Assembly: GCA_016844935.1 (NCBI GenBank)
Contig: JAERTK010000066.1
Span: 1-64,000 of the forward strand
Length of the DNA: 64,000 bases
From: Desulfobacteraceae bacterium
GTDB taxonomy: Bacteria > Desulfobacterota > DSM-4660 > Desulfatiglandales > Desulfatiglandaceae
Direction: 5' to 3'
In this document: positions 1-64,000 of the stretch, one piece after another
How the letters are laid out: each line of letters begins with the position of its first letter
Position numbering within the stretch: the stretch's first letter is position 1
Program-made: the position numbers and the translations under genes
Notes under the pieces: generated by a model
Seen by the model: the letters and a program-made list of their open reading frames with translations, nothing else
Databases searched by the model: none
What the model was told of the DNA's origin: nothing

Positions 1-1328
1 GCTTCATTGAGGACCAGGTACATATACTGCAACGGCTGGTTGATTTCATGGCAGGTGGCGCCTGCAATCTCAAGGACCCCTTCCAGTTTTTCCCGGCTCA
101 ATTGTTCCTGCTGGGCTCGATGCCGGTCAGTGATATCGCGGGCCATGGCGATTAGACATTTCTCTTCCCCATAATCGATGGCTTCAGCGGACCAGAGCAT
201 CTGCCGGATTTCCCCGGATTTCATGCGAAATTCCACTTCCAGGTCGCGGACAACTCCTTTTTCGCTAATGTCCTTCAGCATCTCAGCCCGTTTTTGCGGG
301 TCGACCCAGATACCCATATCAACCGTACTTCGACCCAGGATCTCCTCTTTGGTAAAGCCCGTGGTTCGCAAGAAAGCTTCGTTCACGTCCACATAAAGCC
401 CTTCCAGCGTAGAAATGACAAACCAGTCGGGACTGGACCTGAACGCTTTTTGAAATTTGTCCTCTGAAATACTGAGCGCTTCCCTCGCATGCACACAGTT
501 GGTGTTATCCATGAAATACCCGAGAACCGCTTTTCGTCCCTCGTAATTAATGGATATGACGGTTTCAATGATCCACCGGATCTCATTCTGCTTTGTTAGA
601 ATCCGATGTTCGTAGGGATCGGTCAGTTGCCCTTTCAGCATCTTGGCGGCATTTTCCCGGACGAACTCTTTTTCATCCCGGTGCACAATTTTCAGTGAAT
701 TCATGTTGGTAATTTCAGATTCACTGTAACCCGATATCTTCTGGAATTCGGGATTTGCGAAAACAAATTTTCTGTCTTGAATAATAAAAATGCCGATGGG
801 TGAATTCACGAAAATGTTGTCAAAAAACTCATGGGGCCCTTCAAAATCGGCTTGAAAAATCTTCTGGATATCAGGATGCTGCTCAATGGCCCTCAAAAAC
901 TGACCGGTGCGGCGGCCCAGGCGCCGGTGGAGTATGGCGGTGACTCTCCACAGAATCCCATATCCGTTTTCTTTGTCATCATCCATGAGCCGGATAAGGT
1001 CTTTTCCGGGGATGGCAATGACCTCGGTGGGTTCCACGCAGACGGCGGTGGAGCTATAACTTGCCCCAGGAATCAGAGCTGACCAGCCGAACGAAAAACC
1101 CGACTTCATGGCGCCAAGGGAAACGCTGATGTCTTCAGAAGCATCCACCTCCAGAAGCACTTTGCCTTCTTTCAGCATGTAAAACAGATCCGCGTCTTCT
1201 CCCTGCTGAAATACAATCCCCCGTTCTCCGAAAACACGCATTTGCAATAACGGGACCATTTTTCCCAGCATGGAATCGCTCACGTTCTCCATCAGGAGGA
1301 TCTTTCTCAAATCTTCAAACGCAATCAT
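1..1328 (-). CDS. cNMP-binding/PAS sensor histidine kinase (C-terminus beyond window)
   Basis: This is a sensor kinase whose 3' part lies beyond the left edge, so about 442 residues are visible. The start ATG at 1328 follows GGAGACC. Residues about 1-125 form a cyclic-nucleotide-binding-like beta-roll, with no transmembrane segment or signal peptide. Two PAS domains follow at about 165-290 and 290-415; the second has the motif VDVNEAFLRTTGFTKEE. The visible end is the start of a HisKA H-box, HEINQPLQYM, so the ATPase domain must lie outside. The protein is probably cytoplasmic. The gene starts only 26 bp downstream of the last antiporter gene on the same strand, so it may be co-transcribed with the Mrp operon. 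The sequence does not show the ligand. The family assignment is firm but the signal sensed is unknown. Confidence 0.85.
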   Translation of the reverse strand, partial: MIAFEDLRKILLMENVSDSMLGKMVPLLQMRVFGERGIVFQQGEDADLFYMLKEGKVLLEVDASEDISVSLGAMKSGFSFGWSALIPGASYSSTAVCVEPTEVIAIPGKDLIRLMDDDKENGYGILWRVTAILHRRLGRRTGQFLRAIEQHPDIQKIFQADFEGPHEFFDNIFVNSPIGIFIIQDRKFVFANPEFQKISGYSESEITNMNSLKIVHRDEKEFVRENAAKMLKGQLTDPYEHRILTKQNEIRWIIETVISINYEGRKAVLGYFMDNTNCVHAREALSISEDKFQKAFRSSPDWFVISTLEGLYVDVNEAFLRTTGFTKEEILGRSTVDMGIWVDPQKRAEMLKDISEKGVVRDLEVEFRMKSGEIRQMLWSAEAIDYGEEKCLIAMARDITDRHRAQQEQLSREKLEGVLEIAGATCHEINQPLQYMYLVLNE

Positions 1329-1354
1329 TATTTCGGTCTCCACTTCACTTCATA

Positions 1355-3127
1355 TTACGTAAAAATGAAAATCAACACGAGGAACAGGGTTGAAACCCCG
1401 GCGCCAATGCCGATGGGCACGGTGCCGCCCATCATATCGGAATAGAGGTCCAATTTTTTTGTCTTCAACCGCTCCCCCCGAAGCCCCATGAGAAGCCATA
1501 CATTCACCATGACGACCAGGGCCAGGCGTGCGGCAATGTCTTTGAAAACAGTGCAAAGGGTTCCGACAATACCTTTTAAGAAAACACGGTCGCAAAAACG
1601 GTTCAACCCGTTTAGAAAACGATCGAAAATAAGGAAGAAAACTTTCCCACCTTTGCGGTAAAACCAATCCGCATCCAAGTTAATGCAGCGGATTTCCGCC
1701 GGATAGATGCCTGCCCGCAGAAGCAGTGTAAATGCCAGTGCGGAGAAGAACAGAAGCTGGGTCTGCCCCACCACATGGGGCGCCGTATAGGGAACATAAT
1801 CCACGGGATAAGGGAGCAGGGCATACAGGGGAGCGGGATAAACCCCGATGAAAATACACAGAAACGCCGCAATCCCCATAGCCAGCAGCATGTGAATGGG
1901 TGCTTCTTTGGGCCGCATGCCCGAATCGTGGGAAAAAAAGGCAAAATAGGGGATCTTGATGCCCGCATGGTGAAACACGCCGGCGGAGGCGAACAGCAGG
2001 ATAAACCAGACAATCCGCATGTGCCCGCTTGCGGCGGCATCCATCACCATGGATTTGCTCACAAAACCGCTGAAGAGGGGAAATGCGGATATGGATGCGG
2101 CACCCACCATGCAGAATATACAGGTGAGCGGCATGGTCCGATATAAGCCCCCCAGATCCGTTCCATTGATTTTTCCGGTCCGGTACATGACCGCACCCAT
2201 ACTCATGAACAGAAGGCCCTTGAACAGGATGTCATTGAAGGCATGGCATACGGCGCCGTTGATGGCGAGAGCAGTCCCGATGCCGATGCCACACACCATG
2301 AACCCCACCTGGTTCACCAGACTGTAGGCCAGGACCCGTCTTAAATCGTTTTCGATCACCGCATAAAAGATGGGGAATCCCGTCATAATGGCCCCGATCC
2401 AGATGAGGACCTCGGTACCGGGGAACCCGCGTGCCAGGGCATACACCGCCACCTTGGTGGTAAAGGCACTCAAGAAAATGGTACCGGTGATGGTGGCCTC
2501 GGGGTAACTGTCCGTGAGCCACGGATGAAGGAGCGGCCAGGCGCAATTCAAGCCGAATCCCAGAAAAATAAAATAGCTCCCCGGTCCATTCAACCCCAGG
2601 TAATCAAATTGTATGGAACCGGTCTGATTCACATGGATCACAATACCCGCCAGCAGGCACAAACCACCTGCCGCGTGAACCAGCAGGTACCGAAACCCTG
2701 CCCCCAGAGCGGCTTCTGTGCGCCGGGCCCAGATCAGGAAAATGGAGCATACGGTCAGCATTTCCCAGAAAATGAAAAAGCTGAAAAGATCACCGGAAAA
2801 AATAGCCCCCAGGGCGCTTCCGGCATAGAGGAGCCCCATCACCTGTTGCAGGGTGTCCTTCACATGGAGGGCATAGAGAATGGCAATAAAACTGATGAGA
2901 TGAAACACATAGGCGAAGAGCAGGCTAAGCTTGTCCACCCGGCCCAGAACCAGGTGGTAATCCAGAAAATTGATTTCGAAATGGGTGCCTACTCCCAGAC
3001 ATAGCAGGTTCAAAAAACCGACCACCGGAATCAGCAGCATCCAGGCGCTTTTGAAACGTCCCGGTATTACAGGGAGAAGCAATGCACCCACAACGAAAAT
3101 AAGTACCGGAGGAACCGCATCAGTCAT
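1355..3127 (-). CDS. Mrp/complex I antiporter-like large membrane subunit (third copy)
   Basis: A 590-residue polytopic membrane protein of the proton-conducting transporter family (MrpA/MrpD/NuoL/M/N type). The family signatures are visible: a buried glutamate in FFIFWEMLTVCSIF (about residue 120), the lysine region of the broken helix (TTKVAVYAL), and a run of about 14 hydrophobic segments. The start ATG overlaps the stop of the upstream 93-residue gene by 8 bp and follows GAGGAC, so the two are translationally coupled. It is the third antiporter-like subunit in this operon and the longest, with a C-terminal extension of about 90 residues. The order suggests an accessory ion-translocating subunit bound to the Mrp complex. 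Na+ or H+ specificity cannot be read from the sequence. Confidence 0.88.
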   Translation of the reverse strand: MTDAVPPVLIFVVGALLLPVIPGRFKSAWMLLIPVVGFLNLLCLGVGTHFEINFLDYHLVLGRVDKLSLLFAYVFHLISFIAILYALHVKDTLQQVMGLLYAGSALGAIFSGDLFSFFIFWEMLTVCSIFLIWARRTEAALGAGFRYLLVHAAGGLCLLAGIVIHVNQTGSIQFDYLGLNGPGSYFIFLGFGLNCAWPLLHPWLTDSYPEATITGTIFLSAFTTKVAVYALARGFPGTEVLIWIGAIMTGFPIFYAVIENDLRRVLAYSLVNQVGFMVCGIGIGTALAINGAVCHAFNDILFKGLLFMSMGAVMYRTGKINGTDLGGLYRTMPLTCIFCMVGAASISAFPLFSGFVSKSMVMDAAASGHMRIVWFILLFASAGVFHHAGIKIPYFAFFSHDSGMRPKEAPIHMLLAMGIAAFLCIFIGVYPAPLYALLPYPVDYVPYTAPHVVGQTQLLFFSALAFTLLLRAGIYPAEIRCINLDADWFYRKGGKVFFLIFDRFLNGLNRFCDRVFLKGIVGTLCTVFKDIAARLALVVMVNVWLLMGLRGERLKTKKLDLYSDMMGGTVPIGIGAGVSTLFLVLIFIFT

Positions 3128-3401
3128 AATAGTCCTCGTCTCTTTTCACCAGGGGCCGCAGAAAATATTTGGCCACAATCACCAGGACCACACAGGCCAC
3201 AAACCCATACACCGCAAAAAACTCGGGCCACGCTTCCCAGCCGAAATGGGGATGCTTGTGAAGCAGGAACTCGATCAAAAGCAGCACCACAAGGGAAGCG
3301 TAAAAACAGCCCAGCAGAATTTTGACATTTTTGGGATCGTCAAATAGATATTTTTTTTCGGGGGTATCCTTTTTACCGGATTCCGCATCGGGCTCTTTCA
3401 T
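3120..3401 (-). CDS. Small two-helix membrane protein of the Mrp operon
   Basis: A 93-residue protein that I do not recognise as a named family. It has a charged N-terminal tail (about 25 residues, rich in K, D and E) and two hydrophobic segments at about 28-47 and 60-80, then ends in a short charged stretch. ATG at 3401 follows GGAG with good spacing. It lies between a 43-residue membrane protein and the third antiporter-like subunit, and its stop codon overlaps the start of the latter. Tight packing in the operon implies a structural or assembly role in the Mrp-type complex. That role is inferred from position only. Confidence 0.72.
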   Translation of the reverse strand: MKEPDAESGKKDTPEKKYLFDDPKNVKILLGCFYASLVVLLLIEFLLHKHPHFGWEAWPEFFAVYGFVACVVLVIVAKYFLRPLVKRDEDYYD

Positions 3402-3432
3402 GGTCTTTCTCCAGATTAAAAAATTCTGAAAT

Positions 3433-3564
3433 CTAAAACAGGGTGTTATAAAGGATCAACGCCAGATACAGGGACCCCACCGTGATGGAGATATAAAATG
3501 CACCCTTGTATCCCGGTACCGGTTCATGGCTGAGTTCCATGATCTCTTTGTTGTCATCCGTCAT
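3433..3564 (-). CDS. 43-residue single-helix membrane protein
   Basis: A very small gene. ATG at 3564 is preceded by AGGAGCC at ideal spacing, and the frame ends with TAG at 3433. The product has an acidic N-terminal tail of about 14 residues (starting MTDDNKEIME) and one hydrophobic segment (residues about 20-42, AFYISITVGSLYLALILYN). It starts 10 bp after the stop of the 492-residue antiporter subunit and lies 31 bp before the 93-residue gene. The strong ribosome-binding site, the clean membrane topology and the lack of spare DNA on either side support a real gene. No family is recognised. It may stabilise the interface between antiporter-like subunits, which is inference. Confidence 0.68.
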   Translation of the reverse strand: MTDDNKEIMELSHEPVPGYKGAFYISITVGSLYLALILYNTLF

Positions 3565-3574
3565 TTAAAGGCTC

Positions 3575-5053
3575 CTAATTTCCCCCAATAAACCGAACCG
3601 CCATTGATGCCAGTCTGAAAAAGGGCTCGGGATAAAAGAACAGAACCACCGAGATAAAGGCGGTGATCACCGGGGGCAACATACAGAACATGGGCGCTTC
3701 CTGAACCCTGTTTTCAAACATGGCCGTACCCGGCGGCGGGAAAAAAGCCCGGTAAACCACCGGCATGAAATAAGCGGCATTGAGCAGGGAACTTGAAAGC
3801 AGCACGAACAGAAACGTCATCTGGTTGGCTTCGAGGGTTCCCAGCACCAGATACCATTTACTGATGAAACCACCGGTGGGCGGAAGCCCGATGATACTCA
3901 GGCTCCCCACAAAAAAAGCGCCCATGGTCCACGGCATTCGTCTGCCGATTCCCACCATCTCGCTGATATTCCGTTTACCGGTGGCCACAAATATGGCGCC
4001 GGCGCAGAAAAAAAGCGTGATTTTCCCAAAAGCGTGCATGGCAATATGGAGCATTCCCCCGGTAATCCCTTTGGGGGACAAGAGACCCACCCCCAGAATA
4101 ATATAAGACAACTGGCCAATGGTGGAAAAAGCCAGCATCCGCTTGAGATTGTCCTGGCTTAAGGCAATGAGCGATGCCACAATAATGGTCACCGACGCAA
4201 TGGTGCAGATCATGACCCCCAGATTGAACTGGCTCAAGAACTCCGTACCGAATACCCCGGTGATAATGCGGACGATACTGAAAACGCCCACTTTCACAAC
4301 GGCCACCGCATGCAGCAGCGCGCTCACGGGTGTGGGGGCCACCATGGCGGCCGGCAGCCACCCGTGAAAGGGCATGATGCCTGCTTTGGCAAACCCGAAA
4401 ATAAAAAACACCAGCAGGACCGCCGCAAGCCCCCCATTGCAGGCGCCTGCCAGAAACCCCTGATTTGAAAATTCCAGGGTGCCGGTTAAATAATAACAGA
4501 CCAGCATGGCCGGCAGCACCAGACCGATGGAAGTCCCCAGGATGTAGGTCAGATATTTTCGTCCCGAGGTCCGCGCTTCCTTGTCCTGGTGATGGGTCAC
4601 CAGGGGATAGGTGGCAAGGGACAACATTTCATAAAAGAGATAAAGGGTCAGTAGGTTGGCGGAAAACGCCACACCGATGGTGGCGGACAGGGCCAGGGCA
4701 AAAAAGATGAAATACCGGGTCTGGCTGTGTTCCTTAAGCCCCCGCATGTACCCGATGGAGTAGGCGCTGGTGACAATCCAGAGGGAGGCTGCCACGCAGG
4801 CAAACAGCATGCCCAGTGCATCCACCCGAAATTTGATGGCTACTCCCGGCACCACCTGGACCAGGGTATAGACAATCTGGTTTCCGCTAAGGATCACGGG
4901 GAGCATGGAGAGAACCAGCAGGAGCTTCACGAAGGCGGCGGTAAAGGTCCAGCCTTCCCGAATATTGGGCTTTTTGCTCCAGATCAGGAGCGGAACCACG
5001 CAAATGGACACCAGAACCGCGATGAGGGGTTTTATGGATTGAATGGTTTCCAT
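3575..5053 (-). CDS. Mrp antiporter large subunit, NuoL/MrpA-core-like
   Basis: A 492-residue polytopic protein of the proton-conducting membrane transporter family. The glutamate of helix 5 is in LYLFYEMLSLATYP. The segment GWLPAAMVAPTPVSALLHA, followed by VVKVGVFS, resembles the NuoL/MrpA core more than MrpD. Since no full-length MrpA is present and its C-terminal pieces are encoded separately upstream (DUF4040 protein at 7764-8009; N-terminal part of the 6946-7767 protein), this protein could be the missing MrpA core. That would make it a split MrpA, which is inference. It starts 9 bp after the stop of mrpD and its 3' end abuts the 43-residue gene. Confidence 0.87.
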   Translation of the reverse strand: METIQSIKPLIAVLVSICVVPLLIWSKKPNIREGWTFTAAFVKLLLVLSMLPVILSGNQIVYTLVQVVPGVAIKFRVDALGMLFACVAASLWIVTSAYSIGYMRGLKEHSQTRYFIFFALALSATIGVAFSANLLTLYLFYEMLSLATYPLVTHHQDKEARTSGRKYLTYILGTSIGLVLPAMLVCYYLTGTLEFSNQGFLAGACNGGLAAVLLVFFIFGFAKAGIMPFHGWLPAAMVAPTPVSALLHAVAVVKVGVFSIVRIITGVFGTEFLSQFNLGVMICTIASVTIIVASLIALSQDNLKRMLAFSTIGQLSYIILGVGLLSPKGITGGMLHIAMHAFGKITLFFCAGAIFVATGKRNISEMVGIGRRMPWTMGAFFVGSLSIIGLPPTGGFISKWYLVLGTLEANQMTFLFVLLSSSLLNAAYFMPVVYRAFFPPPGTAMFENRVQEAPMFCMLPPVITAFISVVLFFYPEPFFRLASMAVRFIGGN

Positions 5054-5062
5054 TAATTAGCC

Positions 5063-6553
5063 TTAGAAGCCCTGTTTCATCAAAATGGGGTTAATGATAT
5101 GACTCACAATACCACCGGTATAAAATCCCACCACAATCAAACCTATTGAGACAATGAGCAGGGGTACCAGCATGCTCGCGGGCGCCTCCATGATCGCCTC
5201 AGGGGATGATCCATGCCCGTGATGGTCCTCAAAATCCCCATAGTAACTGATTTCAATCACCCTGAAAAAAAGGATGGCATTCACCAGAGAGCTGAACAGC
5301 AGTGCCGCCACAAACCCATATTGCCCGGCCGCCAGGCCTCCGGAGATGAGGTACCATTTGCTGAAAAAACCACAGGTTGGCGGCACACCGATGATGCTCA
5401 GGGCCCCGGCCACGAAACAGGCCATGGTAACCGGCATTTTTCGGAAAAGACCCTTCAACCGGTCCAGATCCAGCCCGCCGATTCGATAAAAGATGCTGCC
5501 GGCGCAGAGGAAAAGGCACAGGGTCATGATGGCATCGTTGAGTATATGGAGAATGGCACCGGTCATACCGGCATTGTTACCCAGCCAGGCACCGCCCATC
5601 ATATATCCGATTTCAGAAACAATGATGTAACAGAACATCCGTTTCAGGTTTTTCTGGGCCAGGGCAAACACTGCCCCCGCTACAATGGCCAGGCTTGAAA
5701 GCCATACCATCGGCTCTGCCATTTTGAGGACCACGAAAGCAAAATCCACTGAGAATACGGTCAGGATAAGCCTTATGAGTACATAGACCATGACCTTGGT
5801 CATGAGGGGTGCAATGAGACCGGCGGAAGCCGTGGGTGCGGATCCGTAAGCGTTGGGAAGCCACATGTGCAGGGGAAAGAAGGCCATTTTGATACTCACC
5901 CCTACCATGCAGAAGATAAAGGCCATGACAATGGCACTGCTGTTAAAAAGCTGGGGCAGAAGGGTCGCCACATCCACCATGTTAAGCGACCCGGTCATGA
6001 TATACAGGTACCCAACTCCCAGCAGGTAAAAGCATCCCCCCACGGTACCAACGAAGAGGTAATTCAGGCTCGACATGGGCGCCCGTCCCGATCCCATACC
6101 GATCAGGGCGTAACTGGTCAGGGAGGCCACCTCCAAAAGCACATAAAGGTTGAACAGGTCTCCGGTCAGTAGAATACCCGTGAGGCCCACAATGAAAAGC
6201 AGGTACAGGCTGTAGAAAGCCCCCGCTTTCTCCGGGGTTTCCTGTGCCACGTTTTTTCCGGTGGCAATCATGTTGATAAAGGCCAGAACCGTGACCACCG
6301 CCACCACCAGCGCGTTTAAGGTGTCAACATGATACCCGATTCCCCACGGTGTGTCCCACCCCCCAAAACGGTATTCCACCAACCCGGTTAGAGCCACCTG
6401 CTTAAGTAGCAGCAACGAAAAAATGGCCGACAGGCCCATGCCGATCACGGCCAGGGGAAAGCAAAGCGACTTCCTGGTCCAGGCCGCCCCGCTGACCACG
6501 AAGGCGAACAGCAGCGGAAAGACCACAATGAGCGCCGGATAATGTTCGATCAT
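5063..6553 (-). CDS. mrpD: Na+/H+ antiporter subunit MrpD
   Basis: A 496-residue polytopic membrane protein, the normal length of MrpD. It carries the family glutamate (LYVLLEVASLTSYALIG, about residue 140), the lysine-containing helix (SIKMAFFPLHMWLPNAYG) and the broken-helix lysine (PLMTKVMVYVLIR). MrpD forms part of the cation/proton path of the Mrp complex in the cytoplasmic membrane. Its ATG overlaps the stop of mrpC in an ATGA junction, the usual MrpC-MrpD order. The 3' end is 9 bp from the next antiporter-like gene. Family assignment is firm. The coupling ion is assumed from the Mrp family, not seen. Confidence 0.92.
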   Translation of the reverse strand: MIEHYPALIVVFPLLFAFVVSGAAWTRKSLCFPLAVIGMGLSAIFSLLLLKQVALTGLVEYRFGGWDTPWGIGYHVDTLNALVVAVVTVLAFINMIATGKNVAQETPEKAGAFYSLYLLFIVGLTGILLTGDLFNLYVLLEVASLTSYALIGMGSGRAPMSSLNYLFVGTVGGCFYLLGVGYLYIMTGSLNMVDVATLLPQLFNSSAIVMAFIFCMVGVSIKMAFFPLHMWLPNAYGSAPTASAGLIAPLMTKVMVYVLIRLILTVFSVDFAFVVLKMAEPMVWLSSLAIVAGAVFALAQKNLKRMFCYIIVSEIGYMMGGAWLGNNAGMTGAILHILNDAIMTLCLFLCAGSIFYRIGGLDLDRLKGLFRKMPVTMACFVAGALSIIGVPPTCGFFSKWYLISGGLAAGQYGFVAALLFSSLVNAILFFRVIEISYYGDFEDHHGHGSSPEAIMEAPASMLVPLLIVSIGLIVVGFYTGGIVSHIINPILMKQGF

Positions 6554-6942
6554 TCGGACCTCAGTTGCATGAGTATTTCATCCTCTTCCAGGGTTTTGTG
6601 TTTCCGATAAACCTTGAGCGCCAGGGCCAGTGCCACCCCGAAGGTGGATACGGAAACCACAATGGCCGTCAGCATCAACACATGGGGAAGCGGATTGATG
6701 TAGTGGGTGGCATCCACCAATACGCTATGATCGGCCCGGTGTTCCAGAATGGGGATGGTCGCCCCTTTTTTACACCCGATGGACACATAAAAAAGGATAA
6801 TGGAGGTTTGAAAAATATTCATCCCCACCAGTTTCTTAATAAGGTTCTTCTTGGTAATCACGGCGTAAAGACCGATCATCATCAAAACAACACAGAGCCA
6901 GTAATTGTATTTGCCCACGAGGGCCACCACCAGATCGCTCAT
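6550..6942 (-). CDS. mrpC: Na+/H+ antiporter subunit MrpC (NuoK-like)
   Basis: A 130-residue protein with three hydrophobic helices, similar to NuoK. The MrpC pattern is visible: LVGMNIFQTSIILFYVSIG, then NPLPHVLMLTAIVVSVSTFG, with the PLPHxLxLTAIVV segment typical of the family. The insert of about 25 residues between helices 2 and 3 (GCKKGATIPILEHR and following) is also found in MrpC proteins. ATG at 6942 follows the stop of mrpB within 3 bp and its ribosome-binding site lies in the mrpB 3' end. It overlaps mrpD by 4 bp. It is a core subunit joining MrpB-type and MrpD-type proteins in the membrane. Confidence 0.92.
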   Translation of the reverse strand: MSDLVVALVGKYNYWLCVVLMMIGLYAVITKKNLIKKLVGMNIFQTSIILFYVSIGCKKGATIPILEHRADHSVLVDATHYINPLPHVLMLTAIVVSVSTFGVALALALKVYRKHKTLEEDEILMQLRSE

Positions 6943-6945
6943 TTT

Positions 6946-7767
6946 CTATAAACCCTCATCCTGCCTGCCTTCCGAGCTCAAGTTGTTATAGATGGAAATC
7001 ATGACCGCCATGACCGTAATGCCCACACCCACTTCGACCCCAAGGATACCCAGGGACCGGGCCTCGATTTCATTGATGAAAAGGATCCTGCTCAAGCTTC
7101 CGTAATCGAGAAAATTCGTTCCCAGAAGCATGCACAAGGCCCCGATTCCCGCATAAAGGAGCACCCCCAGGGCCATGAGAATGTGGATGGTCTTTTCACT
7201 GACGCGCCCGATGGCGGTACGCATATCGTGGCTGATGGCGAGCAAAATTACGCTGGCCCCCAGGATCACACCCCCCTGAAATCCACCGCCTGGGCTGTGA
7301 TGTCCGTGGGCGATCACGTAGAGCCCGAAAAGTTGAACAAAGGGCGCCAGGATCCGGCAGACCGCTTTGACAATCAAATCGTACGGCGTCCACAAGGTGT
7401 CGATCCGTTCGAACTCACTGGAGGCATCAGGGATTTTTCTGCCTTTGATGTGCAGGGTAATACCGGTGGACACATGGCGATAATAGCTGTCCTCCCGTTT
7501 CCGGAACAACCGCAGCAGGACAAAACACCCCAGGCCCGCACAGAAAATAACGCCGGTTTCAAACATGGTGTCAAAACTACGGTAATCGGCCAGCACCGCG
7601 GTCACCACATTGGGAACGGAAGTCTCTTCGTAGGCCTGTTCCAGATGGTAGGTGGCGATATGGGTGCTGGCGGGTGACGCGGGATCACCCCAGGACGGGA
7701 AGTCCTGGGTGGCGTAGAGCAGAAGCCCCCCCGTGATAATGACAATGATTAAACCAATGGCCTTCAA
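6946..7767 (-). CDS. mrpB: Na+/H+ antiporter subunit MrpB with fused MbhE-like N-terminus
   Basis: A 273-residue membrane protein. I chose TTG at 7767 because it overlaps the upstream stop (TTGA) and follows GGAGGACC; the longer in-frame extension to 8079 only reads through the upstream gene. Residues about 1-95 hold two helices and resemble the MrpA C-terminal/MbhE module. Residues about 130-273 are an MnhB domain, with VQLFGLYVIAHGHHSPGGGF and GALCMLLGTNFLDYG typical of MrpB. So part of what is MrpA in other bacteria has been joined to MrpB here. It is followed directly by mrpC. Confidence 0.88.
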   Translation of the reverse strand: MKAIGLIIVIITGGLLLYATQDFPSWGDPASPASTHIATYHLEQAYEETSVPNVVTAVLADYRSFDTMFETGVIFCAGLGCFVLLRLFRKREDSYYRHVSTGITLHIKGRKIPDASSEFERIDTLWTPYDLIVKAVCRILAPFVQLFGLYVIAHGHHSPGGGFQGGVILGASVILLAISHDMRTAIGRVSEKTIHILMALGVLLYAGIGALCMLLGTNFLDYGSLSRILFINEIEARSLGILGVEVGVGITVMAVMISIYNNLSSEGRQDEGL

Positions 7768-8009
7768 TCTTTGGTCCTCCGGGTGGTTCGAAATACGGCA
7801 GCCACAAAAAACACGGTACTGACACCGGCCCCCACGGATGCTTCGGTAAATGCCACATCCACCGCCCCCATAATGGCCCAGAGCAGGCACATGAGAAAGC
7901 TGTAAGCACCGAACAAAATCGCACAGCCCAGAAGGTCTTTCACCTGTATGGCACCAATGGCCGCCACAATCACCAGAATCAGAATGGCCAGGTCCAGTTC
8001 CCAGATCAT
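7764..8009 (-). CDS. DUF4040 (MbhD/MrpA C-terminal-like) antiporter subunit
   Basis: An 81-residue protein with about three hydrophobic segments. The pattern LLGCAILFGAYSFLMCLLWAI, then AVDVAFTEASVGAGVSTVFF, is the DUF4040/MbhD signature, which in seven-subunit Mrp complexes is the C-terminal part of MrpA. Here it is a free-standing gene. Its ATG overlaps the stop of mrpG and its stop overlaps the TTG start of mrpB, so it is coupled on both sides. The AFTEA motif holds the glutamate thought to lie in the ion path of this module. Confidence 0.9.
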   Translation of the reverse strand: MIWELDLAILILVIVAAIGAIQVKDLLGCAILFGAYSFLMCLLWAIMGAVDVAFTEASVGAGVSTVFFVAAVFRTTRRTKD

Positions 8010-8338
8010 GATTTATTTCCTTTGTCCTTTTTCGTCCAGGGTCGCATTCCCGCCCGGAATCCCGCATCCACAATGGCATGGGTGGCAGTGGGATTCAGGA
8101 TGAAAATGAACAACACAATCAACAGTATTTTCAGGCTTGTTAGAACAGTCGCCCATGAAAATTCATGTAAATTAAAAAGGGCCACAGCCAGCACCATGAG
8201 AAAAGAGCCCAGGGTATCCATCTTGCCGGCCGGATGCAGCCGGGTATAGAAATCCGGAAAACGAAGGATCCCCACGGCACCCCCGGTAAAAAAAACCAGC
8301 CCGCAAACAATCAGCAGTATCACAATCACATCAATCAT
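8006..8338 (-). CDS. mrpG: Na+/H+ antiporter subunit MrpG
   Basis: A 110-residue protein with three hydrophobic helices. It contains the family signature GILRFPDFYTRLHPAGKMDT at about residues 23-42, which is diagnostic of MrpG/MnhG. The charged C-terminus (RPWTKKDKGNKS) is expected to face the cytoplasm. It starts 70 bp downstream of mrpF, with nothing notable in that gap, and its stop overlaps the start of the DUF4040 gene by 4 bp. MrpG is a small structural subunit of the antiporter. Confidence 0.92.
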   Translation of the reverse strand: MIDVIVILLIVCGLVFFTGGAVGILRFPDFYTRLHPAGKMDTLGSFLMVLAVALFNLHEFSWATVLTSLKILLIVLFIFILNPTATHAIVDAGFRAGMRPWTKKDKGNKS

Positions 8339-8408
8339 TAATCAACATCCTCTCTCAAGCACTGATAACTGGTTTCTGCCCCTCCAAAACTTTTTCATGG
8401 CGCACTTA

Positions 8409-8699
8409 TTACTTGTAAGGCGGCTCCTCATAGAGCCCCTTTCGTTTCTGGAAATATCTGGAGGACGCCAGTACCGCCACAAAATTGAGCAGCGCGTAGG
8501 CCAGGGCGATATCCACAAACATGTCCAGGCGTTTATAAATCAGTCCGATCAGAAGCAGAAGGATAACGGTCTTGCTACCGATGGCATTGACGCCGATCAA
8601 GCGGTCCAGGACCGTGGGACCAAAAACCGACCGGTACAATGACGCGACCATCAGGAGACACAAAAAAAGCCCCGCATATAAAAAAACATCCGTCATCAT
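8409..8699 (-). CDS. mrpF: Na+/H+ antiporter subunit MrpF
   Basis: A 96-residue protein with three hydrophobic helices. The segment RSVFGPTVLDRLIGVNAIGS, followed by a helix and then LDMFVDIALAYALLNFVAVL, is the MrpF/MnhF signature. The conserved aspartate of helix 3 (FVDIALAYALL) is present. The start overlaps the stop of mrpE by 4 bp. MrpF packs with MrpE and MrpG at one end of the complex. The length is normal and no anomalies are seen. Confidence 0.92.
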   Translation of the reverse strand: MMTDVFLYAGLFLCLLMVASLYRSVFGPTVLDRLIGVNAIGSKTVILLLLIGLIYKRLDMFVDIALAYALLNFVAVLASSRYFQKRKGLYEEPPYK

Positions 8700-9277
8700 T
8701 CGTCCTCAAAAGCCCTTGCGATCCTTTTTTCCATTTCCCCGGGAAGGGGTTCTCCGGATTCCTTGTCAATGGCATGCACCTGGAAGGCACCGTTCACAGA
8801 AACATACACGGTGATGGTACCCGGGGTCAGGGTAATGGAGTTGGCAAAGGTCACCAGGGAAAGCTCTTTTTTAAGCGTGCTGTCAAAACGAACAATCTGC
8901 GGGTCGATCAACTCCATCATTCGGGGATGAAACACCAGATACAGAACATGCAAGTTGGCCAAAACCACCTGGTACAGCAGCCACGGAATATAGCTGATCA
9001 CATGGATGCACCGCCGAAACAGGCCTCCGGTCTTTGATTGGGGAAACAGAAGGTCACCCGAAAAAACAGTTACAATGACGCATGAAATAAGCCCAAGGCC
9101 CATGTGAAACCAATCAAATTTTCCGGATAGAATCACCCAGAGGCACAACAGGGTAATGAAGGTCAGAATACGGGATAAAACGGGTCTTGGGATGGAATGT
9201 TCAGACGGGTCGCCGAGGCTGGTGCCGGGCGGTTTTTCAGGGTGGAGAGTTCTAGCTTCTGCAGAATGTTCCTTCAA
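8696..9277 (-). CDS. mrpE: Na+/H+ antiporter subunit MrpE
   Basis: A 193-residue protein, first gene of the antiporter operon. It starts with TTG at 9277, preceded by AGGGG. A polar N-terminal tail of about 34 residues is followed by two hydrophobic segments, an amphipathic region and the MrpE signature FANSITLTPGTITVYV near residue 145. Its C-terminal half is cytoplasmic in known Mrp structures. The gap of 84 bp to the upstream histidine kinase has no clear terminator, so transcription from the kinase genes may continue into the antiporter genes. The N-terminal tail is longer than in most MrpE proteins, so a later start is possible. Confidence 0.9.
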   Translation of the reverse strand: MKEHSAEARTLHPEKPPGTSLGDPSEHSIPRPVLSRILTFITLLCLWVILSGKFDWFHMGLGLISCVIVTVFSGDLLFPQSKTGGLFRRCIHVISYIPWLLYQVVLANLHVLYLVFHPRMMELIDPQIVRFDSTLKKELSLVTFANSITLTPGTITVYVSVNGAFQVHAIDKESGEPLPGEMEKRIARAFEDE

Positions 9278-9361
9278 AAAATGACCCCTTTCTTTTTGTG
9301 TTCAAGGTATGGTCAAGATTAACAAGGTAACAATACAATGCTGCCGGGCTGGTGTGAAATG

Positions 9362-10528
9362 TTAAGAAACCGGTAGTCGGACTGTGAACGTGGTCCCTTC
9401 TCCCGGTTCACTTTCAAACGAAAGACTCCCCCCTAAATTTTTGATGATATCGCGGCTGATGGGAAGGCCCAGGCCCGTTCCCTTGCCAGGTGGTTTGGTC
9501 GTATAAAAATATTCGTAAATGCTTTTCTGATCCTTTTTGGAAATACCGATACCTGTATCGGAAATGTTGATCTCCACCACGGGGGACCCCAGGGCATCAT
9601 CCAAAAAAGTTTCAAGCGTAATTCGACCCCGCTTTTCCCCCTTCTCCTTTACGGCATAAACAGCATTGGAAATGAAATTCACGAAAACCTGTTCCAGCAA
9701 TTGCTTGTCGGAATTGATAAAAACAGGGCCCTCCACGAAATTATATACAATTTCAACATCCGTGAATTTCAATTCGGGGGTCAATAGACTGACGGTCCCT
9801 TTAAGGAGTTCGTGGGCATCCAGGGATGCGGTGGCCAGTTTTGATTCGCGGACAAAACTGAGCAGTTGACCGGTAATGTTCCGGCACCGTTTGGTCTGTT
9901 CGCCGATATGCCGAACCGAAGTTTTGATCTCCTCACGATCTTCCTCGTCCAGCCCTTCGGCATCGCTGGCCACGGCGCCGATCCAGCCGGAAATCTCCCC
10001 GATGACCGCCACGGGATTATTCAGTTCGTGGACGATTCCGGAAGCGATACGCCCTACCTCCGCCAGACGGTCCACCCGGATGAGGTCTTCCTTGAACTTC
10101 TTCCAGGCCGTGATGTCCCGACACACCCCCACCAGGCCCATGACCATTCCGTGGACGTCGGTAGAAGGCGCCAAAGCCACTCGACAATAGACGATGCGGC
10201 CGGTTTTGTGCCGAAAAGAGATTTCGTCACGGACAGCGTCCTTCTTTTTCAAGCATTGAACCGCCAGATTCTCAAAATCATGGGGGTCCTCAGCCAGGTC
10301 TTTCATTTTCCGACCAGAGAGTTCCTCCCAGGTGTATCCCAGCGCCGATTCTCCCCCTTTGCTGAAAGAAACCAGCACACCATCCGAATCCGCCCTGAAA
10401 ATCATATCCCTTGAATTTTCAAGAACGTCTTCCAGATAGCTTCTGGTCCCATGAAGCGCCTCTTCCTGCTCGAGAAGGGCCTCATTGGCTTTTTTCAGTT
10501 CTGCCTGGAGTGTCTCAGGAGATTCCAT
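9362..10528 (-). CDS. Soluble PAS sensor histidine kinase
   Basis: A 388-residue cytoplasmic kinase without membrane segments. A short coiled coil (residues about 5-30) leads to a PAS domain (about 30-155). Next come a HisKA domain with the phospho-accepting histidine in GIVHELNNPVAVIGE (about residue 173) and a HATPase_c domain with N box NFISNAVYAV, G1 box DTGIGI and G2 box GKGTGLGLPIS. Its ATG overlaps the stop of the kinase-like/REC gene by 14 bp, so the two are translationally coupled and probably a cognate pair. A decayed copy of its 5' end lies at 19005-19095, next to a duplicate of the REC domain. Confidence 0.92.
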   Translation of the reverse strand: MESPETLQAELKKANEALLEQEEALHGTRSYLEDVLENSRDMIFRADSDGVLVSFSKGGESALGYTWEELSGRKMKDLAEDPHDFENLAVQCLKKKDAVRDEISFRHKTGRIVYCRVALAPSTDVHGMVMGLVGVCRDITAWKKFKEDLIRVDRLAEVGRIASGIVHELNNPVAVIGEISGWIGAVASDAEGLDEEDREEIKTSVRHIGEQTKRCRNITGQLLSFVRESKLATASLDAHELLKGTVSLLTPELKFTDVEIVYNFVEGPVFINSDKQLLEQVFVNFISNAVYAVKEKGEKRGRITLETFLDDALGSPVVEINISDTGIGISKKDQKSIYEYFYTTKPPGKGTGLGLPISRDIIKNLGGSLSFESEPGEGTTFTVRLPVS

Positions 10529-11645
10529 AAACCTCTTGTAATTTATTCATGGCCTTTTTAACACCCCTGGTCCCGAGACCTGAGCGGTAGATTTCTTCCA
10601 CTTCTTCTCTGAATTTGGCGTTTTGCAACTCCATTTTGGTCTCATAGGCCTCATTGATGGTCTCCAACAGATCCTCGTATTCAACGGGCTTAAGCAAATA
10701 CTTAAAGGCATGTTCCCGACCGCTTTCCAGGGCCGAATCGATGGTTCCGTGTCCGGTCAGGATGATGCTCTGGATAAAAGGCTGGATCTGCTTCAGTCTC
10801 TTCTGGGTCTTGACGCCGTCCATGCCCGGCATTTTGAGGTCCACAACGGCCACATCAAAATCATCACTATTAGCCGCCTCAATGGCTTCCTCGCCTGAAA
10901 AAGTAGCCTTCACCGAGTATCCTTCCCTTAAAAGGCGTTTTGAAACATATTCAACAAGGGTTTCTTCATCATCAACCAGAAGAACTCGGATATCGGACTT
11001 TTCGCTCGCGGCAAAGGACTCTTTGGGAAAGGTTTTATCGGTGATCATGGTATGTACAATTTTTAAGGCTTTTTGCAGGTCAATCTTTCCCATATTCAGC
11101 ACTAAATGGTAGAGAGCCGGGTCATTGAAATCCTTTTTCATCAAATTCTGGTACAGTTGTTTCCGTCGTTTATCTTCATTTTTCACAAGCTGAGTAGCGG
11201 GCCCTTCCATCATTTTATGATGTTCCATCATAAATTTGACCCGGTTTTCGAATTCATCAATCATAAAAATATGGAAGGCATCAGGATGATCATCCAGAAT
11301 ATACTGACTTCCCCTGCCCAGAATAACCACATTACCCTCATCGGCGATTTGAGCAATAATCAGGACCATGTAGTCCAAATATATTTGTTCATCAAGATAT
11401 CCACGTTCATCCGAGAGTACGCGATCCAACCATCGCTTTGAAACCATTTTTGATACAAGTCTTGATAATTTACTGCCTGCTTCCTTTTCAAATGATCTTA
11501 TCCATTTTGCGGATACGTTGGCCTCTTTGGCGAGCCTTTGGATAATATCATTATCAGCAAAGTCGTAACCCAATTCATCAGCGATCATCATACCTAAGGC
11601 TTTTCCACCCGTACCAAATTGCCTGGAAATGGTTATTACCGCCAT
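10515..11645 (-). CDS. Cytidylate-kinase-like domain fused to response-regulator receiver
   Basis: A 376-residue protein with an unusual domain pair. Residues 1 to about 195 are a cytidylate-kinase-like P-loop domain: the start MAVITISRQFGTGGKALG has the glycine-rich loop, and VVILGRGSQYIL resembles this family. Residues about 218-335 are a receiver domain with acidic patch VDDEE, phospho-acceptor aspartate in VVDLKMPGMDG and switch lysine in YLLKPVEYEDL. A C-terminal helical tail follows. ATG at 11645 has an excellent site, AGGAGG with 7 bp spacing. Phosphotransfer from the coupled histidine kinase could control the nucleotide-binding domain. Whether that domain still phosphorylates CMP or another substrate is not known. 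The REC part is nearly the same as the lone protein at 19082-19576. Confidence 0.9.
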   Translation of the reverse strand: MAVITISRQFGTGGKALGMMIADELGYDFADNDIIQRLAKEANVSAKWIRSFEKEAGSKLSRLVSKMVSKRWLDRVLSDERGYLDEQIYLDYMVLIIAQIADEGNVVILGRGSQYILDDHPDAFHIFMIDEFENRVKFMMEHHKMMEGPATQLVKNEDKRRKQLYQNLMKKDFNDPALYHLVLNMGKIDLQKALKIVHTMITDKTFPKESFAASEKSDIRVLLVDDEETLVEYVSKRLLREGYSVKATFSGEEAIEAANSDDFDVAVVDLKMPGMDGVKTQKRLKQIQPFIQSIILTGHGTIDSALESGREHAFKYLLKPVEYEDLLETINEAYETKMELQNAKFREEVEEIYRSGLGTRGVKKAMNKLQEVYGIS

Positions 11646-11835
11646 GAAATCCTCCTGTTGAATCTTTCTAATTGGATCTGAACGATTATGGTAAAGTAAT
11701 TTACCGATTTGATCAATTAATTTTGACGCTGGACCTGATTAACCGGTCCTGAAAGCAAGAAATTTCCCGCCCTCTACCCCCATTCACTGCCGAATCCCAG
11801 GTCTTGACGGAGGGCTATGCCTTGGGATCGGGGAA
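11646..11835. other. Intergenic stretch with two inverted repeats
   Basis: About 190 bp separate the lone response regulator (ending 11836) from the start of the kinase-like/REC gene (11645). Two inverted repeats are visible. GGTAAA/TTTACC at 11690-11705 with a 4-base loop lies 45 bp upstream of the ATG. GGACC/GGTCC at 11731-11749 has a 9-base loop. Neither is followed by a T-run on the minus strand, so they are not convincing terminators. The first could be a regulator site. No promoter of good quality was found here. Confidence 0.35.
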
Positions 11836-12228
11836 TCAACCCAAAGCTTCTTTAATCCTGTTGGCCAGCGCTTCGGCTTCAATCGGTTTTTCCAAGTAGA
11901 CTTCCGGTTCAGGAACCTCAGCACCACCGAATTGGGTCAGGGCTTTTTGGGAGCGCAGAAAAGTACTCTTTGCGATTCCTGAAAGGAGAATAATTGGGAT
12001 ATCCTTCAACGATTTGTCGGTTACGAGTTCCCGATACAATCTAACCCCACTCTGTTTAGGCATCAGAACATCAAGGATAATCAGATCAGGTTTCTCTTTC
12101 TTTGCCATTTTAAGGCCTTCTTCCCCGTTTTCAGCCTCAATAGGCGTATAACCGCTTTCCTCGACAATGCTTTTATTAAGCATCCTAATATCAGGGTCGT
12201 CATCCACAACAAGCACTTTCTTGCCCAT
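11836..12228 (-). CDS. Single-domain response regulator (CheY-like)
   Basis: A 130-residue receiver domain with no output domain. The acidic pair is in VLVVDDDPDIRM, the phosphorylatable aspartate in LIILDVLMPKQSG (about residue 55), the threonine/serine position in IILLSGIAK and the lysine in YLEKPIEAEAL. I chose ATG at 12228 because the ribosome-binding site GGAGG is 8 bp upstream; the ATG at 12234 lies too close to it. It lies 57 bp after the 838-residue sensor kinase on the same strand and is the likely phosphate acceptor of that kinase. It probably acts through protein contacts. Confidence 0.92.
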   Translation of the reverse strand: MGKKVLVVDDDPDIRMLNKSIVEESGYTPIEAENGEEGLKMAKKEKPDLIILDVLMPKQSGVRLYRELVTDKSLKDIPIILLSGIAKSTFLRSQKALTQFGGAEVPEPEVYLEKPIEAEALANRIKEALG

Positions 12229-12285
12229 TATCATCTCCTCCCAAAGTTTTTCCTAAATTTCAGCATCATCTGGACGACTACTCGA

Positions 12286-14802
12286 TCATTCTTCTTTTTC
12301 AGTTTCAAACGGCAACCGGATGGTAAAAACCGACCCTTTTCCCAGCTGGGATGTTACGTCTATTATTCCGTGATGTTCTTCTACGAGTTTTTTGGTGACA
12401 AGGAGTCCCAAACCGGTTCCGTCGCTCCCTTTTGTGCTAAAAAAAGTGGTAAATAACTTCCCCTTCGCCTCTTCACTGATGCCAGAGCCATTGTCTTGTA
12501 CTTCAAATCGGACGATATTGTCATTTTCAGGGGTGACCGTTATGTTGATTCGGTGCTGATTATCAGGATTGTGATCAGAAATGCAGGCATCAATTGCATT
12601 GGACATCAGATTTGAAAGGGCCCTGTGTATTGTTCGAGGATCCATTTTTACCTTGCCAACGGGCAAGGGAAAATCTTTATGGATTTCGATCATATTATCA
12701 CGCCCCACCTCTGTAAAAAGCCCGCATACTTCATCCACAATATCATTCGGGAAACAGGTTTCATATTCAGGCTCTCTTTCTTTGGAGTAGGACAGCAGGT
12801 CCAGCACCAGGTCGGATGTCCGACTGATGTTTCGCTGTATCATCTGCCACCCATTTTTTAACTTATGGGTGTCATTTTTGTCAAGTCCCGCATTTATCAA
12901 ATAGCCCCCTCCCTTGAATCCATGAAGGATGTTTTTGATGTCATGGGCCGTACCTGCGACTGTTTGACCAATAGCCGCTAAACGTTCGGATCGAACAAGT
13001 TCGCTTTCTAATCGTTTTATTTCTCTGAGATCCTGAAAAAAGGCGACACTGCCCATCACCTTATTATGTTCGTGAAGCAAGGTTCCAGAAAATCTCACGG
13101 GAATGATTTTCCCATCCCTTCGCACGATGGAGGTCTCTTTCCATGGACCTTCTCCGTCGGTGCGCTTTTTGTCGTATCCCTTTTCGATGGTCTCTATTAT
13201 TTGGGGAGGATAAAGTGTCCTGACATCAAGCTTCTTAATAACTTCATCGCTGGAATAGCCGAATAGCTCCTCCGCTTCCCGATTAAAAATTACAATCCGC
13301 CATTCTTCATCTGTTGCGACAATACCATTGGTAGAATTTTCGATAAGCCGGGCTTGGAATTTTGCGTCCCTTCGCAACTCTTCCTGGAGCATGGAGTTTT
13401 CCATAGCCACACCGATTCTGTTCGCCAACAATTCCAAGATGTGTTTTTCCTCAAGGGAAAAATGTTCAGGTTTTTTGCTCCCCACCATGATAATACCAAA
13501 TATTTCACCCCCTTTGGCAATGATAGGTGCGTAAGCCGCCGCCTTTAATCCTTCACTTCCTAAGGATCTGAGTTCTTTGTCACCACAATGCTCCAGATCC
13601 CCCAGGATCGTAAGCTTACCGCTTTGGGCAACACGAGAAAAGATACTGTTCTCATGGGTAATCCCATACGTTTGAAGGAATCTTTCAGAACACCCGTAAC
13701 TGTATCCGGGTTGATAATTGCCATCATCTTCAGGGACAAAGATGCAAATCCCATCAGCTTCCAGGATATCATTTGTTTCCTGAATAGCGGAAATTATTCT
13801 ATCTGAAAGATCCAGCGGCGCATTCAGTGCCCCATATATTGAACAAAGTGTGGCAAGTTCTCTTATATGACGTGTCTGCTCTTCTTCAGCCTTTTTCTCT
13901 ACAGTTCTATCCCAAAGGGTTTCAATGGCGCCAACTATTTCACCGTCAGGGGATTTGATAGGGGCCGCTGTGAAAAAAAGCCATTTGCCCTCTTCTCCAA
14001 TATGGGGAAAAAATTCCTCGGCCTCAAAGGCCTCTTCAATCAAAGAGGATCTATTCCACTTGGTGCCATAATACTTCCAGGCTTCATGCTCTTTCATTCC
14101 ATTCAGCACAAGATCCGCCATAATAGGGCGCTCTTCCGATCTGAAAGGTTGCCAATGATGATTGGTCCCTATTATTTTTCCGGCGGGATAGCCGGTCAGC
14201 TTTTCACATGCCTTGTTCCAGTGGGTAACAATATGGTCTTTGTCGATAACAAACGTCGGAATCGTACTTCCCTCGACGACCTGAGAGATTGCCCTTTCCC
14301 GGGCCGTTAGTTCGGCGCGTATCCCTTGTGAATACTCGTTTCTCTCCTTGGAAATTTTCAGGAAAAAATCACAAAACTGCTCAAATAAATCTTCAATTTT
14401 TTCAATGTTGTTTTGGCTGTCCCGAATTTTCTTCAAGACCGATGTTTTTTCCCCTTCGATTTGCAGATAATCCAATACGGATCGAGCTTCAAAATGATCG
14501 AAAAATCTGATCCCGGAGGGTGTGGATCTTCTGATGTCACCGCTGAGGTCGTCATCCTTGGTCAACTCTATTATTGAATGGAGATTCTTTAATTTGAACA
14601 ACCTACTGTAGTCATTCGTTGTAAAAATCCCGAGTTTCCTGGCGTATTTTAGCCCCATAGCCTGATCATCTATATCCGCCACCCCTGATACGGTGAAGTT
14701 TTTCTGTCTGAAATTCTCGCTTGACAGAATCTGCAGAATTACCATGCAGATCCTCCCACCTCCAACGATGGCGATATTTGAACCCAGTAAAGTTCCAATC
14801 AT
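12286..14802 (-). CDS. Rossmann-PAS-GAF-PAS sensor histidine kinase
   Basis: An 838-residue cytoplasmic sensor kinase. Residues 1 to about 125 look like an NAD(P)-binding Rossmann domain of the TrkA-N/dehydrogenase type (NIAIVGGGRICMVILQIL, then SGVADIDDQAMGLKYA), which is rare at the head of a kinase. A PAS domain follows at about 175-290, with PTFVIDKDHIVTHWNKACEK. Then come a GAF domain at about 315-465, a second PAS domain at about 475-590, HisKA with GTAHDIKNILHGFKG, and HATPase_c with DNGSGI and GTGLGLLVTKK. ATG at 14802 follows AAGGTGA. It is followed by its likely partner response regulator. It lies directly downstream of the Fo operon on the same strand. Confidence 0.9.
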   Translation of the reverse strand: MIGTLLGSNIAIVGGGRICMVILQILSSENFRQKNFTVSGVADIDDQAMGLKYARKLGIFTTNDYSRLFKLKNLHSIIELTKDDDLSGDIRRSTPSGIRFFDHFEARSVLDYLQIEGEKTSVLKKIRDSQNNIEKIEDLFEQFCDFFLKISKERNEYSQGIRAELTARERAISQVVEGSTIPTFVIDKDHIVTHWNKACEKLTGYPAGKIIGTNHHWQPFRSEERPIMADLVLNGMKEHEAWKYYGTKWNRSSLIEEAFEAEEFFPHIGEEGKWLFFTAAPIKSPDGEIVGAIETLWDRTVEKKAEEEQTRHIRELATLCSIYGALNAPLDLSDRIISAIQETNDILEADGICIFVPEDDGNYQPGYSYGCSERFLQTYGITHENSIFSRVAQSGKLTILGDLEHCGDKELRSLGSEGLKAAAYAPIIAKGGEIFGIIMVGSKKPEHFSLEEKHILELLANRIGVAMENSMLQEELRRDAKFQARLIENSTNGIVATDEEWRIVIFNREAEELFGYSSDEVIKKLDVRTLYPPQIIETIEKGYDKKRTDGEGPWKETSIVRRDGKIIPVRFSGTLLHEHNKVMGSVAFFQDLREIKRLESELVRSERLAAIGQTVAGTAHDIKNILHGFKGGGYLINAGLDKNDTHKLKNGWQMIQRNISRTSDLVLDLLSYSKEREPEYETCFPNDIVDEVCGLFTEVGRDNMIEIHKDFPLPVGKVKMDPRTIHRALSNLMSNAIDACISDHNPDNQHRINITVTPENDNIVRFEVQDNGSGISEEAKGKLFTTFFSTKGSDGTGLGLLVTKKLVEEHHGIIDVTSQLGKGSVFTIRLPFETEKEE

Positions 14803-15084
14803 TCTTTCACCTTGTGCATTATATTTGGACCCATGCCCAAAATATCACAAGAAAATTAAACAAGCAATAACAGTCAACTCATCTAAATGGAAAAAAGGAT
14901 TTAAAGATCTCTTTGTGAATGATTTGATCAGCAGGCCACCCAAGTTAAACAAATCCCCATCCCAACTCACTTGTTTTCCGGCGAACAACTGCCGATCAAG
15001 CCGTTGGCGTGCGGGATCTAATCCGGCCTATTTCCTAACCTATATAAGCCAAAGTACCGTGTAGCGGTACGTCCTAGCTCAGTT
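14803..15084. other. Intergenic stretch between Fo operon and Rossmann kinase
   Basis: 282 bp, AT-rich next to the kinase gene. Nothing in it codes convincingly. Near the end of the Fo operon there is a short hairpin (15054-15070). Near the kinase gene there is a possible minus-strand promoter: TTGCTT at 14862-14867, a 17-bp spacer and TATTTT at 14839-14844. It matches the consensus only in part. A kinase-specific promoter would uncouple the kinase from the ATPase operon. Confidence 0.3.
15054..15070 (-). terminator. Possible terminator hairpin after the Fo operon
   Basis: An inverted repeat GTACCG/CGGTAC with a 5-base loop lies 14 bp downstream of the atpF stop codon. On the minus strand it is followed by only three T residues, so it would be a weak intrinsic terminator. 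Its position at the end of the operon is the main support. Confidence 0.35.
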
Positions 15085-15690
15085 CTAACTCAGGTGTTGT
15101 TTGGTGGTTTTCAAGTCATTAAGGAATTGATTTACGATAGTATCGTTGTCTTTTGGGGAAAACCCTTTTACAAGTGCCTTCTCAACGGTTGAAAATGCGC
15201 GGTCTATCATTTCATCCGCCAGAACTTTCTTGGCGTTCTGAATCCTGCGCAGTGCATAATTTTTTGCATCTTCAATCATATTTTCAGCCGCTTTTTTACC
15301 CTCTTCGATATGCTTTTCTTTTTCGTGTCTCCCCAATTCAAGGATATCTGCTCTAATTTTATCAATCTGCGCTTGGATATTCTTTAATTTATCTAATTCT
15401 GCATCTCTAAGGGATGTTGCACGGTTGAGTTGCGTCTCGACTTTATTCAGGCCCGACTCAACATCATTCCGGGCACCGCGCAGAAAATCCATAAGCGGCT
15501 TTCTGCCGTATTTGATGAAAACGAAAACCAGGATTCCAAAATTAATAAACAAGAGGGCATTATCCCACAGCTTTCTGCCGGAGCTCAATTCTTCGGCAGC
15601 GAAAACTTCCGCATCAGGGGCAAAAATCCAGCACACCCCAAGCAATAGTATTATCTCTGCAAGAATAAATTTGTTAGTTTTCAGATTCAA
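15085..15690 (-). CDS. atpF: ATP synthase Fo subunit b
   Basis: A 201-residue b subunit. TTG at 15690 is preferred because GGAGGAGG lies 7 bp upstream; TTG at 15696 or 15720 would extend it slightly. The N-terminus has two hydrophobic stretches: a signal-peptide-like one (FILAEIILLLGVCWIFAPDA) and the membrane anchor (LWDNALLFINFGILVFVFIK). A long charged helix that dimerises in the stalk follows. This form with an N-terminal signal-like segment is common in Deltaproteobacteria. The gene overlaps b' by 17 bp and is the last gene of the operon. No delta, alpha, gamma, beta or epsilon gene follows. Confidence 0.88.
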   Translation of the reverse strand: MNLKTNKFILAEIILLLGVCWIFAPDAEVFAAEELSSGRKLWDNALLFINFGILVFVFIKYGRKPLMDFLRGARNDVESGLNKVETQLNRATSLRDAELDKLKNIQAQIDKIRADILELGRHEKEKHIEEGKKAAENMIEDAKNYALRRIQNAKKVLADEMIDRAFSTVEKALVKGFSPKDNDTIVNQFLNDLKTTKQHLS

Positions 15691-16117
15691 CCTCAAGCCT
15701 CCTCCCGAGCATCTTCTCAATTATCCCTTCGGCCAGGACAGTTACCTGATCATGCATCAACGGACGCGCCAACGCTACTTCCCTGTCCGCCTCTTTGTCC
15801 GTTTCCGCCTTTATTCCTGCGGTTTTTTCCTTATAACGCTCCAGCAATTCGTTTGTTTCTGCAATACCCGCCTCCCTCAGCTGGGTCCTCTCTTGGGTGG
15901 CGTCGCTCCTTGCCAGTTGTATTTTCGACACGAAGCTCTCTTTCAGCACTTCGGTCTTGTCCCGGGCTTCATCCACTCCCTTTTCTGTTTTCTCAATATG
16001 CTCATTCCTCTCATCCATCAGCCTCAAAATAGGCCGGAACATGAAGCGATTCAGGATGTAGAGCAGGATAAGGAAATGGATCACTTGGATGACTAAGGTA
16101 GCATTGATGCTTATCAT
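15674..16117 (-). CDS. atpF': ATP synthase Fo subunit b'
   Basis: A 147-residue b-type stalk subunit. The N-terminal membrane helix (LVIQVIHFLILLYILNRFMF) is followed by the family motif RPILRLMDERN and a long charged coiled coil (residues about 35-140). Two different b genes in tandem (b and b') are usual in Deltaproteobacteria and photosynthetic bacteria and form a heterodimeric stator. It starts 13 bp after the stop of the single c gene. No anomalies are seen. Confidence 0.9.
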   Translation of the reverse strand: MISINATLVIQVIHFLILLYILNRFMFRPILRLMDERNEHIEKTEKGVDEARDKTEVLKESFVSKIQLARSDATQERTQLREAGIAETNELLERYKEKTAGIKAETDKEADREVALARPLMHDQVTVLAEGIIEKMLGRRLEVESEN

Positions 16118-16130
16118 TATTTAGTACCGC

Positions 16131-17408
<1,278 letters not shown>

Positions 17409-17412
<4 letters not shown>

Positions 17413-18083
17413 TTAACCTGAACAGATACATATACAAGGGTTAACATCGTAAAAACAAACGCTTGAATTGTCCCAATAAACAGACTGAAAAAACAAATCA
17501 GCAAAGGGGGAAGAATCAAGCTGTAAATCAGGTGAGAGACAACAAGAATAATGATTGCCCCGCCCAATATATTACCGTACAAACGGAATGAAATCGATAC
17601 AACTTTCGCTATTTCACCAATAATGTTCAAAGGGGCCATGAAAAAGATCGGTTCACAATACTCCTTGAGATATTTTTTTAACCCTTTCGCTTTTATGCCG
17701 GAGTAGTGTGCAATGACGAAACCCAAAAGGCCCAGCCCAAGCGGTGTGTTTAGATCTTTTGTCGGTTCGGAGAGCTTCGGGAAAATACCCAGCCAGTTGC
17801 TCACAAGAAGGAACATGAAGAGGCAGCAGATCAGGGGAAAGTATTTCTTGGCCATTTTTTCGTCCAAGGCGTCCCTTGTCAGATCATAAAAAGCAGTCAC
17901 AAATAATTCCCCGACGACCTGAAACGGGTTGGGCACAAAAGCAATCTTACGCGTCGCCAGGAAACCAAACCCGATTAAAACCGCCATGGCAATCCAAGTC
18001 ATTAAGATTGTAGTTGTGTTAAAAACCAGATCAACACCCAGAAGACTCAGCGTGAACTGGGGTATGTTTGTAAGATCTTCCAT
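17409..18083 (-). CDS. atpB: ATP synthase Fo subunit a
   Basis: A 224-residue a subunit. I use ATG at 18083, which starts 7 bp after the stop of the upstream gene and is preceded by CAGGAA; the in-frame TTG further upstream lies inside that gene. The essential arginine is present in SISFRLYGNILGG, so the ion channel should work. Other family features are FPLICCLFMFLLVSNWLG and the C-terminal helix pair. The a subunit forms the two half channels facing the c ring. Its 3' end overlaps the fused c gene by 4 bp, which implies coupled synthesis. Confidence 0.93.
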
Positions 18084-18090
18084 TTCCTGT

Positions 18091-18489
18091 TTACCTTTTT
18101 TCCAGAATGAGCTTGATGGCCAGGTGATCAACCATTATCACAATCTGTACGGCAAAAATTCCCACCACCACCGCAACAAAATTAAATGAAGTATTATACT
18201 TAATCCCTATTACCAGGGGTATTGCCAGAAAGAAATATCTCAGAAGAATTGACATAAACCCCATCGCATTCGCTTTTGTCCGGGACCTCCCTAATATCCT
18301 GGGAATGGACTGCCCCATAAGGAAAAAGTTAACGATACTGAAACATGTGCCTAACACAATCCCTTTAGCAATAGATCTTTCGTGAAAAAAGAGGAAAACA
18401 AAGGCCAAGACAATGGCACATGTCATGGCCCAGAAACAGATTCTCCTTTGAAATCGATCAACTCCCTCTTTCTGGTTTGCCGTCTCCAT
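18091..18489 (-). CDS. AtpI/AtpR-like small membrane protein of Fo operon
   Basis: A 132-residue protein with four hydrophobic segments, resembling the ATP synthase I chain. AtpI-type proteins act as assembly factors for the c ring; the related AtpR of N-type ATPases is thought to help ring formation. ATG at 18489 lies within the 3' end of the preceding gene, directly after AGAAGG. An arginine-rich loop (GRSRTKANAMGF) separates helices 2 and 3. It lies directly before the a subunit, as usual for AtpI-type genes. Exact family (AtpI versus AtpR) is not certain. Confidence 0.8.
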   Translation of the reverse strand: METANQKEGVDRFQRRICFWAMTCAIVLAFVFLFFHERSIAKGIVLGTCFSIVNFFLMGQSIPRILGRSRTKANAMGFMSILLRYFFLAIPLVIGIKYNTSFNFVAVVVGIFAVQIVIMVDHLAIKLILEKR

Positions 18490-18727
18490 CCTTCTGGGTT
18501 ATCTCCATTATCTGCCGGTAGACAGTATAACCTCCGCCTATAATCCCCAGCAAAATAAACAGGGTGATAAAAAGGCCTTTCGTGTTAAGCCATTTATCCA
18601 GGTAATAACCGATGGCAAAGCAAAACAGAATCGACCCCGCCATTGTCAGACCGAGCTGCGATACAATGACAATATCTTCAGTCAATTTGATGTGCTTTTT
18701 AAAATTTAATATTTTAGCCACTTGCAT
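18458..18727 (-). CDS. AtpZ/AtpI family F-ATPase assembly protein
   Basis: An 89-residue protein with two hydrophobic helices. The family pattern is visible: a glycine-containing first helix ending in FAIGYYLDKWLNTKGLF, then LLGIIGGGYTVYRQI. AtpZ/AtpI-type proteins accompany Fo genes and assist c-ring assembly. The start is uncertain: ATG at 18727 and GTG at 18775 both lack a good ribosome-binding site. It is the first gene of the operon, about 190 bp downstream of a near-consensus promoter, and its 3' end overlaps the next gene by 32 bp. Confidence 0.78.
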   Translation of the reverse strand: MQVAKILNFKKHIKLTEDIVIVSQLGLTMAGSILFCFAIGYYLDKWLNTKGLFITLFILLGIIGGGYTVYRQIMEITQKDGDGKPERGS

Positions 18728-18913
18728 TGTGTTCGGACAGCAGATTTGAAAGAAAGGCAAACTGGCGACGAACACTTCTATCGGTTACTCAAAGAAAGAC
18801 AGAGCCTATCTTTTCCCGCACCCGAAAGGAGATTTCCAATTCCACCCGCTTGATCCAGAAAAACAATCTGGCCATAATACCGGTGTCAACCGATTATCTC
18901 TGTGCGGCGCCAA

Positions 18914-18942
18914 TCTATAGATAAATACATGTCCAATGTCAA
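18914..18942 (-). promoter_or_regulatory. Sigma70-type promoter of the Fo operon
   Basis: On the minus strand TTGACA (18937-18942) is followed by a 17-bp spacer and TATAGA (18914-18919). The -35 box is perfect and the -10 box matches at five of six positions. Transcription would start near 18907 and leave a leader of about 180 nt before the first Fo gene. No other promoter of this quality is near. Confidence 0.75.
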
Positions 18943-19004
18943 GGGGAAAAATCGCACCGATGAGAATTTCGTGGACATCCAGAATTGCGGTGGCCGGGAT
19001 TGTG

Positions 19005-19095
19005 ACGTCCCGGGTCCGATGAAGGGTCTCCTATTGCTCAGAAACGGTCCAGGTTGCATTTTTCAGTCTGCCTGGGGTGTCTCACGAGATTCCAT
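19005..19095 (-). pseudogene. Decayed 5' fragment of a PAS histidine kinase gene
   Basis: Reading from ATG at 19095, the DNA aligns for about 90 bp with the first 90 bp of the histidine kinase gene starting at 10528. It first encodes MESRETPQAD, compared with MESPETLQAE. A one-base deletion then gives a frameshift, and an early stop codon follows. The ATG overlaps the stop of the response regulator by 14 bp, exactly as in the intact pair at 10515-10528. The remnant ends before the promoter of the Fo operon. It shows that a whole regulator-kinase pair was copied and that the kinase was then lost. Confidence 0.8.
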
Positions 19096-19576
19096 AAATC
19101 TTTCGTAATTTATTCATGGCCTTTTTAATACCCCTGGCCCCGAGACCTGAATTGTAGATTTCTTCCACTTCGTCTTTGAATCTGGCGTTCTGCAACTGCA
19201 CTTTTCGCTCATAAGCCTCACTGATGGTCTCAACCAGATTATCATATTCAATGGGCTTGAGCAGATACTTAAAGGCTTCCTCCTTTCCACTTTCAAGGGC
19301 CGTTTCGATGGTCCCATGACCGGTGAGAACAATGCATTGGAGAAAGGGTTGGATTTTCTTGAGCCGCTTCTGGGTCTCGACCCCGTCCATACCCGGCATT
19401 TTCAAGTCCACAACGGCCACATCAAAATCATCACTATTGGCCGCCTCAATGGCTTCCTCGCCAGAAAACGTGGCCTTAACAATGTATCCTTCCCTCAAAA
19501 GACGTTTTGAGAGGTATTCAACAAGGGTTTCTTCATCATCAATGAGTAGGACTCTGATATCGGATTTTTCGCTCAT
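19082..19576 (-). CDS. Response regulator (REC only), duplicate of the REC domain at 10515-11645
   Basis: A 164-residue protein, nearly identical to the REC domain and tail of the kinase-like/REC fusion. The acidic residues are in LLIDDEETLVEY, the phosphorylatable aspartate in VVDLKMPGMDG and the lysine in YLLKPIEYDNL. The cytidylate-kinase-like part is absent. DNA upstream of the ATG still resembles the linker of the fusion gene (shared stretch AAACCTTTCCC), and its ribosome-binding site AAGGAG comes from former linker codons. The cognate kinase copy next to it is decayed, so phosphate may come from the intact kinase at 9362-10528. It lies upstream of the Fo operon. Confidence 0.9.
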   Translation of the reverse strand: MSEKSDIRVLLIDDEETLVEYLSKRLLREGYIVKATFSGEEAIEAANSDDFDVAVVDLKMPGMDGVETQKRLKKIQPFLQCIVLTGHGTIETALESGKEEAFKYLLKPIEYDNLVETISEAYERKVQLQNARFKDEVEEIYNSGLGARGIKKAMNKLRKIYGIS

Positions 19577-19842
19577 AACAGACGGCTCCTTCGGGAAAGG
19601 TTTAGGGATTGGAATGGTTACTTTGAAAGAGACGGAATACTTCTCTTGGTGAACATACTTGCCAAAATATTACTTTGTCAACCATTTTATAGCCGATTAC
19701 GAATATGCATGTTCCACCCTGATCCTGAAACCCCGGGTTGGGGATGGGGCGGCCTCCCCTTCCGTAATTTGTACTTTTGGCTTGCATCCATGTGGTGTGC
19801 TTATCCCGGCAGTAATACCTGTGACGGTGCGGAAGATTCCCA
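19577..19842. other. Intergenic stretch upstream of the lone response regulator
   Basis: 266 bp between hdrB-like (ending 19843) and the response regulator (start 19576). It holds the linker remnant described for the regulator and one probable promoter at 19652-19681. No coding frame or clear terminator for the Hdr genes was seen. Confidence 0.4.
19652..19681 (-). promoter_or_regulatory. Probable sigma70 promoter of the lone response regulator
   Basis: Minus strand TTGACA (19676-19681), 18-bp spacer, TATGTT (19652-19657). The -35 box is perfect; the -10 box matches at four of six positions. Transcription would start about 70 bp upstream of the ATG. It would separate the regulator from the Hdr-like genes upstream. 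Confidence 0.45.
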
Positions 19843-20709
19843 TCAGTCGATGCAATCAAGGATGGGTGAGATGTCTATCTGGTTTTTCCAGATGCCCAGG
19901 ATATTGGGGTCTATACCCATTGAGAGCCCCAGGAGCTGGGTGAAAAGTATGGTCGGCATGGGTTCGGTGATACTTCCCTCGTCCAGGAGACGCTTCTGCA
20001 CCCTGTCGAACTGCACATGACAATAGGAACAGGCAAGACAAAGATAGTCTGCGCCGGATGCTCTGGCATTTTCGATCTTTTTTATGGTCAGTGCTGCCGA
20101 GAGACCGTCATCGATGCCCCACATGGCGGAACCGCAACACTCCGGCTGCAGATGCCAGGGCACAAGGTCCGCCCCGGTCATGCCCACCAGCTCGTCAAAA
20201 ACAGCGGCGGTTCCCGGCCCGGTGAACTGAACCAGGTCTCTCGGGCGGAGGATGTGGCACCCGTAGTGGACGGCAACTTTTAATCCCCTGAACTTTTTGA
20301 CGATATTCTCTCTTATGCGCACAGGCCCCAGGTCGTCGTGAAACACTTCCATGATGTGTCGGATCTCAACACCCCCTTCATATTTCAGCGCTTCCTTTTC
20401 AAGTTTGCCGTTGATTTCGGCACTGAGGGGTCTGTCCGCTCTGAGTCGTTGATTCACCTCCTTCAGGGTGCCATAGCAGCAGTTGCAGAAGGTCATAATG
20501 TTGATCTTTTTCTCCTCAGCAATGGAAAGGTTCCTTGCCGAGGCAAGCACGTGGGCTTTGTAGTCGTAGTTTTTTAGAGGATAGCCGCAGCAGTTGAGGG
20601 CCTCGTCGGTCAACTGCACCCCGAGCCGCCCAAGGATCGCATCGGTTGAGGTCTCATATTGTTTGAGAAAGATGGGGGTGGTGCAACAGCGTTGAAGTGC
20701 CAGTTTCAT
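19843..20709 (-). CDS. HdrB-like heterodisulfide reductase subunit (CCG domains)
   Basis: A 288-residue protein with two cysteine-rich CCG domains. The first has CCTTPIFL, CCGYPL and CNCCYG (residues about 8-80). The second has HYGCHILRP, CCGSAMW and CLACSYC (about 155-235). In HdrB this pattern holds non-cubane [4Fe-4S] clusters that reduce disulfides. ATG at 20709 overlaps the stop of the upstream membrane subunit (ATGA) and follows GGAGAAAGATC. The two gene products should form one complex that passes electrons from the membrane to a cytoplasmic disulfide or thiol partner. The natural substrate in a bacterium without coenzyme M is unknown. Confidence 0.9.
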   Translation of the reverse strand: MKLALQRCCTTPIFLKQYETSTDAILGRLGVQLTDEALNCCGYPLKNYDYKAHVLASARNLSIAEEKKINIMTFCNCCYGTLKEVNQRLRADRPLSAEINGKLEKEALKYEGGVEIRHIMEVFHDDLGPVRIRENIVKKFRGLKVAVHYGCHILRPRDLVQFTGPGTAAVFDELVGMTGADLVPWHLQPECCGSAMWGIDDGLSAALTIKKIENARASGADYLCLACSYCHVQFDRVQKRLLDEGSITEPMPTILFTQLLGLSMGIDPNILGIWKNQIDISPILDCID

Positions 20710-22478
20710 GATCTTTCTCCTGTCCGGCGGTTTTGGTTTTTCATGCGTGCCACCGCAAGGTTTTTCAGCTCGGTCAGCACATCCGTCACCTGAACCTCCT
20801 GCGGGCAGGCATCCTGGCACTGGTAGCAGCCAAGACAGTACCAGAGCATCCGGGACCTGAAAGCCAGATCGGGCACACCCAGGGCTATTGTGCGTATGAT
20901 CTGATGGGGTGTCATGCCCAGGGCCTCGCGAGGGTTCTCGTAGTTCCGAACCACGGGACAGACCGACGTGCAGGTGATACAGGTGAAACAGTAGGAAAAG
21001 GTCGATCCCTTGGCCGAAGAGAGCATTTGTTTCTTGAAATCCCTGTCCATCTGGGCCGGCTTGATGGAGTCGTCCGGGTTGGACAAAGCGGAGCAAACCG
21101 CTTCAATGCCGACCATGGGTTGTTTTTGGGCTTGGCGATAATCGGCCCTCGGCACGGTGGGACTCAAGAGCCCCCTGTACATGGAAAACGGTGTGAGGAC
21201 CAGCAGTTCGGGATATCCCCGTTTCAGCACCGCCTCTCTCACATCAAACCACAGCTCCTGGAGGTTGATGCCCGCGGGGCAAACCATTGTGCAACGATAA
21301 CAGTTGGTACATAGATAGAGGCCTTCCTGAATGACAATTATCTGGTATTCATTCAGTGGTTTTCCCGAGGCAAGGGCTTTGAGGGAGGTGATCTTCTCCG
21401 ACGGTAGGATGTTCGGGTTTGGGATTTCTTCAAAAACGACCGCCAGGGAGCATCGGGAGGTACAGCTCCCGCAGTGGGTGCAGGCATCCAGGGCCATCAT
21501 CTGCAGGGTGATGATATTTGCCGGGTGGGATTTCCCCTTCTCCATGACGCTGTTTATAACCAGGTTCAAGGGGGTTGCCAGAATGTGAAACAGTCTGCTG
21601 AAAGGGAGATAGGCAAGGCCCACAAAACAGGTGAGAAAATGGATGGTCCACAATAAGGTGACAAGCCCCGACCGATCCAGGGGAAGGGCTACGGGCCGAA
21701 GGATGGTGGCGGCTCCATAGCTTATGAAAGCCCACTGGGGGCGGGAGTGGCAGGCGGCACAGTTCATTTCGTGCAATTCACGGCCTCGGGTGAGCAGGTC
21801 TTTATCAAAGGGGGGGGTGAGATTCGGGGGAACCACGCCGAAATCGTTCACCCACAAGGCTTCCAGAGCCTTCAGGTCCTGTTCCTCGTCAAAATCCGCA
21901 TAATCCGTCACCATCTGGGAATATCGCTCAAAGGAAACGATTTTTGCGGCTTCAAGAAAGAGTCCCGATATCATGATTACGGCGAGGAGGATTAGGGCAT
22001 ATCGATCCATGGCATTGGTGGAAAAACGGGGGGTCTTTTGGATAAACCTGCGGTAAAAGGCAATCCCGACGCCTACAAATACCAGAAGTGCAAAGAAATT
22101 CCTCAGAAAAAGAAATGGGTTCAGCGTGGCGGCATAATCCCTAAAGAGATTTGAGGTAAGCATCCCTTCCAGGGCATGCATCAGCAACAGCAGCGTAAAG
22201 CCCCAGAACATGCACATGTGCATGACCCATCGAAGTGGGCTTTCCCGCATGACTCTTCGCTGGCAGAAAACATCCAGCAAAAGACTCTTAAAGAGGGTGA
22301 TGACTTTGCCGCTAAGAAGGGTCTTCACAATACCGCCCATGGCGGCGAAAAAGCGTTCCCTTGCCGTAAACGGTTTTGTTCCTGACTCAAAGTTATAGCG
22401 CAACCAGGTGCTTATCTTGAAAATAAGACCCAGGGTAAAGATGATCAGTGACAGATAGAGACTGATATGGAAGATCAT
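20706..22478 (-). CDS. HdrE/HdrC-like membrane Fe-S protein with c-type heme motif
   Basis: A 590-residue membrane protein. I use ATG at 22478; the upstream extension reads through a terminator hairpin. The N-terminal half has about five hydrophobic helices with histidines fit for b-type heme (LRWVMHMCMFWGF, LLWTIHFLTCF), like the NarI/DsrM family. Between helices is a CxxCH heme c motif, CAACHSR, at about residue 239. The C-terminal half has four CxxCxxC-type cluster motifs: CTHCGSC, CTNCYRC, CFTCITC and CLGCYQC, at about residues 336, 392, 498 and 549. This is like two HdrC modules in a row. It probably exchanges electrons between quinol or a periplasmic cytochrome and HdrB, with which it is coupled. 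Confidence 0.87.
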   Translation of the reverse strand: MIFHISLYLSLIIFTLGLIFKISTWLRYNFESGTKPFTARERFFAAMGGIVKTLLSGKVITLFKSLLLDVFCQRRVMRESPLRWVMHMCMFWGFTLLLLMHALEGMLTSNLFRDYAATLNPFLFLRNFFALLVFVGVGIAFYRRFIQKTPRFSTNAMDRYALILLAVIMISGLFLEAAKIVSFERYSQMVTDYADFDEEQDLKALEALWVNDFGVVPPNLTPPFDKDLLTRGRELHEMNCAACHSRPQWAFISYGAATILRPVALPLDRSGLVTLLWTIHFLTCFVGLAYLPFSRLFHILATPLNLVINSVMEKGKSHPANIITLQMMALDACTHCGSCTSRCSLAVVFEEIPNPNILPSEKITSLKALASGKPLNEYQIIVIQEGLYLCTNCYRCTMVCPAGINLQELWFDVREAVLKRGYPELLVLTPFSMYRGLLSPTVPRADYRQAQKQPMVGIEAVCSALSNPDDSIKPAQMDRDFKKQMLSSAKGSTFSYCFTCITCTSVCPVVRNYENPREALGMTPHQIIRTIALGVPDLAFRSRMLWYCLGCYQCQDACPQEVQVTDVLTELKNLAVARMKNQNRRTGERS

Positions 22479-22555
22479 GGTTGTTTTTCCCGCTCCCTCC
22501 GAAAACGCCCGTTGGGAGGGAAGCAAGTATTTATCCTGGGATGTTTTTAAAATCA

Positions 22556-22577
22556 CCCTCAAGCGTTCCTTTGAGGG
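22556..22577 (-). terminator. Intrinsic terminator after metW
   Basis: A hairpin with 7-bp arms, CCCTCAA/TTGAGGG, and an 8-base loop starts 1 bp after the metW stop. On the minus strand it is followed by TGATTTTAAAAA. This should end the methionine operon before the Hdr-like genes. Confidence 0.62.
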
Positions 22578-22578
22578 A

Positions 22579-23205
22579 TTATCCGTTACGTCTTCCGATC
22601 AGAAAAACGCCATAAGTTGCTCTGAGGTTTGCAAAAAATTTTATGATATTCCCGGTTTTTTCATGATGATCCGTATTCATGGCCACTTCTCTCAGTATGG
22701 AGAAACCCGTTTTCCTTGAAAACCTCCGGAAGTCTTCTATGGAAATGACACGAATGTTCGGCGTGTTGTACCACTCATAAGGGAGTTGTTTGGTAAGGGG
22801 GGCACGACCGGTTATAAGCAGCTGCAGGCGCACGTTCCAGTGGCTGAAATTGGGAAAGCTGACAACGCCTTGTCGTCCGATGCGCAGCATGGTGCGGACA
22901 AGTTCCCCGGGCTCATATATCTGCTGAAGGGTTTGGCTCAGAATAACGTAATCAAATGCGTTATCCGGGTAGTCAAGCACCTCTTCGTTGATATCCCCTT
23001 GAAGGACCGTCAAGCCTTTTTCAATACACTTGGCCACCCTGTCCTCGTTGCGCTCTATCCCCGTGCAGGTCGCACGTTTGTTTTTTTTTAGGAAGTGCAA
23101 CAGTTCTCCCTCCCCGCAACCGAGGCCCAGGACTTTAGAGCCAGGCGCGATCAAGGATGCGATTACCTGAAGGTCAAATCGGATCTGGCTATCTTTTGAT
23201 TTCAT
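22579..23205 (-). CDS. metW: Methionine biosynthesis protein MetW
   Basis: A SAM-dependent-methyltransferase-fold protein of about 208 residues. The glycine-rich SAM motif is VLGLGCGEGELLHFL (about residues 25-40). MetW accompanies MetX in many proteobacteria and is needed for efficient homoserine acylation. LSQTLQQIYEPGELVRTMLR and FPNFSHWNVRLQLLITGRAP are strongly MetW-like. ATG at 23205 is used; GTG at 23214 is also possible. It overlaps the metX 3' end by 17 bp and is the last gene of the operon. Confidence 0.93.
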   Translation of the reverse strand: MKSKDSQIRFDLQVIASLIAPGSKVLGLGCGEGELLHFLKKNKRATCTGIERNEDRVAKCIEKGLTVLQGDINEEVLDYPDNAFDYVILSQTLQQIYEPGELVRTMLRIGRQGVVSFPNFSHWNVRLQLLITGRAPLTKQLPYEWYNTPNIRVISIEDFRRFSRKTGFSILREVAMNTDHHEKTGNIIKFFANLRATYGVFLIGRRNG

Positions 23206-24364
23206 TGTAGACACGTTCCAAAAAACTTTTTATCAAAACAGTTAACCGTTCACTGGGCAGCAGAAAGGCATCATGTCCCCAATCGGCATTGATCTCGCAA
23301 AAACTTATATCGAGCCCATTTTTCTTCATGGCTTTCACCATGGCCCTGGACTGATAGGTGGGATACAACCAGTCAGAGGTAAAGGAAACCACCAGGAATT
23401 TTGCCTTTGCCCTTGAAAAAGCCTTAACAAGGGAGCCTGAGCCATATTGTCTTGTTATGTCAAAGTAGTCAGCGGCTTTTGTGACATAAAGGAACGAATT
23501 GGCATCAAAACGCTCCACAAATTTTGCACCCTGGTACCTGAGATAACTTTCCACCTGGAAGTCGGCATCGAAGTTGAATGAGAAATCGCTCCTGTCCTGG
23601 AGGCGGCGTCCGAATTTTTGTCGCATGGACTCATCCGACAAATAGGTTATGTGACCGATCATGCGGGCGACTGCCAGACCCAAGTCAGGCTTCGCGCCGG
23701 CATAATAGTGACCGTTGTTCCAATTGGGATCCGCCATGATGGCCTGCCTGGCCACCTCGTTAAAGGCGATGGTCAGGGCTGAATGCTTTGGTGTGGTTGC
23801 CAGCGGAATGGCGGAGATAACCACATCAGGGAATCTCAGACACCACTCCAGGGCTTGCAGTCCCCCGATGGAACCGCCCACAACCGAGAGGATCCTCTCG
23901 ATACCAAGGTGGTCAATCAACGCCTTTTGAGCCATGACCATATCCCCGATGGTAACCACCGGGAAGTCAAGCCCAAAAGGTCTGCCGGTCTTCGGGTCGC
24001 TGGCGCCGGGGCCGGTGGACCCCATGCAACTACCCAATATATTGGAACAAACAACGAAATATTTACGGGTGTCGATGCCCTTGCCGGGCCCCACCATAAT
24101 CTCCCACCAACCCGGTTTTGCGTCATCATCATCATGGTAATAACCAGCCGCGTGAGAATCCCCCGACAGGGCGTGCGTGATCAGAACGGCATTGCTCCTG
24201 TCAGGGTTCAGTTCTCCATAGGTCTCATAGGCCAGTGTTACCGGACCCAATGCGGAACCGTTTTCGAGGGTCATTTCACTGGGCGGGTGGGCAAATGTGA
24301 ATGACTTTTTCTCCACAACCCCCACCGACAAACCGTTTCCCTCATGTTCTACATATTCACTCAT
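23189..24364 (-). CDS. metX: Homoserine O-acetyltransferase
   Basis: A 391-residue alpha/beta-hydrolase-fold acyltransferase. It acylates the hydroxyl of L-homoserine with an acyl-CoA, the first committed step of methionine synthesis. The nucleophile is in VVGGSIGGLQALEW (about residue 158). The oxyanion and family motif NAVLITHALSGDSHAAG and the catalytic C-terminal segment INADWGHDAFLLP are present. The start ATG overlaps the stop of metY by 4 bp. Acetyl- versus succinyl-CoA use cannot be fully settled from sequence, but the partner metY and metW fit the acetyl route. Confidence 0.95.
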   Translation of the reverse strand: MSEYVEHEGNGLSVGVVEKKSFTFAHPPSEMTLENGSALGPVTLAYETYGELNPDRSNAVLITHALSGDSHAAGYYHDDDDAKPGWWEIMVGPGKGIDTRKYFVVCSNILGSCMGSTGPGASDPKTGRPFGLDFPVVTIGDMVMAQKALIDHLGIERILSVVGGSIGGLQALEWCLRFPDVVISAIPLATTPKHSALTIAFNEVARQAIMADPNWNNGHYYAGAKPDLGLAVARMIGHITYLSDESMRQKFGRRLQDRSDFSFNFDADFQVESYLRYQGAKFVERFDANSFLYVTKAADYFDITRQYGSGSLVKAFSRAKAKFLVVSFTSDWLYPTYQSRAMVKAMKKNGLDISFCEINADWGHDAFLLPSERLTVLIKSFLERVYNEIKR

Positions 24365-25647
24365 TTGATATTCGCCAGGGCTTGGCCGAGATCCCCATGG
24401 ATATCCTCAACGGATTCTATTCCCACGGATAGCCGGATGAGATCAGGTGTAACCCCTCCTTCTCGCTGTTGATCCTCGGAAAGCTGAGAATGGGTGGTGC
24501 TTGCAGGGTGAATGGCCAGGCTTTTTGCATCGCCCACATTTGCCAGGTGGCTTATGAGCTCTAATTTGTTTATGAAGGATTCGCCGGCCTCCATTCCCCC
24601 TTCAATGCCAAAAACCACCATGCCTCCGAAGCCGTTTTCAAATTGCTGCGATGCCATTTCATGGGCTGGGTCTTGCTTCAGGCCCGGGTACCTTACCCAT
24701 TTTACCGCCGGGTGGTCCGCCAGGTATTGTGCTGTCGCCATGGCATTATCGCAGTGCCGCTGCATCCTCAAGGGGAGTGTTTCAATTCCCTGCAAAAACA
24801 TCCAGGCGTTGTCGGGGCTTATGCAGGCCCCAAGATTTCTGAGGGGCACCAGTCTCATGCGCGTAATAAATGCCAAAGGATTCAAATCCCCAAGATCATG
24901 TGCATATCGCAACCCATGATATGATTCGTCCGGCTCATTAAAGAGGCGGAATTTTCGGTCCGTCCAATCAAACTTGCCGCTGTCCACGACTATGCCGCCA
25001 ATTCCCGTGCCGTGCCCCCCCAGCCATTTGGTCAGGGAATGTATGACCACATCCGCACCGTGTTCCAGGGGTCTGAAGAGATATGGCGTGGTAAAGGTTG
25101 AATCCACCACCAGAGGGATATGATGCTGATGCGCCATTTCTGAAAGGGCTTTGATGTTGGATACGTCGAGGACCGGGTTGCCGATGACCTCGGTAAACAA
25201 CATCTTGGTGCGTTCACCAATCAATTCCTCCAGGTGTTCAGGTTCCAGCGGGTTTCCAAATTTCGTCTTGATCCCCAGTTCCGGCAGAATGGAATCAAAC
25301 ATGGTATAGGTCCCGCCATATAGATTATTGGCTGATACCACTTCATCGCCATGACCGCACACATTGATCACGGCGTAAAATATAGCCGCCGTCCCAGACG
25401 CGAGGGCAAGGGCCGCAGCGCCGCCCTCAAGGGCGGCCATGCGCTCTTCGAGCACTTCATGTGTGGGATTCATGAGGCGTGTGTATATATTTCCCGGTTC
25501 TTTCAACGCAAATAGATCCGCAGCATGTGAGGTACTGTTGAAAACATACGAACTGGTTCTGTGGAGAGGAACGCCTCTTGAATTTGTCTCATCAATCTCG
25601 GCGCCCGCATGTAAGGCCAGCGTGTTGAACCCGTATTTGTTTGACAT
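24361..25647 (-). CDS. metY: O-acetylhomoserine (thiol)-lyase / homocysteine synthase
   Basis: A 428-residue PLP enzyme of the Cys/Met metabolism family. It replaces the acetyl group of O-acetylhomoserine with sulfide to give homocysteine, a direct route that suits a sulfide-rich cell. The PLP lysine is in VIHSLTKWLGGHGTGIGG (about residue 207). Other signatures are YTRLMNPTHEVLEERMAALEG and SAxLG-type substrate loops near the C-terminus. GGAGG lies 8 bp upstream of ATG 25647 and is itself part of the last codons of the regulator gene. The length is normal. Confidence 0.95.
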   Translation of the reverse strand: MSNKYGFNTLALHAGAEIDETNSRGVPLHRTSSYVFNSTSHAADLFALKEPGNIYTRLMNPTHEVLEERMAALEGGAAALALASGTAAIFYAVINVCGHGDEVVSANNLYGGTYTMFDSILPELGIKTKFGNPLEPEHLEELIGERTKMLFTEVIGNPVLDVSNIKALSEMAHQHHIPLVVDSTFTTPYLFRPLEHGADVVIHSLTKWLGGHGTGIGGIVVDSGKFDWTDRKFRLFNEPDESYHGLRYAHDLGDLNPLAFITRMRLVPLRNLGACISPDNAWMFLQGIETLPLRMQRHCDNAMATAQYLADHPAVKWVRYPGLKQDPAHEMASQQFENGFGGMVVFGIEGGMEAGESFINKLELISHLANVGDAKSLAIHPASTTHSQLSEDQQREGGVTPDLIRLSVGIESVEDIHGDLGQALANIK

Positions 25648-25650
25648 ATG

Positions 25651-26097
25651 CTATCCTCCCGATTTTACAGTTTTTTTTGGACTTATTTGCTGCACAGTTT
25701 CGCCGTCTTCTTTGACGAAATCAAAATGCTGAGGGAAGCAATCGCACAGTTTGCAGATCTTGATTTTTTCCCGCCAGTCTTTATGAGCCTTGCCCATGCA
25801 GATGGTGCCGTTGATAAACCAGCACAGGTCGCCCACCTGGAACTCCCACGCCGGACATTGACTCCTCAGTTCAAAGGGGCATTTTTTCCTGTCCCAACAT
25901 GGCTCTTGATTTTCAGGGCTTCCATGGATCCTTGAGAGCAAAAAATAGAGATGCCGCTCTGCATGAATCGGAATGGACCGCCATCCCTGTTCGTAACTAT
26001 GAATCGCTTTAACCGAAGTCCCAAGCAACTGCGCCATCTGTTTCTGCGTCTTGTTCAACCTCTTTCGGAAACCCACAAATTCTTTCCTGTCCACCAT
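25651..26097 (-). CDS. Cysteine-rich XRE-type HTH regulator of the met operon
   Basis: A DNA-binding protein of about 148 residues. An XRE-like helix-turn-helix lies at about residues 10-45 (LNKTQKQMAQLLGTSVKAIHSYEQGWR). The rest holds eight cysteines in the spacing C-x5-C-x7-C, then C, C, and CKLCDC, which suggests metal or Fe-S binding. The start is uncertain: TTG at 26118 or ATG at 26097 next to GGAGGAG. The stop TAG is 3 bp before the metY ATG, so it is the first gene of the methionine operon. A long inverted repeat just upstream is probably its own operator. The signal could be sulfur or redox state, but this is inference. Confidence 0.82.
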   Translation of the reverse strand: MVDRKEFVGFRKRLNKTQKQMAQLLGTSVKAIHSYEQGWRSIPIHAERHLYFLLSRIHGSPENQEPCWDRKKCPFELRSQCPAWEFQVGDLCWFINGTICMGKAHKDWREKIKICKLCDCFPQHFDFVKEDGETVQQISPKKTVKSGG

Positions 26098-26118
26098 CTC
26101 CTCCAGGGAAATATTCAA

Positions 26119-26389
26119 AAGCGCTTGGTATAAATCCTACAATGTGGTATATCTTGTGTCACATTGTAGATATTGTGTCAACAGGGAAATTTGGATCAAT
26201 GGAAAAAAGGCATCGGATCCAAAGATTTCTTTGTGGAAGCGTGAAATAAATTGACAAAAATTACATTTTAATGGATGGAGGATAGAAAACCTGATCTTAT
26301 GTGTCAAGAAAAGGGGATGCCGAACTGGCATGCAAGGTCACGGGACATTCCCCTAACAAACGGAACGTATTTCAGAAAGGACAGCGCAC
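26119..26389. other. Divergent intergenic region between met regulator and aminotransferase
   Basis: About 271 bp, AT-rich, between two divergent genes. It holds the inverted-repeat operator at 26137-26169, a direct repeat TTGTGTCA at 26154-26161 and 26174-26181 spaced by 20 bp, and a -35-like TTGACA on each strand (minus 26176-26181; plus 26251-26256). No good -10 box could be paired with either at 16-18 bp. No coding frame is seen. Confidence 0.4.
26137..26169 (-). promoter_or_regulatory. Inverted-repeat operator upstream of the HTH regulator
   Basis: CTACAATGTG and CACATTGTAG form a perfect 10-bp inverted repeat with a 13-bp spacer, so the half-site centres are 23 bp apart, about two helical turns. 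The repeat ends 19 bp before the TTG and 40 bp before the ATG start of the HTH gene. A dimeric regulator, most simply the HTH protein itself, probably binds here to control the met operon. Confidence 0.65.
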
Positions 26390-27601
26390 ATGCCGAATAT
26401 TTCATCCAGAACATCCAATCTGGGAACGGAAAACGCCTTTGTTGTTCTAGAGGAAGTCAACGAACTGGCCGCCCAGGGCCGGGACATCCTCAGTTTCTGC
26501 ATCGGACAGCCCGATTTCAACACGCCATCCAACATCTGCCAGGCCGCCCAAAAAGCAATCGAGGAGGGAAAACACGGTTACACCCCCAGCGCCGGCATCC
26601 CCGAACTCAGGGAAGCGGTTGCCGCCTATTTATCCAGGACACGGGACATCCAGGTGGAACCCGACTGGGTCGTCATCGCCAACGGTGCAAAACCTTTCAT
26701 CGGCTTTACCCTTCTATCGGTCACCGATTACGGAAAAGGGCACGAGGTGCTCTACCCCAATCCGGGGTTTCCCATCTATGCCTCCCAGACCCTGGCACAT
26801 GGTGCCGTACCGGTCCCCCTTCATCTTCTCGAAAGCAGGAACTTTGCCTTTGACGTGGACGAGATGGAATCGCGAATCACCCCGGACACCAAGCTCCTCA
26901 TCCTCTGCTCCCCCCATAACCCCACCGGCGGGGTTCTCACGAGGGAGACGCTGGAAAAAGTCGCCGAAGTGGCTCTCAGGCACAACCTCTGGGTCTATTC
27001 GGATGAGGTCTATTCCCGAATGGTCCATGACGAAAAATTTGAGAGCATCGCCAGCATCCCCGGGATGATGGAAAGGACCATCATCTGCGACGGCGCATCC
27101 AAGACCTACGCCATGACCGGCTGGCGACTCGGGTATGCCGTTAACGAAACGCTCGCCCCCTATTTCGCCACCTGGATGACCAATACGGATTCATGCGCCA
27201 GCCACGTGACCCAGTGGGCCATAGTTGAGGCCTTAAACGGTCCCCAGGAACAACCGGATCATATGATGGGCATCTTCAAAAAAAGAAGGGATCTGATCGT
27301 AGACGCCCTCAACGGGCTCGACGGGGTTACCTGTCTCTCTCCCGGGGGTGCGTTTTATGTCTGGCCCAACGTCACCGAACTCTGCAAAATGGTCGGGTCA
27401 GAGAACTCGGAGATACTTCGGAAAAGGCTCCTGCACGAAGCGGGAATAGCCGTATTGGCGGATATCCACTTTGGAGAAAGGGTCCCCGGGGAAGGGCAGC
27501 ACCTGCGGTTTTCCTACGCCACCAGCAACGATAACATCATCGAGGGGATGGAACGGCTCAAGCACTTCATTAAGACCCAACGGGCGAATACATCAGCTTA
27601 A
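26390..27601 (+). CDS. Class I/II PLP-dependent aminotransferase (AspC-like)
   Basis: A 403-residue PLP enzyme of fold type I. The PLP lysine is in CDGASKTYAMTGWRLGY (about residue 245). The cofactor-binding motif SPHNPTGGVLTRETLE and the phosphate-binding region NGAKPFIGF are present. ATG at 26390 follows AAAGGA. The likely reaction is transfer of an amino group between aspartate, alanine or another amino acid and 2-oxoglutarate. The exact substrate cannot be read. It is transcribed away from the met operon. Its last 9 bp overlap the 3' end of the HAD phosphatase gene on the other strand. Confidence 0.92.
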   Translation: MPNISSRTSNLGTENAFVVLEEVNELAAQGRDILSFCIGQPDFNTPSNICQAAQKAIEEGKHGYTPSAGIPELREAVAAYLSRTRDIQVEPDWVVIANGAKPFIGFTLLSVTDYGKGHEVLYPNPGFPIYASQTLAHGAVPVPLHLLESRNFAFDVDEMESRITPDTKLLILCSPHNPTGGVLTRETLEKVAEVALRHNLWVYSDEVYSRMVHDEKFESIASIPGMMERTIICDGASKTYAMTGWRLGYAVNETLAPYFATWMTNTDSCASHVTQWAIVEALNGPQEQPDHMMGIFKKRRDLIVDALNGLDGVTCLSPGGAFYVWPNVTELCKMVGSENSEILRKRLLHEAGIAVLADIHFGERVPGEGQHLRFSYATSNDNIIEGMERLKHFIKTQRANTSA

Positions 27602-28249
27602 CAAATTCGGTAATTCCATGGGTCGACTGATGATTTGAACAGCCCCTGACTCCCGCAATTCATTCTCGGGGCGAAACCCCCAGAGCGCTCCAACCGGTAG
27701 CATGCGAGCGTTAACCGCTGTTTTCATGTCAGTGCCACTGTCGCCGAGATAGAGACATTCCTGAGGCGAAATACCCAAACTCCCGGCAATCTCCCGCGGC
27801 ACCGTGGGATCGGGCTTTATGGGATGTCCTTCCCTCTGGCCAAACACTGCCTCAAACCGCCACCTGGAAAGAAATTCCTGGATGCAGAGTTCAGCGAATT
27901 CCTGGGGCTTGTTGGTAAACACGGCCATTGGAATCCCTTTCTCGGTCAGCACATCCAACAGTTCCGGTACACCGTCATAGATCCTGGTCTTTCGGTTCCA
28001 GTTCCGATGATATTCTTCGAGAAACACCTTCAAGCATTCCGATATCAATTTATTATCATTGCGCTTTTCGGGCGGAAGTGTCCGAGTCACAATCATGGCG
28101 GCCCCATTACCCACGAAATAACGAAATGACGCCACCGGGTGCGTTGGAAACCCCCTATCCGCCAGGGTCCGATTCATGGCGTCTGCAAGATCCGCCAATG
28201 TGTCAAGCAACGTCCCGTCCATGTCGAAAATGACGGCTTTATATTCCAT
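27593..28249 (-). CDS. HAD-family phosphatase, phosphoglycolate-phosphatase-like
   Basis: A 218-residue HAD hydrolase. The nucleophile motif is VIFDMDGTLLDT (residues about 5-16). Motif II is FTNKP, and motif III/IV is GDSGTDMKTAVNA (about 170). The helical cap between them is of the Gph type. ATG at 28249 follows AAAGGAT; the longer frame upstream has no support. The usual role is removal of 2-phosphoglycolate or a similar small phosphate ester. Substrate range of this family is broad, so the name is tentative. Confidence 0.88.
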   Translation of the reverse strand: MEYKAVIFDMDGTLLDTLADLADAMNRTLADRGFPTHPVASFRYFVGNGAAMIVTRTLPPEKRNDNKLISECLKVFLEEYHRNWNRKTRIYDGVPELLDVLTEKGIPMAVFTNKPQEFAELCIQEFLSRWRFEAVFGQREGHPIKPDPTVPREIAGSLGISPQECLYLGDSGTDMKTAVNARMLPVGALWGFRPENELRESGAVQIISRPMELPNLLS

Positions 28250-28416
28250 TCTGATCCTTTCTGATTCCAAATTATGATCGAAATAACGAATGACATTCTT
28301 CAAAGCTACCCAATCCCTTGTTTTGTGTCAACGGCAATCGATAGCGTATTCAGCACGACCCAAGGATGGGGCCAGACGATCCAAATTGAAAACCTTTTTC
28401 CTGTTGACCATGGTCT

Positions 28417-28446
28417 TTGACTATGGCAGTCTAATTTTCATGTAAT
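28417..28446 (+). promoter_or_regulatory. Probable promoter of the solute-binding protein gene
   Basis: TTGACT (28417-28422), an 18-bp spacer and TGTAAT (28441-28446). Both boxes match the sigma70 consensus at five of six positions. It ends 44 bp before the ATG of the solute-binding protein gene. Confidence 0.45.
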
Positions 28447-28490
28447 TTCTGATTATTGTAAACAGGTCGGGTTATCGAGTGGACATACTG

Positions 28491-30059
28491 ATGAAAAGGT
28501 TGTGGCTCACCCAAAGGTCTTTTACGCTGGTCATCTGGCTTTTTAAGCCCTTGTTTATCATGAGCCTTGTCCTCTGGCTGGTGTTCCAGGCGATGGGGGT
28601 GTGCTGCGCCAAAAATGATACCCTGATCGTTGCCTATAAATCCCACATTAAGACCTTGGGGTTTTCCAACCCCACCACCAGGAAAGCCTTTGTTCTGGCA
28701 CATAACTGGGCCGATACCCTGGTTTACCGCGATCCTGAAAAAATGGCCCTGGTTCCCTGTCTTGCTGAATCCTACCGATCCGTGGGAACGAACTGCATTC
28801 AATTTCGACTCCGAAAAGGGATTCAATTCCACAATGGGGAACCGTTCAATGCCGACGCGGTTAAAGCCTCCTTTGACTATCTGAGGGATGTAGAGCTGAT
28901 GTCCTCCCTGCCCTACGGGTTTCTGAAAGGGGTTGATATCCTGGATGAATACACGGTTCGCATCAATACCGCTGTCCCCTATTCAATCGCCCTTGAAGTC
29001 ATCGCCAATATCCTCCTCATCTACCCTCCAAAATACCTTAAAGAGGTTGGATGGGAGGCTTTCGGGAAGCACCCTGTGGGCACAGGACCCTATCGTTTCA
29101 AAGACTGGTCTAACCCTTCGGAAATCGTGTTCGAGGCAAATCCCCAATATTTCGGAGGGCCCAAAGGTAAGCCAATGATTCCCAATCTCAGGATCGTGAT
29201 GATTCCCGAAGAATTGGTTCGAATGGAGGCGTTGCTGACGGGTCAGGTCGATCTGGTTCGAGGCGGCTCCGTAGCACCGGATCAGATCCATTTCCTGAAG
29301 GCAAATCCAGGCATCAAAATATCCAAAGCGGAAACCATGCGCATCTTCTTCCTGATCATGGACGCCACCGGTAAAACCAAAACACCCTTTTTTAAAGACA
29401 AACGGGTTCGGAAGGCCATGAATCACGCAATCGACAAGCAGACCCTTGTGAAGAAGGTCCTCAAAGGTTACGCCAAAACCGCCCATTCAGTGGTGACACC
29501 GCTTCATTTTGGTTACACAAAAGATGTGGTGAACTACCCTTATGATCCTGCCAAGGCAAAAGAGTTGCTTAAAGAGGCTGGATATCCTAACGGTTTCGAG
29601 GTGGATCTCTATTTTATTCGGGATGAAAGCGTGGTCGAAGAAATTGCCGAATATCTCAGACGGGTGGGAATCAAAACCAATCTTGTTATAAAAAAACGAT
29701 GGAGAGATCTTTACGGAGAAATTGTGGGAGGAAATGCCCCCTTGATTTTTCTGCCCACAGGGGGATATTCCATTTTTGATGCCGGTGCCGTGTTGAATCT
29801 TTATTTCCTGATGAATTCCCCACGGTGCCTCGGCTCTACTTGGGAAGTAGACCGAATCCTTAAGCAGGCAGATCAAACAACGGATGTTGGCCATCGCCAT
29901 GGCCTGCTCGCAAGGGCTCAAAAAATCATTTCGGAGGAAGCCTTTTGGGTACCCCTTTATTACGGCAACTCCATTGCGGCAATGAATAAAGATCTAAACT
30001 TTAATACGAGCTATGACGAAATCGATCGGTATTTTAACGCATTCTGGTCCCGGGAATGA
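28491..30059 (+). CDS. ABC transporter substrate-binding protein, family 5 (oligopeptide/nickel type)
   Basis: A 522-residue extracytoplasmic protein. A hydrophobic segment (about residues 15-35) ends in QAMGVCCAKND, which could be a lipobox or a normal signal cleavage site. The family-5 signature is visible in LAESYRSVGTNCIQFRLRKG, IQFHNGEPFNADAVKASFDY, HPVGTGPYRFKDW and VRKAMNHAIDKQTLV. Such proteins bind peptides, nickel complexes or sugars for import. No permease or ATPase genes are adjacent on this strand, so this is an orphan binding protein. ATG at 28491 is used; GTG at 28479 is an alternative, and neither has a strong ribosome-binding site. Confidence 0.88.
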   Translation: MKRLWLTQRSFTLVIWLFKPLFIMSLVLWLVFQAMGVCCAKNDTLIVAYKSHIKTLGFSNPTTRKAFVLAHNWADTLVYRDPEKMALVPCLAESYRSVGTNCIQFRLRKGIQFHNGEPFNADAVKASFDYLRDVELMSSLPYGFLKGVDILDEYTVRINTAVPYSIALEVIANILLIYPPKYLKEVGWEAFGKHPVGTGPYRFKDWSNPSEIVFEANPQYFGGPKGKPMIPNLRIVMIPEELVRMEALLTGQVDLVRGGSVAPDQIHFLKANPGIKISKAETMRIFFLIMDATGKTKTPFFKDKRVRKAMNHAIDKQTLVKKVLKGYAKTAHSVVTPLHFGYTKDVVNYPYDPAKAKELLKEAGYPNGFEVDLYFIRDESVVEEIAEYLRRVGIKTNLVIKKRWRDLYGEIVGGNAPLIFLPTGGYSIFDAGAVLNLYFLMNSPRCLGSTWEVDRILKQADQTTDVGHRHGLLARAQKIISEEAFWVPLYYGNSIAAMNKDLNFNTSYDEIDRYFNAFWSRE

Positions 30060-30078
30060 TGAAATCCCATGCATGGAA

Positions 30079-31224
30079 TTACGAAATCGGCTTGCGCTCC
30101 TCGGGGGGGACAAAAACTTCAGGACTTTCGTTCGGAAGGCTTTCCACATACAGAGACTGACTGGGGAAAGCAAAACCGACCCCGGCCTCTTCCACAATCT
30201 CCTTGATCCGGTAGGCGAGCTGTTCCTTGAGCTCAAGCCATTCCCCCCACTCCGTGGTGCGGGTAAAGCAGTAGAGCATCATGTCGATTGAGGAATCGCT
30301 GAAACGGTCGATGCGTACGAAGGTGGAGACTTCAGGGGGATGGGCGAAAGCCTCTGAACCAAGAATATAGGCCTCGATCCGGTCCCTGATGATCCGGAGC
30401 TGCTCAACGGTGGCTCGGTACTCCACCCCGATAATCCAGTAAATCCGTCGGTGGGTCATGGCAGAAAAATTTATGGCTGAATTGTCCGAAAGCTTGGAAT
30501 TGGGCACATAAACCGGGGCCTTGTCGAACCGGCGCACCACGGTAGATCGAAACCCGATGGTCTCCACGGTTCCCTCCACCACACCCTTGACCCGGATCCA
30601 GTCCCCCGGATGGAACCTTTTTTCAACGATTACGAGAATCCCTGATATGAGATTCTTGAAAAGATCCTGGGCCCCCAGGGCCACAGCGACCCCGAAGAGT
30701 CCGAGTCCCGCGATGATCGGTCCGATCCTGATACCCCAGATCTCCAGGATCGTTGCCCCACCGATGAAGATGAAAGCAATGTTGACGGCTTTGATGAGCC
30801 AATCCACCATGGGGGTTGTAAAGACCTTTTCCAAGCCCCGCATTAACGCGGACAGAGGCCGAACCAGACTGACCAGGGCCCAAAAAATAACGAAAACGAT
30901 GAGAGAACGGAGCACGCGATCTGAGAAGGCTTCCAACTTCCCCGAAAGATTGAGATGCTCTATTGCAAAATAGACGCCCAGCACCACAGGGATGAAACTC
31001 GCCGGTTTCTGAAGGACCTCCAGGGCCTTATCGTCCAAAGGTGTAGAAGTCTTTTGGGTGAGCAGACTGATTCGATGGATAACAATTCGGGAAAACAGAC
31101 GACGAATAATCAGGAATCCCAGGAAAATAAAGACCGCCACTGTAATTCGTCCAATATCGATCCCGTAAAGGCCGTTTTCCCACACATTCACAACAACCGC
31201 CCAAAATGTCTTCCAACTGTCCAT
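30079..31224 (-). CDS. MscS-family mechanosensitive ion channel
   Basis: A 381-residue membrane protein. Four or five hydrophobic segments lie in residues about 20-190. The pore helix region is GPIIAGLGLFGVAVALGAQD, rich in alternating G and A as in MscS TM3, and is followed by the beta domain (HPGDWIRVKGVVEGTVETIG) and VPNSKLSDNSAINFS. The C-terminal alpha/beta domain is complete. It opens on hypo-osmotic shock to release solutes. The gene is tail-to-tail with the solute-binding protein gene (19 bp apart). A stranded gene fragment lies just upstream. Confidence 0.92.
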   Translation of the reverse strand: MDSWKTFWAVVVNVWENGLYGIDIGRITVAVFIFLGFLIIRRLFSRIVIHRISLLTQKTSTPLDDKALEVLQKPASFIPVVLGVYFAIEHLNLSGKLEAFSDRVLRSLIVFVIFWALVSLVRPLSALMRGLEKVFTTPMVDWLIKAVNIAFIFIGGATILEIWGIRIGPIIAGLGLFGVAVALGAQDLFKNLISGILVIVEKRFHPGDWIRVKGVVEGTVETIGFRSTVVRRFDKAPVYVPNSKLSDNSAINFSAMTHRRIYWIIGVEYRATVEQLRIIRDRIEAYILGSEAFAHPPEVSTFVRIDRFSDSSIDMMLYCFTRTTEWGEWLELKEQLAYRIKEIVEEAGVGFAFPSQSLYVESLPNESPEVFVPPEERKPIS

Positions 31225-31240
31225 TCTTTCCTCCAGCTTA

Positions 31241-31382
31241 TGGGGTATTCAACCTTCTATTATCGAGGATATTGCTAGATTACTGAATGAAATCAAGAAA
31301 ACAAAAAACCTGGCCATTATTGTTTCGGAGCAGGCATTAAACTTCACGGTTGATATGGCGGATCGGGTGTTTGTCATTTCAC
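31241..31382 (+). pseudogene. C-terminal fragment of a LivF/UrtE-type ABC ATPase gene
   Basis: The plus strand from 31244 reads GIQPSIIEDIARLLNEIKK, then NLAIIVSEQALNFTVDMADR and VFVIS. This matches the region after the Walker B aspartate in branched-chain amino acid and urea ABC ATPases, where EPTEGIQPSI, LLVEQ and ADR are standard motifs. There is no Walker A, no start codon and no continuation after about residue 47. It overlaps the 3' end of the acyl-CoA ligase gene on the other strand by a few bases. It is a relic left at a recombination junction. Confidence 0.72.
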
Positions 31383-33170
31383 ATAAAGAGATTCGATCTC
31401 CGGCATGTACCGTTCCAGCACATTGCGCCGTTTCAGTTTCATGGTCTGGGTCAGCATGCCGTTTTCAGAAGAAAAAGTTTCAGACATGAACAGAAATTTC
31501 CTGGGGATTTCATATCCACCGAATTTACCCTTGAGCCCATCTGAAACGGCGTTAGAGATCATTTCCTGCACATCCGGATTCCCTGCCAGGGCTTCCGGAT
31601 CATCGGGCAGATTGTTTTCCCTGGCATATTTTTCAAGCACCTCAAAATCCGGCACCACCAGGGCAACATTGTAGTCCCGCCCATCGCCGTAAATCATGAC
31701 CGTTTCCACCTCCGGGAGCAGTTTGATCTCCTCTTCCAGGGCCGCGGGGAAAACATATTTTCCGTTTACCAGCTTGTATTGTTCCTTGATGCGCCCCGTG
31801 ATGTAGAGATAGCCATCCTCGTCCAGCCGCCCCCGGTCACCGGTCCGGAATCCCCCGTCTTCGGTCATCACTTCTTTGGTGGCCTCGGGGTTGTTGTGGT
31901 ACCCCTGCATGACGTTGGGGCCATGAACGATAATTTCCCCGTCGTCACTCCCCTCTTCTGATAAAACCGGATCAATCTCCACCCGCACCTGGTCGATGGC
32001 TCGCCCCACGGTACCGGGCCTGTGCGCTATAGGGCAGTTCATGGTGACCGCAGGCGTGGTCTCGGTCAACCCGTAGCAATCATAAACCTTCACACCGATA
32101 TCGGAAAAGAAATGACTAATCCCCACATTCATCGTCGCGCTGCCGCTGATGGAGCCCGTGAGCCTTCCACCGAAACGTTCTCGAATCTTTTTAAAAACGA
32201 TGGCGTCAGCCATTTTGAATTTCAGGTCTGTCAGAAAGCAGGATTTGCCTTCTGCGGCCAGTTCCCTGCGTTTTTTACCACTTTCAACACCCATGGTGAA
32301 AAGCATCTTCGCCAGGCCCCCGGTCTCATTCATCTTGGCCCCTAGCCCGGCGTATATCTTGTTGAACACCTTGGGCACGGCAATGAGGAAAGTGGGCTTT
32401 ACTTTTCCCATATCCTCCGCAATGGTCGTCACATTTTCCACGAAACCCACGGATCCCCCCACATGGGTAAAACAGTACAATTCACCGGTTTGCCCAAAAG
32501 AGTGGGCCCACGGCAGGATGGACAGTGCCCGGTCATCAGTGCCCAATTCAGGATAATTCTTTTTCGCAGCCGCCACATTGGTTGTAAAATTGCCGTGGGA
32601 AAGGAGTACCCCTTTAGGGCTGCCGGTGGTGCCGGAGGTGTAGATCAGAACAGCGATATCGGAGGGTTCCGGTTTTATGGATTTCACGGGATTGGCTTTC
32701 CCCTGCCGTTCCAGTTCGGCCATGCTGTTTTCACCTGTCGCATCGATAATGAACACCTTTTCGAGCGCCGGGGTTTCATCCTTGAATGCCATCACTTTTT
32801 CGTAAATTTCCGCCGATGATACCAGCAGCCATTTGATGCCGCTGTCGTTGATGATATATTTCCATATTTTTTCCAGTTCGTTTTCGTACATGGGAATATA
32901 TCGGGCGCCCAAGCCATAGGTGGCAAAGGCGCAAATAGCCCATTCTGTTCGGTTGTTGGCAATAATGCCCACCGCATCATTTTTTTGAACGCCCGCACCG
33001 GCCAGACCACCGCGCAGGTTGTCTATGCGATCGCCCAACTCCCGGTAAGTGACCCACTCATAGTCACCTTGAGTGTTCTTCGTGCCGAAGACGGGCCTTT
33101 CCCCATATGCTTTGACGCTGTCTTCAATGAGGTCCACCAGGTTGTCCGGTTTGTCGTATCGATAAGCCAT
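31374..33170 (-). CDS. AMP-binding acyl-CoA ligase (long-chain fatty acid type)
   Basis: A 598-residue adenylate-forming enzyme. It activates a fatty acid with ATP and couples it to CoA at the cytoplasmic side of the membrane. Motif A7 is VLIYTSGTTGSPKGV (about residue 180), followed by DCYGLTETTPAVT, TGDRGRLDEDGYLYITGRIK and the C-terminal lysine region KLVNGKYVFP. The size and TGRIKE-type motif fit the long-chain FACS family. The next gene upstream is an acyl-CoA dehydrogenase, so both probably serve beta-oxidation. It may be transcribed with it or from the 172-bp gap. Confidence 0.93.
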   Translation of the reverse strand: MAYRYDKPDNLVDLIEDSVKAYGERPVFGTKNTQGDYEWVTYRELGDRIDNLRGGLAGAGVQKNDAVGIIANNRTEWAICAFATYGLGARYIPMYENELEKIWKYIINDSGIKWLLVSSAEIYEKVMAFKDETPALEKVFIIDATGENSMAELERQGKANPVKSIKPEPSDIAVLIYTSGTTGSPKGVLLSHGNFTTNVAAAKKNYPELGTDDRALSILPWAHSFGQTGELYCFTHVGGSVGFVENVTTIAEDMGKVKPTFLIAVPKVFNKIYAGLGAKMNETGGLAKMLFTMGVESGKKRRELAAEGKSCFLTDLKFKMADAIVFKKIRERFGGRLTGSISGSATMNVGISHFFSDIGVKVYDCYGLTETTPAVTMNCPIAHRPGTVGRAIDQVRVEIDPVLSEEGSDDGEIIVHGPNVMQGYHNNPEATKEVMTEDGGFRTGDRGRLDEDGYLYITGRIKEQYKLVNGKYVFPAALEEEIKLLPEVETVMIYGDGRDYNVALVVPDFEVLEKYARENNLPDDPEALAGNPDVQEMISNAVSDGLKGKFGGYEIPRKFLFMSETFSSENGMLTQTMKLKRRNVLERYMPEIESLYVK

Positions 33171-33187
33171 TGTTTTCCCCTTTCCCT

Positions 33188-33331
33188 GGAGCCGGTTTCA
33201 AAACGCCCCCTTTTGCTCGATCTCTGCGTCAGTCTCAAATTTTAATCCTCGAAATAATAAACATATTCCTGTGGTTAAAATTTTCCTCTTCCTTGATATC
33301 GAACAAAATTGAACATTTTGAAACTGGCTCC
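33188..33331. repeat. MITE-like element with 16-bp terminal inverted repeats
   Basis: GGAGCCGGTTTCAAAA at 33188-33203 and TTTTGAAACTGGCTCC at 33316-33331 are inverted copies with one mismatch. They enclose 112 bp that are AT-rich on the right side and do not code. The element fills most of the gap between the acyl-CoA ligase and dehydrogenase genes. It could be a miniature transposable element or a long hairpin in the transcript. Confidence 0.5.
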
Positions 33332-33342
33332 CTGATTCTCAA

Positions 33343-35043
33343 TTACGGATTCATTTCAAAGGTGTCTTTCAAGCAGTACACATGATTCTCCCAGATATTC
33401 AAAAAGCGTTCCCTCTGTGCAACGGGCTTTTTAATCATCTTCAGGCAAAGGGCCATCTGTTTTTCCGTGGTGCCGGGTTTAGTATAGATCTGCAGTGCAA
33501 ATTTGGAAAAATCCCGGATCATGACATCAAAAATCTGATCCACAAGGTCCTCTTCGACAACGTCCATTTTCGCTTTTTCGATGATGAGCTGACCGTAGAC
33601 CACCAGTGTGAAGAGTTCTCCCAGGTTCAACAGAAAGTCGATATCCCGGGTCTGTTCTTTATCCGGGGCGGCCGTCATGAGAAATTCCTTAAGCACCGAG
33701 ATCTGCTCCTTGAAACGGCTGACATTGGGCAGGTCCACACTGTCATAAGCCAGGTTGTAATCGTGAAATCGGATCTTACCCAATCCCCGGGTGGGCCCCT
33801 GGTTAAACATAAAATCGTCGTTTATGGGATCGTCCCGGTTGGGAATAAGCGGAAATTCATCCGGGTTGAAAAAATAGTTGGCCATGAATTTAATAACCAG
33901 CGCCATGTTCACATGGACAGTCCCTTCCAGCTTGGGCAGGGACCTGATTTCGCGTGCAGCCATTTCAAAATAGGTGTCCTTTTCGAACCCCCTGGCCGCA
34001 ATCACATCCCAGAGGAGGTTGATCACCTGCTCCCCTTCGGTGGTCACCTTCATCTTGACCATGGGGTTATAGAGCAGATAGCGCCGGTCCTCGGACGATG
34101 CTGAGCGCATATAGTCGCTGGCCCGGGAGGCAAACATTTTCATGGCCGCAAGGCGGGCGTAGGCATCCACAAAAAACTGTTGGATATGGGGAAAATCCGT
34201 GACCCACTTCCCATACAGGTTACGATGGGCCGCATGGGTGATGGCCTCGTAAAACGCATGGGTGCAAATGCCGATGCTGCCCCAGCCCAGGTTGAATTTT
34301 CCCACGTTGATGGTGTTGAGGCCCGAATCCCACGCATCCCTTCCCTTGGTAAGAATGTCTTCCTCAGTAATGGGATAGCTGTTTAAGGCATACTCCGCCA
34401 CATATCCCTGCCAGGCCACCACATTCTGAACGCAATCGTAATTCTCATGCTGTGAATCCACCACGAAAAAAACATACTCATCGGTTTCAGAATCCTTGGC
34501 AAAGGTGGAAACCATTGCGGCATCATTCCCGTTGCCGATGTAGTATTTTCCGCCGTCGGCCACATACCGCCCTTCCCCCAGATCCGTTAAAGACATTTCG
34601 GAGGAATAGAGATCCGCCCCGTGGGTTTTTTCAGAGAGGCCAAAGGCAAAAATACCGCCATCTTTGAGCAGCCTTGCGGTTTTGTGTTTCACCGCTTCAT
34701 TGTTTCCCATCCAGATGGGCCCCAATCCCAGGATGGTCACCTGCCAGGCGTACCAGTACGGCAGGCCGTAAAACCCCAGCACCTCGTTAAAGTCGCAATT
34801 GCGGAACGTATCCCAGCGGGCATCGGGATCATCTATGGCGTATTTGGGGGGGGTTAGAAGTGTGCTGAAGATCTCATTCTCTTTTAAAAATTCAATAAAA
34901 TCTGCGTACCAAACCTGACCATGATAGTCTTCCTTTAACTTTTGCTTGCCCATGTTTTCAAAAAAGGAAACGGTTTTCAACATGATCTCCCGGCTTCTTT
35001 CATCCAGGTGTTTGTATTTTTCGGTTCTGGGGTTTAAAAGCAT
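33343..35043 (-). CDS. Acyl-CoA dehydrogenase, long form
   Basis: A 566-residue flavoprotein of the acyl-CoA dehydrogenase family. It is longer than the usual 380 residues because of N- and C-terminal helical extensions. FAFGLSEKTHGADLYSSEM is the flavin/substrate region typical of these long enzymes. ATG at 35043 follows AGGAGAAATGAA. It oxidises an acyl-CoA to the 2-enoyl-CoA with FAD and passes electrons to an electron-transfer flavoprotein. Together with the adjacent ligase it suggests use of fatty acids or similar acids as electron donors. Chain length is unknown. Confidence 0.9.
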   Translation of the reverse strand: MLLNPRTEKYKHLDERSREIMLKTVSFFENMGKQKLKEDYHGQVWYADFIEFLKENEIFSTLLTPPKYAIDDPDARWDTFRNCDFNEVLGFYGLPYWYAWQVTILGLGPIWMGNNEAVKHKTARLLKDGGIFAFGLSEKTHGADLYSSEMSLTDLGEGRYVADGGKYYIGNGNDAAMVSTFAKDSETDEYVFFVVDSQHENYDCVQNVVAWQGYVAEYALNSYPITEEDILTKGRDAWDSGLNTINVGKFNLGWGSIGICTHAFYEAITHAAHRNLYGKWVTDFPHIQQFFVDAYARLAAMKMFASRASDYMRSASSEDRRYLLYNPMVKMKVTTEGEQVINLLWDVIAARGFEKDTYFEMAAREIRSLPKLEGTVHVNMALVIKFMANYFFNPDEFPLIPNRDDPINDDFMFNQGPTRGLGKIRFHDYNLAYDSVDLPNVSRFKEQISVLKEFLMTAAPDKEQTRDIDFLLNLGELFTLVVYGQLIIEKAKMDVVEEDLVDQIFDVMIRDFSKFALQIYTKPGTTEKQMALCLKMIKKPVAQRERFLNIWENHVYCLKDTFEMNP

Positions 35044-35084
35044 TTCATTTCTCCTAAAATATCAACAAGAGGGCAATCGGTTTT

Positions 35085-36380
35085 TCAATTGAAAAAAGAA
35101 AATCCAATCAGTCTCATGGTCACGACTTCACCGGTTTCACCATCGATGCCGCCGGCAACAACCATATTCTCATCGGTCTGAATGGCCACGATTTCTCCCC
35201 AATCGTTTCCTTCGCTCAAAGGGATAATGGCCACTCCGCCACTACCGAAGGAACGGTCAACAGATCCATCGGCATGGTACCTCAACACAAGGGCATCATA
35301 ATCATTGCCGTTGAGAGTGTTTCCAACCACAACAATTCGATCCTCCCTTTGCAGGGTCAGCCTTCGGCCGTTGTCGTTTCCCATGCCACCATCATACACC
35401 ACCACACCGTCCGATCCAAAGCCACTGTCGGGAAATCCGTTTTCATCGTACATCAACACCACAACATCCAGATCACTGCCATTGTCGTTGCTACCGGACA
35501 CAACAATCTTCCCCTGGGGCATAATGGCGATACCCCGCGCACCCGCATTGCCGTTGCCGCCATCGTACTTGACAATTCCGCTTTTGCCAAAGGAATTATC
35601 GGGGATGCCATTGGCACTGAATCTTGCAGTCAGGATTTCAAAACCCAGAGCGGTCCGGGTGTAGCCTGAAACAACGATTTTTCCATCAGGCTGAAGGGCC
35701 AGATCACGAAACCCGTCATTGCCGCCACCGCTTTCATAGACCACAACGCCATTCACCCCGAACAGAGCGTCCGGAGTCCCGTCGTTTTCATATCGCAACA
35801 TCAAGGCCTGAGATGTACCACCTCCCGTGCTTCTGGCGGTCACGACGATTTTTCCGTCCTTCTGAAGGGCAATTCCCCGGCCATAGTCATTTCGATCCCC
35901 GTTGTCATAAAAAACAACACCGTCAGTACCGAAGCTGTCATCCAGGGACCCATCACGGTTCAACCGCACCAATAGGAGATCATCATCATTTCCATTGTGG
36001 GCATATCCTGTGAGAACGATTTTTTCATTTCCATCCATCACAAGCGACCGTCCACAGTCCTTTCCATTTCCCCCGTCCCAGGTTACCAGACCGCCGTTTC
36101 CAAAGCTGCCATCCAAACGGCCCTCAGGGGTGTATCTCAAAACCCCCACATTTGCGTTATCCCCATCCAATATGCCCGTTGAAACCACAATTTTGCCATT
36201 TGCCTGGATGGCCAGCCCCACATAAGAATCCCGGTTCCAGCCCTCATAAAGGACATATCCGTCCGGTGCACCAAAGGTGGGATCAAGATCACCCTGTTTT
36301 TCCGCTACGTGATCGGATGATGATGAACTGCACGCAACAAAAAACATTAGAAACATGGAAAGTATTATTCCTCTAAACAT
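35085..36380 (-). CDS. Delta-60-repeat lipoprotein
   Basis: A lipoprotein of 431 residues. ATG at 36380 is 6 bp after GGGAGG. The signal peptide ends in LMFFVAC followed by SSSSS, a classical lipobox. The rest consists of about seven repeats of 54-58 residues with the core G-x-x-D-x-x-FG-x-x-G-x-V and a second part RxxALQxDGKIVV, the delta-60 repeat. Such repeats form beta-propeller-like structures and occur in secreted or cell-surface proteins, often of unknown function. The final phenylalanine-rich end GFSFFN suggests the frame is complete. Confidence 0.88.
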   Translation of the reverse strand: MFRGIILSMFLMFFVACSSSSSDHVAEKQGDLDPTFGAPDGYVLYEGWNRDSYVGLAIQANGKIVVSTGILDGDNANVGVLRYTPEGRLDGSFGNGGLVTWDGGNGKDCGRSLVMDGNEKIVLTGYAHNGNDDDLLLVRLNRDGSLDDSFGTDGVVFYDNGDRNDYGRGIALQKDGKIVVTARSTGGGTSQALMLRYENDGTPDALFGVNGVVVYESGGGNDGFRDLALQPDGKIVVSGYTRTALGFEILTARFSANGIPDNSFGKSGIVKYDGGNGNAGARGIAIMPQGKIVVSGSNDNGSDLDVVVLMYDENGFPDSGFGSDGVVVYDGGMGNDNGRRLTLQREDRIVVVGNTLNGNDYDALVLRYHADGSVDRSFGSGGVAIIPLSEGNDWGEIVAIQTDENMVVAGGIDGETGEVVTMRLIGFSFFN

Positions 36381-36419
36381 CACCATCCTCCCTGATTTCA
36401 AATGTTTCCGCCAAAAAAA

Positions 36420-39092
36420 TCAAAACCCCGGTAGTTTAAATTTAAGCGTCACCTCCCCCGTTCCTTTATCGATTTTCACCATGCGGCCGTCATTCCCGGA
36501 TGCGGAGATCTTCTTTCCAGTGGCCACCTCCAAAAGCCCCCCAATGAATGCCATGCCGGAGTTTAAGACTTCTTCCATTTTTTCCGGCGCTGGCTCACCG
36601 GCTGAGGCTTTCTCTGCCTGCTCTTCCGAATCGGCTGGGACCGGATCCCCGGGTTCATCCGTTTCTTCGCCGGTCACGTCCAGTGCCTTTTCGTCTTTTA
36701 ATACCTCCGGATTTAAAAAGTGAGGGGTATCCTCCGGAATTTCTTCAGAGGAGGTTCCTTCCCGGGGAGCCGGTGCCGGTTCTTCACCCATCATCTCACG
36801 AAGCTCATTGAGCAACCGGTTCTTCTTTTCCTGGGTGAACTCCACCATATCCTCACCGCCCTCAAAGACTCCCTTGAAAAGATCGGTTTTCAGCTGGATA
36901 CCGGCGAAAATCCTCTCCTCGATGCTTCCCTTGCAGATGAAATTAACCACATTAATACACTGGCTCTTCTGGCCGATACGGCTGACCCGGCCGATGCGCT
37001 GATTGAGCTTGGCTGGATTCCACGGCAGTTCAAAATTGACCACGCAGTCAGCCGCCTGAAGGTTCAGTCCCGTACCACCGGCATCGGTGGAGAGGAAAAC
37101 CCGGCATTCCGGGTTATGGGTAAACTCATCAATCAATGACTGTCGCTTTTTCACGGGAATTTTCCCCGACAATTCCACAAAGGGGATGCCCACCTCGGAC
37201 AGATGTCGGGCAATCAAGAAGGTCATGGTGGTCCATTCACTGAAAATGACCATTTTGCGTTTGCTCTGGATCACCAACTCCTCAATGACCAATGCCAGTT
37301 CCGTCAGTTTGGGAGAGATATGGGTCGTGCGGTCGATCAAATAGGTGGAATTGCACACCATGCGCATGCGCATCAGGAGTTCCTGTATGCGTCTGAGATC
37401 CATGGGGGTGGGAAACTTCTTGTTGATGAGGGGCAGCAGCACCCTGGCATAACCGGCATAGATTTCCCGCTGTTCCTGGTGGAAATCCACATAATAGTTA
37501 TTCACCACCTCATCAGGGAGGTCCTTGAGCACCTCTTCTTTTTTTCTTCTGATCACCAGGGGTTTGAGTTTTTCGTGAAGGTTTCCCAGGTTTTTGTAAC
37601 CGAGAATGTGCCCTTTTTTCTTTCGGCTGATCATGAAATGTTCCGCGGCAAACTGCCACAGGGGCGCCAGGAGATGCGGGTTTAGAAACTGAACGATGGA
37701 GTACACGTCCTCCAACTTGTTTTCCAAAGGAGTTCCGGTCAGCACCAGGGCGTGCTTCCGGAAAAGTCTTTTAACCGCATCAGCGGTCTTGGTGGAAAAA
37801 TTCTTGATGCGCTGGGCCTCATCCAGAATAACCAGATCCGGCTTAAAATCGGAGATCACCGTCACATCCCGGAGAACCGCTTCATAGTTGGTAATGGCAA
37901 AAAAGTACTCCCCGCCCCGGTAGATGGCACGGCGCTTTTGGGCCGAACCTGCCACCACGATGGACGATTCATTTGAAAACCGGTCGATCTCCCGTTTCCA
38001 CTGGTCCTTGAGAGAGGCCAGCGTCACCACCAGTACCCGTTCAAAGCCGAAAATTTCCTTTTTCATGACCGCCAGGGCGATGGCCTGAAGGGTCTTTCCG
38101 AGCCCCATTTCGTCGCCGATGAGGGCCGCCTTTTTAAAGAGCGCAAAACTGACCCCTTCCTCCTGATAGGGGTAAAGGGACGTTTTCAGTTCACAGCTAT
38201 CCACCGGGGTGGACCGGCTCAATTCCTCAATCTGTTCCGCTTCAAGGGCCGCATCCATCCGGGCCAGTACTGCGGGCTGGACCCGAATCCGCTTGTTTTG
38301 ATCCAGACCTTTCAAGAGCGGCATCATCTCTTGAAGAATTTTGCGCGTGTATACGCCGTTACTGTCAAAGTAGTCGCTCAATGGCGGGTTTAAATCGGCT
38401 GTTTCAGCTTTCGGCCGCTCGGAAAACAGTTTCGGCTGCTGGCTGACTGAATCCCAGAAGATATCCACAAAGGGAAAGTGCTCCCTGGCGAGTTTCTCTT
38501 TGAAGCCCTTCTTTTTTTTAAGATGCTTTTTCAGATGGATCAGATGTTTGCAGGTTCCCAGCCGGTTACTTAAAAAATCAGGGCAGGTGCAGTGCCCCTC
38601 CCCTTTTTCCGGATCATGAAGGGTCACCTCGTACTGGCGACCCAGGTTGGTTTCAATGAGATGAATCCCTTTCAGCATCTCCCCTTCGGTGATCTCAAAA
38701 TTTTCAGTCCGGGCACGGCTTTCCCGATCCGCGATAGCCTGTTTTCGGATTTCATCGGGATTCAGATACGGTTCTTCCGAAGGCTCCAGGGGCGCCGTTA
38801 ATTTCCGACGTTCCAGTTGATCCCGAACATCCAGCAGGACACCCACCGTGTGTTTGCACCCCTTTTCAGGATACGGACAATCACAAGCGGTCTCAACCCC
38901 CTCATCGTTCAGGATAACCCGAGTCACGTAATCGCCATAATTTCCGTCCACATCATAGGAAAACAGACCGCCTTCCGGGTCCGCATCCGACAGGGCAAAA
39001 GAGCCGTGCTGATAAAGGTACCGGCCCCTGTGGTAAATGATGGGTGTATCTGCGATTTGGCGCTTAATAAAAGATTCCGTCAGTTCGAACAT
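36420..39092 (-). CDS. SNF2-family helicase with two SWIM zinc fingers
   Basis: An 890-residue DNA-dependent ATPase. ATG at 39092 follows GGAG. Two SWIM motifs lie near the N-terminus: CDCPYPEKGCKH (about residue 68) and CTCPDFLSNRLGTCKH (about 167). The SNF2 motor follows, with GDEMGLGKTLQAIAL (about 326), ILDEAQRIKN (DEAQ box) and LTGTPLENKLEDVYS. The C-terminal helicase domain has STDAGGTGLNLQAA and QRIGRVSRIGQ. A proline/glutamate-rich tail ends it. It probably remodels protein-DNA complexes. The C-terminal acidic region is of low complexity. No restriction or defence partner genes are adjacent. Confidence 0.92.
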   Translation of the reverse strand: MFELTESFIKRQIADTPIIYHRGRYLYQHGSFALSDADPEGGLFSYDVDGNYGDYVTRVILNDEGVETACDCPYPEKGCKHTVGVLLDVRDQLERRKLTAPLEPSEEPYLNPDEIRKQAIADRESRARTENFEITEGEMLKGIHLIETNLGRQYEVTLHDPEKGEGHCTCPDFLSNRLGTCKHLIHLKKHLKKKKGFKEKLAREHFPFVDIFWDSVSQQPKLFSERPKAETADLNPPLSDYFDSNGVYTRKILQEMMPLLKGLDQNKRIRVQPAVLARMDAALEAEQIEELSRSTPVDSCELKTSLYPYQEEGVSFALFKKAALIGDEMGLGKTLQAIALAVMKKEIFGFERVLVVTLASLKDQWKREIDRFSNESSIVVAGSAQKRRAIYRGGEYFFAITNYEAVLRDVTVISDFKPDLVILDEAQRIKNFSTKTADAVKRLFRKHALVLTGTPLENKLEDVYSIVQFLNPHLLAPLWQFAAEHFMISRKKKGHILGYKNLGNLHEKLKPLVIRRKKEEVLKDLPDEVVNNYYVDFHQEQREIYAGYARVLLPLINKKFPTPMDLRRIQELLMRMRMVCNSTYLIDRTTHISPKLTELALVIEELVIQSKRKMVIFSEWTTMTFLIARHLSEVGIPFVELSGKIPVKKRQSLIDEFTHNPECRVFLSTDAGGTGLNLQAADCVVNFELPWNPAKLNQRIGRVSRIGQKSQCINVVNFICKGSIEERIFAGIQLKTDLFKGVFEGGEDMVEFTQEKKNRLLNELREMMGEEPAPAPREGTSSEEIPEDTPHFLNPEVLKDEKALDVTGEETDEPGDPVPADSEEQAEKASAGEPAPEKMEEVLNSGMAFIGGLLEVATGKKISASGNDGRMVKIDKGTGEVTLKFKLPGF

Positions 39093-39155
39093 TTCGCTTT
39101 TTTCTCCAATTAAGATATTTTCCAAAAATCTGTAATTCCGCTTTTCTATATATTT

Positions 39156-40850
39156 TCAGGTATTTGCCGGCAAATCGCTCAGGATCAGATTGTGAGCCAG
39201 AACCGGATGCGAAAAACCCTTGATCTCAACCTCCCCTTTGGTTTCAAACTGGAAATCCCCTTTTACAAGTGCCCAGGTTGAATGGCTCACCAGAATGCCT
39301 TCGGGGTCGCAGATGCTTTCCAGGCGAGAGGCCAGGTTTACGTGCATTCCGAAGGCCGTATAATCTTTTCTGTTTTTAGACCCGAAGCCGCCCACGTTAA
39401 CCATGCCCGTGTTAATGCCGCACCGAACCTGCAAAGCTTGGGCAATCCCTTCATCGTACCATTTTTCTTTCAGCGCCCTCATTCGTTTCTGCATGGCCAC
39501 AGCCATTTGAACACAGCGCAGAGCATTGTCCGGATCCTTTCTTTTTTCCGGGGCGCCAAAAAAGATAAAGAGTTCATCCCCTTTCACATTGGCCACGACC
39601 CCGCCGTATTCATTTGCGATCTCGTACATCTCCGACAGGTATTCGTTCAACAGGTTTGCCATGTCCTCCGGCTCCATCTGCTCGGTGATGGTGGTGAAAT
39701 CCTTGATATCCGAAAAAAAGAGTGTCAGTCGCCGGCGCGAATAATCCCAGACATCATCGATCTCATCAGCCAGGATCCTCTCCGTCAACTGGGGCGGTAC
39801 ATATTTGGCCAGTAGCTTGTGGGCTCTGGCCACGGTTTCTTTTTCCTGTTCAAGGGCAAACGTCCGCTCTTCCACCAGCCTGGTTAAATTTTCCCGGTGG
39901 TACAGGTTGTCAAAAGCGATGGCCACATTTGAAAGAAAAATTTCAACGAGGTTCCGGTCTGTGGTGTTCACGGGCTGCTGGCTCTGAAGGTAGAGAATAT
40001 TTTCGATATTGTTATGGGTCTTGAAATAGCAAGCCACATTTCTTTCGTTGAAAATGCTCTGTTTCTGTAAAAGAACCTGAGTGATACTCTCATTGACATT
40101 TTCATCACCAAGATCCTTTACACACTGATCCAGATACTGCTCATATTGGCCCGTTCCCGCGATAATTTTGTAGTTTCCATGTTCCTGGGTTGCCGCAAAC
40201 CCGCAAGTCCCGTTTGACGCCTGCAACAGCAGTGAATTTTCTTCAAAGCCGAGCATGGCGGTCAACTGGGTCAGGACCCCAGCAGTAAACTGTTTGAGCG
40301 ACGTGAGTTTCAGCAGGCTTGAAGAGGCATGAATGATCATCTCAAGCCCCCTGCGATTCTTTTCGATCACCGTCATATCCCGATAAGAGCGCAGGGCCGA
40401 AGTGACCGTAGAAAAAAGCCGGTTGCTGGTCAGTTCTTCCTTGGTTTTGTAATCGTTGATGTCATAAGCGATAATGACCTTTTTTTCAGGTGCTTCCCCG
40501 GGCTGCCCCGTACGCAGGATGATACGGACAATTTTGTTTTTCAGTTCCTCCCGTATATGCTGCACCACCTCCAGCCCCGCGTGATCCGTTTCCATAACCA
40601 CATCCAACAGAATCACCGCGGTATCCGGATGTTCCACCATCAACTCTCTGGCCTCCTTTCCGGAATAGGCGCTCAAAAATTCAATGGTTCTGCCGTCAAA
40701 CTCATAGTCATCAAAAATCATGCGGGTCACATGATGAATATCTTCCACATCATCAACGATCATCATTTTCCACGGCGCTATGGTTTCGGTTTCCTCTTCA
40801 ACAACATCCTCTTCAAAAATCAGTTCATCACCGTTATCGATTATTGTCAT
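39156..40850 (-). CDS. REC-DUF3369-adenylate/guanylate cyclase
   Basis: A 564-residue cytoplasmic signalling protein. ATG at 40850 follows GGAGCAACCGG. The receiver domain (about 25-150) has VDDVEDIHH and LLDVVME. The DUF3369 sensor region (about 170-330) follows, then a short coiled coil and a class III nucleotide cyclase domain (about 365-540) with LFFSDIKDFTTITEQM, KGDELFIFFG and NTGMVNVGGFG. The metal-binding aspartates are present. The product (cAMP or cGMP) is probably made in response to phosphorylation. The adjacent giant kinase cassettes include histidine kinase domains that could feed it, but this is inference. Confidence 0.9.
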   Translation of the reverse strand: MTIIDNGDELIFEEDVVEEETETIAPWKMMIVDDVEDIHHVTRMIFDDYEFDGRTIEFLSAYSGKEARELMVEHPDTAVILLDVVMETDHAGLEVVQHIREELKNKIVRIILRTGQPGEAPEKKVIIAYDINDYKTKEELTSNRLFSTVTSALRSYRDMTVIEKNRRGLEMIIHASSSLLKLTSLKQFTAGVLTQLTAMLGFEENSLLLQASNGTCGFAATQEHGNYKIIAGTGQYEQYLDQCVKDLGDENVNESITQVLLQKQSIFNERNVACYFKTHNNIENILYLQSQQPVNTTDRNLVEIFLSNVAIAFDNLYHRENLTRLVEERTFALEQEKETVARAHKLLAKYVPPQLTERILADEIDDVWDYSRRRLTLFFSDIKDFTTITEQMEPEDMANLLNEYLSEMYEIANEYGGVVANVKGDELFIFFGAPEKRKDPDNALRCVQMAVAMQKRMRALKEKWYDEGIAQALQVRCGINTGMVNVGGFGSKNRKDYTAFGMHVNLASRLESICDPEGILVSHSTWALVKGDFQFETKGEVEIKGFSHPVLAHNLILSDLPANT

Positions 40851-40877
40851 TCCGGTTGCTCCATTAACCATTTTTAA

Positions 40878-40922
40878 CCCGGCAATGAATTGCCGGGCTA
40901 TTACCTGCCGTCCCCATGGGAC
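40878..40922. repeat. REP-like palindrome with companion palindrome (half island)
   Basis: CCCGGCAATgaATTGCCGGG at 40878-40897 is a perfect 9-bp palindrome with a 2-base centre. It is followed by CTATT and the companion palindrome GTCCC-cat-GGGAC at 40910-40922. The element ends 13 bp from the stop of the upstream ATPase gene, exactly as in the second cassette copy (48251 against 48264). Confidence 0.85.
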
Positions 40923-40934
40923 TTCTAATATTGC

Positions 40935-42551
40935 CTACATTCCCCATACCCATATTTCCCGGTTTTCAAATACCTTCTTCACTTGAAAGACCTTCTCATC
41001 CCACGAAACATCCGAACGGCGGTCAAAAACCACCAGATGCCCGTCTCTCGTCCCACACCGTTCCATGTACGCATGGGTCTGCTTCAGGCCCTCATCAATG
41101 GTGCGCTCAAGGCTCTTGTACAGAATTTTCAGTTCAATGACCACCTTCTGTACCGGTCCCTGCCAGCGTGTCCATGAAGGCTGCCCTTCAAGGGCCTTTT
41201 GAAGGGGCCAGAGCAACTGCAGATCGGTGCGCATCTTCCCCAACCCATATTCCCGTTCAATGCGACCGCCCGAATTAACGATCCGCTGCAAAAAGGCCTG
41301 CATGAGAAGCTGAGGACCAGCTTCCTTGTACTGAAAACGCTCGACCCAGCTTTCTGAGTGTTCCCGGAAAAACGCCTGGAAGGAGGATAACAGCTTCTTC
41401 GAATTCAACCGGCCATCGGCGTTCACATACCAGGAGGTCTGCTGACTTAATCCGTGCTGTGTGGTGTAGGTCAGGTTTCTCGGAATCACTTCCTTGTAGA
41501 TGGGGTTAGCGATGGCGATCTGTCCCCTGGTTGTAATCAGTCCCAAATCCTCCGCATATTCCACGTCGTCCAGGGGCAATTCCCGCGGATCGACCTTTCC
41601 GACCAGAACCGGTTCAATAACCCCCTGCACCCGTTTTTCCCGCAGCTTATCCGCCAACTGGTCCAGGTGGGTTTCACGGCGGGAAATGAGATTGTCTTTG
41701 GCCTGATCCACCGTATCCTTGTCGATGGTCCGTGACCGGTCCCGGCCTTCCTTCATTTTGAAACAACATTCATAGGCCAGCGCGTTCACCAGCCACGGTT
41801 GCCCGCGGGTCAAATACCAGATACAAGCCCCAGCTTCGGCGGTAAATTCCTGACCGGTATCATGGGTATGCTGTTCCAGGAGCGAATACACCTCCATGTC
41901 GATAAAATCCCCCATGCGGAGAGATTCCGCCTTAATGTTAAACGCACTGCCCCCGGTTATGATCTCTTTTTGACGGTTCGAGTGAATCCGATAATCCCGC
42001 ACATCCCGAACACCGCAAAGAATGATGGATTGGGGAAAATTGGCGGGTCGTCCGGTATAACCGGACCTGATCTGGCGCAGAAAAGAGATCAAAGTATCCC
42101 CGATAAGGCTGTCAACCTCGTCAAAAATGACCACCAGCGGTTTGTCGCATTCTTTGGCCCAGGCCCGAAGCGACATGGCAATGGCCGTCCCGGAAGCACC
42201 CGGCTCCAGAAATCGGCCTTTTTCATTTTCGAGAAAATCGTCATCGAGATACATCCGGGCCATGGCCGCCAGTTCGCGAACAATGTCTTTCATACCCTGA
42301 TCCACATTCTCCCGGGCCGCCTGTGCGGCTTCCACGTTGCAGTACACCGTTTTGAACTGACCCTTTCGGTTCAAATGTTTCATCAGGGCCAGCATGGAAG
42401 ACGTCTTTCCGGTCTGTCGTGGCGCATGCAAAACAAAATATTTTTCCTGAGCAATGAGGGTTTCAATCTCAGAAAGTTCAAACCTTTCCAGCGGCGGAAC
42501 ACAATAATGCTTCTCACAGTTGACCGGTCCGGCGGTATTGAAAAATCTCAT
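40935..42551 (-). CDS. AAA ATPase with PD-(D/E)xK-like C-terminus, cassette copy 1
   Basis: A 538-residue protein. The ATPase has Walker A APRQTGKTSSM (about residues 43-53) and Walker B LVVIFDEVDSL (about 137). The C-terminal region has VVIELKILYKS (about 472), followed by GLKQTHAYMERCG and GHLVVFDRR. This pattern (E-x-K and Q-x-x-x-Y) resembles the PD-(D/E)xK nuclease-like tail found in AAA-ATPase_like/DUF1703 proteins. Whether it cuts DNA is unknown. ATG at 42551 is 38 bp from the stop of the giant kinase gene, so the two genes form one unit. A near-identical copy lies at 48264-49883. Confidence 0.85.
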   Translation of the reverse strand: MRFFNTAGPVNCEKHYCVPPLERFELSEIETLIAQEKYFVLHAPRQTGKTSSMLALMKHLNRKGQFKTVYCNVEAAQAARENVDQGMKDIVRELAAMARMYLDDDFLENEKGRFLEPGASGTAIAMSLRAWAKECDKPLVVIFDEVDSLIGDTLISFLRQIRSGYTGRPANFPQSIILCGVRDVRDYRIHSNRQKEIITGGSAFNIKAESLRMGDFIDMEVYSLLEQHTHDTGQEFTAEAGACIWYLTRGQPWLVNALAYECCFKMKEGRDRSRTIDKDTVDQAKDNLISRRETHLDQLADKLREKRVQGVIEPVLVGKVDPRELPLDDVEYAEDLGLITTRGQIAIANPIYKEVIPRNLTYTTQHGLSQQTSWYVNADGRLNSKKLLSSFQAFFREHSESWVERFQYKEAGPQLLMQAFLQRIVNSGGRIEREYGLGKMRTDLQLLWPLQKALEGQPSWTRWQGPVQKVVIELKILYKSLERTIDEGLKQTHAYMERCGTRDGHLVVFDRRSDVSWDEKVFQVKKVFENREIWVWGM

Positions 42552-42589
42552 GGCACTGACCTCGCTTGTTTTTAAAGGCGCTCTGCTTG

Positions 42590-45500
42590 TTAGCTCATCG
42601 GGATACTCATTTGAATCATCATACCATTTCCAGGCTGACTCTCACATGAAATCTTCCCTTCAAGGGTTTGAGTCACCAGGTTGTGCACAATATGCATGCC
42701 CAGTCCGCTACCCCCCTGGGAGCGCTTGGTGGTGAAAAAGGGATCGAAGATTTTGGACAGGGTCTTTTCGTCCATTCCGTTACCATTGTCCCGGTAGGTG
42801 AGAATGACGGAACCGTTTTCCTCGACCGCATCAAAGATGATCTCACCCTCCCCTATTCCCTCAAACCCGTGAATCAGGGAATTCATCACCAGGTTGGAGA
42901 TGATCTGGGACAGCGCCCCGGGGAAGCTGTTGAGTGTAAGATCATCGGGGCAATTGACAGTCACCCGGTGTTGCGTCTTTTTGAGTTTGGGCTTCAGGCT
43001 CAGCAGCACGTCTTCGATGTAGGGTTTGAGCTTGAACTCCCGGCGTTCCCCGCTGGTCTGGTCCACAGCCACCTGCTTGAAACCCTGAACAATTTTGACC
43101 GCCCCGCTCAGATTCTTCAAAATCAGGCTAGAGGAATCGGCGGCGGTTTTGGCGTAGCTGTCCAGCTCCGAACGTTTGAGCTTTTTGGATTCCACCTTTT
43201 TTACGAATCCCCCTGTTTTGTCTCCCAGGTGGGAGGCGGCGCTCACCGCTATCCCGATGGGGGTGTTGATCTCGTGGGCCACGCCCGCCACCAGGCCGCC
43301 AATGGCCGCCATTTTCTCGGACTGGACCAGCTGCTCCTGGGTCTTTTCAATGGTGTCGAGGGACTGTTTCAGCTCCCGGGTTCGCTCCTGGACAGTTTCC
43401 TCCAGTTTTTCCGCATAGTCCTGCTGCTGCTTGTAGAGGTTGGCGTTCTCCAGAGAGATGGCTGCCTGGGAGCAGAGGAGATTCAGGACTTCCAGTCGCT
43501 CTTGGGTAAAAGCGCCGGTGGCCAGGTTGTTTTCGAGATAGATGATACCGCTCACATTCTTTTGATGGATCAGGGGGGCGCAGAGGGTAGATTTGGGCTG
43601 ATGGTTGATGATGTAGGGATCGGTGGTGAAATCGCCCTTTTGGGCTGCGTCCTCCAACACCAGGTTTTCCTTTGTTCGTGCCACATACTGAATGATGGCC
43701 CCCGGCACCTGCTGCGCATCCTCAACGGGGATGGATTGAAGCACCTGGATTTTGTCCTGGTGAATATCCCCTTCGGCTTCAATGAAAAAATCCTCTTCTG
43801 ATTTCAAAATCAGGCTTCCTTTTTCGGCACCGGCATTCTCCAGGATGATCCTCATCATGCGGGATAGTAGCTTTTCAATTTCGATTTCGCCGGATATCAC
43901 CTGGGAGGCTTTCATGACGGATGCCAGGTCCAGCTGTTCGCTTTTGACCGGGCCTGTGCTGGTGGAAGTTTTTAAGGGGTCGGCTTTCGCGGTCTTTTCC
44001 ATCACTTCATCCTCCCTCGGCTGTTTCAAATCCTCTGCCAGCAGTTCCGGGTAGTTCTGATCCAGATGGTCCACCTTTGCCTTGGCGCCCCAATGGTCGT
44101 AGCAATACCGGGCCTGCTTCATGTATTTTCGGGCTGTCTCAATTTCCCCCTTTGTCTGACAAAATTTCGCGGCCAGTTCATTGGCCAGGGCTTCTTCCTG
44201 AATATAGAGGTTTTCCTTGGCACCGACAATGGCCTGGTCGTAAAGGCCTTTGGCTTTTTCGCCCTTGCCCAGCACCCTCGCCTTTTCGGCTTCCACCAAT
44301 TGCCATTTATGGAGGTAGTTCATGGGAGCGTGATACGCCCATTTTTTCATTTTTTTCTGGCTCTTTGTCACTTTTCGGAGAATGTACCTTTTTTTAATCT
44401 TTGGGCTTTCAGGAAACAGAGCTAAATGGGCTAGGGAGTTGTAGAAATGAAAAACGGGAACTTCAATTTGGGATATTAGACTGTTCAGATGCTTTTCTGC
44501 GATTGCGGCATTTTCGACAGCTTCACCATATTCTCTGAATAAATAGCATAGGAGTAATTTTTCTAAATATAAAGCACAAATTCCTGACCTGTCGTTTGCA
44601 TTTAAGTAACGTTTATACATCTCTTTTTCATCACAAATATCACCAGTAATTGTTGTAGTATTCTCGCTGCGACCCATCAAATTCAATATCATTTGCCAGA
44701 GCCGTTCGTTGTGATAAAGCCATGTTTGATGTTTCAATTTCTTGATGCTTTCATTATATTTGGATATTTTTCGCTTTAATTTTGATAGCTCTATTCCAGC
44801 AAAATAGGAATAATATGAGTACACAAATGCACAAGCCCCTCCATTTTCAAAATCTCCAGTTTCAAGTCCTTTTTTGAATCCTGTTTCAAATGGTTTTAAT
44901 GTTTCCCTAATGTGTTTTTTCCAATGTGCAATGAAACAATTAAACACGAATAACGTGCCTGCTTCGAATGACTTTACATTGAGTGTTTTTGATAATCGTA
45001 ATGCCAGCTTTCCAAATTCGAAACCTGTTCTTATATCTCCAATGCCTCCACACAGGAGTAATCCATACCCATTATAGGCAATAATTGATTTTGTCGAATT
45101 ACCATTTTTGATTGATAAAGTTACTGCTTGAAAAGGAAGAAATGGTAAAAGTTCAGGAGCAGCGAAATAAACAGGATGGCCCATAATTGCAAGAATACCC
45201 ATCTCGGCAAGTTTATAAGAATTAGTCATTTTTTGCAGATTGACCAATAAAGCCACTTCTTTTCCGCCCAAAACGAGCTTTGTCCGTAGATAGGCAAACA
45301 TAATATGAAATTTGTTTGGTTTTTCAGGGAACCTCACACCTAATAGCTTCAAAACATGAAGACCTGTCTTCACCGCATCGAGCAGCCTATATTGCGACGT
45401 GTAGGCTTGAATTCTTATCTCATAAATCTTTATCTTATCCAGAACGGTTTTGGCTTTCTGCAAAACCGTCTCCGCCAAATCATCCATCTCTTTATGGCTG

Positions 45501-47959
45501 CCGCATAGATAAGCTGCTTCAGCTGCCTCCTCATGAAGAGCCAAAGTTAAACCGTATTGTTCCTTCCAGCTGTTTTCGTAGAGCAAATAAATTCCAAACT
45601 TCAGGTATTCAAACGCCGGCAAAAACGCCGCAGACAACTTCGCTTTTTTTCCAGCAATTAGGTTGAGGCGGACAAGTTCCTCCCGTTCAGCTTCATCCAT
45701 CATCAAATCAGCTCCCAAATTGAGCTGATCAAGCACCACAAAAATGTGTTCTTCAAATTTCTCTTCGGAAATGCTTTTCAGCATCTCCCGGCCGATCTTG
45801 AGATGCACTTCGGGTTTCTTTTCATCTTTAAGCAAGGAATAGGCGACCTGCTGAACCCGGTCATGGAGAAATGCATATGTAGGGGATTGAGTGCCTGGTT
45901 CGTGTTCTTCTTCCGATGGAATAACCTTAGGAATTCCAATAACATACTTGTACGAATCATCCAGCGGCAACACTAGTTCCTCACGCAGGGCTTCGAAGAG
46001 GTCTCGGGCAGTTTCTGAAACCGTTTTCCCATAGACGGTCGAAAGCAAGTTCAAATCAAATCGGTTGCCGATACAGGCGGCCAGGCTCAACAGATGGGTG
46101 GCTTTTTCAGGCAATCCCTTTATACGGGTTATCATTAGATCGACAACATTATCGGTAGTATCAGCCTGACGAATTTTTTCTTCATCCCACCGCCAGGCAC
46201 CTTTCTCATGGCTAAAAGCCAGCAATCCATCGCGATACAGAGAATGAATAAACTGGTTCAAAAAGAAGGGATTGCCGAGAGTCTTTTCAAAGCACAACCT
46301 GGCTAGACCTTTGGTTTGTTCCGTATCACAGGAAAGAGTCTGTGTCAGAAGCTGGTTCACATGGTCTTCTTTCAGCTGATCCAGCAAAACGGTTTCAATC
46401 TCCGCACCGCCTTTTTGAATTTCCTCCAGCGCAAAGGTAAGCGGGTGAGCTGAATCCACTTCATTGTCCCGATAAGCTCCGATCAGAAAGAGATATTCCG
46501 TTTGAGCGGTGATGAACATCTCAATGAGTTTGAGGGATGCGGCATCGGCCCATTGGAGATCATCCAGGAAGATAATCAGCGAATGTTCTTTTGCGGCAAA
46601 GATTCGAATAAAATTCTCAAACACATAGTTGAAGCGGTTGATGTTCTCCACCGGACCCACGGTGGGGATTTCGGGCTGGGTGCCGATAATCAGTTCCAGC
46701 TCCGGGATAACCTCGATCATCACTCGGCCGTTGGGGCCCAGGGCCTTTAACAGTTTTTCCTTCCAAATGAATACTTCCGCATCACTTTCCGCCAGAATCT
46801 GCCGAATCAATTCCTGAAAGGCGTGAATCAAGGGGGCGTAAGGGACATTTTTTTTGAGTTGGTCAAACTTTCCCGAGATGAAATACCGTTTCTGATCTGT
46901 CAAGGGGCTTTTCAGAATGGCGCTTTGCACTTCACGCACCAGGGCCGATTTGCCAATCCCCGCGGGACCCGTTACCAACACCGTTTTGCAGGCGCCGACA
47001 CTCACCTGTTCAAAACCCTTGAGCAGCGTTTCAATCTCCGCTTCCCGGCCATAAAGCTTTTGGGGAATTTGGAGGCGGTCTGAAATATCCTTTTGTGCGA
47101 TTTCAAATGAATCGATGCGGCCGGATGCCGAAAACCGGTCCGAACACTCTTTGAGATCCTGCAAAATCCCCAAAGCACTCTGATACCGGCCTTCGGCATC
47201 TTTTGCCATGAGCTTCAAAATGATGTCCGATAGAACGGGTGGGATATCTTCGTTGATTTCATGGGGCGGTTCCGGCATCAACGCCATATGGGCATGGACC
47301 AGTTCAAGGGGTTCCGTGGCCTCAAAGGGGAGCCTTCCGGTGAAGAGTTCATAAAGGGTGACCCCCAGGGAATAGAAGTCCGTTCGCCAGTCCACCATGC
47401 GGTTCATGCGGCCCGTCTGCTCAGGGGACATGTAGGGGAGGGTTGCGGTCATAAGCATGGCTGTTTCAACGGTGGGGTTTTCACGGGAGATAATGCCGGC
47501 TGAGCTGAAATCGATGAGTTTTAGCATTCCGGTTTCAGGGTTAAAAAGGATGTTGGCGGGCTTGATGTCTTTGTGGACAATACGCATTTGATATATCTGC
47601 TTAAGGGCTGACGCGGTCTTCACCGCAATATCCAGGGCCTGGAGCAAATCCAAAGAATCGGAGTTGATCAGACTCCTGAGGTCAACGCCGCCCATCTCTT
47701 CCAATACCAGATACGGCCGGTGGTCGTGTTCCACCAAATCCAGAACATGAACCACGTGCGGGGCCTGCTCGGTCTTAATGGATTGCAATATCCGGTATTC
47801 ATGTCGGTAGCGGGCGACCTGACCGGGGGTCGGGTGCCTGGTGGCCGTGGTTTTGAGGATGACCGGCCGGTTGTCATGTTTCCTCACAGCACGAAAAACA
47901 TGCGTGTTTGATCCTACCTGAATCGTACTGCTCCAATCAAAACCTGATAATTGCAACAT
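42590..47959 (-). CDS. Giant Ser/Thr kinase-AAA-GAF-histidine kinase, cassette copy 1
   Basis: A protein of 1,789 residues of the HstK/PknD-like trifunctional type. ATG at 47959 matches the start of the paralogue; the upstream frame reads only through a palindromic repeat. Residues about 8-265 are a Ser/Thr kinase with catalytic loop HKDIKPANILF, and DFS in place of DFG. An AAA_16-type ATPase follows, with GPAGIGKSALVRE at about 331. A long helical, TPR-like region covers about 700-1300 and is AT-rich in its centre. Then come a GAF domain (about 1340-1500), HisKA with GVAHEINTPIGI (about 1560) and HATPase_c with DNGNGM and GGSGLGMHIV. No membrane helix is evident. Signal and targets are unknown. 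Confidence 0.9.
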   Translation of the reverse strand: MLQLSGFDWSSTIQVGSNTHVFRAVRKHDNRPVILKTTATRHPTPGQVARYRHEYRILQSIKTEQAPHVVHVLDLVEHDHRPYLVLEEMGGVDLRSLINSDSLDLLQALDIAVKTASALKQIYQMRIVHKDIKPANILFNPETGMLKLIDFSSAGIISRENPTVETAMLMTATLPYMSPEQTGRMNRMVDWRTDFYSLGVTLYELFTGRLPFEATEPLELVHAHMALMPEPPHEINEDIPPVLSDIILKLMAKDAEGRYQSALGILQDLKECSDRFSASGRIDSFEIAQKDISDRLQIPQKLYGREAEIETLLKGFEQVSVGACKTVLVTGPAGIGKSALVREVQSAILKSPLTDQKRYFISGKFDQLKKNVPYAPLIHAFQELIRQILAESDAEVFIWKEKLLKALGPNGRVMIEVIPELELIIGTQPEIPTVGPVENINRFNYVFENFIRIFAAKEHSLIIFLDDLQWADAASLKLIEMFITAQTEYLFLIGAYRDNEVDSAHPLTFALEEIQKGGAEIETVLLDQLKEDHVNQLLTQTLSCDTEQTKGLARLCFEKTLGNPFFLNQFIHSLYRDGLLAFSHEKGAWRWDEEKIRQADTTDNVVDLMITRIKGLPEKATHLLSLAACIGNRFDLNLLSTVYGKTVSETARDLFEALREELVLPLDDSYKYVIGIPKVIPSEEEHEPGTQSPTYAFLHDRVQQVAYSLLKDEKKPEVHLKIGREMLKSISEEKFEEHIFVVLDQLNLGADLMMDEAEREELVRLNLIAGKKAKLSAAFLPAFEYLKFGIYLLYENSWKEQYGLTLALHEEAAEAAYLCGSHKEMDDLAETVLQKAKTVLDKIKIYEIRIQAYTSQYRLLDAVKTGLHVLKLLGVRFPEKPNKFHIMFAYLRTKLVLGGKEVALLVNLQKMTNSYKLAEMGILAIMGHPVYFAAPELLPFLPFQAVTLSIKNGNSTKSIIAYNGYGLLLCGGIGDIRTGFEFGKLALRLSKTLNVKSFEAGTLFVFNCFIAHWKKHIRETLKPFETGFKKGLETGDFENGGACAFVYSYYSYFAGIELSKLKRKISKYNESIKKLKHQTWLYHNERLWQMILNLMGRSENTTTITGDICDEKEMYKRYLNANDRSGICALYLEKLLLCYLFREYGEAVENAAIAEKHLNSLISQIEVPVFHFYNSLAHLALFPESPKIKKRYILRKVTKSQKKMKKWAYHAPMNYLHKWQLVEAEKARVLGKGEKAKGLYDQAIVGAKENLYIQEEALANELAAKFCQTKGEIETARKYMKQARYCYDHWGAKAKVDHLDQNYPELLAEDLKQPREDEVMEKTAKADPLKTSTSTGPVKSEQLDLASVMKASQVISGEIEIEKLLSRMMRIILENAGAEKGSLILKSEEDFFIEAEGDIHQDKIQVLQSIPVEDAQQVPGAIIQYVARTKENLVLEDAAQKGDFTTDPYIINHQPKSTLCAPLIHQKNVSGIIYLENNLATGAFTQERLEVLNLLCSQAAISLENANLYKQQQDYAEKLEETVQERTRELKQSLDTIEKTQEQLVQSEKMAAIGGLVAGVAHEINTPIGIAVSAASHLGDKTGGFVKKVESKKLKRSELDSYAKTAADSSSLILKNLSGAVKIVQGFKQVAVDQTSGERREFKLKPYIEDVLLSLKPKLKKTQHRVTVNCPDDLTLNSFPGALSQIISNLVMNSLIHGFEGIGEGEIIFDAVEENGSVILTYRDNGNGMDEKTLSKIFDPFFTTKRSQGGSGLGMHIVHNLVTQTLEGKISCESQPGNGMMIQMSIPMS

Positions 47960-47994
47960 CTGCCACCCTGTTTCTAGAATGTCTGTTTTCCTGG

Positions 47995-48251
47995 TTGTCC
48001 TGTAGGGACAATCGAAAATAGCCCGGCAATTCATTGCCGAGGTCACGTTATCACACCATTTTCAAAGTCCCATCGGGACGACACAAAGCGTAGCCGCTTT
48101 TTCAATGGGTCCACATGAACCCTTTTCAAAATAAAACAATTAACAAATCCCCTTTCGTCAATATCTCTGCCGTCCCTACGGGACTACGTCTCTGGCTTGA
48201 ATCTATCCCGGCAATGAATTGCCGGGCTATTGCCTTTCGTCCCCGCGGGAC
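47995..48251. repeat. Composite palindromic (BIME-like) island
   Basis: An island of about 257 bp filling the gap between the second ATPase gene and the first giant kinase. In order it has TTGTCC/GGACAA (47995-48011), a REP core with one mismatch (48022-48041), GTCCC-atc-GGGAC (48067-48079), GTCCC-tac-GGGAC (48172-48184), a perfect REP core (48207-48226) and GTCCC-cgc-GGGAC (48239-48251). The two REP cores with their companions are in opposite orientation, so the island is itself an inverted repeat. The left edge is 35 bp from the ATG of the giant kinase. Confidence 0.85.
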
Positions 48252-48263
48252 TTCACACACCGC

Positions 48264-49883
48264 CTACATCCCCCAAACCCTTATTTCCCGGCCTTCAAAG
48301 CGCTTTTTCTCCTGAAAAATCTTCTCGTCCCACGAAACGTCTGAACGACGGTCAAAGACCACCAGATGGCCGTCTGAAGTGCCGCACCGGTCCATATACG
48401 CATGGGTCTGCTTCAGGCCCTCATCAATGGTGCGATCAAGGCTCTTGTACAAAATTTTAAGTTCAATAACAATTTTTTGAACCGTTCCCTGCCAGCGGGT
48501 CCAGGGAGGTCGACCTTCAGGGGCCTGTTCAAGGGGCCAGAGCAGCAGAAGATCGGTGCGCATTTTCCCGAGACCGTATTCACGTTCAATGCGACCGCCT
48601 GAATTGACAACCCGCTGCAAAAAGGCCTGCATCAGGAGTTGGGGGCCAGCTTCTTTGTATTGGAACCGCTCCAACCAGATCTCAGAATGTTCCCGGAAGA
48701 ACTCCTGGAAAGCGGATAACAGCTTGTCCACATCCAGGCGGCCGTTTTCCTGAACATACCAGGCTTGATCATACCGGGCTTCCAGGTTCATCTGCTCACT
48801 GACCGTCAGTTCCCTTGGGATAACCTCGGCGTAGATGGGGTTGGCAATGACCGGACCCTGTTTCGTTCTCCGAATCAACCCCAGATCCTCCACGTACTGA
48901 ATGTCATCCAGGCGCACATTCAAATCCCGCCCCTGAAGCATGGGGCTGATGACCCGCCGCACCCGCTCTTCCTGAAGTTTATCCGCCAGTTGGTCCAGGT
49001 GTGTATCACGCCTGGCGATGAGATTATCCTTTGCTCGATCCACCATATCCTTGTCGATGGCCCGCGAACGATCCCGGCCTTCCTTTATCCTGAAACAGGT
49101 TTCATAGGCCAGGGCATTCACCAACCAGGGCTGGCCACGGGTGAGATGCCAGATACACGCTTTGGCTTCTGAAGTAAATTTCTGCTCCGTATCCAGCGTA
49201 TGCTGCTCCAGCAACGTGTACACTTCAGGCTTTATGAAATCACCCATCCGAAGGGATTCCGCTTTTATATTAAAAGCGCTGCCTCCGGTGATGATCTCTT
49301 TTTCACTGCTTGCGTGGATGCGGTAGTCCCGAACATCCCGAATACCACACAGGATTATGGATTGGGGAAATGAGGCCGGTCGCTGGTTATAGCCTGATCT
49401 GATTTGCCGTAGAAAAGAAATCAGGGTATCCCCTACCAGGCTATCCACTTCATCAAACATCACCACAAGCGGTTTATCACATTTTTCCGCCCATGCTCGA
49501 AGCGACATGGCGATAGCTGTACCATAACCGCCCGGCGCCAGAAATTGATCACGTTGTTCCTCAAGAAATTTATCTTTCAGGTAAATACGGGCCATGGCTC
49601 CCAGTTCACGAACAATATCGTTCATGGCCTGTTCCACATTCTCTCGAGCCGCCTGCGCCGCCTCCACATTGCAGTACACCGCTTTGTATTGACCTTCACG
49701 ATTCAGATGTTCCATCAAGGCCAGCATAGACGACGTCTTTCCCGTCTGCCTGGGCGCGTGCAGAACAAAATACTTTTTCTGTACCAGAAGCATTTCCATT
49801 TCTGCTAGGTCAAAGCGCTCAAGCGGCGGCAGGCAGTAATGGTCCTCACAGTTGACCGGTCCGGCAGTGTTGAAAAATCTCAT
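48264..49883 (-). CDS. AAA ATPase with PD-(D/E)xK-like C-terminus, cassette copy 2
   Basis: A 539-residue paralogue of the protein at 40935-42551, very similar along its full length. ATG at 49883 is aligned with the other copy and follows AGGTGA. Walker A is APRQTGKTSSM, Walker B LVVMFDEVDSLVGD. The C-terminal motifs IVIELKILYKS and GLKQTHAYMDRCG are kept. The most different part is around residues 325-385, before the nuclease-like region. Unlike copy 1, it is separated from its giant kinase partner by 537 bp that contain a palindromic island, so the two may no longer be co-translated. Confidence 0.85.
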   Translation of the reverse strand: MRFFNTAGPVNCEDHYCLPPLERFDLAEMEMLLVQKKYFVLHAPRQTGKTSSMLALMEHLNREGQYKAVYCNVEAAQAARENVEQAMNDIVRELGAMARIYLKDKFLEEQRDQFLAPGGYGTAIAMSLRAWAEKCDKPLVVMFDEVDSLVGDTLISFLRQIRSGYNQRPASFPQSIILCGIRDVRDYRIHASSEKEIITGGSAFNIKAESLRMGDFIKPEVYTLLEQHTLDTEQKFTSEAKACIWHLTRGQPWLVNALAYETCFRIKEGRDRSRAIDKDMVDRAKDNLIARRDTHLDQLADKLQEERVRRVISPMLQGRDLNVRLDDIQYVEDLGLIRRTKQGPVIANPIYAEVIPRELTVSEQMNLEARYDQAWYVQENGRLDVDKLLSAFQEFFREHSEIWLERFQYKEAGPQLLMQAFLQRVVNSGGRIEREYGLGKMRTDLLLLWPLEQAPEGRPPWTRWQGTVQKIVIELKILYKSLDRTIDEGLKQTHAYMDRCGTSDGHLVVFDRRSDVSWDEKIFQEKKRFEGREIRVWGM

Positions 49884-50092
49884 GGAAGTCACCTCAATGT
49901 ATTCACTGGGAAAATGTCAAAACCTGTAAATTCAGGCGTATTCAATACATCATTTGACATAACAATTCGTAACAGTTCACAGTTTACAGTTGCCGATTTC
50001 CGGTAAAAAAGCAGGAAATAATACAAAATTTTCTTAAGGTTAAGTTAAAAACCTATAAACCGCAACGGATACAACCATGGTTTTCTGTTTAT

Positions 50093-50343
50093 GTCTCGTA
50101 GAGACGATTGATAATAGCCCGGCAATTTATTGCCGGGATTAGATGACCATGCGATTTCTTCAGTCCCATCGGGACGACAGAAAAAAGAACGCCGCGTTCG
50201 AAATTCCCATATCCGCATTTACATCAAACGATTCCTCCCACCCATTGTTTTTCAACTCTGCCGTCCCTACAGGACTGATTGCGTTTGTTTGAATCCATCC
50301 CAGCAATAAATTGCCGGGCTATTTTCGGTTGTCCCTACGGGAC
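50093..50343. repeat. Composite palindromic (BIME-like) island inside cassette 2
   Basis: An island of about 250 bp within the 537-bp gap between giant kinase 2 and its ATPase. It has GTCTC-gta-GAGAC (50093-50105), a perfect REP core with centre TT (50118-50137), GTCCC-atc-GGGAC (50163-50175), GTCCC-tac-AGGAC (50263-50275), a REP core with one mismatch (50299-50318) and GTCCC-tac-GGGAC (50331-50343). The layout is the same as in the other two large islands. The rest of the gap (49884-50092) is AT-rich and shows nothing I can name. Confidence 0.85.
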
Positions 50344-50420
50344 AGGCAGCATGACTTTCATGGACGTCTTTTCATGTGAGAAAAGCTTCCAGCATCGACC
50401 ATCGCTACATGTCCTCGTTC

Positions 50421-53400
50421 TCACAGGGGAATTCTCATCGTAACCATTATCCCCTCCCCCGGCTTGCTCTCACTGGAAATCGTGCCTCCCAGGGTCTGAG
50501 TGACCAGGTTATGCACAATGTGCATCCCCAGGCCACTCCCACCTTGAGAACGTTTGGTGGTAAAGAAAGGATCAAAAATTTTTGTCAGATCTTTTTGATT
50601 CATCCCCTTGCCATTGTCCCGGTAGGAGAGGTTAACAAATCCATTTTCCCGGGTCGCATCAAAGAGGATTTCCCCTTTTTCCGTCTCCTCAAATCCGTGA
50701 ATCAATGAATTCATGACCAGGTTTGTGATAATCTGGGAAAGGGCGCCGGGGAAGCTGTTCAATGTCAGATCATCCGGACAGTTGACGGTGATTTCGTGTC
50801 GGGTCTTTTTGAGCTTCGGCTTCAGGCTCAACAGCACATCTTCAATATAGGCCTTGAGTTTGAACTCCCGACGTTCCCCGCTGGTTTGATCCACGGCCAC
50901 CTGCTTGAAACCCTGAACAATTTTGACCGCGCCGCTCAGGTTCTTGAGAATCAGGTTGGAGGAATCGGCGGCGGTCTTTGCGTAGCTGTCCAGCTCGGAA
51001 CGTTTGAGCTTTTTGCTCTCCACTTTTTTCACGAATTCCCCAGTTTTATCTTCCAGGTGGGATGCGGCGCTCACGGCGATGCCGATGGGGGTATTGATTT
51101 CATGGGCCACCCCTGCCACCAGTCCACCGATGGCGGCCATCTTCTCGGACTGGACCAGCTGATCCTGGGTCTCTTGAATGGTTTCAAGGGATTGCTTCAG
51201 TTCGGATGTTCTTTCTTCGACCGTTTCTTCAAGGGTTCCGGCATAATCCTGTTGCTGTTTGTAAAGGTTTGCGTTTTCAAGGGAGATGGCAGCCTGGGAG
51301 CAGAGGAGCGCCAGGACCTCCAAGCGTTCTTCGGTGAAAGTCCCGGTTGCCAAGTTGTTTTCAAGATAGATGATACCGCTTAAATTCTTCTGGTGGATCA
51401 ATGGGGCACATAACACCGATTTGGGCTGGTGTTGAGTGATATAAGGATCCGTTGTGAACTCCCCCTGGTGGGTTGCGTCGTCAAAAACAAGATTTTCCTT
51501 CGTCCGGGCCACATACTGGATGATGTTCCCAGGCACCTGGGGAGCGGTTTCGATGGGGATGGACTGAAGCACCTGAACCTTCTCCTCATGGATATGCCCT
51601 TCGGCCTCAATCCGGAAATTCCCGGTTGATTTCAGGATCAGGCATCCCTTTTCAGCGCCCGCATTTTCAAGGATGATCCGCATCATGCGGGAGAGGAGTT
51701 TTTCAATCTCGATTTCTCCTGATATCACCTGCGAGGCTTTCATGACGGAAGCCAGATCGAGCTGTTCGCTTTTGACCGGACCGGTGCTGGTGGAAGTTTT
51801 TGAGGGGTCGGCTTTCGCGTGCTTTTCCATCATGTCATCCTCCAGTGGTTGGTCCAGGGCATCCGCCAGAAGTTCCGGATAGTTTTGATCCAGATGATCC
51901 ACTTTTGCTTTGGCGCCCCAGTGGTCATAGCAGTACCGGGCTTGTCTCATGTATTTTCGCGCTGTTTCGGTCTCCCCCTTTGTCTGATAAAATTTCGCTG
52001 CCAGTTCATTGGCCAGAGCTTCCTCCTGGATGTACAGGTTTTCTTTGGCACCAGCGATGGCCTGGTCGTACAGGCCTTTCGCTTCTTCATCTTTGCCCAG
52101 TACCCTCGCCTTTTCGGCTTCCACCAGCTGCCATTTGTGGAGATGGTTCATAGGCGCGTGATGCGCCCATTTTTTCATTTTTTTCTGGTTTTTAGCGACT
52201 TTTCGAAGGCCAGACTTTCGCTTGGTTCTTGGTATTTCGGAAAAAAACGCCAATTGGGCCAACGAATCGTAGAAATGGAAAATAGGGATCGTTATTATAG
52301 AAATGTGGCCATGCGATACCTTTTCTGCACTCGCTACATTTTCGATTGCTTTAGCGTATTCTTGAAATAAATAACAAAGGATAAGTTTATCTAAGTGCAG
52401 TCCAAATATTCCACCTGTATCATTTTCATTTTGATAAGTTTCAAGCAATTTTTTTTCATTGCTAACATCACCCGTTACATTTACAGGATTTTCGCTGTAG
52501 CCTCTCAAGTTTGATATTTTTTGCCAGGTTTCTTGACTATAGTTAAAACATGTTTTTTGTTTTAACGCTTTGTTTACATTGAAGCAATTTATTATCCGTT
52601 GTTCTACTTGTGATAATTCTTCACCAGCAAAAAAGGAAAAATATGAGTAGAAATATTTGCTAAGGGTACCATATTCGAAATCTCCGGTTTCAAGCCCTTT
52701 CTGAAATCCTATCTCGAACGGTTCTAATGTTTCCCTTAAGTGTTTTTTCCAGTGTTTAATGCAAGCATTGAAAACATATAGCGTCTTCGCTTCACAAGAT
52801 TTAGCATTGTGTTTCCCTGATAAGCGAAATGCCAGTTTCCCAAATTCGAAACCGGATTTTATATCCCCGGTGACTCCACAGAGAATCAATCCATATCCGT
52901 TATAGAAAAGAATTGAATTTGGAATATTACCGTGTTTAATTGATACATTTAAACCTTTAAAAATAATCAACGGTAGCATCTGGGGGGCTGCAAAATATAC
53001 AGAGATGCTCATACTCGTGAGAATACGCATTTGAGCAAGATGATAAGGATCAGTCATTTCCGGTAGGTTTATTAAATCATCCGAGCTTTTTCCAATTAAA
53101 GCGAATTTTGTTCGGAGATATGCAACTAGAACATGTAATTTCTTCGGTTTTTGTGGAAAGCTAACGCCCAAAAGCCTTAAGACATGGAGACCACATTGCA
53201 CAGAATCCATTAGTTTATGTTGGGACATAAAGGCGCGAATCTTCGTTTCATAAACATTTATCTTGTCCAGTATTGTTTTAGAATTCCGTAAAACTGCTTC
53301 AATCCGCTTCTCCATCTCCTTGAAACTTCCGCAGAGATAGGCAGATTCTACAGCTTCCTCATGAAGAGATAAAGTTAGTTCATACTGCATCTCCCATCCA

Positions 53401-55787
53401 TTTTCCTGAAACAGACTGATGCCGGATTTCAGGTAATCAAAAGCCGGTTCAAACGCCGCGGACAACTTGGCCTTTTTACCGGCAACCAGATTCAGTTCCG
53501 CCAGCTTTTCTTTTTCCATTTTCACCGTCATCAGTTCAGAACCCAGATTGAGCTGATCAACAATGGCAAAAATTTGCTCCTCAAGTTGATCTTCCGAAAT
53601 GGTTTTCAGCATCTCCCGGCCGATCCTGAGATGCACTTCCGATTTCTCTTTTTCTTCAATCAGCGAATAGGCGGCCTGCTGCACCCGGTCGTGCAGGAAA
53701 CCGTACAAGGGAAATGGTTCACCATGACCGGCATCGCTTTCAGATGTAACCGGTTGTAACGGCTTAGTAACATATTTGTAGGCATCATCCATGGGCAGCA
53801 CCAGTTCCGCCTGCAAGGCCTCGAACAAGTCATCTGCTGTCTTTTGAACCGTTTTACCATAAACAGTGGAGAGGATATTCAGATCGAATTGATTTCCGAT
53901 ACAGGCGGCAAGGCTTAAAAGATGGCTGGTATTTTCTGATAATCCGCGAATTCTACCGATCATCAGATCAACCACATTGTCCGTAATATCAGCTTGTCTG
54001 ATTTTCAACTCATCCCACTGCCAGATGCCTTTTTCCGCGCTGAATTCAATCAAACCATCTCGGTGAAGAGAATGGATGAACTGGTTCAAAAAGAAGGGAT
54101 TGCCGAGGGTCTTTTCAAAACACATCCGGGCCAAGAGCTTGGACCGTTCCGGGTCGCAGGAAAGGGTCTCAGACAGGATCTGGTTCACATGGTTTTCTTT
54201 CAGCTGTTCCAGTTGAACGGTTTCTACTTCCGCTCCGCTTTTATGAATTTCTTCCATTGCAAAGGTCAACGGATGTGCCGCATCCACTTCATTATCCCGG
54301 TAAGCGCCGATCAAGAAGAGATACTCGGTCTGAACAGTGATGAACATCTCAATCAGTTTAAGAGATGCGGCATCCGCCCACTGAAGATCATCCAGAAAAA
54401 TAACCAGGGGGTGATCTTGGGCGGCAAAGGTCTTGATGAAATTTTCAAAAACATAGTTGAAGCGGTTGATGTTCTCCATCGGTCCCACGGTGGGGATTGC
54501 GGGCTGGGGGCCGATGATCAGTTCCAGCTCGGGGATAACCTCGATCATCACTCGGCCGTTGGGGCCCAGGGCCTTTAACAGCTTTTCCTTCCAAATGGAT
54601 ACTTCCGCATCACTTTCCGCCAGAATCTGCCGAATCAATTCCTGAAAGGCGTGAATCAAGGGGACGTAAGGGACACTTTTTTTGAGTTGGTCGAATTTTC
54701 CCGAGATGAAATATCGTTTTTGATCTGTCACGGGGCTTTTCAGAATGGCGCTTTGCACTTCACGCACCAGGGCCGATTTTCCGATGCCCGCCGGACCCGT
54801 TACCAACACCATTTTGCAGGCGCCGACACTCGCCTGTTCAAAACCCTTGAGCAGCGTTTCAATCTCCGTTTCCCGGCCATAGAGTTTCTGGGGAATTTGG
54901 AGGCGGTCCGAAATATCCTTTTGTGCGATTTCAAATGAACCGATGCGACCGGATGCCGAAAACCGATCTGAACACTCTTTGAGATCCCGCATAATCCCCA
55001 AAGCACTCTGATACCGGCCCTCGGCATCTTTGGCCATGAGTTTGAAAATGATGTCCGACAAAACGGGGGGGATATCTTCGTTTCTTTCATGGGGCGGTTC
55101 CGGCATCAACGCCATGTGGGCATGGACCAGTTCCAGGGGATCGCTAGCGTCAAAAGGAAGCCGGCCGGTAAACAGCTCATACAGGGTGACCCCAAGGGAA
55201 TAGAAGTCCGTGCGCCAGTCCACCATGCGGTTCATGCGGCCGGTCTGCTCGGGGGACATGTAAGGGAGGGTAGCGGTCATGAGCATGGCGGTTTCAACGG
55301 TAGGGGTTTCGCGGGAGATGATGCTTGCCGAACTGAAATCGATGAGCCTCAAGTCGCCGTTTTCGGGGTTAACCAAAATGTTGGCGGGTTTGATATCTTT
55401 GTGGATGATATTTTCCTGATAGATTTCCCCAAGGGCAGAAGCAGTCTTGACGGCGATATCCAAAAGCTGTTTCAAATCGAAGGGGCCGGAGCTGAGCAGG
55501 TTTCTGAGATCCACACCGCCCACATCTTCCATCACCAGGTACGGCCGATGGTCGTATGAAAACAGATCCAGCGCTTGGATCACATGCTTTGCCGTCTCCT
55601 GTTTCAGGGAATTCAGAACATGGTATTCATGCCGGTATCGGGCCACCTCATTGGGGGATGGGTGGGCGGTTGCGGTGGTTTTGAAAACTACCGGCTGATT
55701 GTCATGTTTTCTTACAGCGCGAAAAACATGGGTGTTTGTTCCTTCGTATAATGTACCAACCCTAGAAAAATCTGATAATTGCGACAT
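50421..55787 (-). CDS. Giant Ser/Thr kinase-AAA-GAF-histidine kinase, cassette copy 2
   Basis: A 1,788-residue paralogue of the protein at 42590-47959 with the same domain order: Ser/Thr kinase (catalytic loop HKDIKPANILV at about 135, DFS motif), AAA ATPase (GPAGIGKSALVRE at about 330), TPR-like helical core, GAF (about 1340-1500), HisKA (GVAHEINTPIGI, about 1560) and HATPase_c (DNGKGM, GGSGLGMHIV). The kinase, ATPase, GAF and histidine kinase parts are nearly identical to copy 1. The core from about residue 810 to 1200 (DNA 52200-53350) is AT-rich and clearly diverged, which suggests that the two copies receive different inputs. It is the first gene of the cassette region. Confidence 0.9.
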   Translation of the reverse strand: MSQLSDFSRVGTLYEGTNTHVFRAVRKHDNQPVVFKTTATAHPSPNEVARYRHEYHVLNSLKQETAKHVIQALDLFSYDHRPYLVMEDVGGVDLRNLLSSGPFDLKQLLDIAVKTASALGEIYQENIIHKDIKPANILVNPENGDLRLIDFSSASIISRETPTVETAMLMTATLPYMSPEQTGRMNRMVDWRTDFYSLGVTLYELFTGRLPFDASDPLELVHAHMALMPEPPHERNEDIPPVLSDIIFKLMAKDAEGRYQSALGIMRDLKECSDRFSASGRIGSFEIAQKDISDRLQIPQKLYGRETEIETLLKGFEQASVGACKMVLVTGPAGIGKSALVREVQSAILKSPVTDQKRYFISGKFDQLKKSVPYVPLIHAFQELIRQILAESDAEVSIWKEKLLKALGPNGRVMIEVIPELELIIGPQPAIPTVGPMENINRFNYVFENFIKTFAAQDHPLVIFLDDLQWADAASLKLIEMFITVQTEYLFLIGAYRDNEVDAAHPLTFAMEEIHKSGAEVETVQLEQLKENHVNQILSETLSCDPERSKLLARMCFEKTLGNPFFLNQFIHSLHRDGLIEFSAEKGIWQWDELKIRQADITDNVVDLMIGRIRGLSENTSHLLSLAACIGNQFDLNILSTVYGKTVQKTADDLFEALQAELVLPMDDAYKYVTKPLQPVTSESDAGHGEPFPLYGFLHDRVQQAAYSLIEEKEKSEVHLRIGREMLKTISEDQLEEQIFAIVDQLNLGSELMTVKMEKEKLAELNLVAGKKAKLSAAFEPAFDYLKSGISLFQENGWEMQYELTLSLHEEAVESAYLCGSFKEMEKRIEAVLRNSKTILDKINVYETKIRAFMSQHKLMDSVQCGLHVLRLLGVSFPQKPKKLHVLVAYLRTKFALIGKSSDDLINLPEMTDPYHLAQMRILTSMSISVYFAAPQMLPLIIFKGLNVSIKHGNIPNSILFYNGYGLILCGVTGDIKSGFEFGKLAFRLSGKHNAKSCEAKTLYVFNACIKHWKKHLRETLEPFEIGFQKGLETGDFEYGTLSKYFYSYFSFFAGEELSQVEQRIINCFNVNKALKQKTCFNYSQETWQKISNLRGYSENPVNVTGDVSNEKKLLETYQNENDTGGIFGLHLDKLILCYLFQEYAKAIENVASAEKVSHGHISIITIPIFHFYDSLAQLAFFSEIPRTKRKSGLRKVAKNQKKMKKWAHHAPMNHLHKWQLVEAEKARVLGKDEEAKGLYDQAIAGAKENLYIQEEALANELAAKFYQTKGETETARKYMRQARYCYDHWGAKAKVDHLDQNYPELLADALDQPLEDDMMEKHAKADPSKTSTSTGPVKSEQLDLASVMKASQVISGEIEIEKLLSRMMRIILENAGAEKGCLILKSTGNFRIEAEGHIHEEKVQVLQSIPIETAPQVPGNIIQYVARTKENLVFDDATHQGEFTTDPYITQHQPKSVLCAPLIHQKNLSGIIYLENNLATGTFTEERLEVLALLCSQAAISLENANLYKQQQDYAGTLEETVEERTSELKQSLETIQETQDQLVQSEKMAAIGGLVAGVAHEINTPIGIAVSAASHLEDKTGEFVKKVESKKLKRSELDSYAKTAADSSNLILKNLSGAVKIVQGFKQVAVDQTSGERREFKLKAYIEDVLLSLKPKLKKTRHEITVNCPDDLTLNSFPGALSQIITNLVMNSLIHGFEETEKGEILFDATRENGFVNLSYRDNGKGMNQKDLTKIFDPFFTTKRSQGGSGLGMHIVHNLVTQTLGGTISSESKPGEGIMVTMRIPL

Positions 55788-55821
55788 CTGTCACCCTGCT
55801 CTTATAATGTCCGGTTTCCTG

Positions 55822-56112
55822 GTTGTCCTGTAGGGACAACCGATAATAGCCCGGCAATTTATTGCCGGGTTTTGGTCAATTTATTGACCCGGGTTTGCAA
55901 TTCATTGTCGAAATTGTTAAATGCGGTTTTGAAAATCCCATCGGAGCGACAGAAGGAAACATTGGACTCGAATCTGGCCATCAAATTTTCCATGACCCGG
56001 TTTCAGACCCGCTATTTTCAAGATCTCTGCCGTCCCTACGGGACTAATGTCCTTTGCTTGCGTTTATCCCGGCAATGAATTGCCGGGCTATTATCTCCCG
56101 TCCCTACGGAAC
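55822..56112. repeat. Composite palindromic (BIME-like) island upstream of giant kinase 2
   Basis: An island of about 290 bp between giant kinase 2 and the RAYT gene. It has GTTGTCC/GGACAAC (55822-55840), a perfect REP core (55850-55869), a variant palindrome GGTCAAT-tt-ATTGACC (55874-55889), a degenerate companion near 55936, GTCCC-tac-GGGAC (56032-56044), a second perfect REP core (56068-56087) and a companion with one mismatch (56100-56112). The left companion begins 35 bp from the kinase ATG, the same distance as in copy 1. Confidence 0.85.
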
Positions 56113-56169
56113 TGATTCTCTACCTGAAACCACCGCCGGAATTTCAACCCATTCACCACACGGATTATT

Positions 56170-56622
56170 TCAAACCCACATATATCGTTCATCATAAACA
56201 ACCTCGTTTTTCTTCAAAAAACCAATGAATTCATTTTTAAACGATTTATGTCGATGATGAACAGGCTGGTTTTGGATATAGCGGATGGTATCCTGTAAAA
56301 TTGAAATACTGACGCTGAACGCGCCATAACCCTTTTGCCATGAAAAAGGGTTCGAGGTCTTAAAAGTGTCATTGATCCATTTTGAGGAATTCCCCTTAAT
56401 GCTTTGAATCGCTTTGGATATGGATAGGGTGGCAGGCAAGGATAAGAGAACGTGAACATGATCCGGCATACCCCCTACCACCAGAGCCTTCATATTGTTT
56501 TGCCTTACAACACCGCCCATATAGGACCATAAACGATCTTGTATTTCAGGAACGATCAAGGGAAGGCGTTCTTTCGTGCTGAAAATATAATGAATGTAAA
56601 GGCTGGTATAGGTGTTTCCCAC
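56170..56622 (-). mobile_element. REP-associated tyrosine transposase (RAYT, IS200/Y1 family) gene
   Basis: A 150-residue Y1-type transposase. GTG at 56622 follows AAGGAA; TTG at 56640 is an alternative. The HUH motif is in GMPDHVHVLLSLP (about residue 56) and the probable catalytic tyrosine in DTIRYIQNQ (about 118). LYIHYIFSTKERLPLI at the N-terminus is typical of the Y1_Tnp family. It stands alone without flanking insertion-sequence ends and is bracketed by REP-like palindromes at 56068-56112 and 56668-56802. That is the typical setting of RAYT proteins, which bind and cleave REP hairpins as single strands. It is intact and may be active. Confidence 0.88.
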
Positions 56623-56667
56623 TGGTGATTCCTTTTCCAACGATAAATTGTCAGACTATTATCTATC

Positions 56668-56802
56668 GTCCCGATGGGACTAAAACATTCGCGGGCACAT
56701 CAAAGCCCGGCAATGAATTGCCGGGCTATTTTCTATCGCCCCAATGGGGCTCATGCAGTCCCATCGGGACGGCAGATAATAGCCTGGGGTTTCAACCCCA
56801 GG
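56668..56802. repeat. REP-like palindrome cluster upstream of the RAYT gene
   Basis: Five palindromes in 135 bp: GTCCC-gat-GGGAC (56668-56680), a perfect REP core CCCGGCAATgaATTGCCGGG (56706-56725), GCCCC-aat-GGGGC (56738-56750), GTCCC-atc-GGGAC (56758-56770), and a sequence variant with the same 9-2-9 geometry, CCTGGGGTTtcAACCCCAGG (56783-56802). The last begins 2 bp after the stop of the next gene and could also act as its terminator hairpin. Confidence 0.85.
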
Positions 56803-56803
56803 T

Positions 56804-58090
56804 TCAAAAAAGCCGACCTCTCAATTGGGTTCCCAAAATGAAGTGAACCGGTGTTTCACCGACCATCAAATCTTCTTCTAAACCGGTGTTCACCACCAGC
56901 ACCCGGTGGGGCCTATAAGCGTCAATAAAGCTCCGCAATGACCGGCTCACCTTGGGCTTTTTCATTTGCGCAGCCTTGACTTCCACCGCCATCAGCCGAC
57001 CCTCACTGACCACCACAAAATCGACCTCGGCCTGAGAAGAACTGCGCCAGAAATAGATGGCATCCAGCAAAGGGTTCGTATATTTACAAAGTTCCGTAAA
57101 AACAAGATTTTCCATCAGTTTTCCCATGTCGGATCGATCCTCGGGAGGTATGAAACCTCCGAAAAGAGCGTTCCGTAAGCCGTTGTCCATGAAAAAAATT
57201 TTGGGCCTCGATGTAATTTCAGCCCGTTTCCCACCCACATATGGTCGCACCAGTTGGATAATATGACTCTCCTCCAAAATGCTCAAATACTGCGCAACCG
57301 TGTTCACGCTGATGCCGAGGACTTCCGCCAGGTTGGAAAAATTGGCCAGATCTCCAATTTGAGAAGCCGCCAAGCCCAAGAGCCGGCGAAAGGCCTGCGG
57401 GTTTTTGATACGGTACAGATCCGAAGCATCCCGCAAGATAAAAGCCTCTACCAACCGGTTCAAGACAGACTGTTTCTCCCGGGACAGATAAACTTCCGGG
57501 TATCCCCCCCACAGCAGCAGTTCTTCCCAGATACGCCCTTCTTTTACAGCTTGAACTGCAGGCGCAAGATGTTCGGGCCGAACCTCTTCAAAAGAAAATG
57601 GAAGAATCAGGTGACGTTCCGCCCTTCCCGCCAGAGACTCCCGTGTTTTTGCACGAAGATGGAAGCTGGACGAACCGGTTGCCACGATGGGCTTATGGAT
57701 CCTCAGATCCGCAAGCCCTTTCAGAAATAACCCCGCCTCCTCAAGATGTTGAACCTCGTCCAGAAAAAAGCCGGCGGCAACCGGTGCAATTTTTTCCACC
57801 TCATGGAGAAAAAGAGCTGGAGATGCAGCGAGTTCCCGCAGGGAAGGCTCTTCACAGTTGATGTAGAAATACGGGTCTGGCAGTTGGTTTATGAGTCTCC
57901 AGATCAGTGTGGATTTCCCGCTCTGGCGTGGCCCGATGAGCAACGTAACCCGATCGGCTTTTAAAGATGGGGTTTGAAGGCGTGGAATAAAGGATTCAGG
58001 GATGAATTTTTCCGTACATTCAGGCCATTTCCCTGAATCCGTGATCCAGGGGTTGAGCCGGAGAAGTACCTGGTAAGTGTGTTGGTCCAT
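56804..58090 (-). CDS. AAA ATPase with DUF4143 C-terminal domain
   Basis: A 428-residue protein. ATG at 58090 is used. The ATPase half has Walker A GPRQSGKSTLIWRL (about residues 40-52) and a Walker-B-like AAGFFLDEVQHLEEAG. A winged-helix-like section (LAEVLGISVNTVAQYLSILEE) follows. The C-terminal DUF4143 region has a PD-(D/E)xK-type pattern with AEVDFVVV and LMAVEVKAAQ. The family is widespread and of unclear function, often of patchy distribution. It abuts a palindromic repeat at its 3' end and is separate from the cassette genes in sequence, although it shares the ATPase-plus-nuclease-fold design. Confidence 0.87.
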   Translation of the reverse strand: MDQHTYQVLLRLNPWITDSGKWPECTEKFIPESFIPRLQTPSLKADRVTLLIGPRQSGKSTLIWRLINQLPDPYFYINCEEPSLRELAASPALFLHEVEKIAPVAAGFFLDEVQHLEEAGLFLKGLADLRIHKPIVATGSSSFHLRAKTRESLAGRAERHLILPFSFEEVRPEHLAPAVQAVKEGRIWEELLLWGGYPEVYLSREKQSVLNRLVEAFILRDASDLYRIKNPQAFRRLLGLAASQIGDLANFSNLAEVLGISVNTVAQYLSILEESHIIQLVRPYVGGKRAEITSRPKIFFMDNGLRNALFGGFIPPEDRSDMGKLMENLVFTELCKYTNPLLDAIYFWRSSSQAEVDFVVVSEGRLMAVEVKAAQMKKPKVSRSLRSFIDAYRPHRVLVVNTGLEEDLMVGETPVHFILGTQLRGRLF

Positions 58091-58217
58091 GGTTCGAAGC
58101 CTAACACCCGTTCCAGGAGCTGTCAATCCATTTTCAGATGGTTAACTTGCATCGCTAGACAAAAACAACCCCGGTAATTTTCAGGGAAAATCTTACCGAA
58201 TTTTGAGATAATACTGA

Positions 58218-58251
58218 AAACGGCCGTCCTTCGTGAGAAAGACGGCCGTTT
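58218..58251 (-). terminator. Intrinsic terminator of htpG
   Basis: AAACGGCCGTC and GACGGCCGTTT form an 11-bp stem with a 12-base loop, starting about 26 bp after the htpG stop codon. On the minus strand the stem ends in TTT and runs on with TTC. The GC-rich stem makes it a strong terminator in the htpG direction. Confidence 0.75.
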
Positions 58252-58277
58252 GATAAAGGGAAATAAAGGTTGGGAGG

Positions 58278-60206
58278 TTAGATGGCGCCGGTCAGCAGTT
58301 CGCCCACCTGTTTGTTGAAACGGGACGGGTTGTCTATTTTTCCGCCTTCGCCGATGACCGCCATATCAAAGAGGAGCTGACTGTAGTCTTTCAATCGAAT
58401 ATCTCTTCTGTCCTTTTCAAAAAGCTCCTTCATCTTTAAAACAGCGGGATGATCCGCATTCAGTTCCAGGACCCGTTTGGTGTCGGGAGCGTCTTGGCCG
58501 GTGGCTTTCATGATTTTTTCCATGTAGGCACTCATCTCCCCTTCATCACTGGAAAGACATGCCACCGAATCCTTGAGGTGCGTTGACGGGCGGACCTCTT
58601 TGATCTTGTCCGTCAGTTCGGTTTTGATGAATTCAAAAAGAGAACCCAGGTCTTTTGTTTCTTTCTTTTCCTTTTCGTCATCAATCTTCAAATCCCCTTT
58701 TTCAGCGCTCACCAGCGATTTTTTCTCGTATTCCGTGAGCGCCTGTACCACCCATTCGTCGATGGGGTCGCTCATGAGAAGTACTTCGTAATCCTTGTCT
58801 TTGAGCTTCTCCAGGTGCGGGCTGTTGATGAGGGTAGCCATGTTTTCCCCGGTAATATAGTAGATCTCTTTCTGATCCGGTTTCATGCGGATCACGTAAT
58901 CCTTGAGGGAAACATATTTTCCGTCCGACTGGGTGGTCTTGTACCGTGCCAGATCCGCAATCTTGTCCTTGTTTTCAAAATCAGAATGGATGCCCTCTTT
59001 AATCACCATACCGAAGGCATCGAAGAATTTTTCATACTTTTCCTTGTCCATATCCGCCAGATGATTCAGGACGTTTTTGATGATATTTTTGCGGATATTG
59101 CGCACCATCTTGTCCTGCTGGAGGATTTCACGGCTCACATTTAAGTTCAGGTCCATGGCGTCCACCACACCCTTGATGAACCGCAGGTAATCGGGGATCA
59201 GGTCTTTGCAGTTGTCCATGATGAAAACCCTGCGGGAAAACAACCTGATGCCGTGCTTCCGTTCCACGTTGAAAAAATCAAAAGGTGCCTTTTCAGGTAC
59301 AAACAACAACATGGTGTATTCGACCACCCCTTCCAGTTTCACGTGGATATGGGAAAGGGGATCATTCCAGTCGTGGCTGATATGTTTATAAAACTCGTTG
59401 TACTCTTCTTCCTTGATTTCGCTTTTAGAGCGGGTCCAGATAGCCTTCATGGAGTTGAGGGTTTCATCTCCGCGCACAGCCCTGGTGGTGGCAACGGCTT
59501 TGCCGTCCTTGTCCTTCACCTGTTCCGCTTCGGGAATATCTTCTGTTTTGTCCACTTCCATCAAAATGGGATACCGAACGAAATCCGAATGTTTCTTTAC
59601 CGTTTGGCGAATCACCCATTCATCGGTGTAATTACCGTCGTCCTTCTCCTCCGGGTCCTTCAATTCGAGCAGGATGGTGGTGCCGCGGCCCTCTTTTTCG
59701 ACCTCTTCAATGGTATAGGAACCATCCCCCTTTGAGATCCACCGCACTGCCGTATCCGAACCGGCCGCTTTGGTGGTAAGGGTCACTTTATCGGCCACGA
59801 TGAAGGCGCTGTAAAACCCGACCCCGAACTTTCCGATGAGATCCGGGGCCAGTGCATCCGCTTTTTTTGAATTTTCAAGGGCTTCCAGAAACGCGGAAGT
59901 CCCGCTCTTGGCGATGGTACCGATATTCTCCATGACTTCTTCGTAGGTCATACCGACGCCGTTGTCCATCACTTCGAGGGTCTTTTTTTCCTTATGGGGG
60001 GTGATCCGGATAAAAAATTCCGTGTCATTTCCCAGGATGTCCGCATCGGTCTGGGCTTTGAAGCGCAGCCGGTCAATGGCATCCGATGAATTGGAAATCA
60101 ATTCCCTCAAAAAGATATCCCGGTTGGAATACAAAGAATTGATAATGAGATTGAGTATCTGCTGGATTTCCGTCTTAAATTGGTGGGTCTCCTGTTTTCC
60201 TGCCAT
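58278..60206 (-). CDS. htpG: Molecular chaperone HtpG (Hsp90)
   Basis: A 642-residue Hsp90, of normal length. The GHKL ATPase domain has [28 protein letters not shown] and [11 protein letters not shown]. The middle domain has [20 protein letters not shown] and NVSREILQQ. The C-terminal dimerisation domain is complete. ATG at 60206 follows GAGGAGATAAT. HtpG is a cytoplasmic, ATP-dependent chaperone that remodels client proteins under stress. A heat-shock-type promoter lies 50-80 bp upstream, and a strong terminator ends the gene, so it is probably monocistronic. Confidence 0.97.
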
Positions 60207-60255
60207 ATTATCTCCTCACTTCCGGTTTATGTGTTCTTGAAAAAATTACCCTAAT

Positions 60256-60284
60256 AAAATGGGCGCGAATTTTCAGATGTCAAG
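60256..60284 (-). promoter_or_regulatory. Sigma32-like (heat-shock) promoter of htpG
   Basis: On the minus strand CTTGACA (60278-60284) is followed by a 14-bp spacer and CCCATTTT (60256-60263). This is close to the RpoH consensus CTTGAAA-N13/14-CCCCATNT. Transcription would start about 40 bp upstream of the htpG ATG. The region agrees poorly with a sigma70 -10 box, which favours heat-shock control. Confidence 0.6.
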
Positions 60285-60347
60285 ACCTCCAGGAAGCCAT
60301 TATGGAACTGAGCGTGCCTGAGGTCTTGCAGCGGATGGATTTTTTCC

Positions 60348-60376
60348 TTGACAGACTCGGGTCATCAGGGTGAGAT
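60348..60376 (+). promoter_or_regulatory. Possible promoter of murI
   Basis: TTGACA (60348-60353), 17-bp spacer, TGAGAT (60371-60376). The -35 box is perfect but the -10 box matches at only three positions. It lies 47 bp upstream of the murI ATG in the divergent gap with htpG. Confidence 0.35.
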
Positions 60377-60423
60377 CAGCAGAGAAAGTCCCATTAATTC
60401 TCAACCAGGGAGGTTATTTCAAC

Positions 60424-61248
60424 ATGATCGGCGTCTTTGACTCAGGATTTGGCGGGCTCACCATTTTGGGCGAATTTTTAAAAACCCTTCCGAACTATGA
60501 TTATTTTTACCTGGGTGACAGCGCCCGGACACCCTACGGCAACAAGAGCCAGGAGGTCATCTATACCTATACCCGCCAGGCAGTGAATTTTCTGTTCAAT
60601 AAGGGATGTGTTCTCATCATCCTTGCCTGTAATACGGCCTCCACCAAAGCACTTCGCAAAATCCAACAGGAGTGGCTCCCCGTGAACTATCCCAACGGTC
60701 GCGTTCTGGGGGTCGTCATTCCTCTGGCTGAAGCCGCCGTTGAATCGACCCGCTATGGCCGGATCGGCGTCATCGGAACCCAGGCCACCATTGACTCAAG
60801 GGTCTACGAGGAGGAACTCGGGAAGCTTGGAGCGGGGCTCAAGGTCCACGGACAGGCCTGCCCCCTTCTGGTCCCCCTGGTGGAAGAAGGCTGGGTGGGG
60901 AAACCGGAATCCAACATGATTTTAAAAAAATACCTGTTCCGCGTAAAACGGAAAATGATCGACACCCTCATTCTGGGGTGCACCCATTACGGTTTTCTTT
61001 CAAAAGATATCGCCAGGATCATGGGAAAAAACTGTCGTGTATTGAACGGGCCCGAAACCATCTCACGCAAGCTGGCGGATTACTTAATCAGACACCCTGA
61101 AATAGAGGTCCGAATCCCCCAAAACAAAACCGTCACGTATTGTACCACGGATGATCCCGATCGATTCAGGATTTTTGGTGAAAAATTCCTGAATCAGAAC
61201 ATCCCATCCGTTGAAAAAATTGTAATGGACCCTCAGAGAAAGGCCTGA
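60424..61248 (+). CDS. murI: Glutamate racemase
   Basis: A 274-residue racemase that makes D-glutamate for peptidoglycan. ATG at 60424 follows GGGAGG and begins with the family start MIGVFDSGFGGLTIL; the longer frame upstream is not supported. Both catalytic cysteines are visible: LACNTASTKAL (about residue 73) and LGCTHYGFL (about 185). The substrate-binding DSA(R)TPYGNK segment is GDSARTPYGNKSQEV. The stop codon lies inside a hairpin that may end transcription. No other cell-wall genes are next to it. Confidence 0.95.
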   Translation: MIGVFDSGFGGLTILGEFLKTLPNYDYFYLGDSARTPYGNKSQEVIYTYTRQAVNFLFNKGCVLIILACNTASTKALRKIQQEWLPVNYPNGRVLGVVIPLAEAAVESTRYGRIGVIGTQATIDSRVYEEELGKLGAGLKVHGQACPLLVPLVEEGWVGKPESNMILKKYLFRVKRKMIDTLILGCTHYGFLSKDIARIMGKNCRVLNGPETISRKLADYLIRHPEIEVRIPQNKTVTYCTTDDPDRFRIFGEKFLNQNIPSVEKIVMDPQRKA

Positions 61249-61252
61249 GGGT
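61229..61252 (+). terminator. Hairpin spanning the murI stop codon
   Basis: ACCCTCAG and CTGAGGGT form an 8-bp stem with an 8-base loop. The TGA stop of murI is within the second arm. It is followed by TGCTATTTG, a poor T-run, so termination may be partial. Confidence 0.4.
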
Positions 61253-61302
61253 TGCTATTTGTTCCACATCGTGATAGTTGGGGCCTGGCAATCATGTAAA
61301 AT

Positions 61303-61325
61303 GCCAAAAACAATCGCGTTTTGGC
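61303..61325. repeat. Inverted repeat upstream of the 121-residue gene
   Basis: GCCAAAA and TTTTGGC, 7-bp arms with a 9-base spacer, end 21 bp before the ATG at 61347. A -10-like TAAAAT (61297-61302) directly abuts it. It could be an operator or the first hairpin of the mRNA; there is no T-run to make it a terminator. Confidence 0.35.
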
Positions 61326-61346
61326 AAAACCCCAGGGAGAAAAAAA

Positions 61347-61712
61347 ATGAACACCAGCAACCCGGACCAGATCGACTTCACATTCAACAAACAGAACCTC
61401 TGCATCGAGGAGTCCGTTACGGATCTCAAGGTAGGATCCATCAGATGCCTCAGGCCCATCAAAGCGGACGGGAGCAAAGACCCGGACCGCCAAACGCTCT
61501 TCATGGGACACACCCAACTCCATTCCCCTCAAGGGCTCGTCCCCCTTCAAGCGCCTTTAAAGGCAACCACCCTGGAAGAAGCCATGAACGAGTTTCCCGG
61601 CGCAATGAAAATAGCCCTACAAGAGATGATGGAAAGAGCGAAGCAGATGCAGGCACAACAGCAGGCTGCCCAAAAGGAAAATGAATCCCGGATAATTACC
61701 CCCGGCAGGTAG
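61347..61712 (+). CDS. Unknown small cytoplasmic protein
   Basis: A 121-residue protein that I do not recognise. ATG at 61347 follows GGGAG at 7 bp spacing, which rules out the longer frame. There is no signal peptide or membrane helix. The first 80 residues are mixed, with the motif LKVGSIRCLRPIKADGS; a beta-rich region SPQGLVPLQAPLKATT follows, and the end is a glutamine- and methionine-rich helix (MMERAKQMQAQQQAAQKENE). It is transcribed with the NFACT-R gene 5 bp downstream. The sequence gives no clue to function. Confidence 0.75.
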   Translation: MNTSNPDQIDFTFNKQNLCIEESVTDLKVGSIRCLRPIKADGSKDPDRQTLFMGHTQLHSPQGLVPLQAPLKATTLEEAMNEFPGAMKIALQEMMERAKQMQAQQQAAQKENESRIITPGR

Positions 61713-61717
61713 GCTTT

Positions 61718-62086
61718 TTGGTCGCGCAACACAACATCATCGAGCATGAACTGCCGGGCGGGTGGAAAGTGCTTGCGGGAAAAACAGATGTGGACAACGA
61801 CTATCTCAGCCTCAAACTGGCAAAACCCAATGATTACTGGTTCCATGTGCGGGGAATGCCCGGTAGTCACGTGGTGCTGAGGGCCGATACCAAGGAGACG
61901 CCCACCCGTGCGATCCTCAAGCAGGCCGCGGCCGTAGCCGCCTGGTACAGCAAGGCGCGGCACGGCGGCGTTGTGCCGGTTTCGTGCACAGAAGCCCGAT
62001 ACGTCACCAAGCCCCGCGGCGGAAAGCCGGGCCTGGTTCAAATCCGAAAAGAAATCACGTTGAAAGTTCGGCCGGCGTTGCCCTAA
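61718..62086 (+). CDS. Stand-alone NFACT-R domain protein (DUF814)
   Basis: A 122-residue protein consisting only of an NFACT-R (DUF814) domain: DYLSLKLAKPNDYWFHVRGM, then PGSHVVLRAD, QAAAVAAWYSKARHGGVVPV and YVTKPRGGKPGLVQI. In RqcH/NEMF this domain binds RNA at stalled ribosomes. Here the NFACT-N and coiled-coil parts are absent, and the small size and intact fold argue against a broken gene. The start is TTG at 61718, 5 bp after the previous stop, with a weak ribosome-binding site AGG. It is tail-to-tail with nudC (3 bp apart). A role in RNA or ribosome quality control is inferred from the family. Confidence 0.85.
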   Translation: MVAQHNIIEHELPGGWKVLAGKTDVDNDYLSLKLAKPNDYWFHVRGMPGSHVVLRADTKETPTRAILKQAAAVAAWYSKARHGGVVPVSCTEARYVTKPRGGKPGLVQIRKEITLKVRPALP

Positions 62087-62089
62087 GCC

Positions 62090-62902
62090 CTAACCCTTAT
62101 CCACGAACCAATCGATCAACTCCCGTGAAATGCTGATTTTGGGCGGGATACGGGGGAGATTGTCTTTGGAAAACCAGTCTGCATGGGAGATTTCAACCTC
62201 GTCTTCCTTGATTTCACCACCCGCGTATTCGGTAATGAATCCCACCATAAGAGAATCGGGAAACGGCCAGGGCTGGCTTCCGAAATAGCGGATATTTTTA
62301 ACCGATATACCCACCTCTTCCAGCACTTCCCTCCTGACACATTCTTCAAGGGTTTCACCCGGCTCCACGAACCCTGCTAGAACGCTGTAAAAATCCTCAG
62401 GGAACCGGGGGGAGTGGGCCAGGAGAATTTTGCCGTCCCTGACCACAGCGACGATAATGGCCGGAGAAAGCCGCGGGTAATTGACCAACCCGCATGCCGG
62501 ACAGATTTTGGCCCTTTCGTCTTCCTTGTCTTCGTTGGCCTTTCCGCACCGGCTGCAGTATTGATGGTTCCGGTGCCATGCCAGCAAATGACCCGCCAAC
62601 CCCGCCGCCTGAACCCCGTCCGTTTCGAAACGCCGAAACACCTGACGAAGTTCAACGGCCGTGAAGATATCAGGGACAACCTCGTCGCGCCGCATTTCCG
62701 CCACATAGCAGGGATGATCATTCAACATACCGAAAAAGTGCTGCCCGGCGGCGGAAAGGTCGGTTTTTTTTAAATCAGCCGCTTCAGGGATACGGGTTTT
62801 GCCGCCTTCCTGAATAACCATGAAACGTTGTTTTCGGAACAGGAACCAGAAAGCATTTTCGGGTGGCTTGAGGGGCGGTTTGGCAGTTGATAAAAAAGTC
62901 AT
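62090..62902 (-). CDS. nudC: NAD+/NADH pyrophosphatase or decapping enzyme NudC
   Basis: A 270-residue Nudix hydrolase. ATG at 62902 follows GGAGAG; the upstream TTG is less likely. A zinc ribbon CSRCGKANEDKEDERAKICPACG-like region (first two cysteines in CSRCG, last two in CPACG) is at about 115-137. The Nudix box is GFVEPGETLEECVRREV followed by LEEVGI (about residue 180). SQPWPFPDSLMVGF is the NudC-specific SQPWPFPxS motif. It splits NAD(H) into NMN(H) and AMP and removes NAD caps from RNA. It has its own probable promoter. Confidence 0.95.
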   Translation of the reverse strand: MTFLSTAKPPLKPPENAFWFLFRKQRFMVIQEGGKTRIPEAADLKKTDLSAAGQHFFGMLNDHPCYVAEMRRDEVVPDIFTAVELRQVFRRFETDGVQAAGLAGHLLAWHRNHQYCSRCGKANEDKEDERAKICPACGLVNYPRLSPAIIVAVVRDGKILLAHSPRFPEDFYSVLAGFVEPGETLEECVRREVLEEVGISVKNIRYFGSQPWPFPDSLMVGFITEYAGGEIKEDEVEISHADWFSKDNLPRIPPKISISRELIDWFVDKG

Positions 62903-62938
62903 GAGCTTCTCTCCATCAGTCAACAGGCAATTGCGCCA

Positions 62939-62967
62939 TCGATAGCAGGCTGGTGATAAAGTGTCAA
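62939..62967 (-). promoter_or_regulatory. Probable promoter of nudC
   Basis: Minus strand TTGACA (62962-62967), 17-bp spacer, TATCGA (62939-62944). The -35 box is perfect and the spacing ideal. It starts transcription about 30 bp upstream of the nudC ATG. It is divergent from, and close to, the prfC promoter. Confidence 0.55.
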
Positions 62968-62998
62968 GGATGAGGGAAAACCTCGTCCATTATGCTCA

Positions 62999-63026
62999 TT
63001 GACCTTTCGTGGTGACGCATTATATT
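62999..63026 (+). promoter_or_regulatory. Probable promoter of prfC
   Basis: TTGACC (62999-63004), a 16-bp spacer and TATATT (63021-63026), each matching the consensus at five of six positions. The start of transcription would be near 63033, only a few bases before a strong terminator-like hairpin. Confidence 0.55.
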
Positions 63027-63036
63027 AACGCTACAC

Positions 63037-63062
63037 CGGGCTCTCCCAGAGCCCGTTTTTTT
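63037..63062 (+). terminator. Intrinsic terminator or attenuator in the prfC leader
   Basis: CGGGCTCT and AGAGCCCG form a perfect 8-bp stem with a CCC loop (63037-63055), followed by seven T residues (63056-63062). It ends 18 bp before the prfC start codon. No plus-strand gene lies upstream for 950 bp apart from the NFACT-R gene, which is separated by nudC on the other strand. It therefore looks like a control element of prfC. Confidence 0.7.
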
Positions 63063-63080
63063 ACGTTGTGATCGAGGCAT

Positions 63081-64000
63081 ATGATGAACAAAAAACACCA
63101 ACGGGAAGTGGATCGGCGGCGCAATTTCGGCATTATCAGCCACCCCGACGCCGGCAAAACCACCCTGACAGAAAAACTGCTGCTTTTTGGCGGCGCCATC
63201 CAGCAGGCCGGCGCCATCAAGGCCCGTAAGGCCGCACGCCATGCCACCAGCGACTGGATGCGCATCGAACAGGAGCGCGGCATATCCGTTACCACCAGCG
63301 CCATGAAGTTCAATTATCGGGACTACGAGGTGAACCTCCTGGACACCCCGGGGCACCAGGATTTTTCCGAGGACACCTACCGCGTGCTGACGGCTGTGGA
63401 CAGCGCTCTCATGGTCATCGACAGCGCCAAAGGCGTGGAAACCCAGACGGAAAAGCTCATGGAAGTGTGCCGCATGCGCAATACCCCCATTATCACCTTC
63501 ATTAACAAACTGGACCGGGAAGGGCTTCCCCCCCTGGATCTTCTGAGCGACATTGAGGAAAAGCTTCAAATCGAGTGCGTTCCCCTGTCATGGCCCATCG
63601 GGATGGGAAAACGATTCAAAGGGGTATACAACCGGCATCACCGGGGCCTGCATCTCTTTACGCCGAGTCGATCCTCCGTATCCGGAGAAGGCCACATGAT
63701 AGAAGACCTGGCCGATCCCCGACTCGATGAATTGCTCGGCAATCAGGCCGAGGATCTGCGTGAAGATGTGGAATTGCTGGATGGCGCCGCCAATCCCTTT
63801 GACCTGGACCATTATCTGGCGGGGAACCAGACACCCGTTTTTTTCGGCAGCGCCATCAACAACTTCGGCGTAAAGGAATTGCTGGATGCATTCGTTGAGA
63901 TGTCTCCGCGGCCCGCGCCCCGACCCACCGTGACACGGGAGGTATCCCCTTACGAACCCGCCTTTTCAGGATTTGTATTTAAAATTCAGGCCAACATGGA
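63081..64000 (+). CDS. prfC: Peptide chain release factor 3 (C-terminus beyond window)
   Basis: A translational GTPase cut by the right edge; about 306 residues are visible. ATG at 63081 (or 63084) follows GAGG. G1 is [14 protein letters not shown], switch II is DTPGHQDF and G4 is [26 protein letters not shown] is typical of RF3, as is the insertion after G4 ([20 protein letters not shown]). RF3 removes RF1 and RF2 from the ribosome after termination and takes part in quality control. An intrinsic terminator lies in its leader. Confidence 0.95.

What the first reader, a model, noticed from the sequence alone, without database searches (positions are those of the whole stretch)
19005..19576. 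Duplicated regulator-kinase pair with one kinase decayed to a 90-bp relic
The REC protein at 19082-19576 is nearly identical to the REC part of the fusion at 10515-11645. DNA 3' of it reproduces the first 90 bp of the kinase gene at 10528, including the 14-bp overlap, then carries a frameshift and stop. DNA 5' of it still matches the linker of the fusion gene, so the REC gene gained its ATG and its ribosome-binding site from former linker codons. This is a readable record of how a lone response regulator arose from a fusion protein.
Basis: seen in the sequence. Interest (0 to 1): 0.6.

Follow-up and report, generated by a model that had tools for sequence, protein, structure and literature searches.

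The report
Gene fusion beside its unfused ancestor

Summary
The lone receiver gene (19082-19576) and the receiver end of the fusion (10515-11645) are a duplicate pair (82% DNA identity over 591 bp), including the first 83 bp of the downstream kinase gene, the 14-bp overlap, a 1-nt deletion and a stop. A further 40-bp kinase piece (nt 686-725) probably survives, so the relic is a kinase gene with a ~600-bp internal deletion.

In relatives the receiver is free-standing, followed by an intact kinase in 23 of 24 genomes and then mnhE in 22 of 24 (contig ends explain the rest). Cytidylate-kinase-like genes are separate there too. The lone gene shares promoter, leader, ribosome-binding site and ATG with three same-genus orthologues over 112 bp. 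The fusion linker is that leader, decayed: AAGGAG to AAAGAG, ATG to GCG. So the fusion is derived. It sits at the edge of a ~8-kb lower-GC block (F0-type ATPase genes plus a kinase-regulator-cytidylate-kinase module) found in none of four same-genus genomes. No other fused homologue was found among 85 genomes of the order or 297 sampled from the phylum. Synonymous distance (0.59) matches the split from sister species. Moderate interest.

The parts
19652..19681 (-). Conserved sigma-70-type promoter motif of the lone receiver gene (TTGACA, 18 nt, TATGTT)
   Evidence: 10 of 12 consensus matches; the TTGACA and the stretch after it are shared with G001, G002 and G004; the fusion copy lacks it
19577..19651 (-). 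Leader of the lone receiver gene with ribosome-binding site AAGGAG
   Evidence: Laid beside leaders of 19 orthologues; homology to the same-genus genomes runs to 19688-19689
19082..19576 (-). Lone single-domain response regulator (164 aa, receiver plus ~45-aa conserved tail); acceptor D57, D13/D14, T85, K107 intact
   Evidence: PF00072 5e-26; key residues; keeps all 70 columns invariant in 18 orthologues
19013..19095 (-). Histidine-kinase relic, piece 1 (start codon to nt ~84), frameshifted, stop after 10 codons
   Evidence: BLASTN to 10528-10445; translation in three frames
18963..19002 (-). Probable kinase relic, piece 2, corresponding to kinase nt 686-725 (9843-9804)
   Evidence: 77.5% over 40 bp, E 2.6e-4; 2 of 500 shuffles
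11036..18962 (-). Block absent at this place in same-genus genomes: F0-type ATPase genes, then HK2, REC2 and the cytidylate-kinase-like domain (left edge approximate)
   Evidence: GC 0.450 against 0.519 and 0.510 in flanks; G001 has receiver-kinase-mnhE with no block at the locus; AtpB matches only 33-36% in the four same-genus genomes; no cytidylate-kinase-like match at 1e-38 in them
15085..18775 (-). F0 genes: ATPase_gene1, I, a, four-hairpin c (325 aa), c, b', b
   Evidence: PF09527, PF03899, PF00119, PF00137 x4; NCBIfam c, b' and b matches
12286..14802 (-). HK2, PAS/GAF histidine kinase (838 aa), first gene of a conserved HK2-REC2-CK module
   Evidence: Pfam; same order in L167, L168, L169, L170
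11836..12234 (-). REC2, single receiver domain
   Evidence: PF00072; 62-76% identical in L167-L170
10515..11645 (-). Fusion gene: cytidylate-kinase-like domain, short linker, receiver domain with tail
   Evidence: PF13189 1.4e-48 at 3-186 and PF00072 2.7e-24 at 221-330
11007..11036 (-). Linker made from the former leader of the receiver gene; 11007-11009 (GCG) is the former ATG
   Evidence: Alignment to leaders; 0/5000 shuffles against the lone leader, 1/5000 G002, 6/5000 G004, 15/5000 G001
9362..10528 (-). Intact histidine kinase (PAS, HisKA, HATPase), H167, overlapping the fusion gene by 14 bp
   Evidence: Pfam; 76-86% identical kinases follow the receiver in G001-G004
8696..9277 (-). mnhE, first of the Mrp-type antiporter genes that follow the kinase here and in relatives
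   Evidence: PF01899

Best explanation
The ancestral operon was promoter - free-standing receiver - histidine kinase - mnhE (Mrp antiporter genes). In this lineage the receiver-kinase pair became duplicated on either side of a ~8-kb lower-GC block carrying F0-type ATPase genes and a HK2-REC2-cytidylate-kinase-like module. At the right edge the cytidylate-kinase-like gene lost its stop and reads in frame through the old leader of the downstream receiver copy, whose ribosome-binding site and ATG decayed into linker codons. The result is a new two-domain protein in front of the intact kinase and mnhE. At the left edge the other receiver copy kept promoter, leader and start and is still conserved, but its kinase was removed by a ~600-bp deletion and a frameshift. 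Working model (inferred, not shown): the one remaining kinase phosphorylates both receivers, the free one as before and the fused one controlling or clustering the kinase-like domain. Shown: gene structures, ancestral order, leader homology, intact active-site residues. Inferred: order of duplication and insertion, phosphotransfer, output.
For: Receiver-kinase order in 23 of 24 genomes fetched, with mnhE next in 22 of 24 (one contig ends in the kinase, one in the receiver). Cytidylate-kinase-like genes free-standing, ending at residues 203-212, in all 11 loci examined. Promoter motif and leader of the lone gene shared with three same-genus orthologues to -112. Linker against lone leader: 0/5000 shuffles. 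Block GC 0.450 against 0.519/0.510 and not found in four same-genus genomes. LONE keeps 70 of 70 invariant columns, the fused receiver 66 of 70. dN/dS LONE-G001 0.086, LONE-G004 0.081, fused receiver-LONE 0.175. No other fused homologue in 85 genomes of the order or 297 sampled from the phylum.
Against: The nucleotide tree puts the fused receiver just outside LONE+G001+G004 (UFBoot 89) instead of beside LONE. Forcing LONE and the fused receiver together costs 6 log units but is not rejected (AU p = 0.091), so a simple post-split tandem duplication is not proven. The second relic piece is short and not matched by two of five kinases tried. The genome is a fragmented assembly (342 contigs, 7.35% contamination), though both copies lie inside one 86-kb contig. 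Faster protein change of the fused receiver is nominally significant with outgroup G002 (7 v 19, p 0.029) but not with G003 (p 0.064) or G024 (p 0.17).
Confidence: 0.85

Rival explanations
1. One reading: the fusion came first and the lone regulator arose from it, with linker codons turning into ribosome-binding site and ATG.
For: The two sequences do match through the linker, overlap and kinase start.
Against: The unfused form with the same leader, AAGGAG and ATG exists in three same-genus genomes with readable leaders, and the lone gene shares a further ~85 bp including the promoter motif with them that the fusion lacks. No fusion in any other genome searched.
Confidence: 0.04
2. Integration by homologous recombination: the block arrived with a diverged receiver-kinase copy from a related species and recombined at the resident operon, so the two receivers are xenologues, not products of a local duplication. 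The direction of derivation of the fusion is the same (this is a rival only to the duplication step).
For: The fused receiver branches outside LONE+G001+G004 (UFBoot 89); block GC and distribution look foreign; a single crossover with a circle would give the observed order.
Against: AU test does not exclude local duplication (p 0.091); synonymous distances of the fused receiver to G001/G004 (0.64/0.71) are close to those of the neighbouring kinase (0.56/0.68); no breakpoint visible in kinase windows. No integrase or circle was looked for.
Confidence: 0.35
3. Both copies decaying: the lone gene is a pseudogene in waiting and the fusion a chance read-through without function.
For: The kinase relic shows decay at this place.
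Against: Lone receiver keeps all 70 invariant columns, acceptor residues, promoter motif and RBS; dN/dS about 0.08 to the nearest orthologues; the fusion has stayed open over 376 codons with dS 0.59 and dN/dS 0.175 between copies.
Confidence: 0.07
4. Assembly artefact joining two strains or contaminants.
For: Assembly is fragmented with 7.35% estimated contamination.
Against: Both copies lie in one contig, about 10 kb or more from its ends; the copies differ by 18%, so they would not be confused; the linker carries decayed leader substitutions, not a raw join; right flank and lone gene both fit the same genus.
Confidence: 0.04

Closest known systems
Duplicated HK-RR operons with later divergence (e.g. 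EnvZ/OmpR in alpha-proteobacteria, PMC9208753; passages seen)
   Same: A receiver-kinase pair is duplicated as a unit and the copies diverge
   Different: Here one kinase is lost and the other receiver is fused to a non-receiver domain; no insulated second pathway remains
Orphan single-domain response regulators (general class; recalled)
   Same: Receiver without output domain and without adjacent kinase
   Different: Its orthologues are not orphans: they have an adjacent kinase; the orphan state is recent and its relic is readable
Gene fusion of neighbours by stop-codon loss (general class, recalled; fusion surveys such as PMC4921024 seen only as a listing and abstract start)
   Same: Two adjacent co-oriented genes become one frame
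   Different: The leader, RBS and start codon of the downstream gene are identifiable in the linker, and an unfused paralogue with the old leader survives 8 kb away
Free-standing Cytidylate_kin2 protein of HK2-REC2-CK modules (L167, L168, L169, L170)
   Same: Same domain (58-71% identity over about residues 1-205), same gene neighbours HK2 and REC2
   Different: Not fused; the fusion adds a linker and a receiver

Membership tests
Cytidylate kinase-like family (PF13189) | Match over the Pfam gathering score across the model | tested here: met
   165.8 bits, cut-off 28, model 1-175 of 176; solved relatives 3hdt and 3fdi by sequence
Cytidylate kinase-like family (PF13189) | Nucleotide kinase activity | not testable with these tools
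   No biochemical data; the family name is no proof of CMP kinase activity
Response regulator receiver (PF00072), both copies | Domain match plus acidic pair, acceptor Asp, Thr and Lys (residue roles recalled) | tested here: met
   D13/D14, D57, T85, K107 in the lone gene and D225/D226, D269, T297, K319 in the fusion
Orthologue of the receiver of the receiver-kinase-mnhE operon | Conserved tail, leader and promoter motif | tested here: met
   Lone gene:
Functional two-component pair (lone receiver with its own adjacent kinase) | Intact adjacent kinase | tested here: not met
   Relic frameshifted; nt 85-685, which hold the H-box (H167), and everything after nt 725 missing
Functional two-component pair (lone receiver with its own adjacent kinase) | Phosphotransfer from the remaining kinase at 9362-10528 | not testable with these tools
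   Needs purified proteins

The most novel reading that the evidence does not exclude
The fusion is a new protein architecture (cytidylate-kinase-like domain joined to a receiver), found only in this species among the genomes searched, that physically joins two formerly separate two-component modules (HK2-REC2-CK and receiver-kinase-Mrp). It would place a nucleotide-kinase-like output under the kinase that belongs to the Mrp operon, while the unfused paralogue keeps the ancestral role: a natural before/after pair for studying how leader DNA becomes a protein linker.
Probability: 0.4. Interest if true: 0.55.

Novelty: new member of a known kind. Interest (0 to 1): 0.42.

Why it matters
Fusion proteins are common but the step of fusion is seldom readable, because the unfused parent is usually gone and the linker has no recognisable origin. 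Here both parents can be named, the unfused paralogue with its old promoter motif sits 8 kb away, the former RBS and start codon are still traceable in the linker, and outgroups fix the direction. It also shows how a plausible reading from one genome alone (a regulator freed from a fusion) can be the reverse of what relatives show.

Tried and rejected
Other donors for the copy inside the genome: none; all other receiver hits to the fusion in the own genome are generic, 38% identity or less, plus one cytidylate-kinase-like hit of 31%. Other CK-receiver fusions: none among 46 genomes of the family, 85 of the order (the class search returned the same 85), 297 sampled from the phylum, or 72,556 plasmid records. 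Of the 80 loci kept from the scan of 84,980 species genomes with the lone receiver as query, none has a cytidylate-kinase-like match at 1e-6; that scan kept only the best 80 of 409 relatives, and only one (L067, the same locus as L164 of G009) is a clear orthologue.

Age by synonymous change: dS 0.59 between copies (pS 0.41), against 0.50-0.53 for LONE to G001/G004 and 0.45-0.83 in ten comparisons of Mrp-operon genes with G001 and G004; an eleventh gene, HtpG, gives 1.2. So the duplication is about as old as the split from the nearest sequenced sister species and cannot be placed before or after it. Topology test inconclusive. Kinase windows show no recombination breakpoint.

A mixed protein alignment for a structure prediction seemed to align cytidylate-kinase rows across receiver columns, so no structure was predicted. 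Papers: searches found no report of a cytidylate-kinase-like receiver fusion (42 and 61 gave 0 papers) or of this Mrp-linked two-component pair (46 gave 0 papers); only listings and abstract starts were seen, and passages of PMC9208753. Nothing about absence from print is claimed beyond these searches.

Full report
What was checked. The lone receiver gene at 19082-19576 (- strand) and the 3' part of the fusion gene at 10515-11645 were aligned. One match runs from 19603 to 19013 against 11035 to 10445 (593 columns, 82.3%, E 4e-156). It includes about 27 bases before the lone ATG, the whole receiver and tail, the 14-bp overlap with the kinase gene and the first 83-84 bases of the kinase gene. 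In the lone copy a missing base shifts the frame and gives MESRETPQAD-stop. A second piece, 19002-18963, matches kinase nt 686-725 (9843-9804) in order and orientation (77.5%, E 2.6e-4). Dinucleotide shuffles reach that score 2/500 against the window's kinase, 3/500 against G001, 2/500 against G004, but 34/500 (G002) and 129/500 (G003), where the best match lies elsewhere. I take it as probable: the relic is a kinase gene with ~600 bp missing, the missing part holding the H-box, and with its 3' third gone. In the whole assembly these are the only two copies.

Which came first. The fusion protein was searched in relatives (61 genomes; 46 of the family; 85 of the order; 297 sampled from the phylum; own genome included in each). 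In every genome but this one the matches are either receiver only or cytidylate-kinase-like only. Twenty-four receiver loci were fetched. An intact or contig-truncated same-strand kinase follows in 23, and mnhE follows that in 22; one contig ends in the kinase (L161) and one in the receiver (L205). One of the 24 (L150, G003) begins inside the receiver, so its 5' end cannot be read. The rest of the Mrp-type genes follow in the same order in same-genus genomes. So receiver-kinase-mnhE is the ancestral operon, and in the window the fusion occupies the receiver's place in it.

The leader. Leaders of 19 orthologues were laid beside the lone gene and the fusion. The lone gene shares with G001, G002 and G004 a TTGACA promoter motif, the leader, AAGGAG and ATG; similarity extends to window 19688-19689, 112 bases before the ATG. 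The promoter scan scores TTGACA-18-TATGTT at 10 of 12 (a consensus match, not proof of function). The fusion shares only the last ~27 bases, as ...AAACCTTTCCCAAAGAGTCCTTTGCC GCG AGC GAA...: the former RBS is AAAGAG and the former ATG is GCG (fusion residue 213). Against shuffles of the linker the match is 0/5000 to the lone leader, 1/5000 to G002, 6/5000 to G004, 15/5000 to G001, and weaker for other genera (94/5000 G024, 713/5000 G005). Free-standing cytidylate-kinase-like proteins end at residues 203-212 in 11 loci; the fusion leaves that family at about residue 203, where leader-derived codons begin. The fusion therefore arose by loss of the stop of the upstream gene and read-through into the leader of the receiver gene.

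The block. Between the two copies lie, in order, genes for F0-type ATPase subunits (18775-15085), HK2 (14802-12286), REC2 (12234-11836) and the cytidylate-kinase-like domain (11645-11037). GC is 0.450 for 11036-18963, against 0.519 for 1-9361 and 0.510 for 19701-36000. G001 has no block at the operon, and the four same-genus genomes have AtpB matches of only 33-36% and no cytidylate-kinase-like match at 1e-38; these genomes are 75-97% complete. HK2-REC2-CK occurs as a module with free-standing CK in L167, L168, L169 and L170, and the F0 genes occur as a set in 11 loci of other genera or families, in G017 on a different contig from the module. The adjacency seen here was not seen in those loci. 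Whether the pair was first duplicated in tandem and then split by the block, or the block came with its own receiver-kinase copy, is open: the nucleotide tree puts the fused receiver just outside LONE+G001+G004 (UFBoot 89), but grouping it with LONE is not rejected (AU p 0.091).

Age and selection. dS between the copies is 0.593, LONE to G001/G004 0.529/0.501, fused receiver to G001/G004 0.635/0.711, kinase 0.563/0.679; neighbouring Mrp genes give 0.45-0.83. The duplication is thus about as old as the species split. Protein change is concentrated on the fused copy: relative to G002, 7 changes on LONE and 19 on the fused receiver (p 0.029); G003 7 v 17 (p 0.064); G024 9 v 17 (p 0.17); the stronger figures with G001 and G004 (3 v 24, 6 v 22) are not a fair test if the tree is right, since those two may lie inside. 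Of 70 columns invariant in 18 orthologues LONE keeps 70 and the fused receiver 66. Both keep the receiver active-site residues. LONE is therefore a constrained, probably working gene.

How it probably works. Shown: one intact PAS-HisKA-HATPase kinase overlaps the fusion by 14 bp; both receivers have complete phospho-acceptor sites; the lone receiver keeps the ancestral promoter motif. Inferred: the single kinase serves both receivers; the fused receiver controls or brings together the kinase-like domain; all these genes from 19.65 kb down to the Mrp genes lie on one strand and could be read from the lone gene's promoter, so the block may have come under that promoter. None of these inferences was tested.

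Comparison. [quoted passage not shown] passage seen). Orphan regulators and stop-loss fusions are known kinds (recalled). What is unusual is the legibility: both parents, the outgroups and the former start signals are all at hand. The architecture Cytidylate_kin2 plus receiver was not found elsewhere in the searches named above, which is not proof of absence.

Noticed in passing
window 15085-18775 (-), c4 at 16435-17412: F0-type ATPase gene set with a 325-aa c subunit of four fused hairpins, only the first of which keeps the Glu at the ion-binding position (AVAES; the others AVCQT, AVSQT, AVSQS; role of the position recalled). Same pattern in L189, L191, L196, L197, while L193, L195 and L200 keep Glu in two or three hairpins.
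   Followed up: partly
L189, L191, L193, L194, L196, L197 around the F0 genes; G000:C316:11218-12081: No F1 gene was recognised by eye beside this F0 set in six relatives (ORF starts only, not tested by HMM), and the own genome has a single F1 gamma match: a possible F0 without its own F1, conserved across the order.
   Followed up: partly
window 31377-33170 and L149:2661-2889, L147:3206-3291: Fragments of the AMP-binding (acyl-CoA synthetase-like) gene lie upstream of the receiver gene in G001 and G002 (88% identity), next to the HtpG homologue that in the window is at 58281-60206; the DNA between these genes and the receiver has been gained here or lost there.
   Followed up: partly
window 12286-14802, 11836-12234, 10515-11645; L167, L168, L169, L170: HK2-REC2-cytidylate-kinase-like is a conserved three-gene signalling module across two families of the order, with a kinase-like protein as the likely output; its function is unknown.
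   Followed up: partly
L150:1 (G003:C540:1): The G003 contig begins inside the receiver gene (residue 9), so its 5' end and any second copy cannot be judged.
   Followed up: no

Follow-up and report, generated by a model that had tools for sequence, protein, structure and literature searches.

The tandem array of giant kinase and ATPase genes in the 64,000-nt stretch of DNA analyzed here (the window) most probably originated from a kinase-response regulator locus (probability of roughly 0.7), in which the segment carrying the kinase gene acquired the ATPase gene and was then duplicated in tandem between mobile palindromes. The giant kinase (K) and the ATPase (A) are themselves not standing partners. 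The window belongs to an assembly of 6.1 Mb in 342 contigs, with estimated completeness of 98.99% and contamination of 7.35%. On its minus strand the gene order is K2, A2, K1, A1, i.e., two K-A units arranged head to tail. K2 (50421-55787, minus strand) encodes a predicted dual Ser/Thr-His kinase of 1788 aa, in which the Pfam domains Pkinase and AAA_16 are followed by a helical region and by GAF, HisKA, and HATPase_c; K1 (42590-47959, minus strand, 1789 aa) is the second copy. A2 (48264-49883, minus strand, 539 aa) encodes an AAA+ ATPase (AAA_35, among other Pfam families) with a putative C-terminal PD-(D/E)XK domain, and A1 (40935-42551, minus strand, 538 aa) is its duplicate. The start of A2 was set at the ATG that opens the conserved MRFFNTAG, nine bases after the GTG of the open reading frame list, and that of K1 at the ATG homologous to the start of K2 instead of the listed GTG at 48046, which lies within a palindrome island. 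The copies align end to end, with protein identities of 76% (K1 and K2) and 77 to 78% (A1 and A2). Gene calls and identities confirmed two successive copies of a kinase-plus-ATPase unit, as described in a first-pass annotation made from the sequence alone, and the Pfam matches (Pkinase, AAA_16, GAF, HisKA/HATPase_c) support the domain make-up that it gave for the kinase. An asymmetry absent from that annotation concerns the intergenic regions: K1 and A1 are separated by 38 bp, and the 537-bp gap between K2 and A2 contains a third palindrome island (50092-50349) with no counterpart between K1 and A1.

Alignment of the two units placed both limits of the homology within palindromes. It starts at the left palindrome unit (40876-40922; positions 40876/48205) and stops in the right palindrome island (55819-56113; positions 48252/56113), with unrelated sequences outside. 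The kinase ATG lies 36 bp from the TGTCC..GGGACA palindrome and the ATPase stop codon 12 bp from the GTCCC..GGGAC palindrome in both copies, so the equal spacing noted at first pass (35 and 13 bp) holds with a shift of one base. The middle island (47991-48255) is a composite. Its distal part is 78% identical to the island upstream of K on the right over 54 aligned bases, and the sequence past its palindrome matches that downstream of A on the left. The left flank aligned with the distal part at 54%, as in shuffled sequences, i.e., without a match. This composition is as predicted for the fusion of the K-upstream island, at the palindrome, to the A-downstream sequence. The middle island is thus a palindrome-palindrome join-point, a known route to tandem duplications, and both the homology ends and this join agree with the earlier suggestion that the duplication unit extends from one palindromic island to the next.

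The duplication is old, as indicated by synonymous divergence of 1.0 to 1.3 (dN 0.15 and dS 1.04 for K1/K2; dN 0.15 and dS 1.31 for A1/A2), and the low dN relative to dS indicates purifying selection on all four genes. K codons 301 to 400 (about 54590-54890 in K2 and 46760-47060 in K1) depart from this pattern with a dS of 0.16, compared with 1.04 overall, suggesting that K1 and K2 later underwent gene conversion. Divergence of the two kinases is also uneven by region: their kinase, AAA, and histidine kinase parts are mostly 80 to 94% identical, and the helical middle 51 to 66%. A helical region diverged to this extent would fit two sensors with different inputs.

Next to the right island, the window encodes a Y1 transposase (IS200-like, RAYT/TIRYT-type) that had been overlooked (56170-56640, minus strand; 156 aa; HUH motif DHVHVLL; PF01797, E = 2e-28). 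Its gene is flanked on one side by the right island and on the other by palindromes at 56636-56805, the same palindromes as those at the limits of the duplicated unit. The window contains 10 palindrome matches versus 0.6 expected from shuffled sequence, and the core palindrome has 10 exact copies in the 6.1-Mb genome, 6 of which lie in the window; the remaining exact copies adjoin unrelated genes on three contigs. Two further Y1 genes of this genome (∼39% identical) are accompanied by different palindromes, on both sides in contig C190 and on one side in C80. The palindromes of the array thus belong to the neighboring IS200-like transposase. This arrangement, a PF01797 transposase between inverted palindromes, is that of RAYT/REP systems. 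However, such systems comprise more than 100 REPs with a GT(A/G)G head; only 10 exact core copies were found in the 6.1 Mb, and the listed palindrome copies share no GTAG/GTGG foot. Because of the low copy number and the GTAG head not being seen, we do not class the elements as a strict RAYT/REP system. A tie to the CGTC-tagged REPs, which have been reported without a dedicated transposase (PMC3733652), was considered since the GTCCC palindromes are often preceded by C, but it was dropped because GTC is part of the stem here.

The same palindrome family is represented at other sites of this genome and by one copy in a same-genus genome. The latter copy (L115, G001:C116) and a copy of this genome (L103, G000:C236, 9849) apparently occupy the same insertion site, with matching flanking bases; if the site is common, the palindromes would predate the split. 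At another locus (L102, G000:C93), two direct copies of the palindrome unit (3390-3473 and 5242-5324) with similar upstream flanks, 1852 bp apart, enclose a DUF1016-like gene (named by sequence alone) and possibly delimit another palindrome-bounded segment. Beyond the transposase, the palindromes of its outer flank adjoin another AAA gene (AAA_14 plus DUF4143; 56804-58126).

K1 and K2 share the Pfam order Pkinase, AAA_16, GAF, HisKA, HATPase_c, with HisKA under the curated cutoff and HATPase_c well over it. The sequence carries HKDIKPAN, has DFS where DFG is usual, and contains AHEINTP and the N/G boxes. K2 is 37 to 43% identical, over 99 to 100% of its length, to several cyanobacterial plasmid proteins annotated as "ATP-binding sensor histidine kinase." The domain order that defines the cyanobacterial cbSTKIII proteins (N-terminal Ser/Thr kinase, GAF, C-terminal His kinase; PMC2176072) and full-length homology to cyanobacterial members were both found. 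By sequence, K is a member of these dual Ser/Thr-His kinases (e.g., HstK), with both kinase activities predicted. Matches of K in the defense library (PADLOC) to PD-T4-6, mad6, and PglW spanned the generic protein kinase domain only; the MADS6 model scored 122 against a cutoff of 460, and the TOMM kinase/cyclase fusion model (TIGR03903) 100 bits against 705.75. Neither K nor A gave a specific match, beyond a generic domain, to a known antiphage system.

The A proteins matched AAA families in Pfam and have a subthreshold PDDEXK_3 tail, in which D444, E474, K476, and Q492 are invariant across 15 aligned A homologs. The full-length model resembled AAA+ proteins such as RuvB, Orc1/Cdc6, and an archaeal Walker-type ATPase, at modest confidence (pTM 0.40). 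The C-terminal model (pLDDT 85, pTM 0.83) presented the core order of the PD-(D/E)XK fold, and its best structural matches were mostly nucleases of that superfamily: Wolbachia Cif nuclease-like domains, McrC, BamHI, Hjc, and PaqCI. Structural Z values near 8 are modest on their own; what counts is that nearly all top matches belong to one family, taken together with the invariant motif. Motif and model thus back the PD-(D/E)xK-like tail of the first-pass annotation, and A is most readily described as an AAA+ protein with a C-terminal PD-(D/E)XK domain, invariant D/ExK/Q residues, and predicted nuclease activity. Searches with A yielded only matches at E values of at least 0.002 in the defense library, no match in PHROGs, and nothing significant among PDB sequences; viral contigs searched with the A alignment held no relatives, which leaves no phage link.

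The distribution of A is that of a wandering gene. Relatives occur in Desulfobacterota (the closest by sequence), Chloroflexi, Latescibacterota, methanogens, and cyanobacterial plasmids, and in places A genes stand in tandem with one another (four copies in L042, for instance). The same-genus genomes searched held no A, save one distant relative (26% identical). From these patchy phyla, plasmids, and separate arrays, with near-absence in the same genus, we infer that A is a mobile, separately moving gene. This genome also encodes a distant A paralog (L005, G000:C31:123-1661; 25% identical), with a similar gene in the same-genus genome G001 (L037). In two of the A arrays (L042:8691-14609 and L050:1-2522), identity varies sharply along the protein, suggestive of recombination among A copies in other genomes.

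The first-pass annotation had proposed kinase and ATPase as a signaling or defense module, adding that their functional link would be unlikely if the genes were never adjacent in other genomes. A survey of both genes found no such pair. None of 15 A loci had K beside A: 13 loci from Desulfobacterota, Chloroflexi, Latescibacterota, and methanogens, with A relatives 53 to 64% identical, and two cyanobacterial plasmid loci, a contig end hiding one side in a few of them. Likewise, A was missing from all 24 K loci, of which those of the nearest K relatives lie on short contigs with some neighbors beyond the contig ends, and from the whole of 19 other K-bearing genomes of the phylum. Five of 11 A-bearing genomes carry K, never seen adjoining A.

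A different neighbor recurs beside K. Directly downstream of the array, the minus strand encodes a response regulator with REC, DUF3369, and class III nucleotide cyclase domains (39156-40871; Pfam DUF3369 and Guanylate_cyc), which is the only DUF3369 protein found in this genome. Three other loci encode, next to K, REC proteins 52 to 55% identical to the REC part of this regulator; the part was assigned by this similarity, the Pfam receiver model being under threshold. The receivers form a subtype with the motif IILRTGQPGxAPE, fused to GGDEF in two genomes of one other genus of the same phylum, where they precede K by 11 bp, and to a histidine kinase in Nostoc (C057), 26 bp after K; besides the lineage studied, this amounts to only two independent lineages. 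Other K genes adjoin other response regulators. No receiver of this subtype was found near A in any A locus. Its recurrence beside K, and never near A, suggests that K signals via the regulator to a cyclic nucleotide, and makes the REC-DUF3369-cyclase the likely signaling partner of K, as judged from gene neighborhoods. Two other candidates were discarded: DUF3369 is not a general K neighbor, since the other loci have only the REC subtype in common, and the Nostoc "ATP-binding protein" after K is not an A homolog, its translation being a REC-histidine kinase.

These data can be accommodated in a single scheme. The helical and GAF regions of K would sense an internal signal, and K would autophosphorylate on its histidine kinase part. 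Phosphotransfer to the REC-DUF3369-cyclase of the downstream gene would follow, and this regulator would then make a cyclic nucleotide; the Ser/Thr kinase domain would provide a second output. A, as a separately moving gene, would have lodged between K and the regulator, and the K-A segment would have been duplicated when two palindrome islands recombined or a template switch occurred between them. The location of A1 only 38 bp after K1 and purifying selection on both A copies weigh against this scheme, and A may have gained a role in the operon. Taken further, the same features could describe a lineage-specific signaling or defense module, with K as the sensor of stress or infection and the ATPase/nuclease A as the effector that it activates: the genes adjoin in both units, were duplicated together, are both under purifying selection, and preserve the nuclease active-site motif of A. 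We regard this as unlikely, given that the adjacency was found nowhere else, that the defense library matches are confined to a generic kinase domain, and that the response regulator is the better-conserved neighbor of K. It is quite doubtful, too, that all three proteins form one pathway, with the dual kinase and the cyclic nucleotide controlling an AAA+/PD-(D/E)XK effector and the palindrome-driven duplication yielding two sensors with diverged helical regions.

Other alternatives concern the duplication itself. An already duplicated block could have arrived by horizontal transfer instead of being duplicated in this species, a possibility with some substance but the less probable course of events. 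The copies are 23 to 24% diverged in protein, with dS of at least 1, and the same-genus genomes searched have no close A and no K match; loss in sister species is equally possible, however, and the palindrome family, with copies at other sites of this genome and one in a same-genus genome, is native to the lineage. It is highly improbable that the palindromes act solely as terminators or regulatory hairpins and were uninvolved in the duplication. They are intergenic and, as inverted repeats, would fold as RNA hairpins, but the homology ends and the join-point all fall inside them, and the same palindromes flank the transposase gene. Duplication of the K-A segment between mobile palindromes, in a locus where K is coupled to a response regulator, is therefore the reading we retain. 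It corrects a tempting interpretation, in that co-duplicated neighbors need not be functional partners, and it presents an old, maintained duplication of large signaling genes whose two ends and join all lie at palindromes of an IS200-like transposase. The adjoining receiver subtype, with its varying output domains, is a candidate partner for dual Ser/Thr-His kinases, which are themselves poorly understood. This recurring receiver beside K is the most useful new point, K, A, and the duplication process being otherwise of known kinds.

In the cbSTKIII family, K shares with its relatives the N-terminal Ser/Thr kinase, the GAF domain, and the C-terminal histidine kinase, and the alignment with them covers the whole protein, AAA region included (PMC2176072). 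Besides HstK/Alr2258, the family includes Alr0709/Alr0710, a co-transcribed, iron-responsive tandem pair (75% similar) described as a gene duplication (PMC2176072). The duplication studied here differs in taking in a second, unrelated gene (A), in being bounded by palindromes, and in adjoining a regulator with a DUF3369-cyclase output. A has no family name but is related to known AAA+/PD-(D/E)XK architectures. DUF1703 proteins, which combine AAA-ATPase_like and PDDEXK_9 (PMC1913061), likewise have an N-terminal AAA+ part with a degenerate Walker A region, a helical middle, and a C-terminal PD-(D/E)XK nuclease with motifs II and III and the motif IV glutamine. Unlike them, A is below the thresholds of PF09820 (E = 0.072, in A1 only) and of PF08011, which was not found. 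The inverted palindromes around the Y1 gene and their scattered intergenic copies, densest near the transposase, resemble RAYT/REP and TIRYT/TIR systems (PMC2817692, PMC3733652); the palindromes studied here differ in numbering only about a dozen in the genome and in lacking the canonical GTAG/GTGG head. With few copies and long repeats, the system is nearer the TIRYT kind. Finally, palindrome-bounded duplication is an already known process. A 1990 paper by Shyamala et al., cited in PMC7661048, names in its title a role of REP sequences at tandem duplication join-points. REP junctions are common in E. coli amplifications (PMC3161906), and the join-point of the K-A array likewise lies within a REP-like element; unlike those REP-mediated duplications, which were freshly formed in the laboratory, the one described here is ancient and has been maintained.
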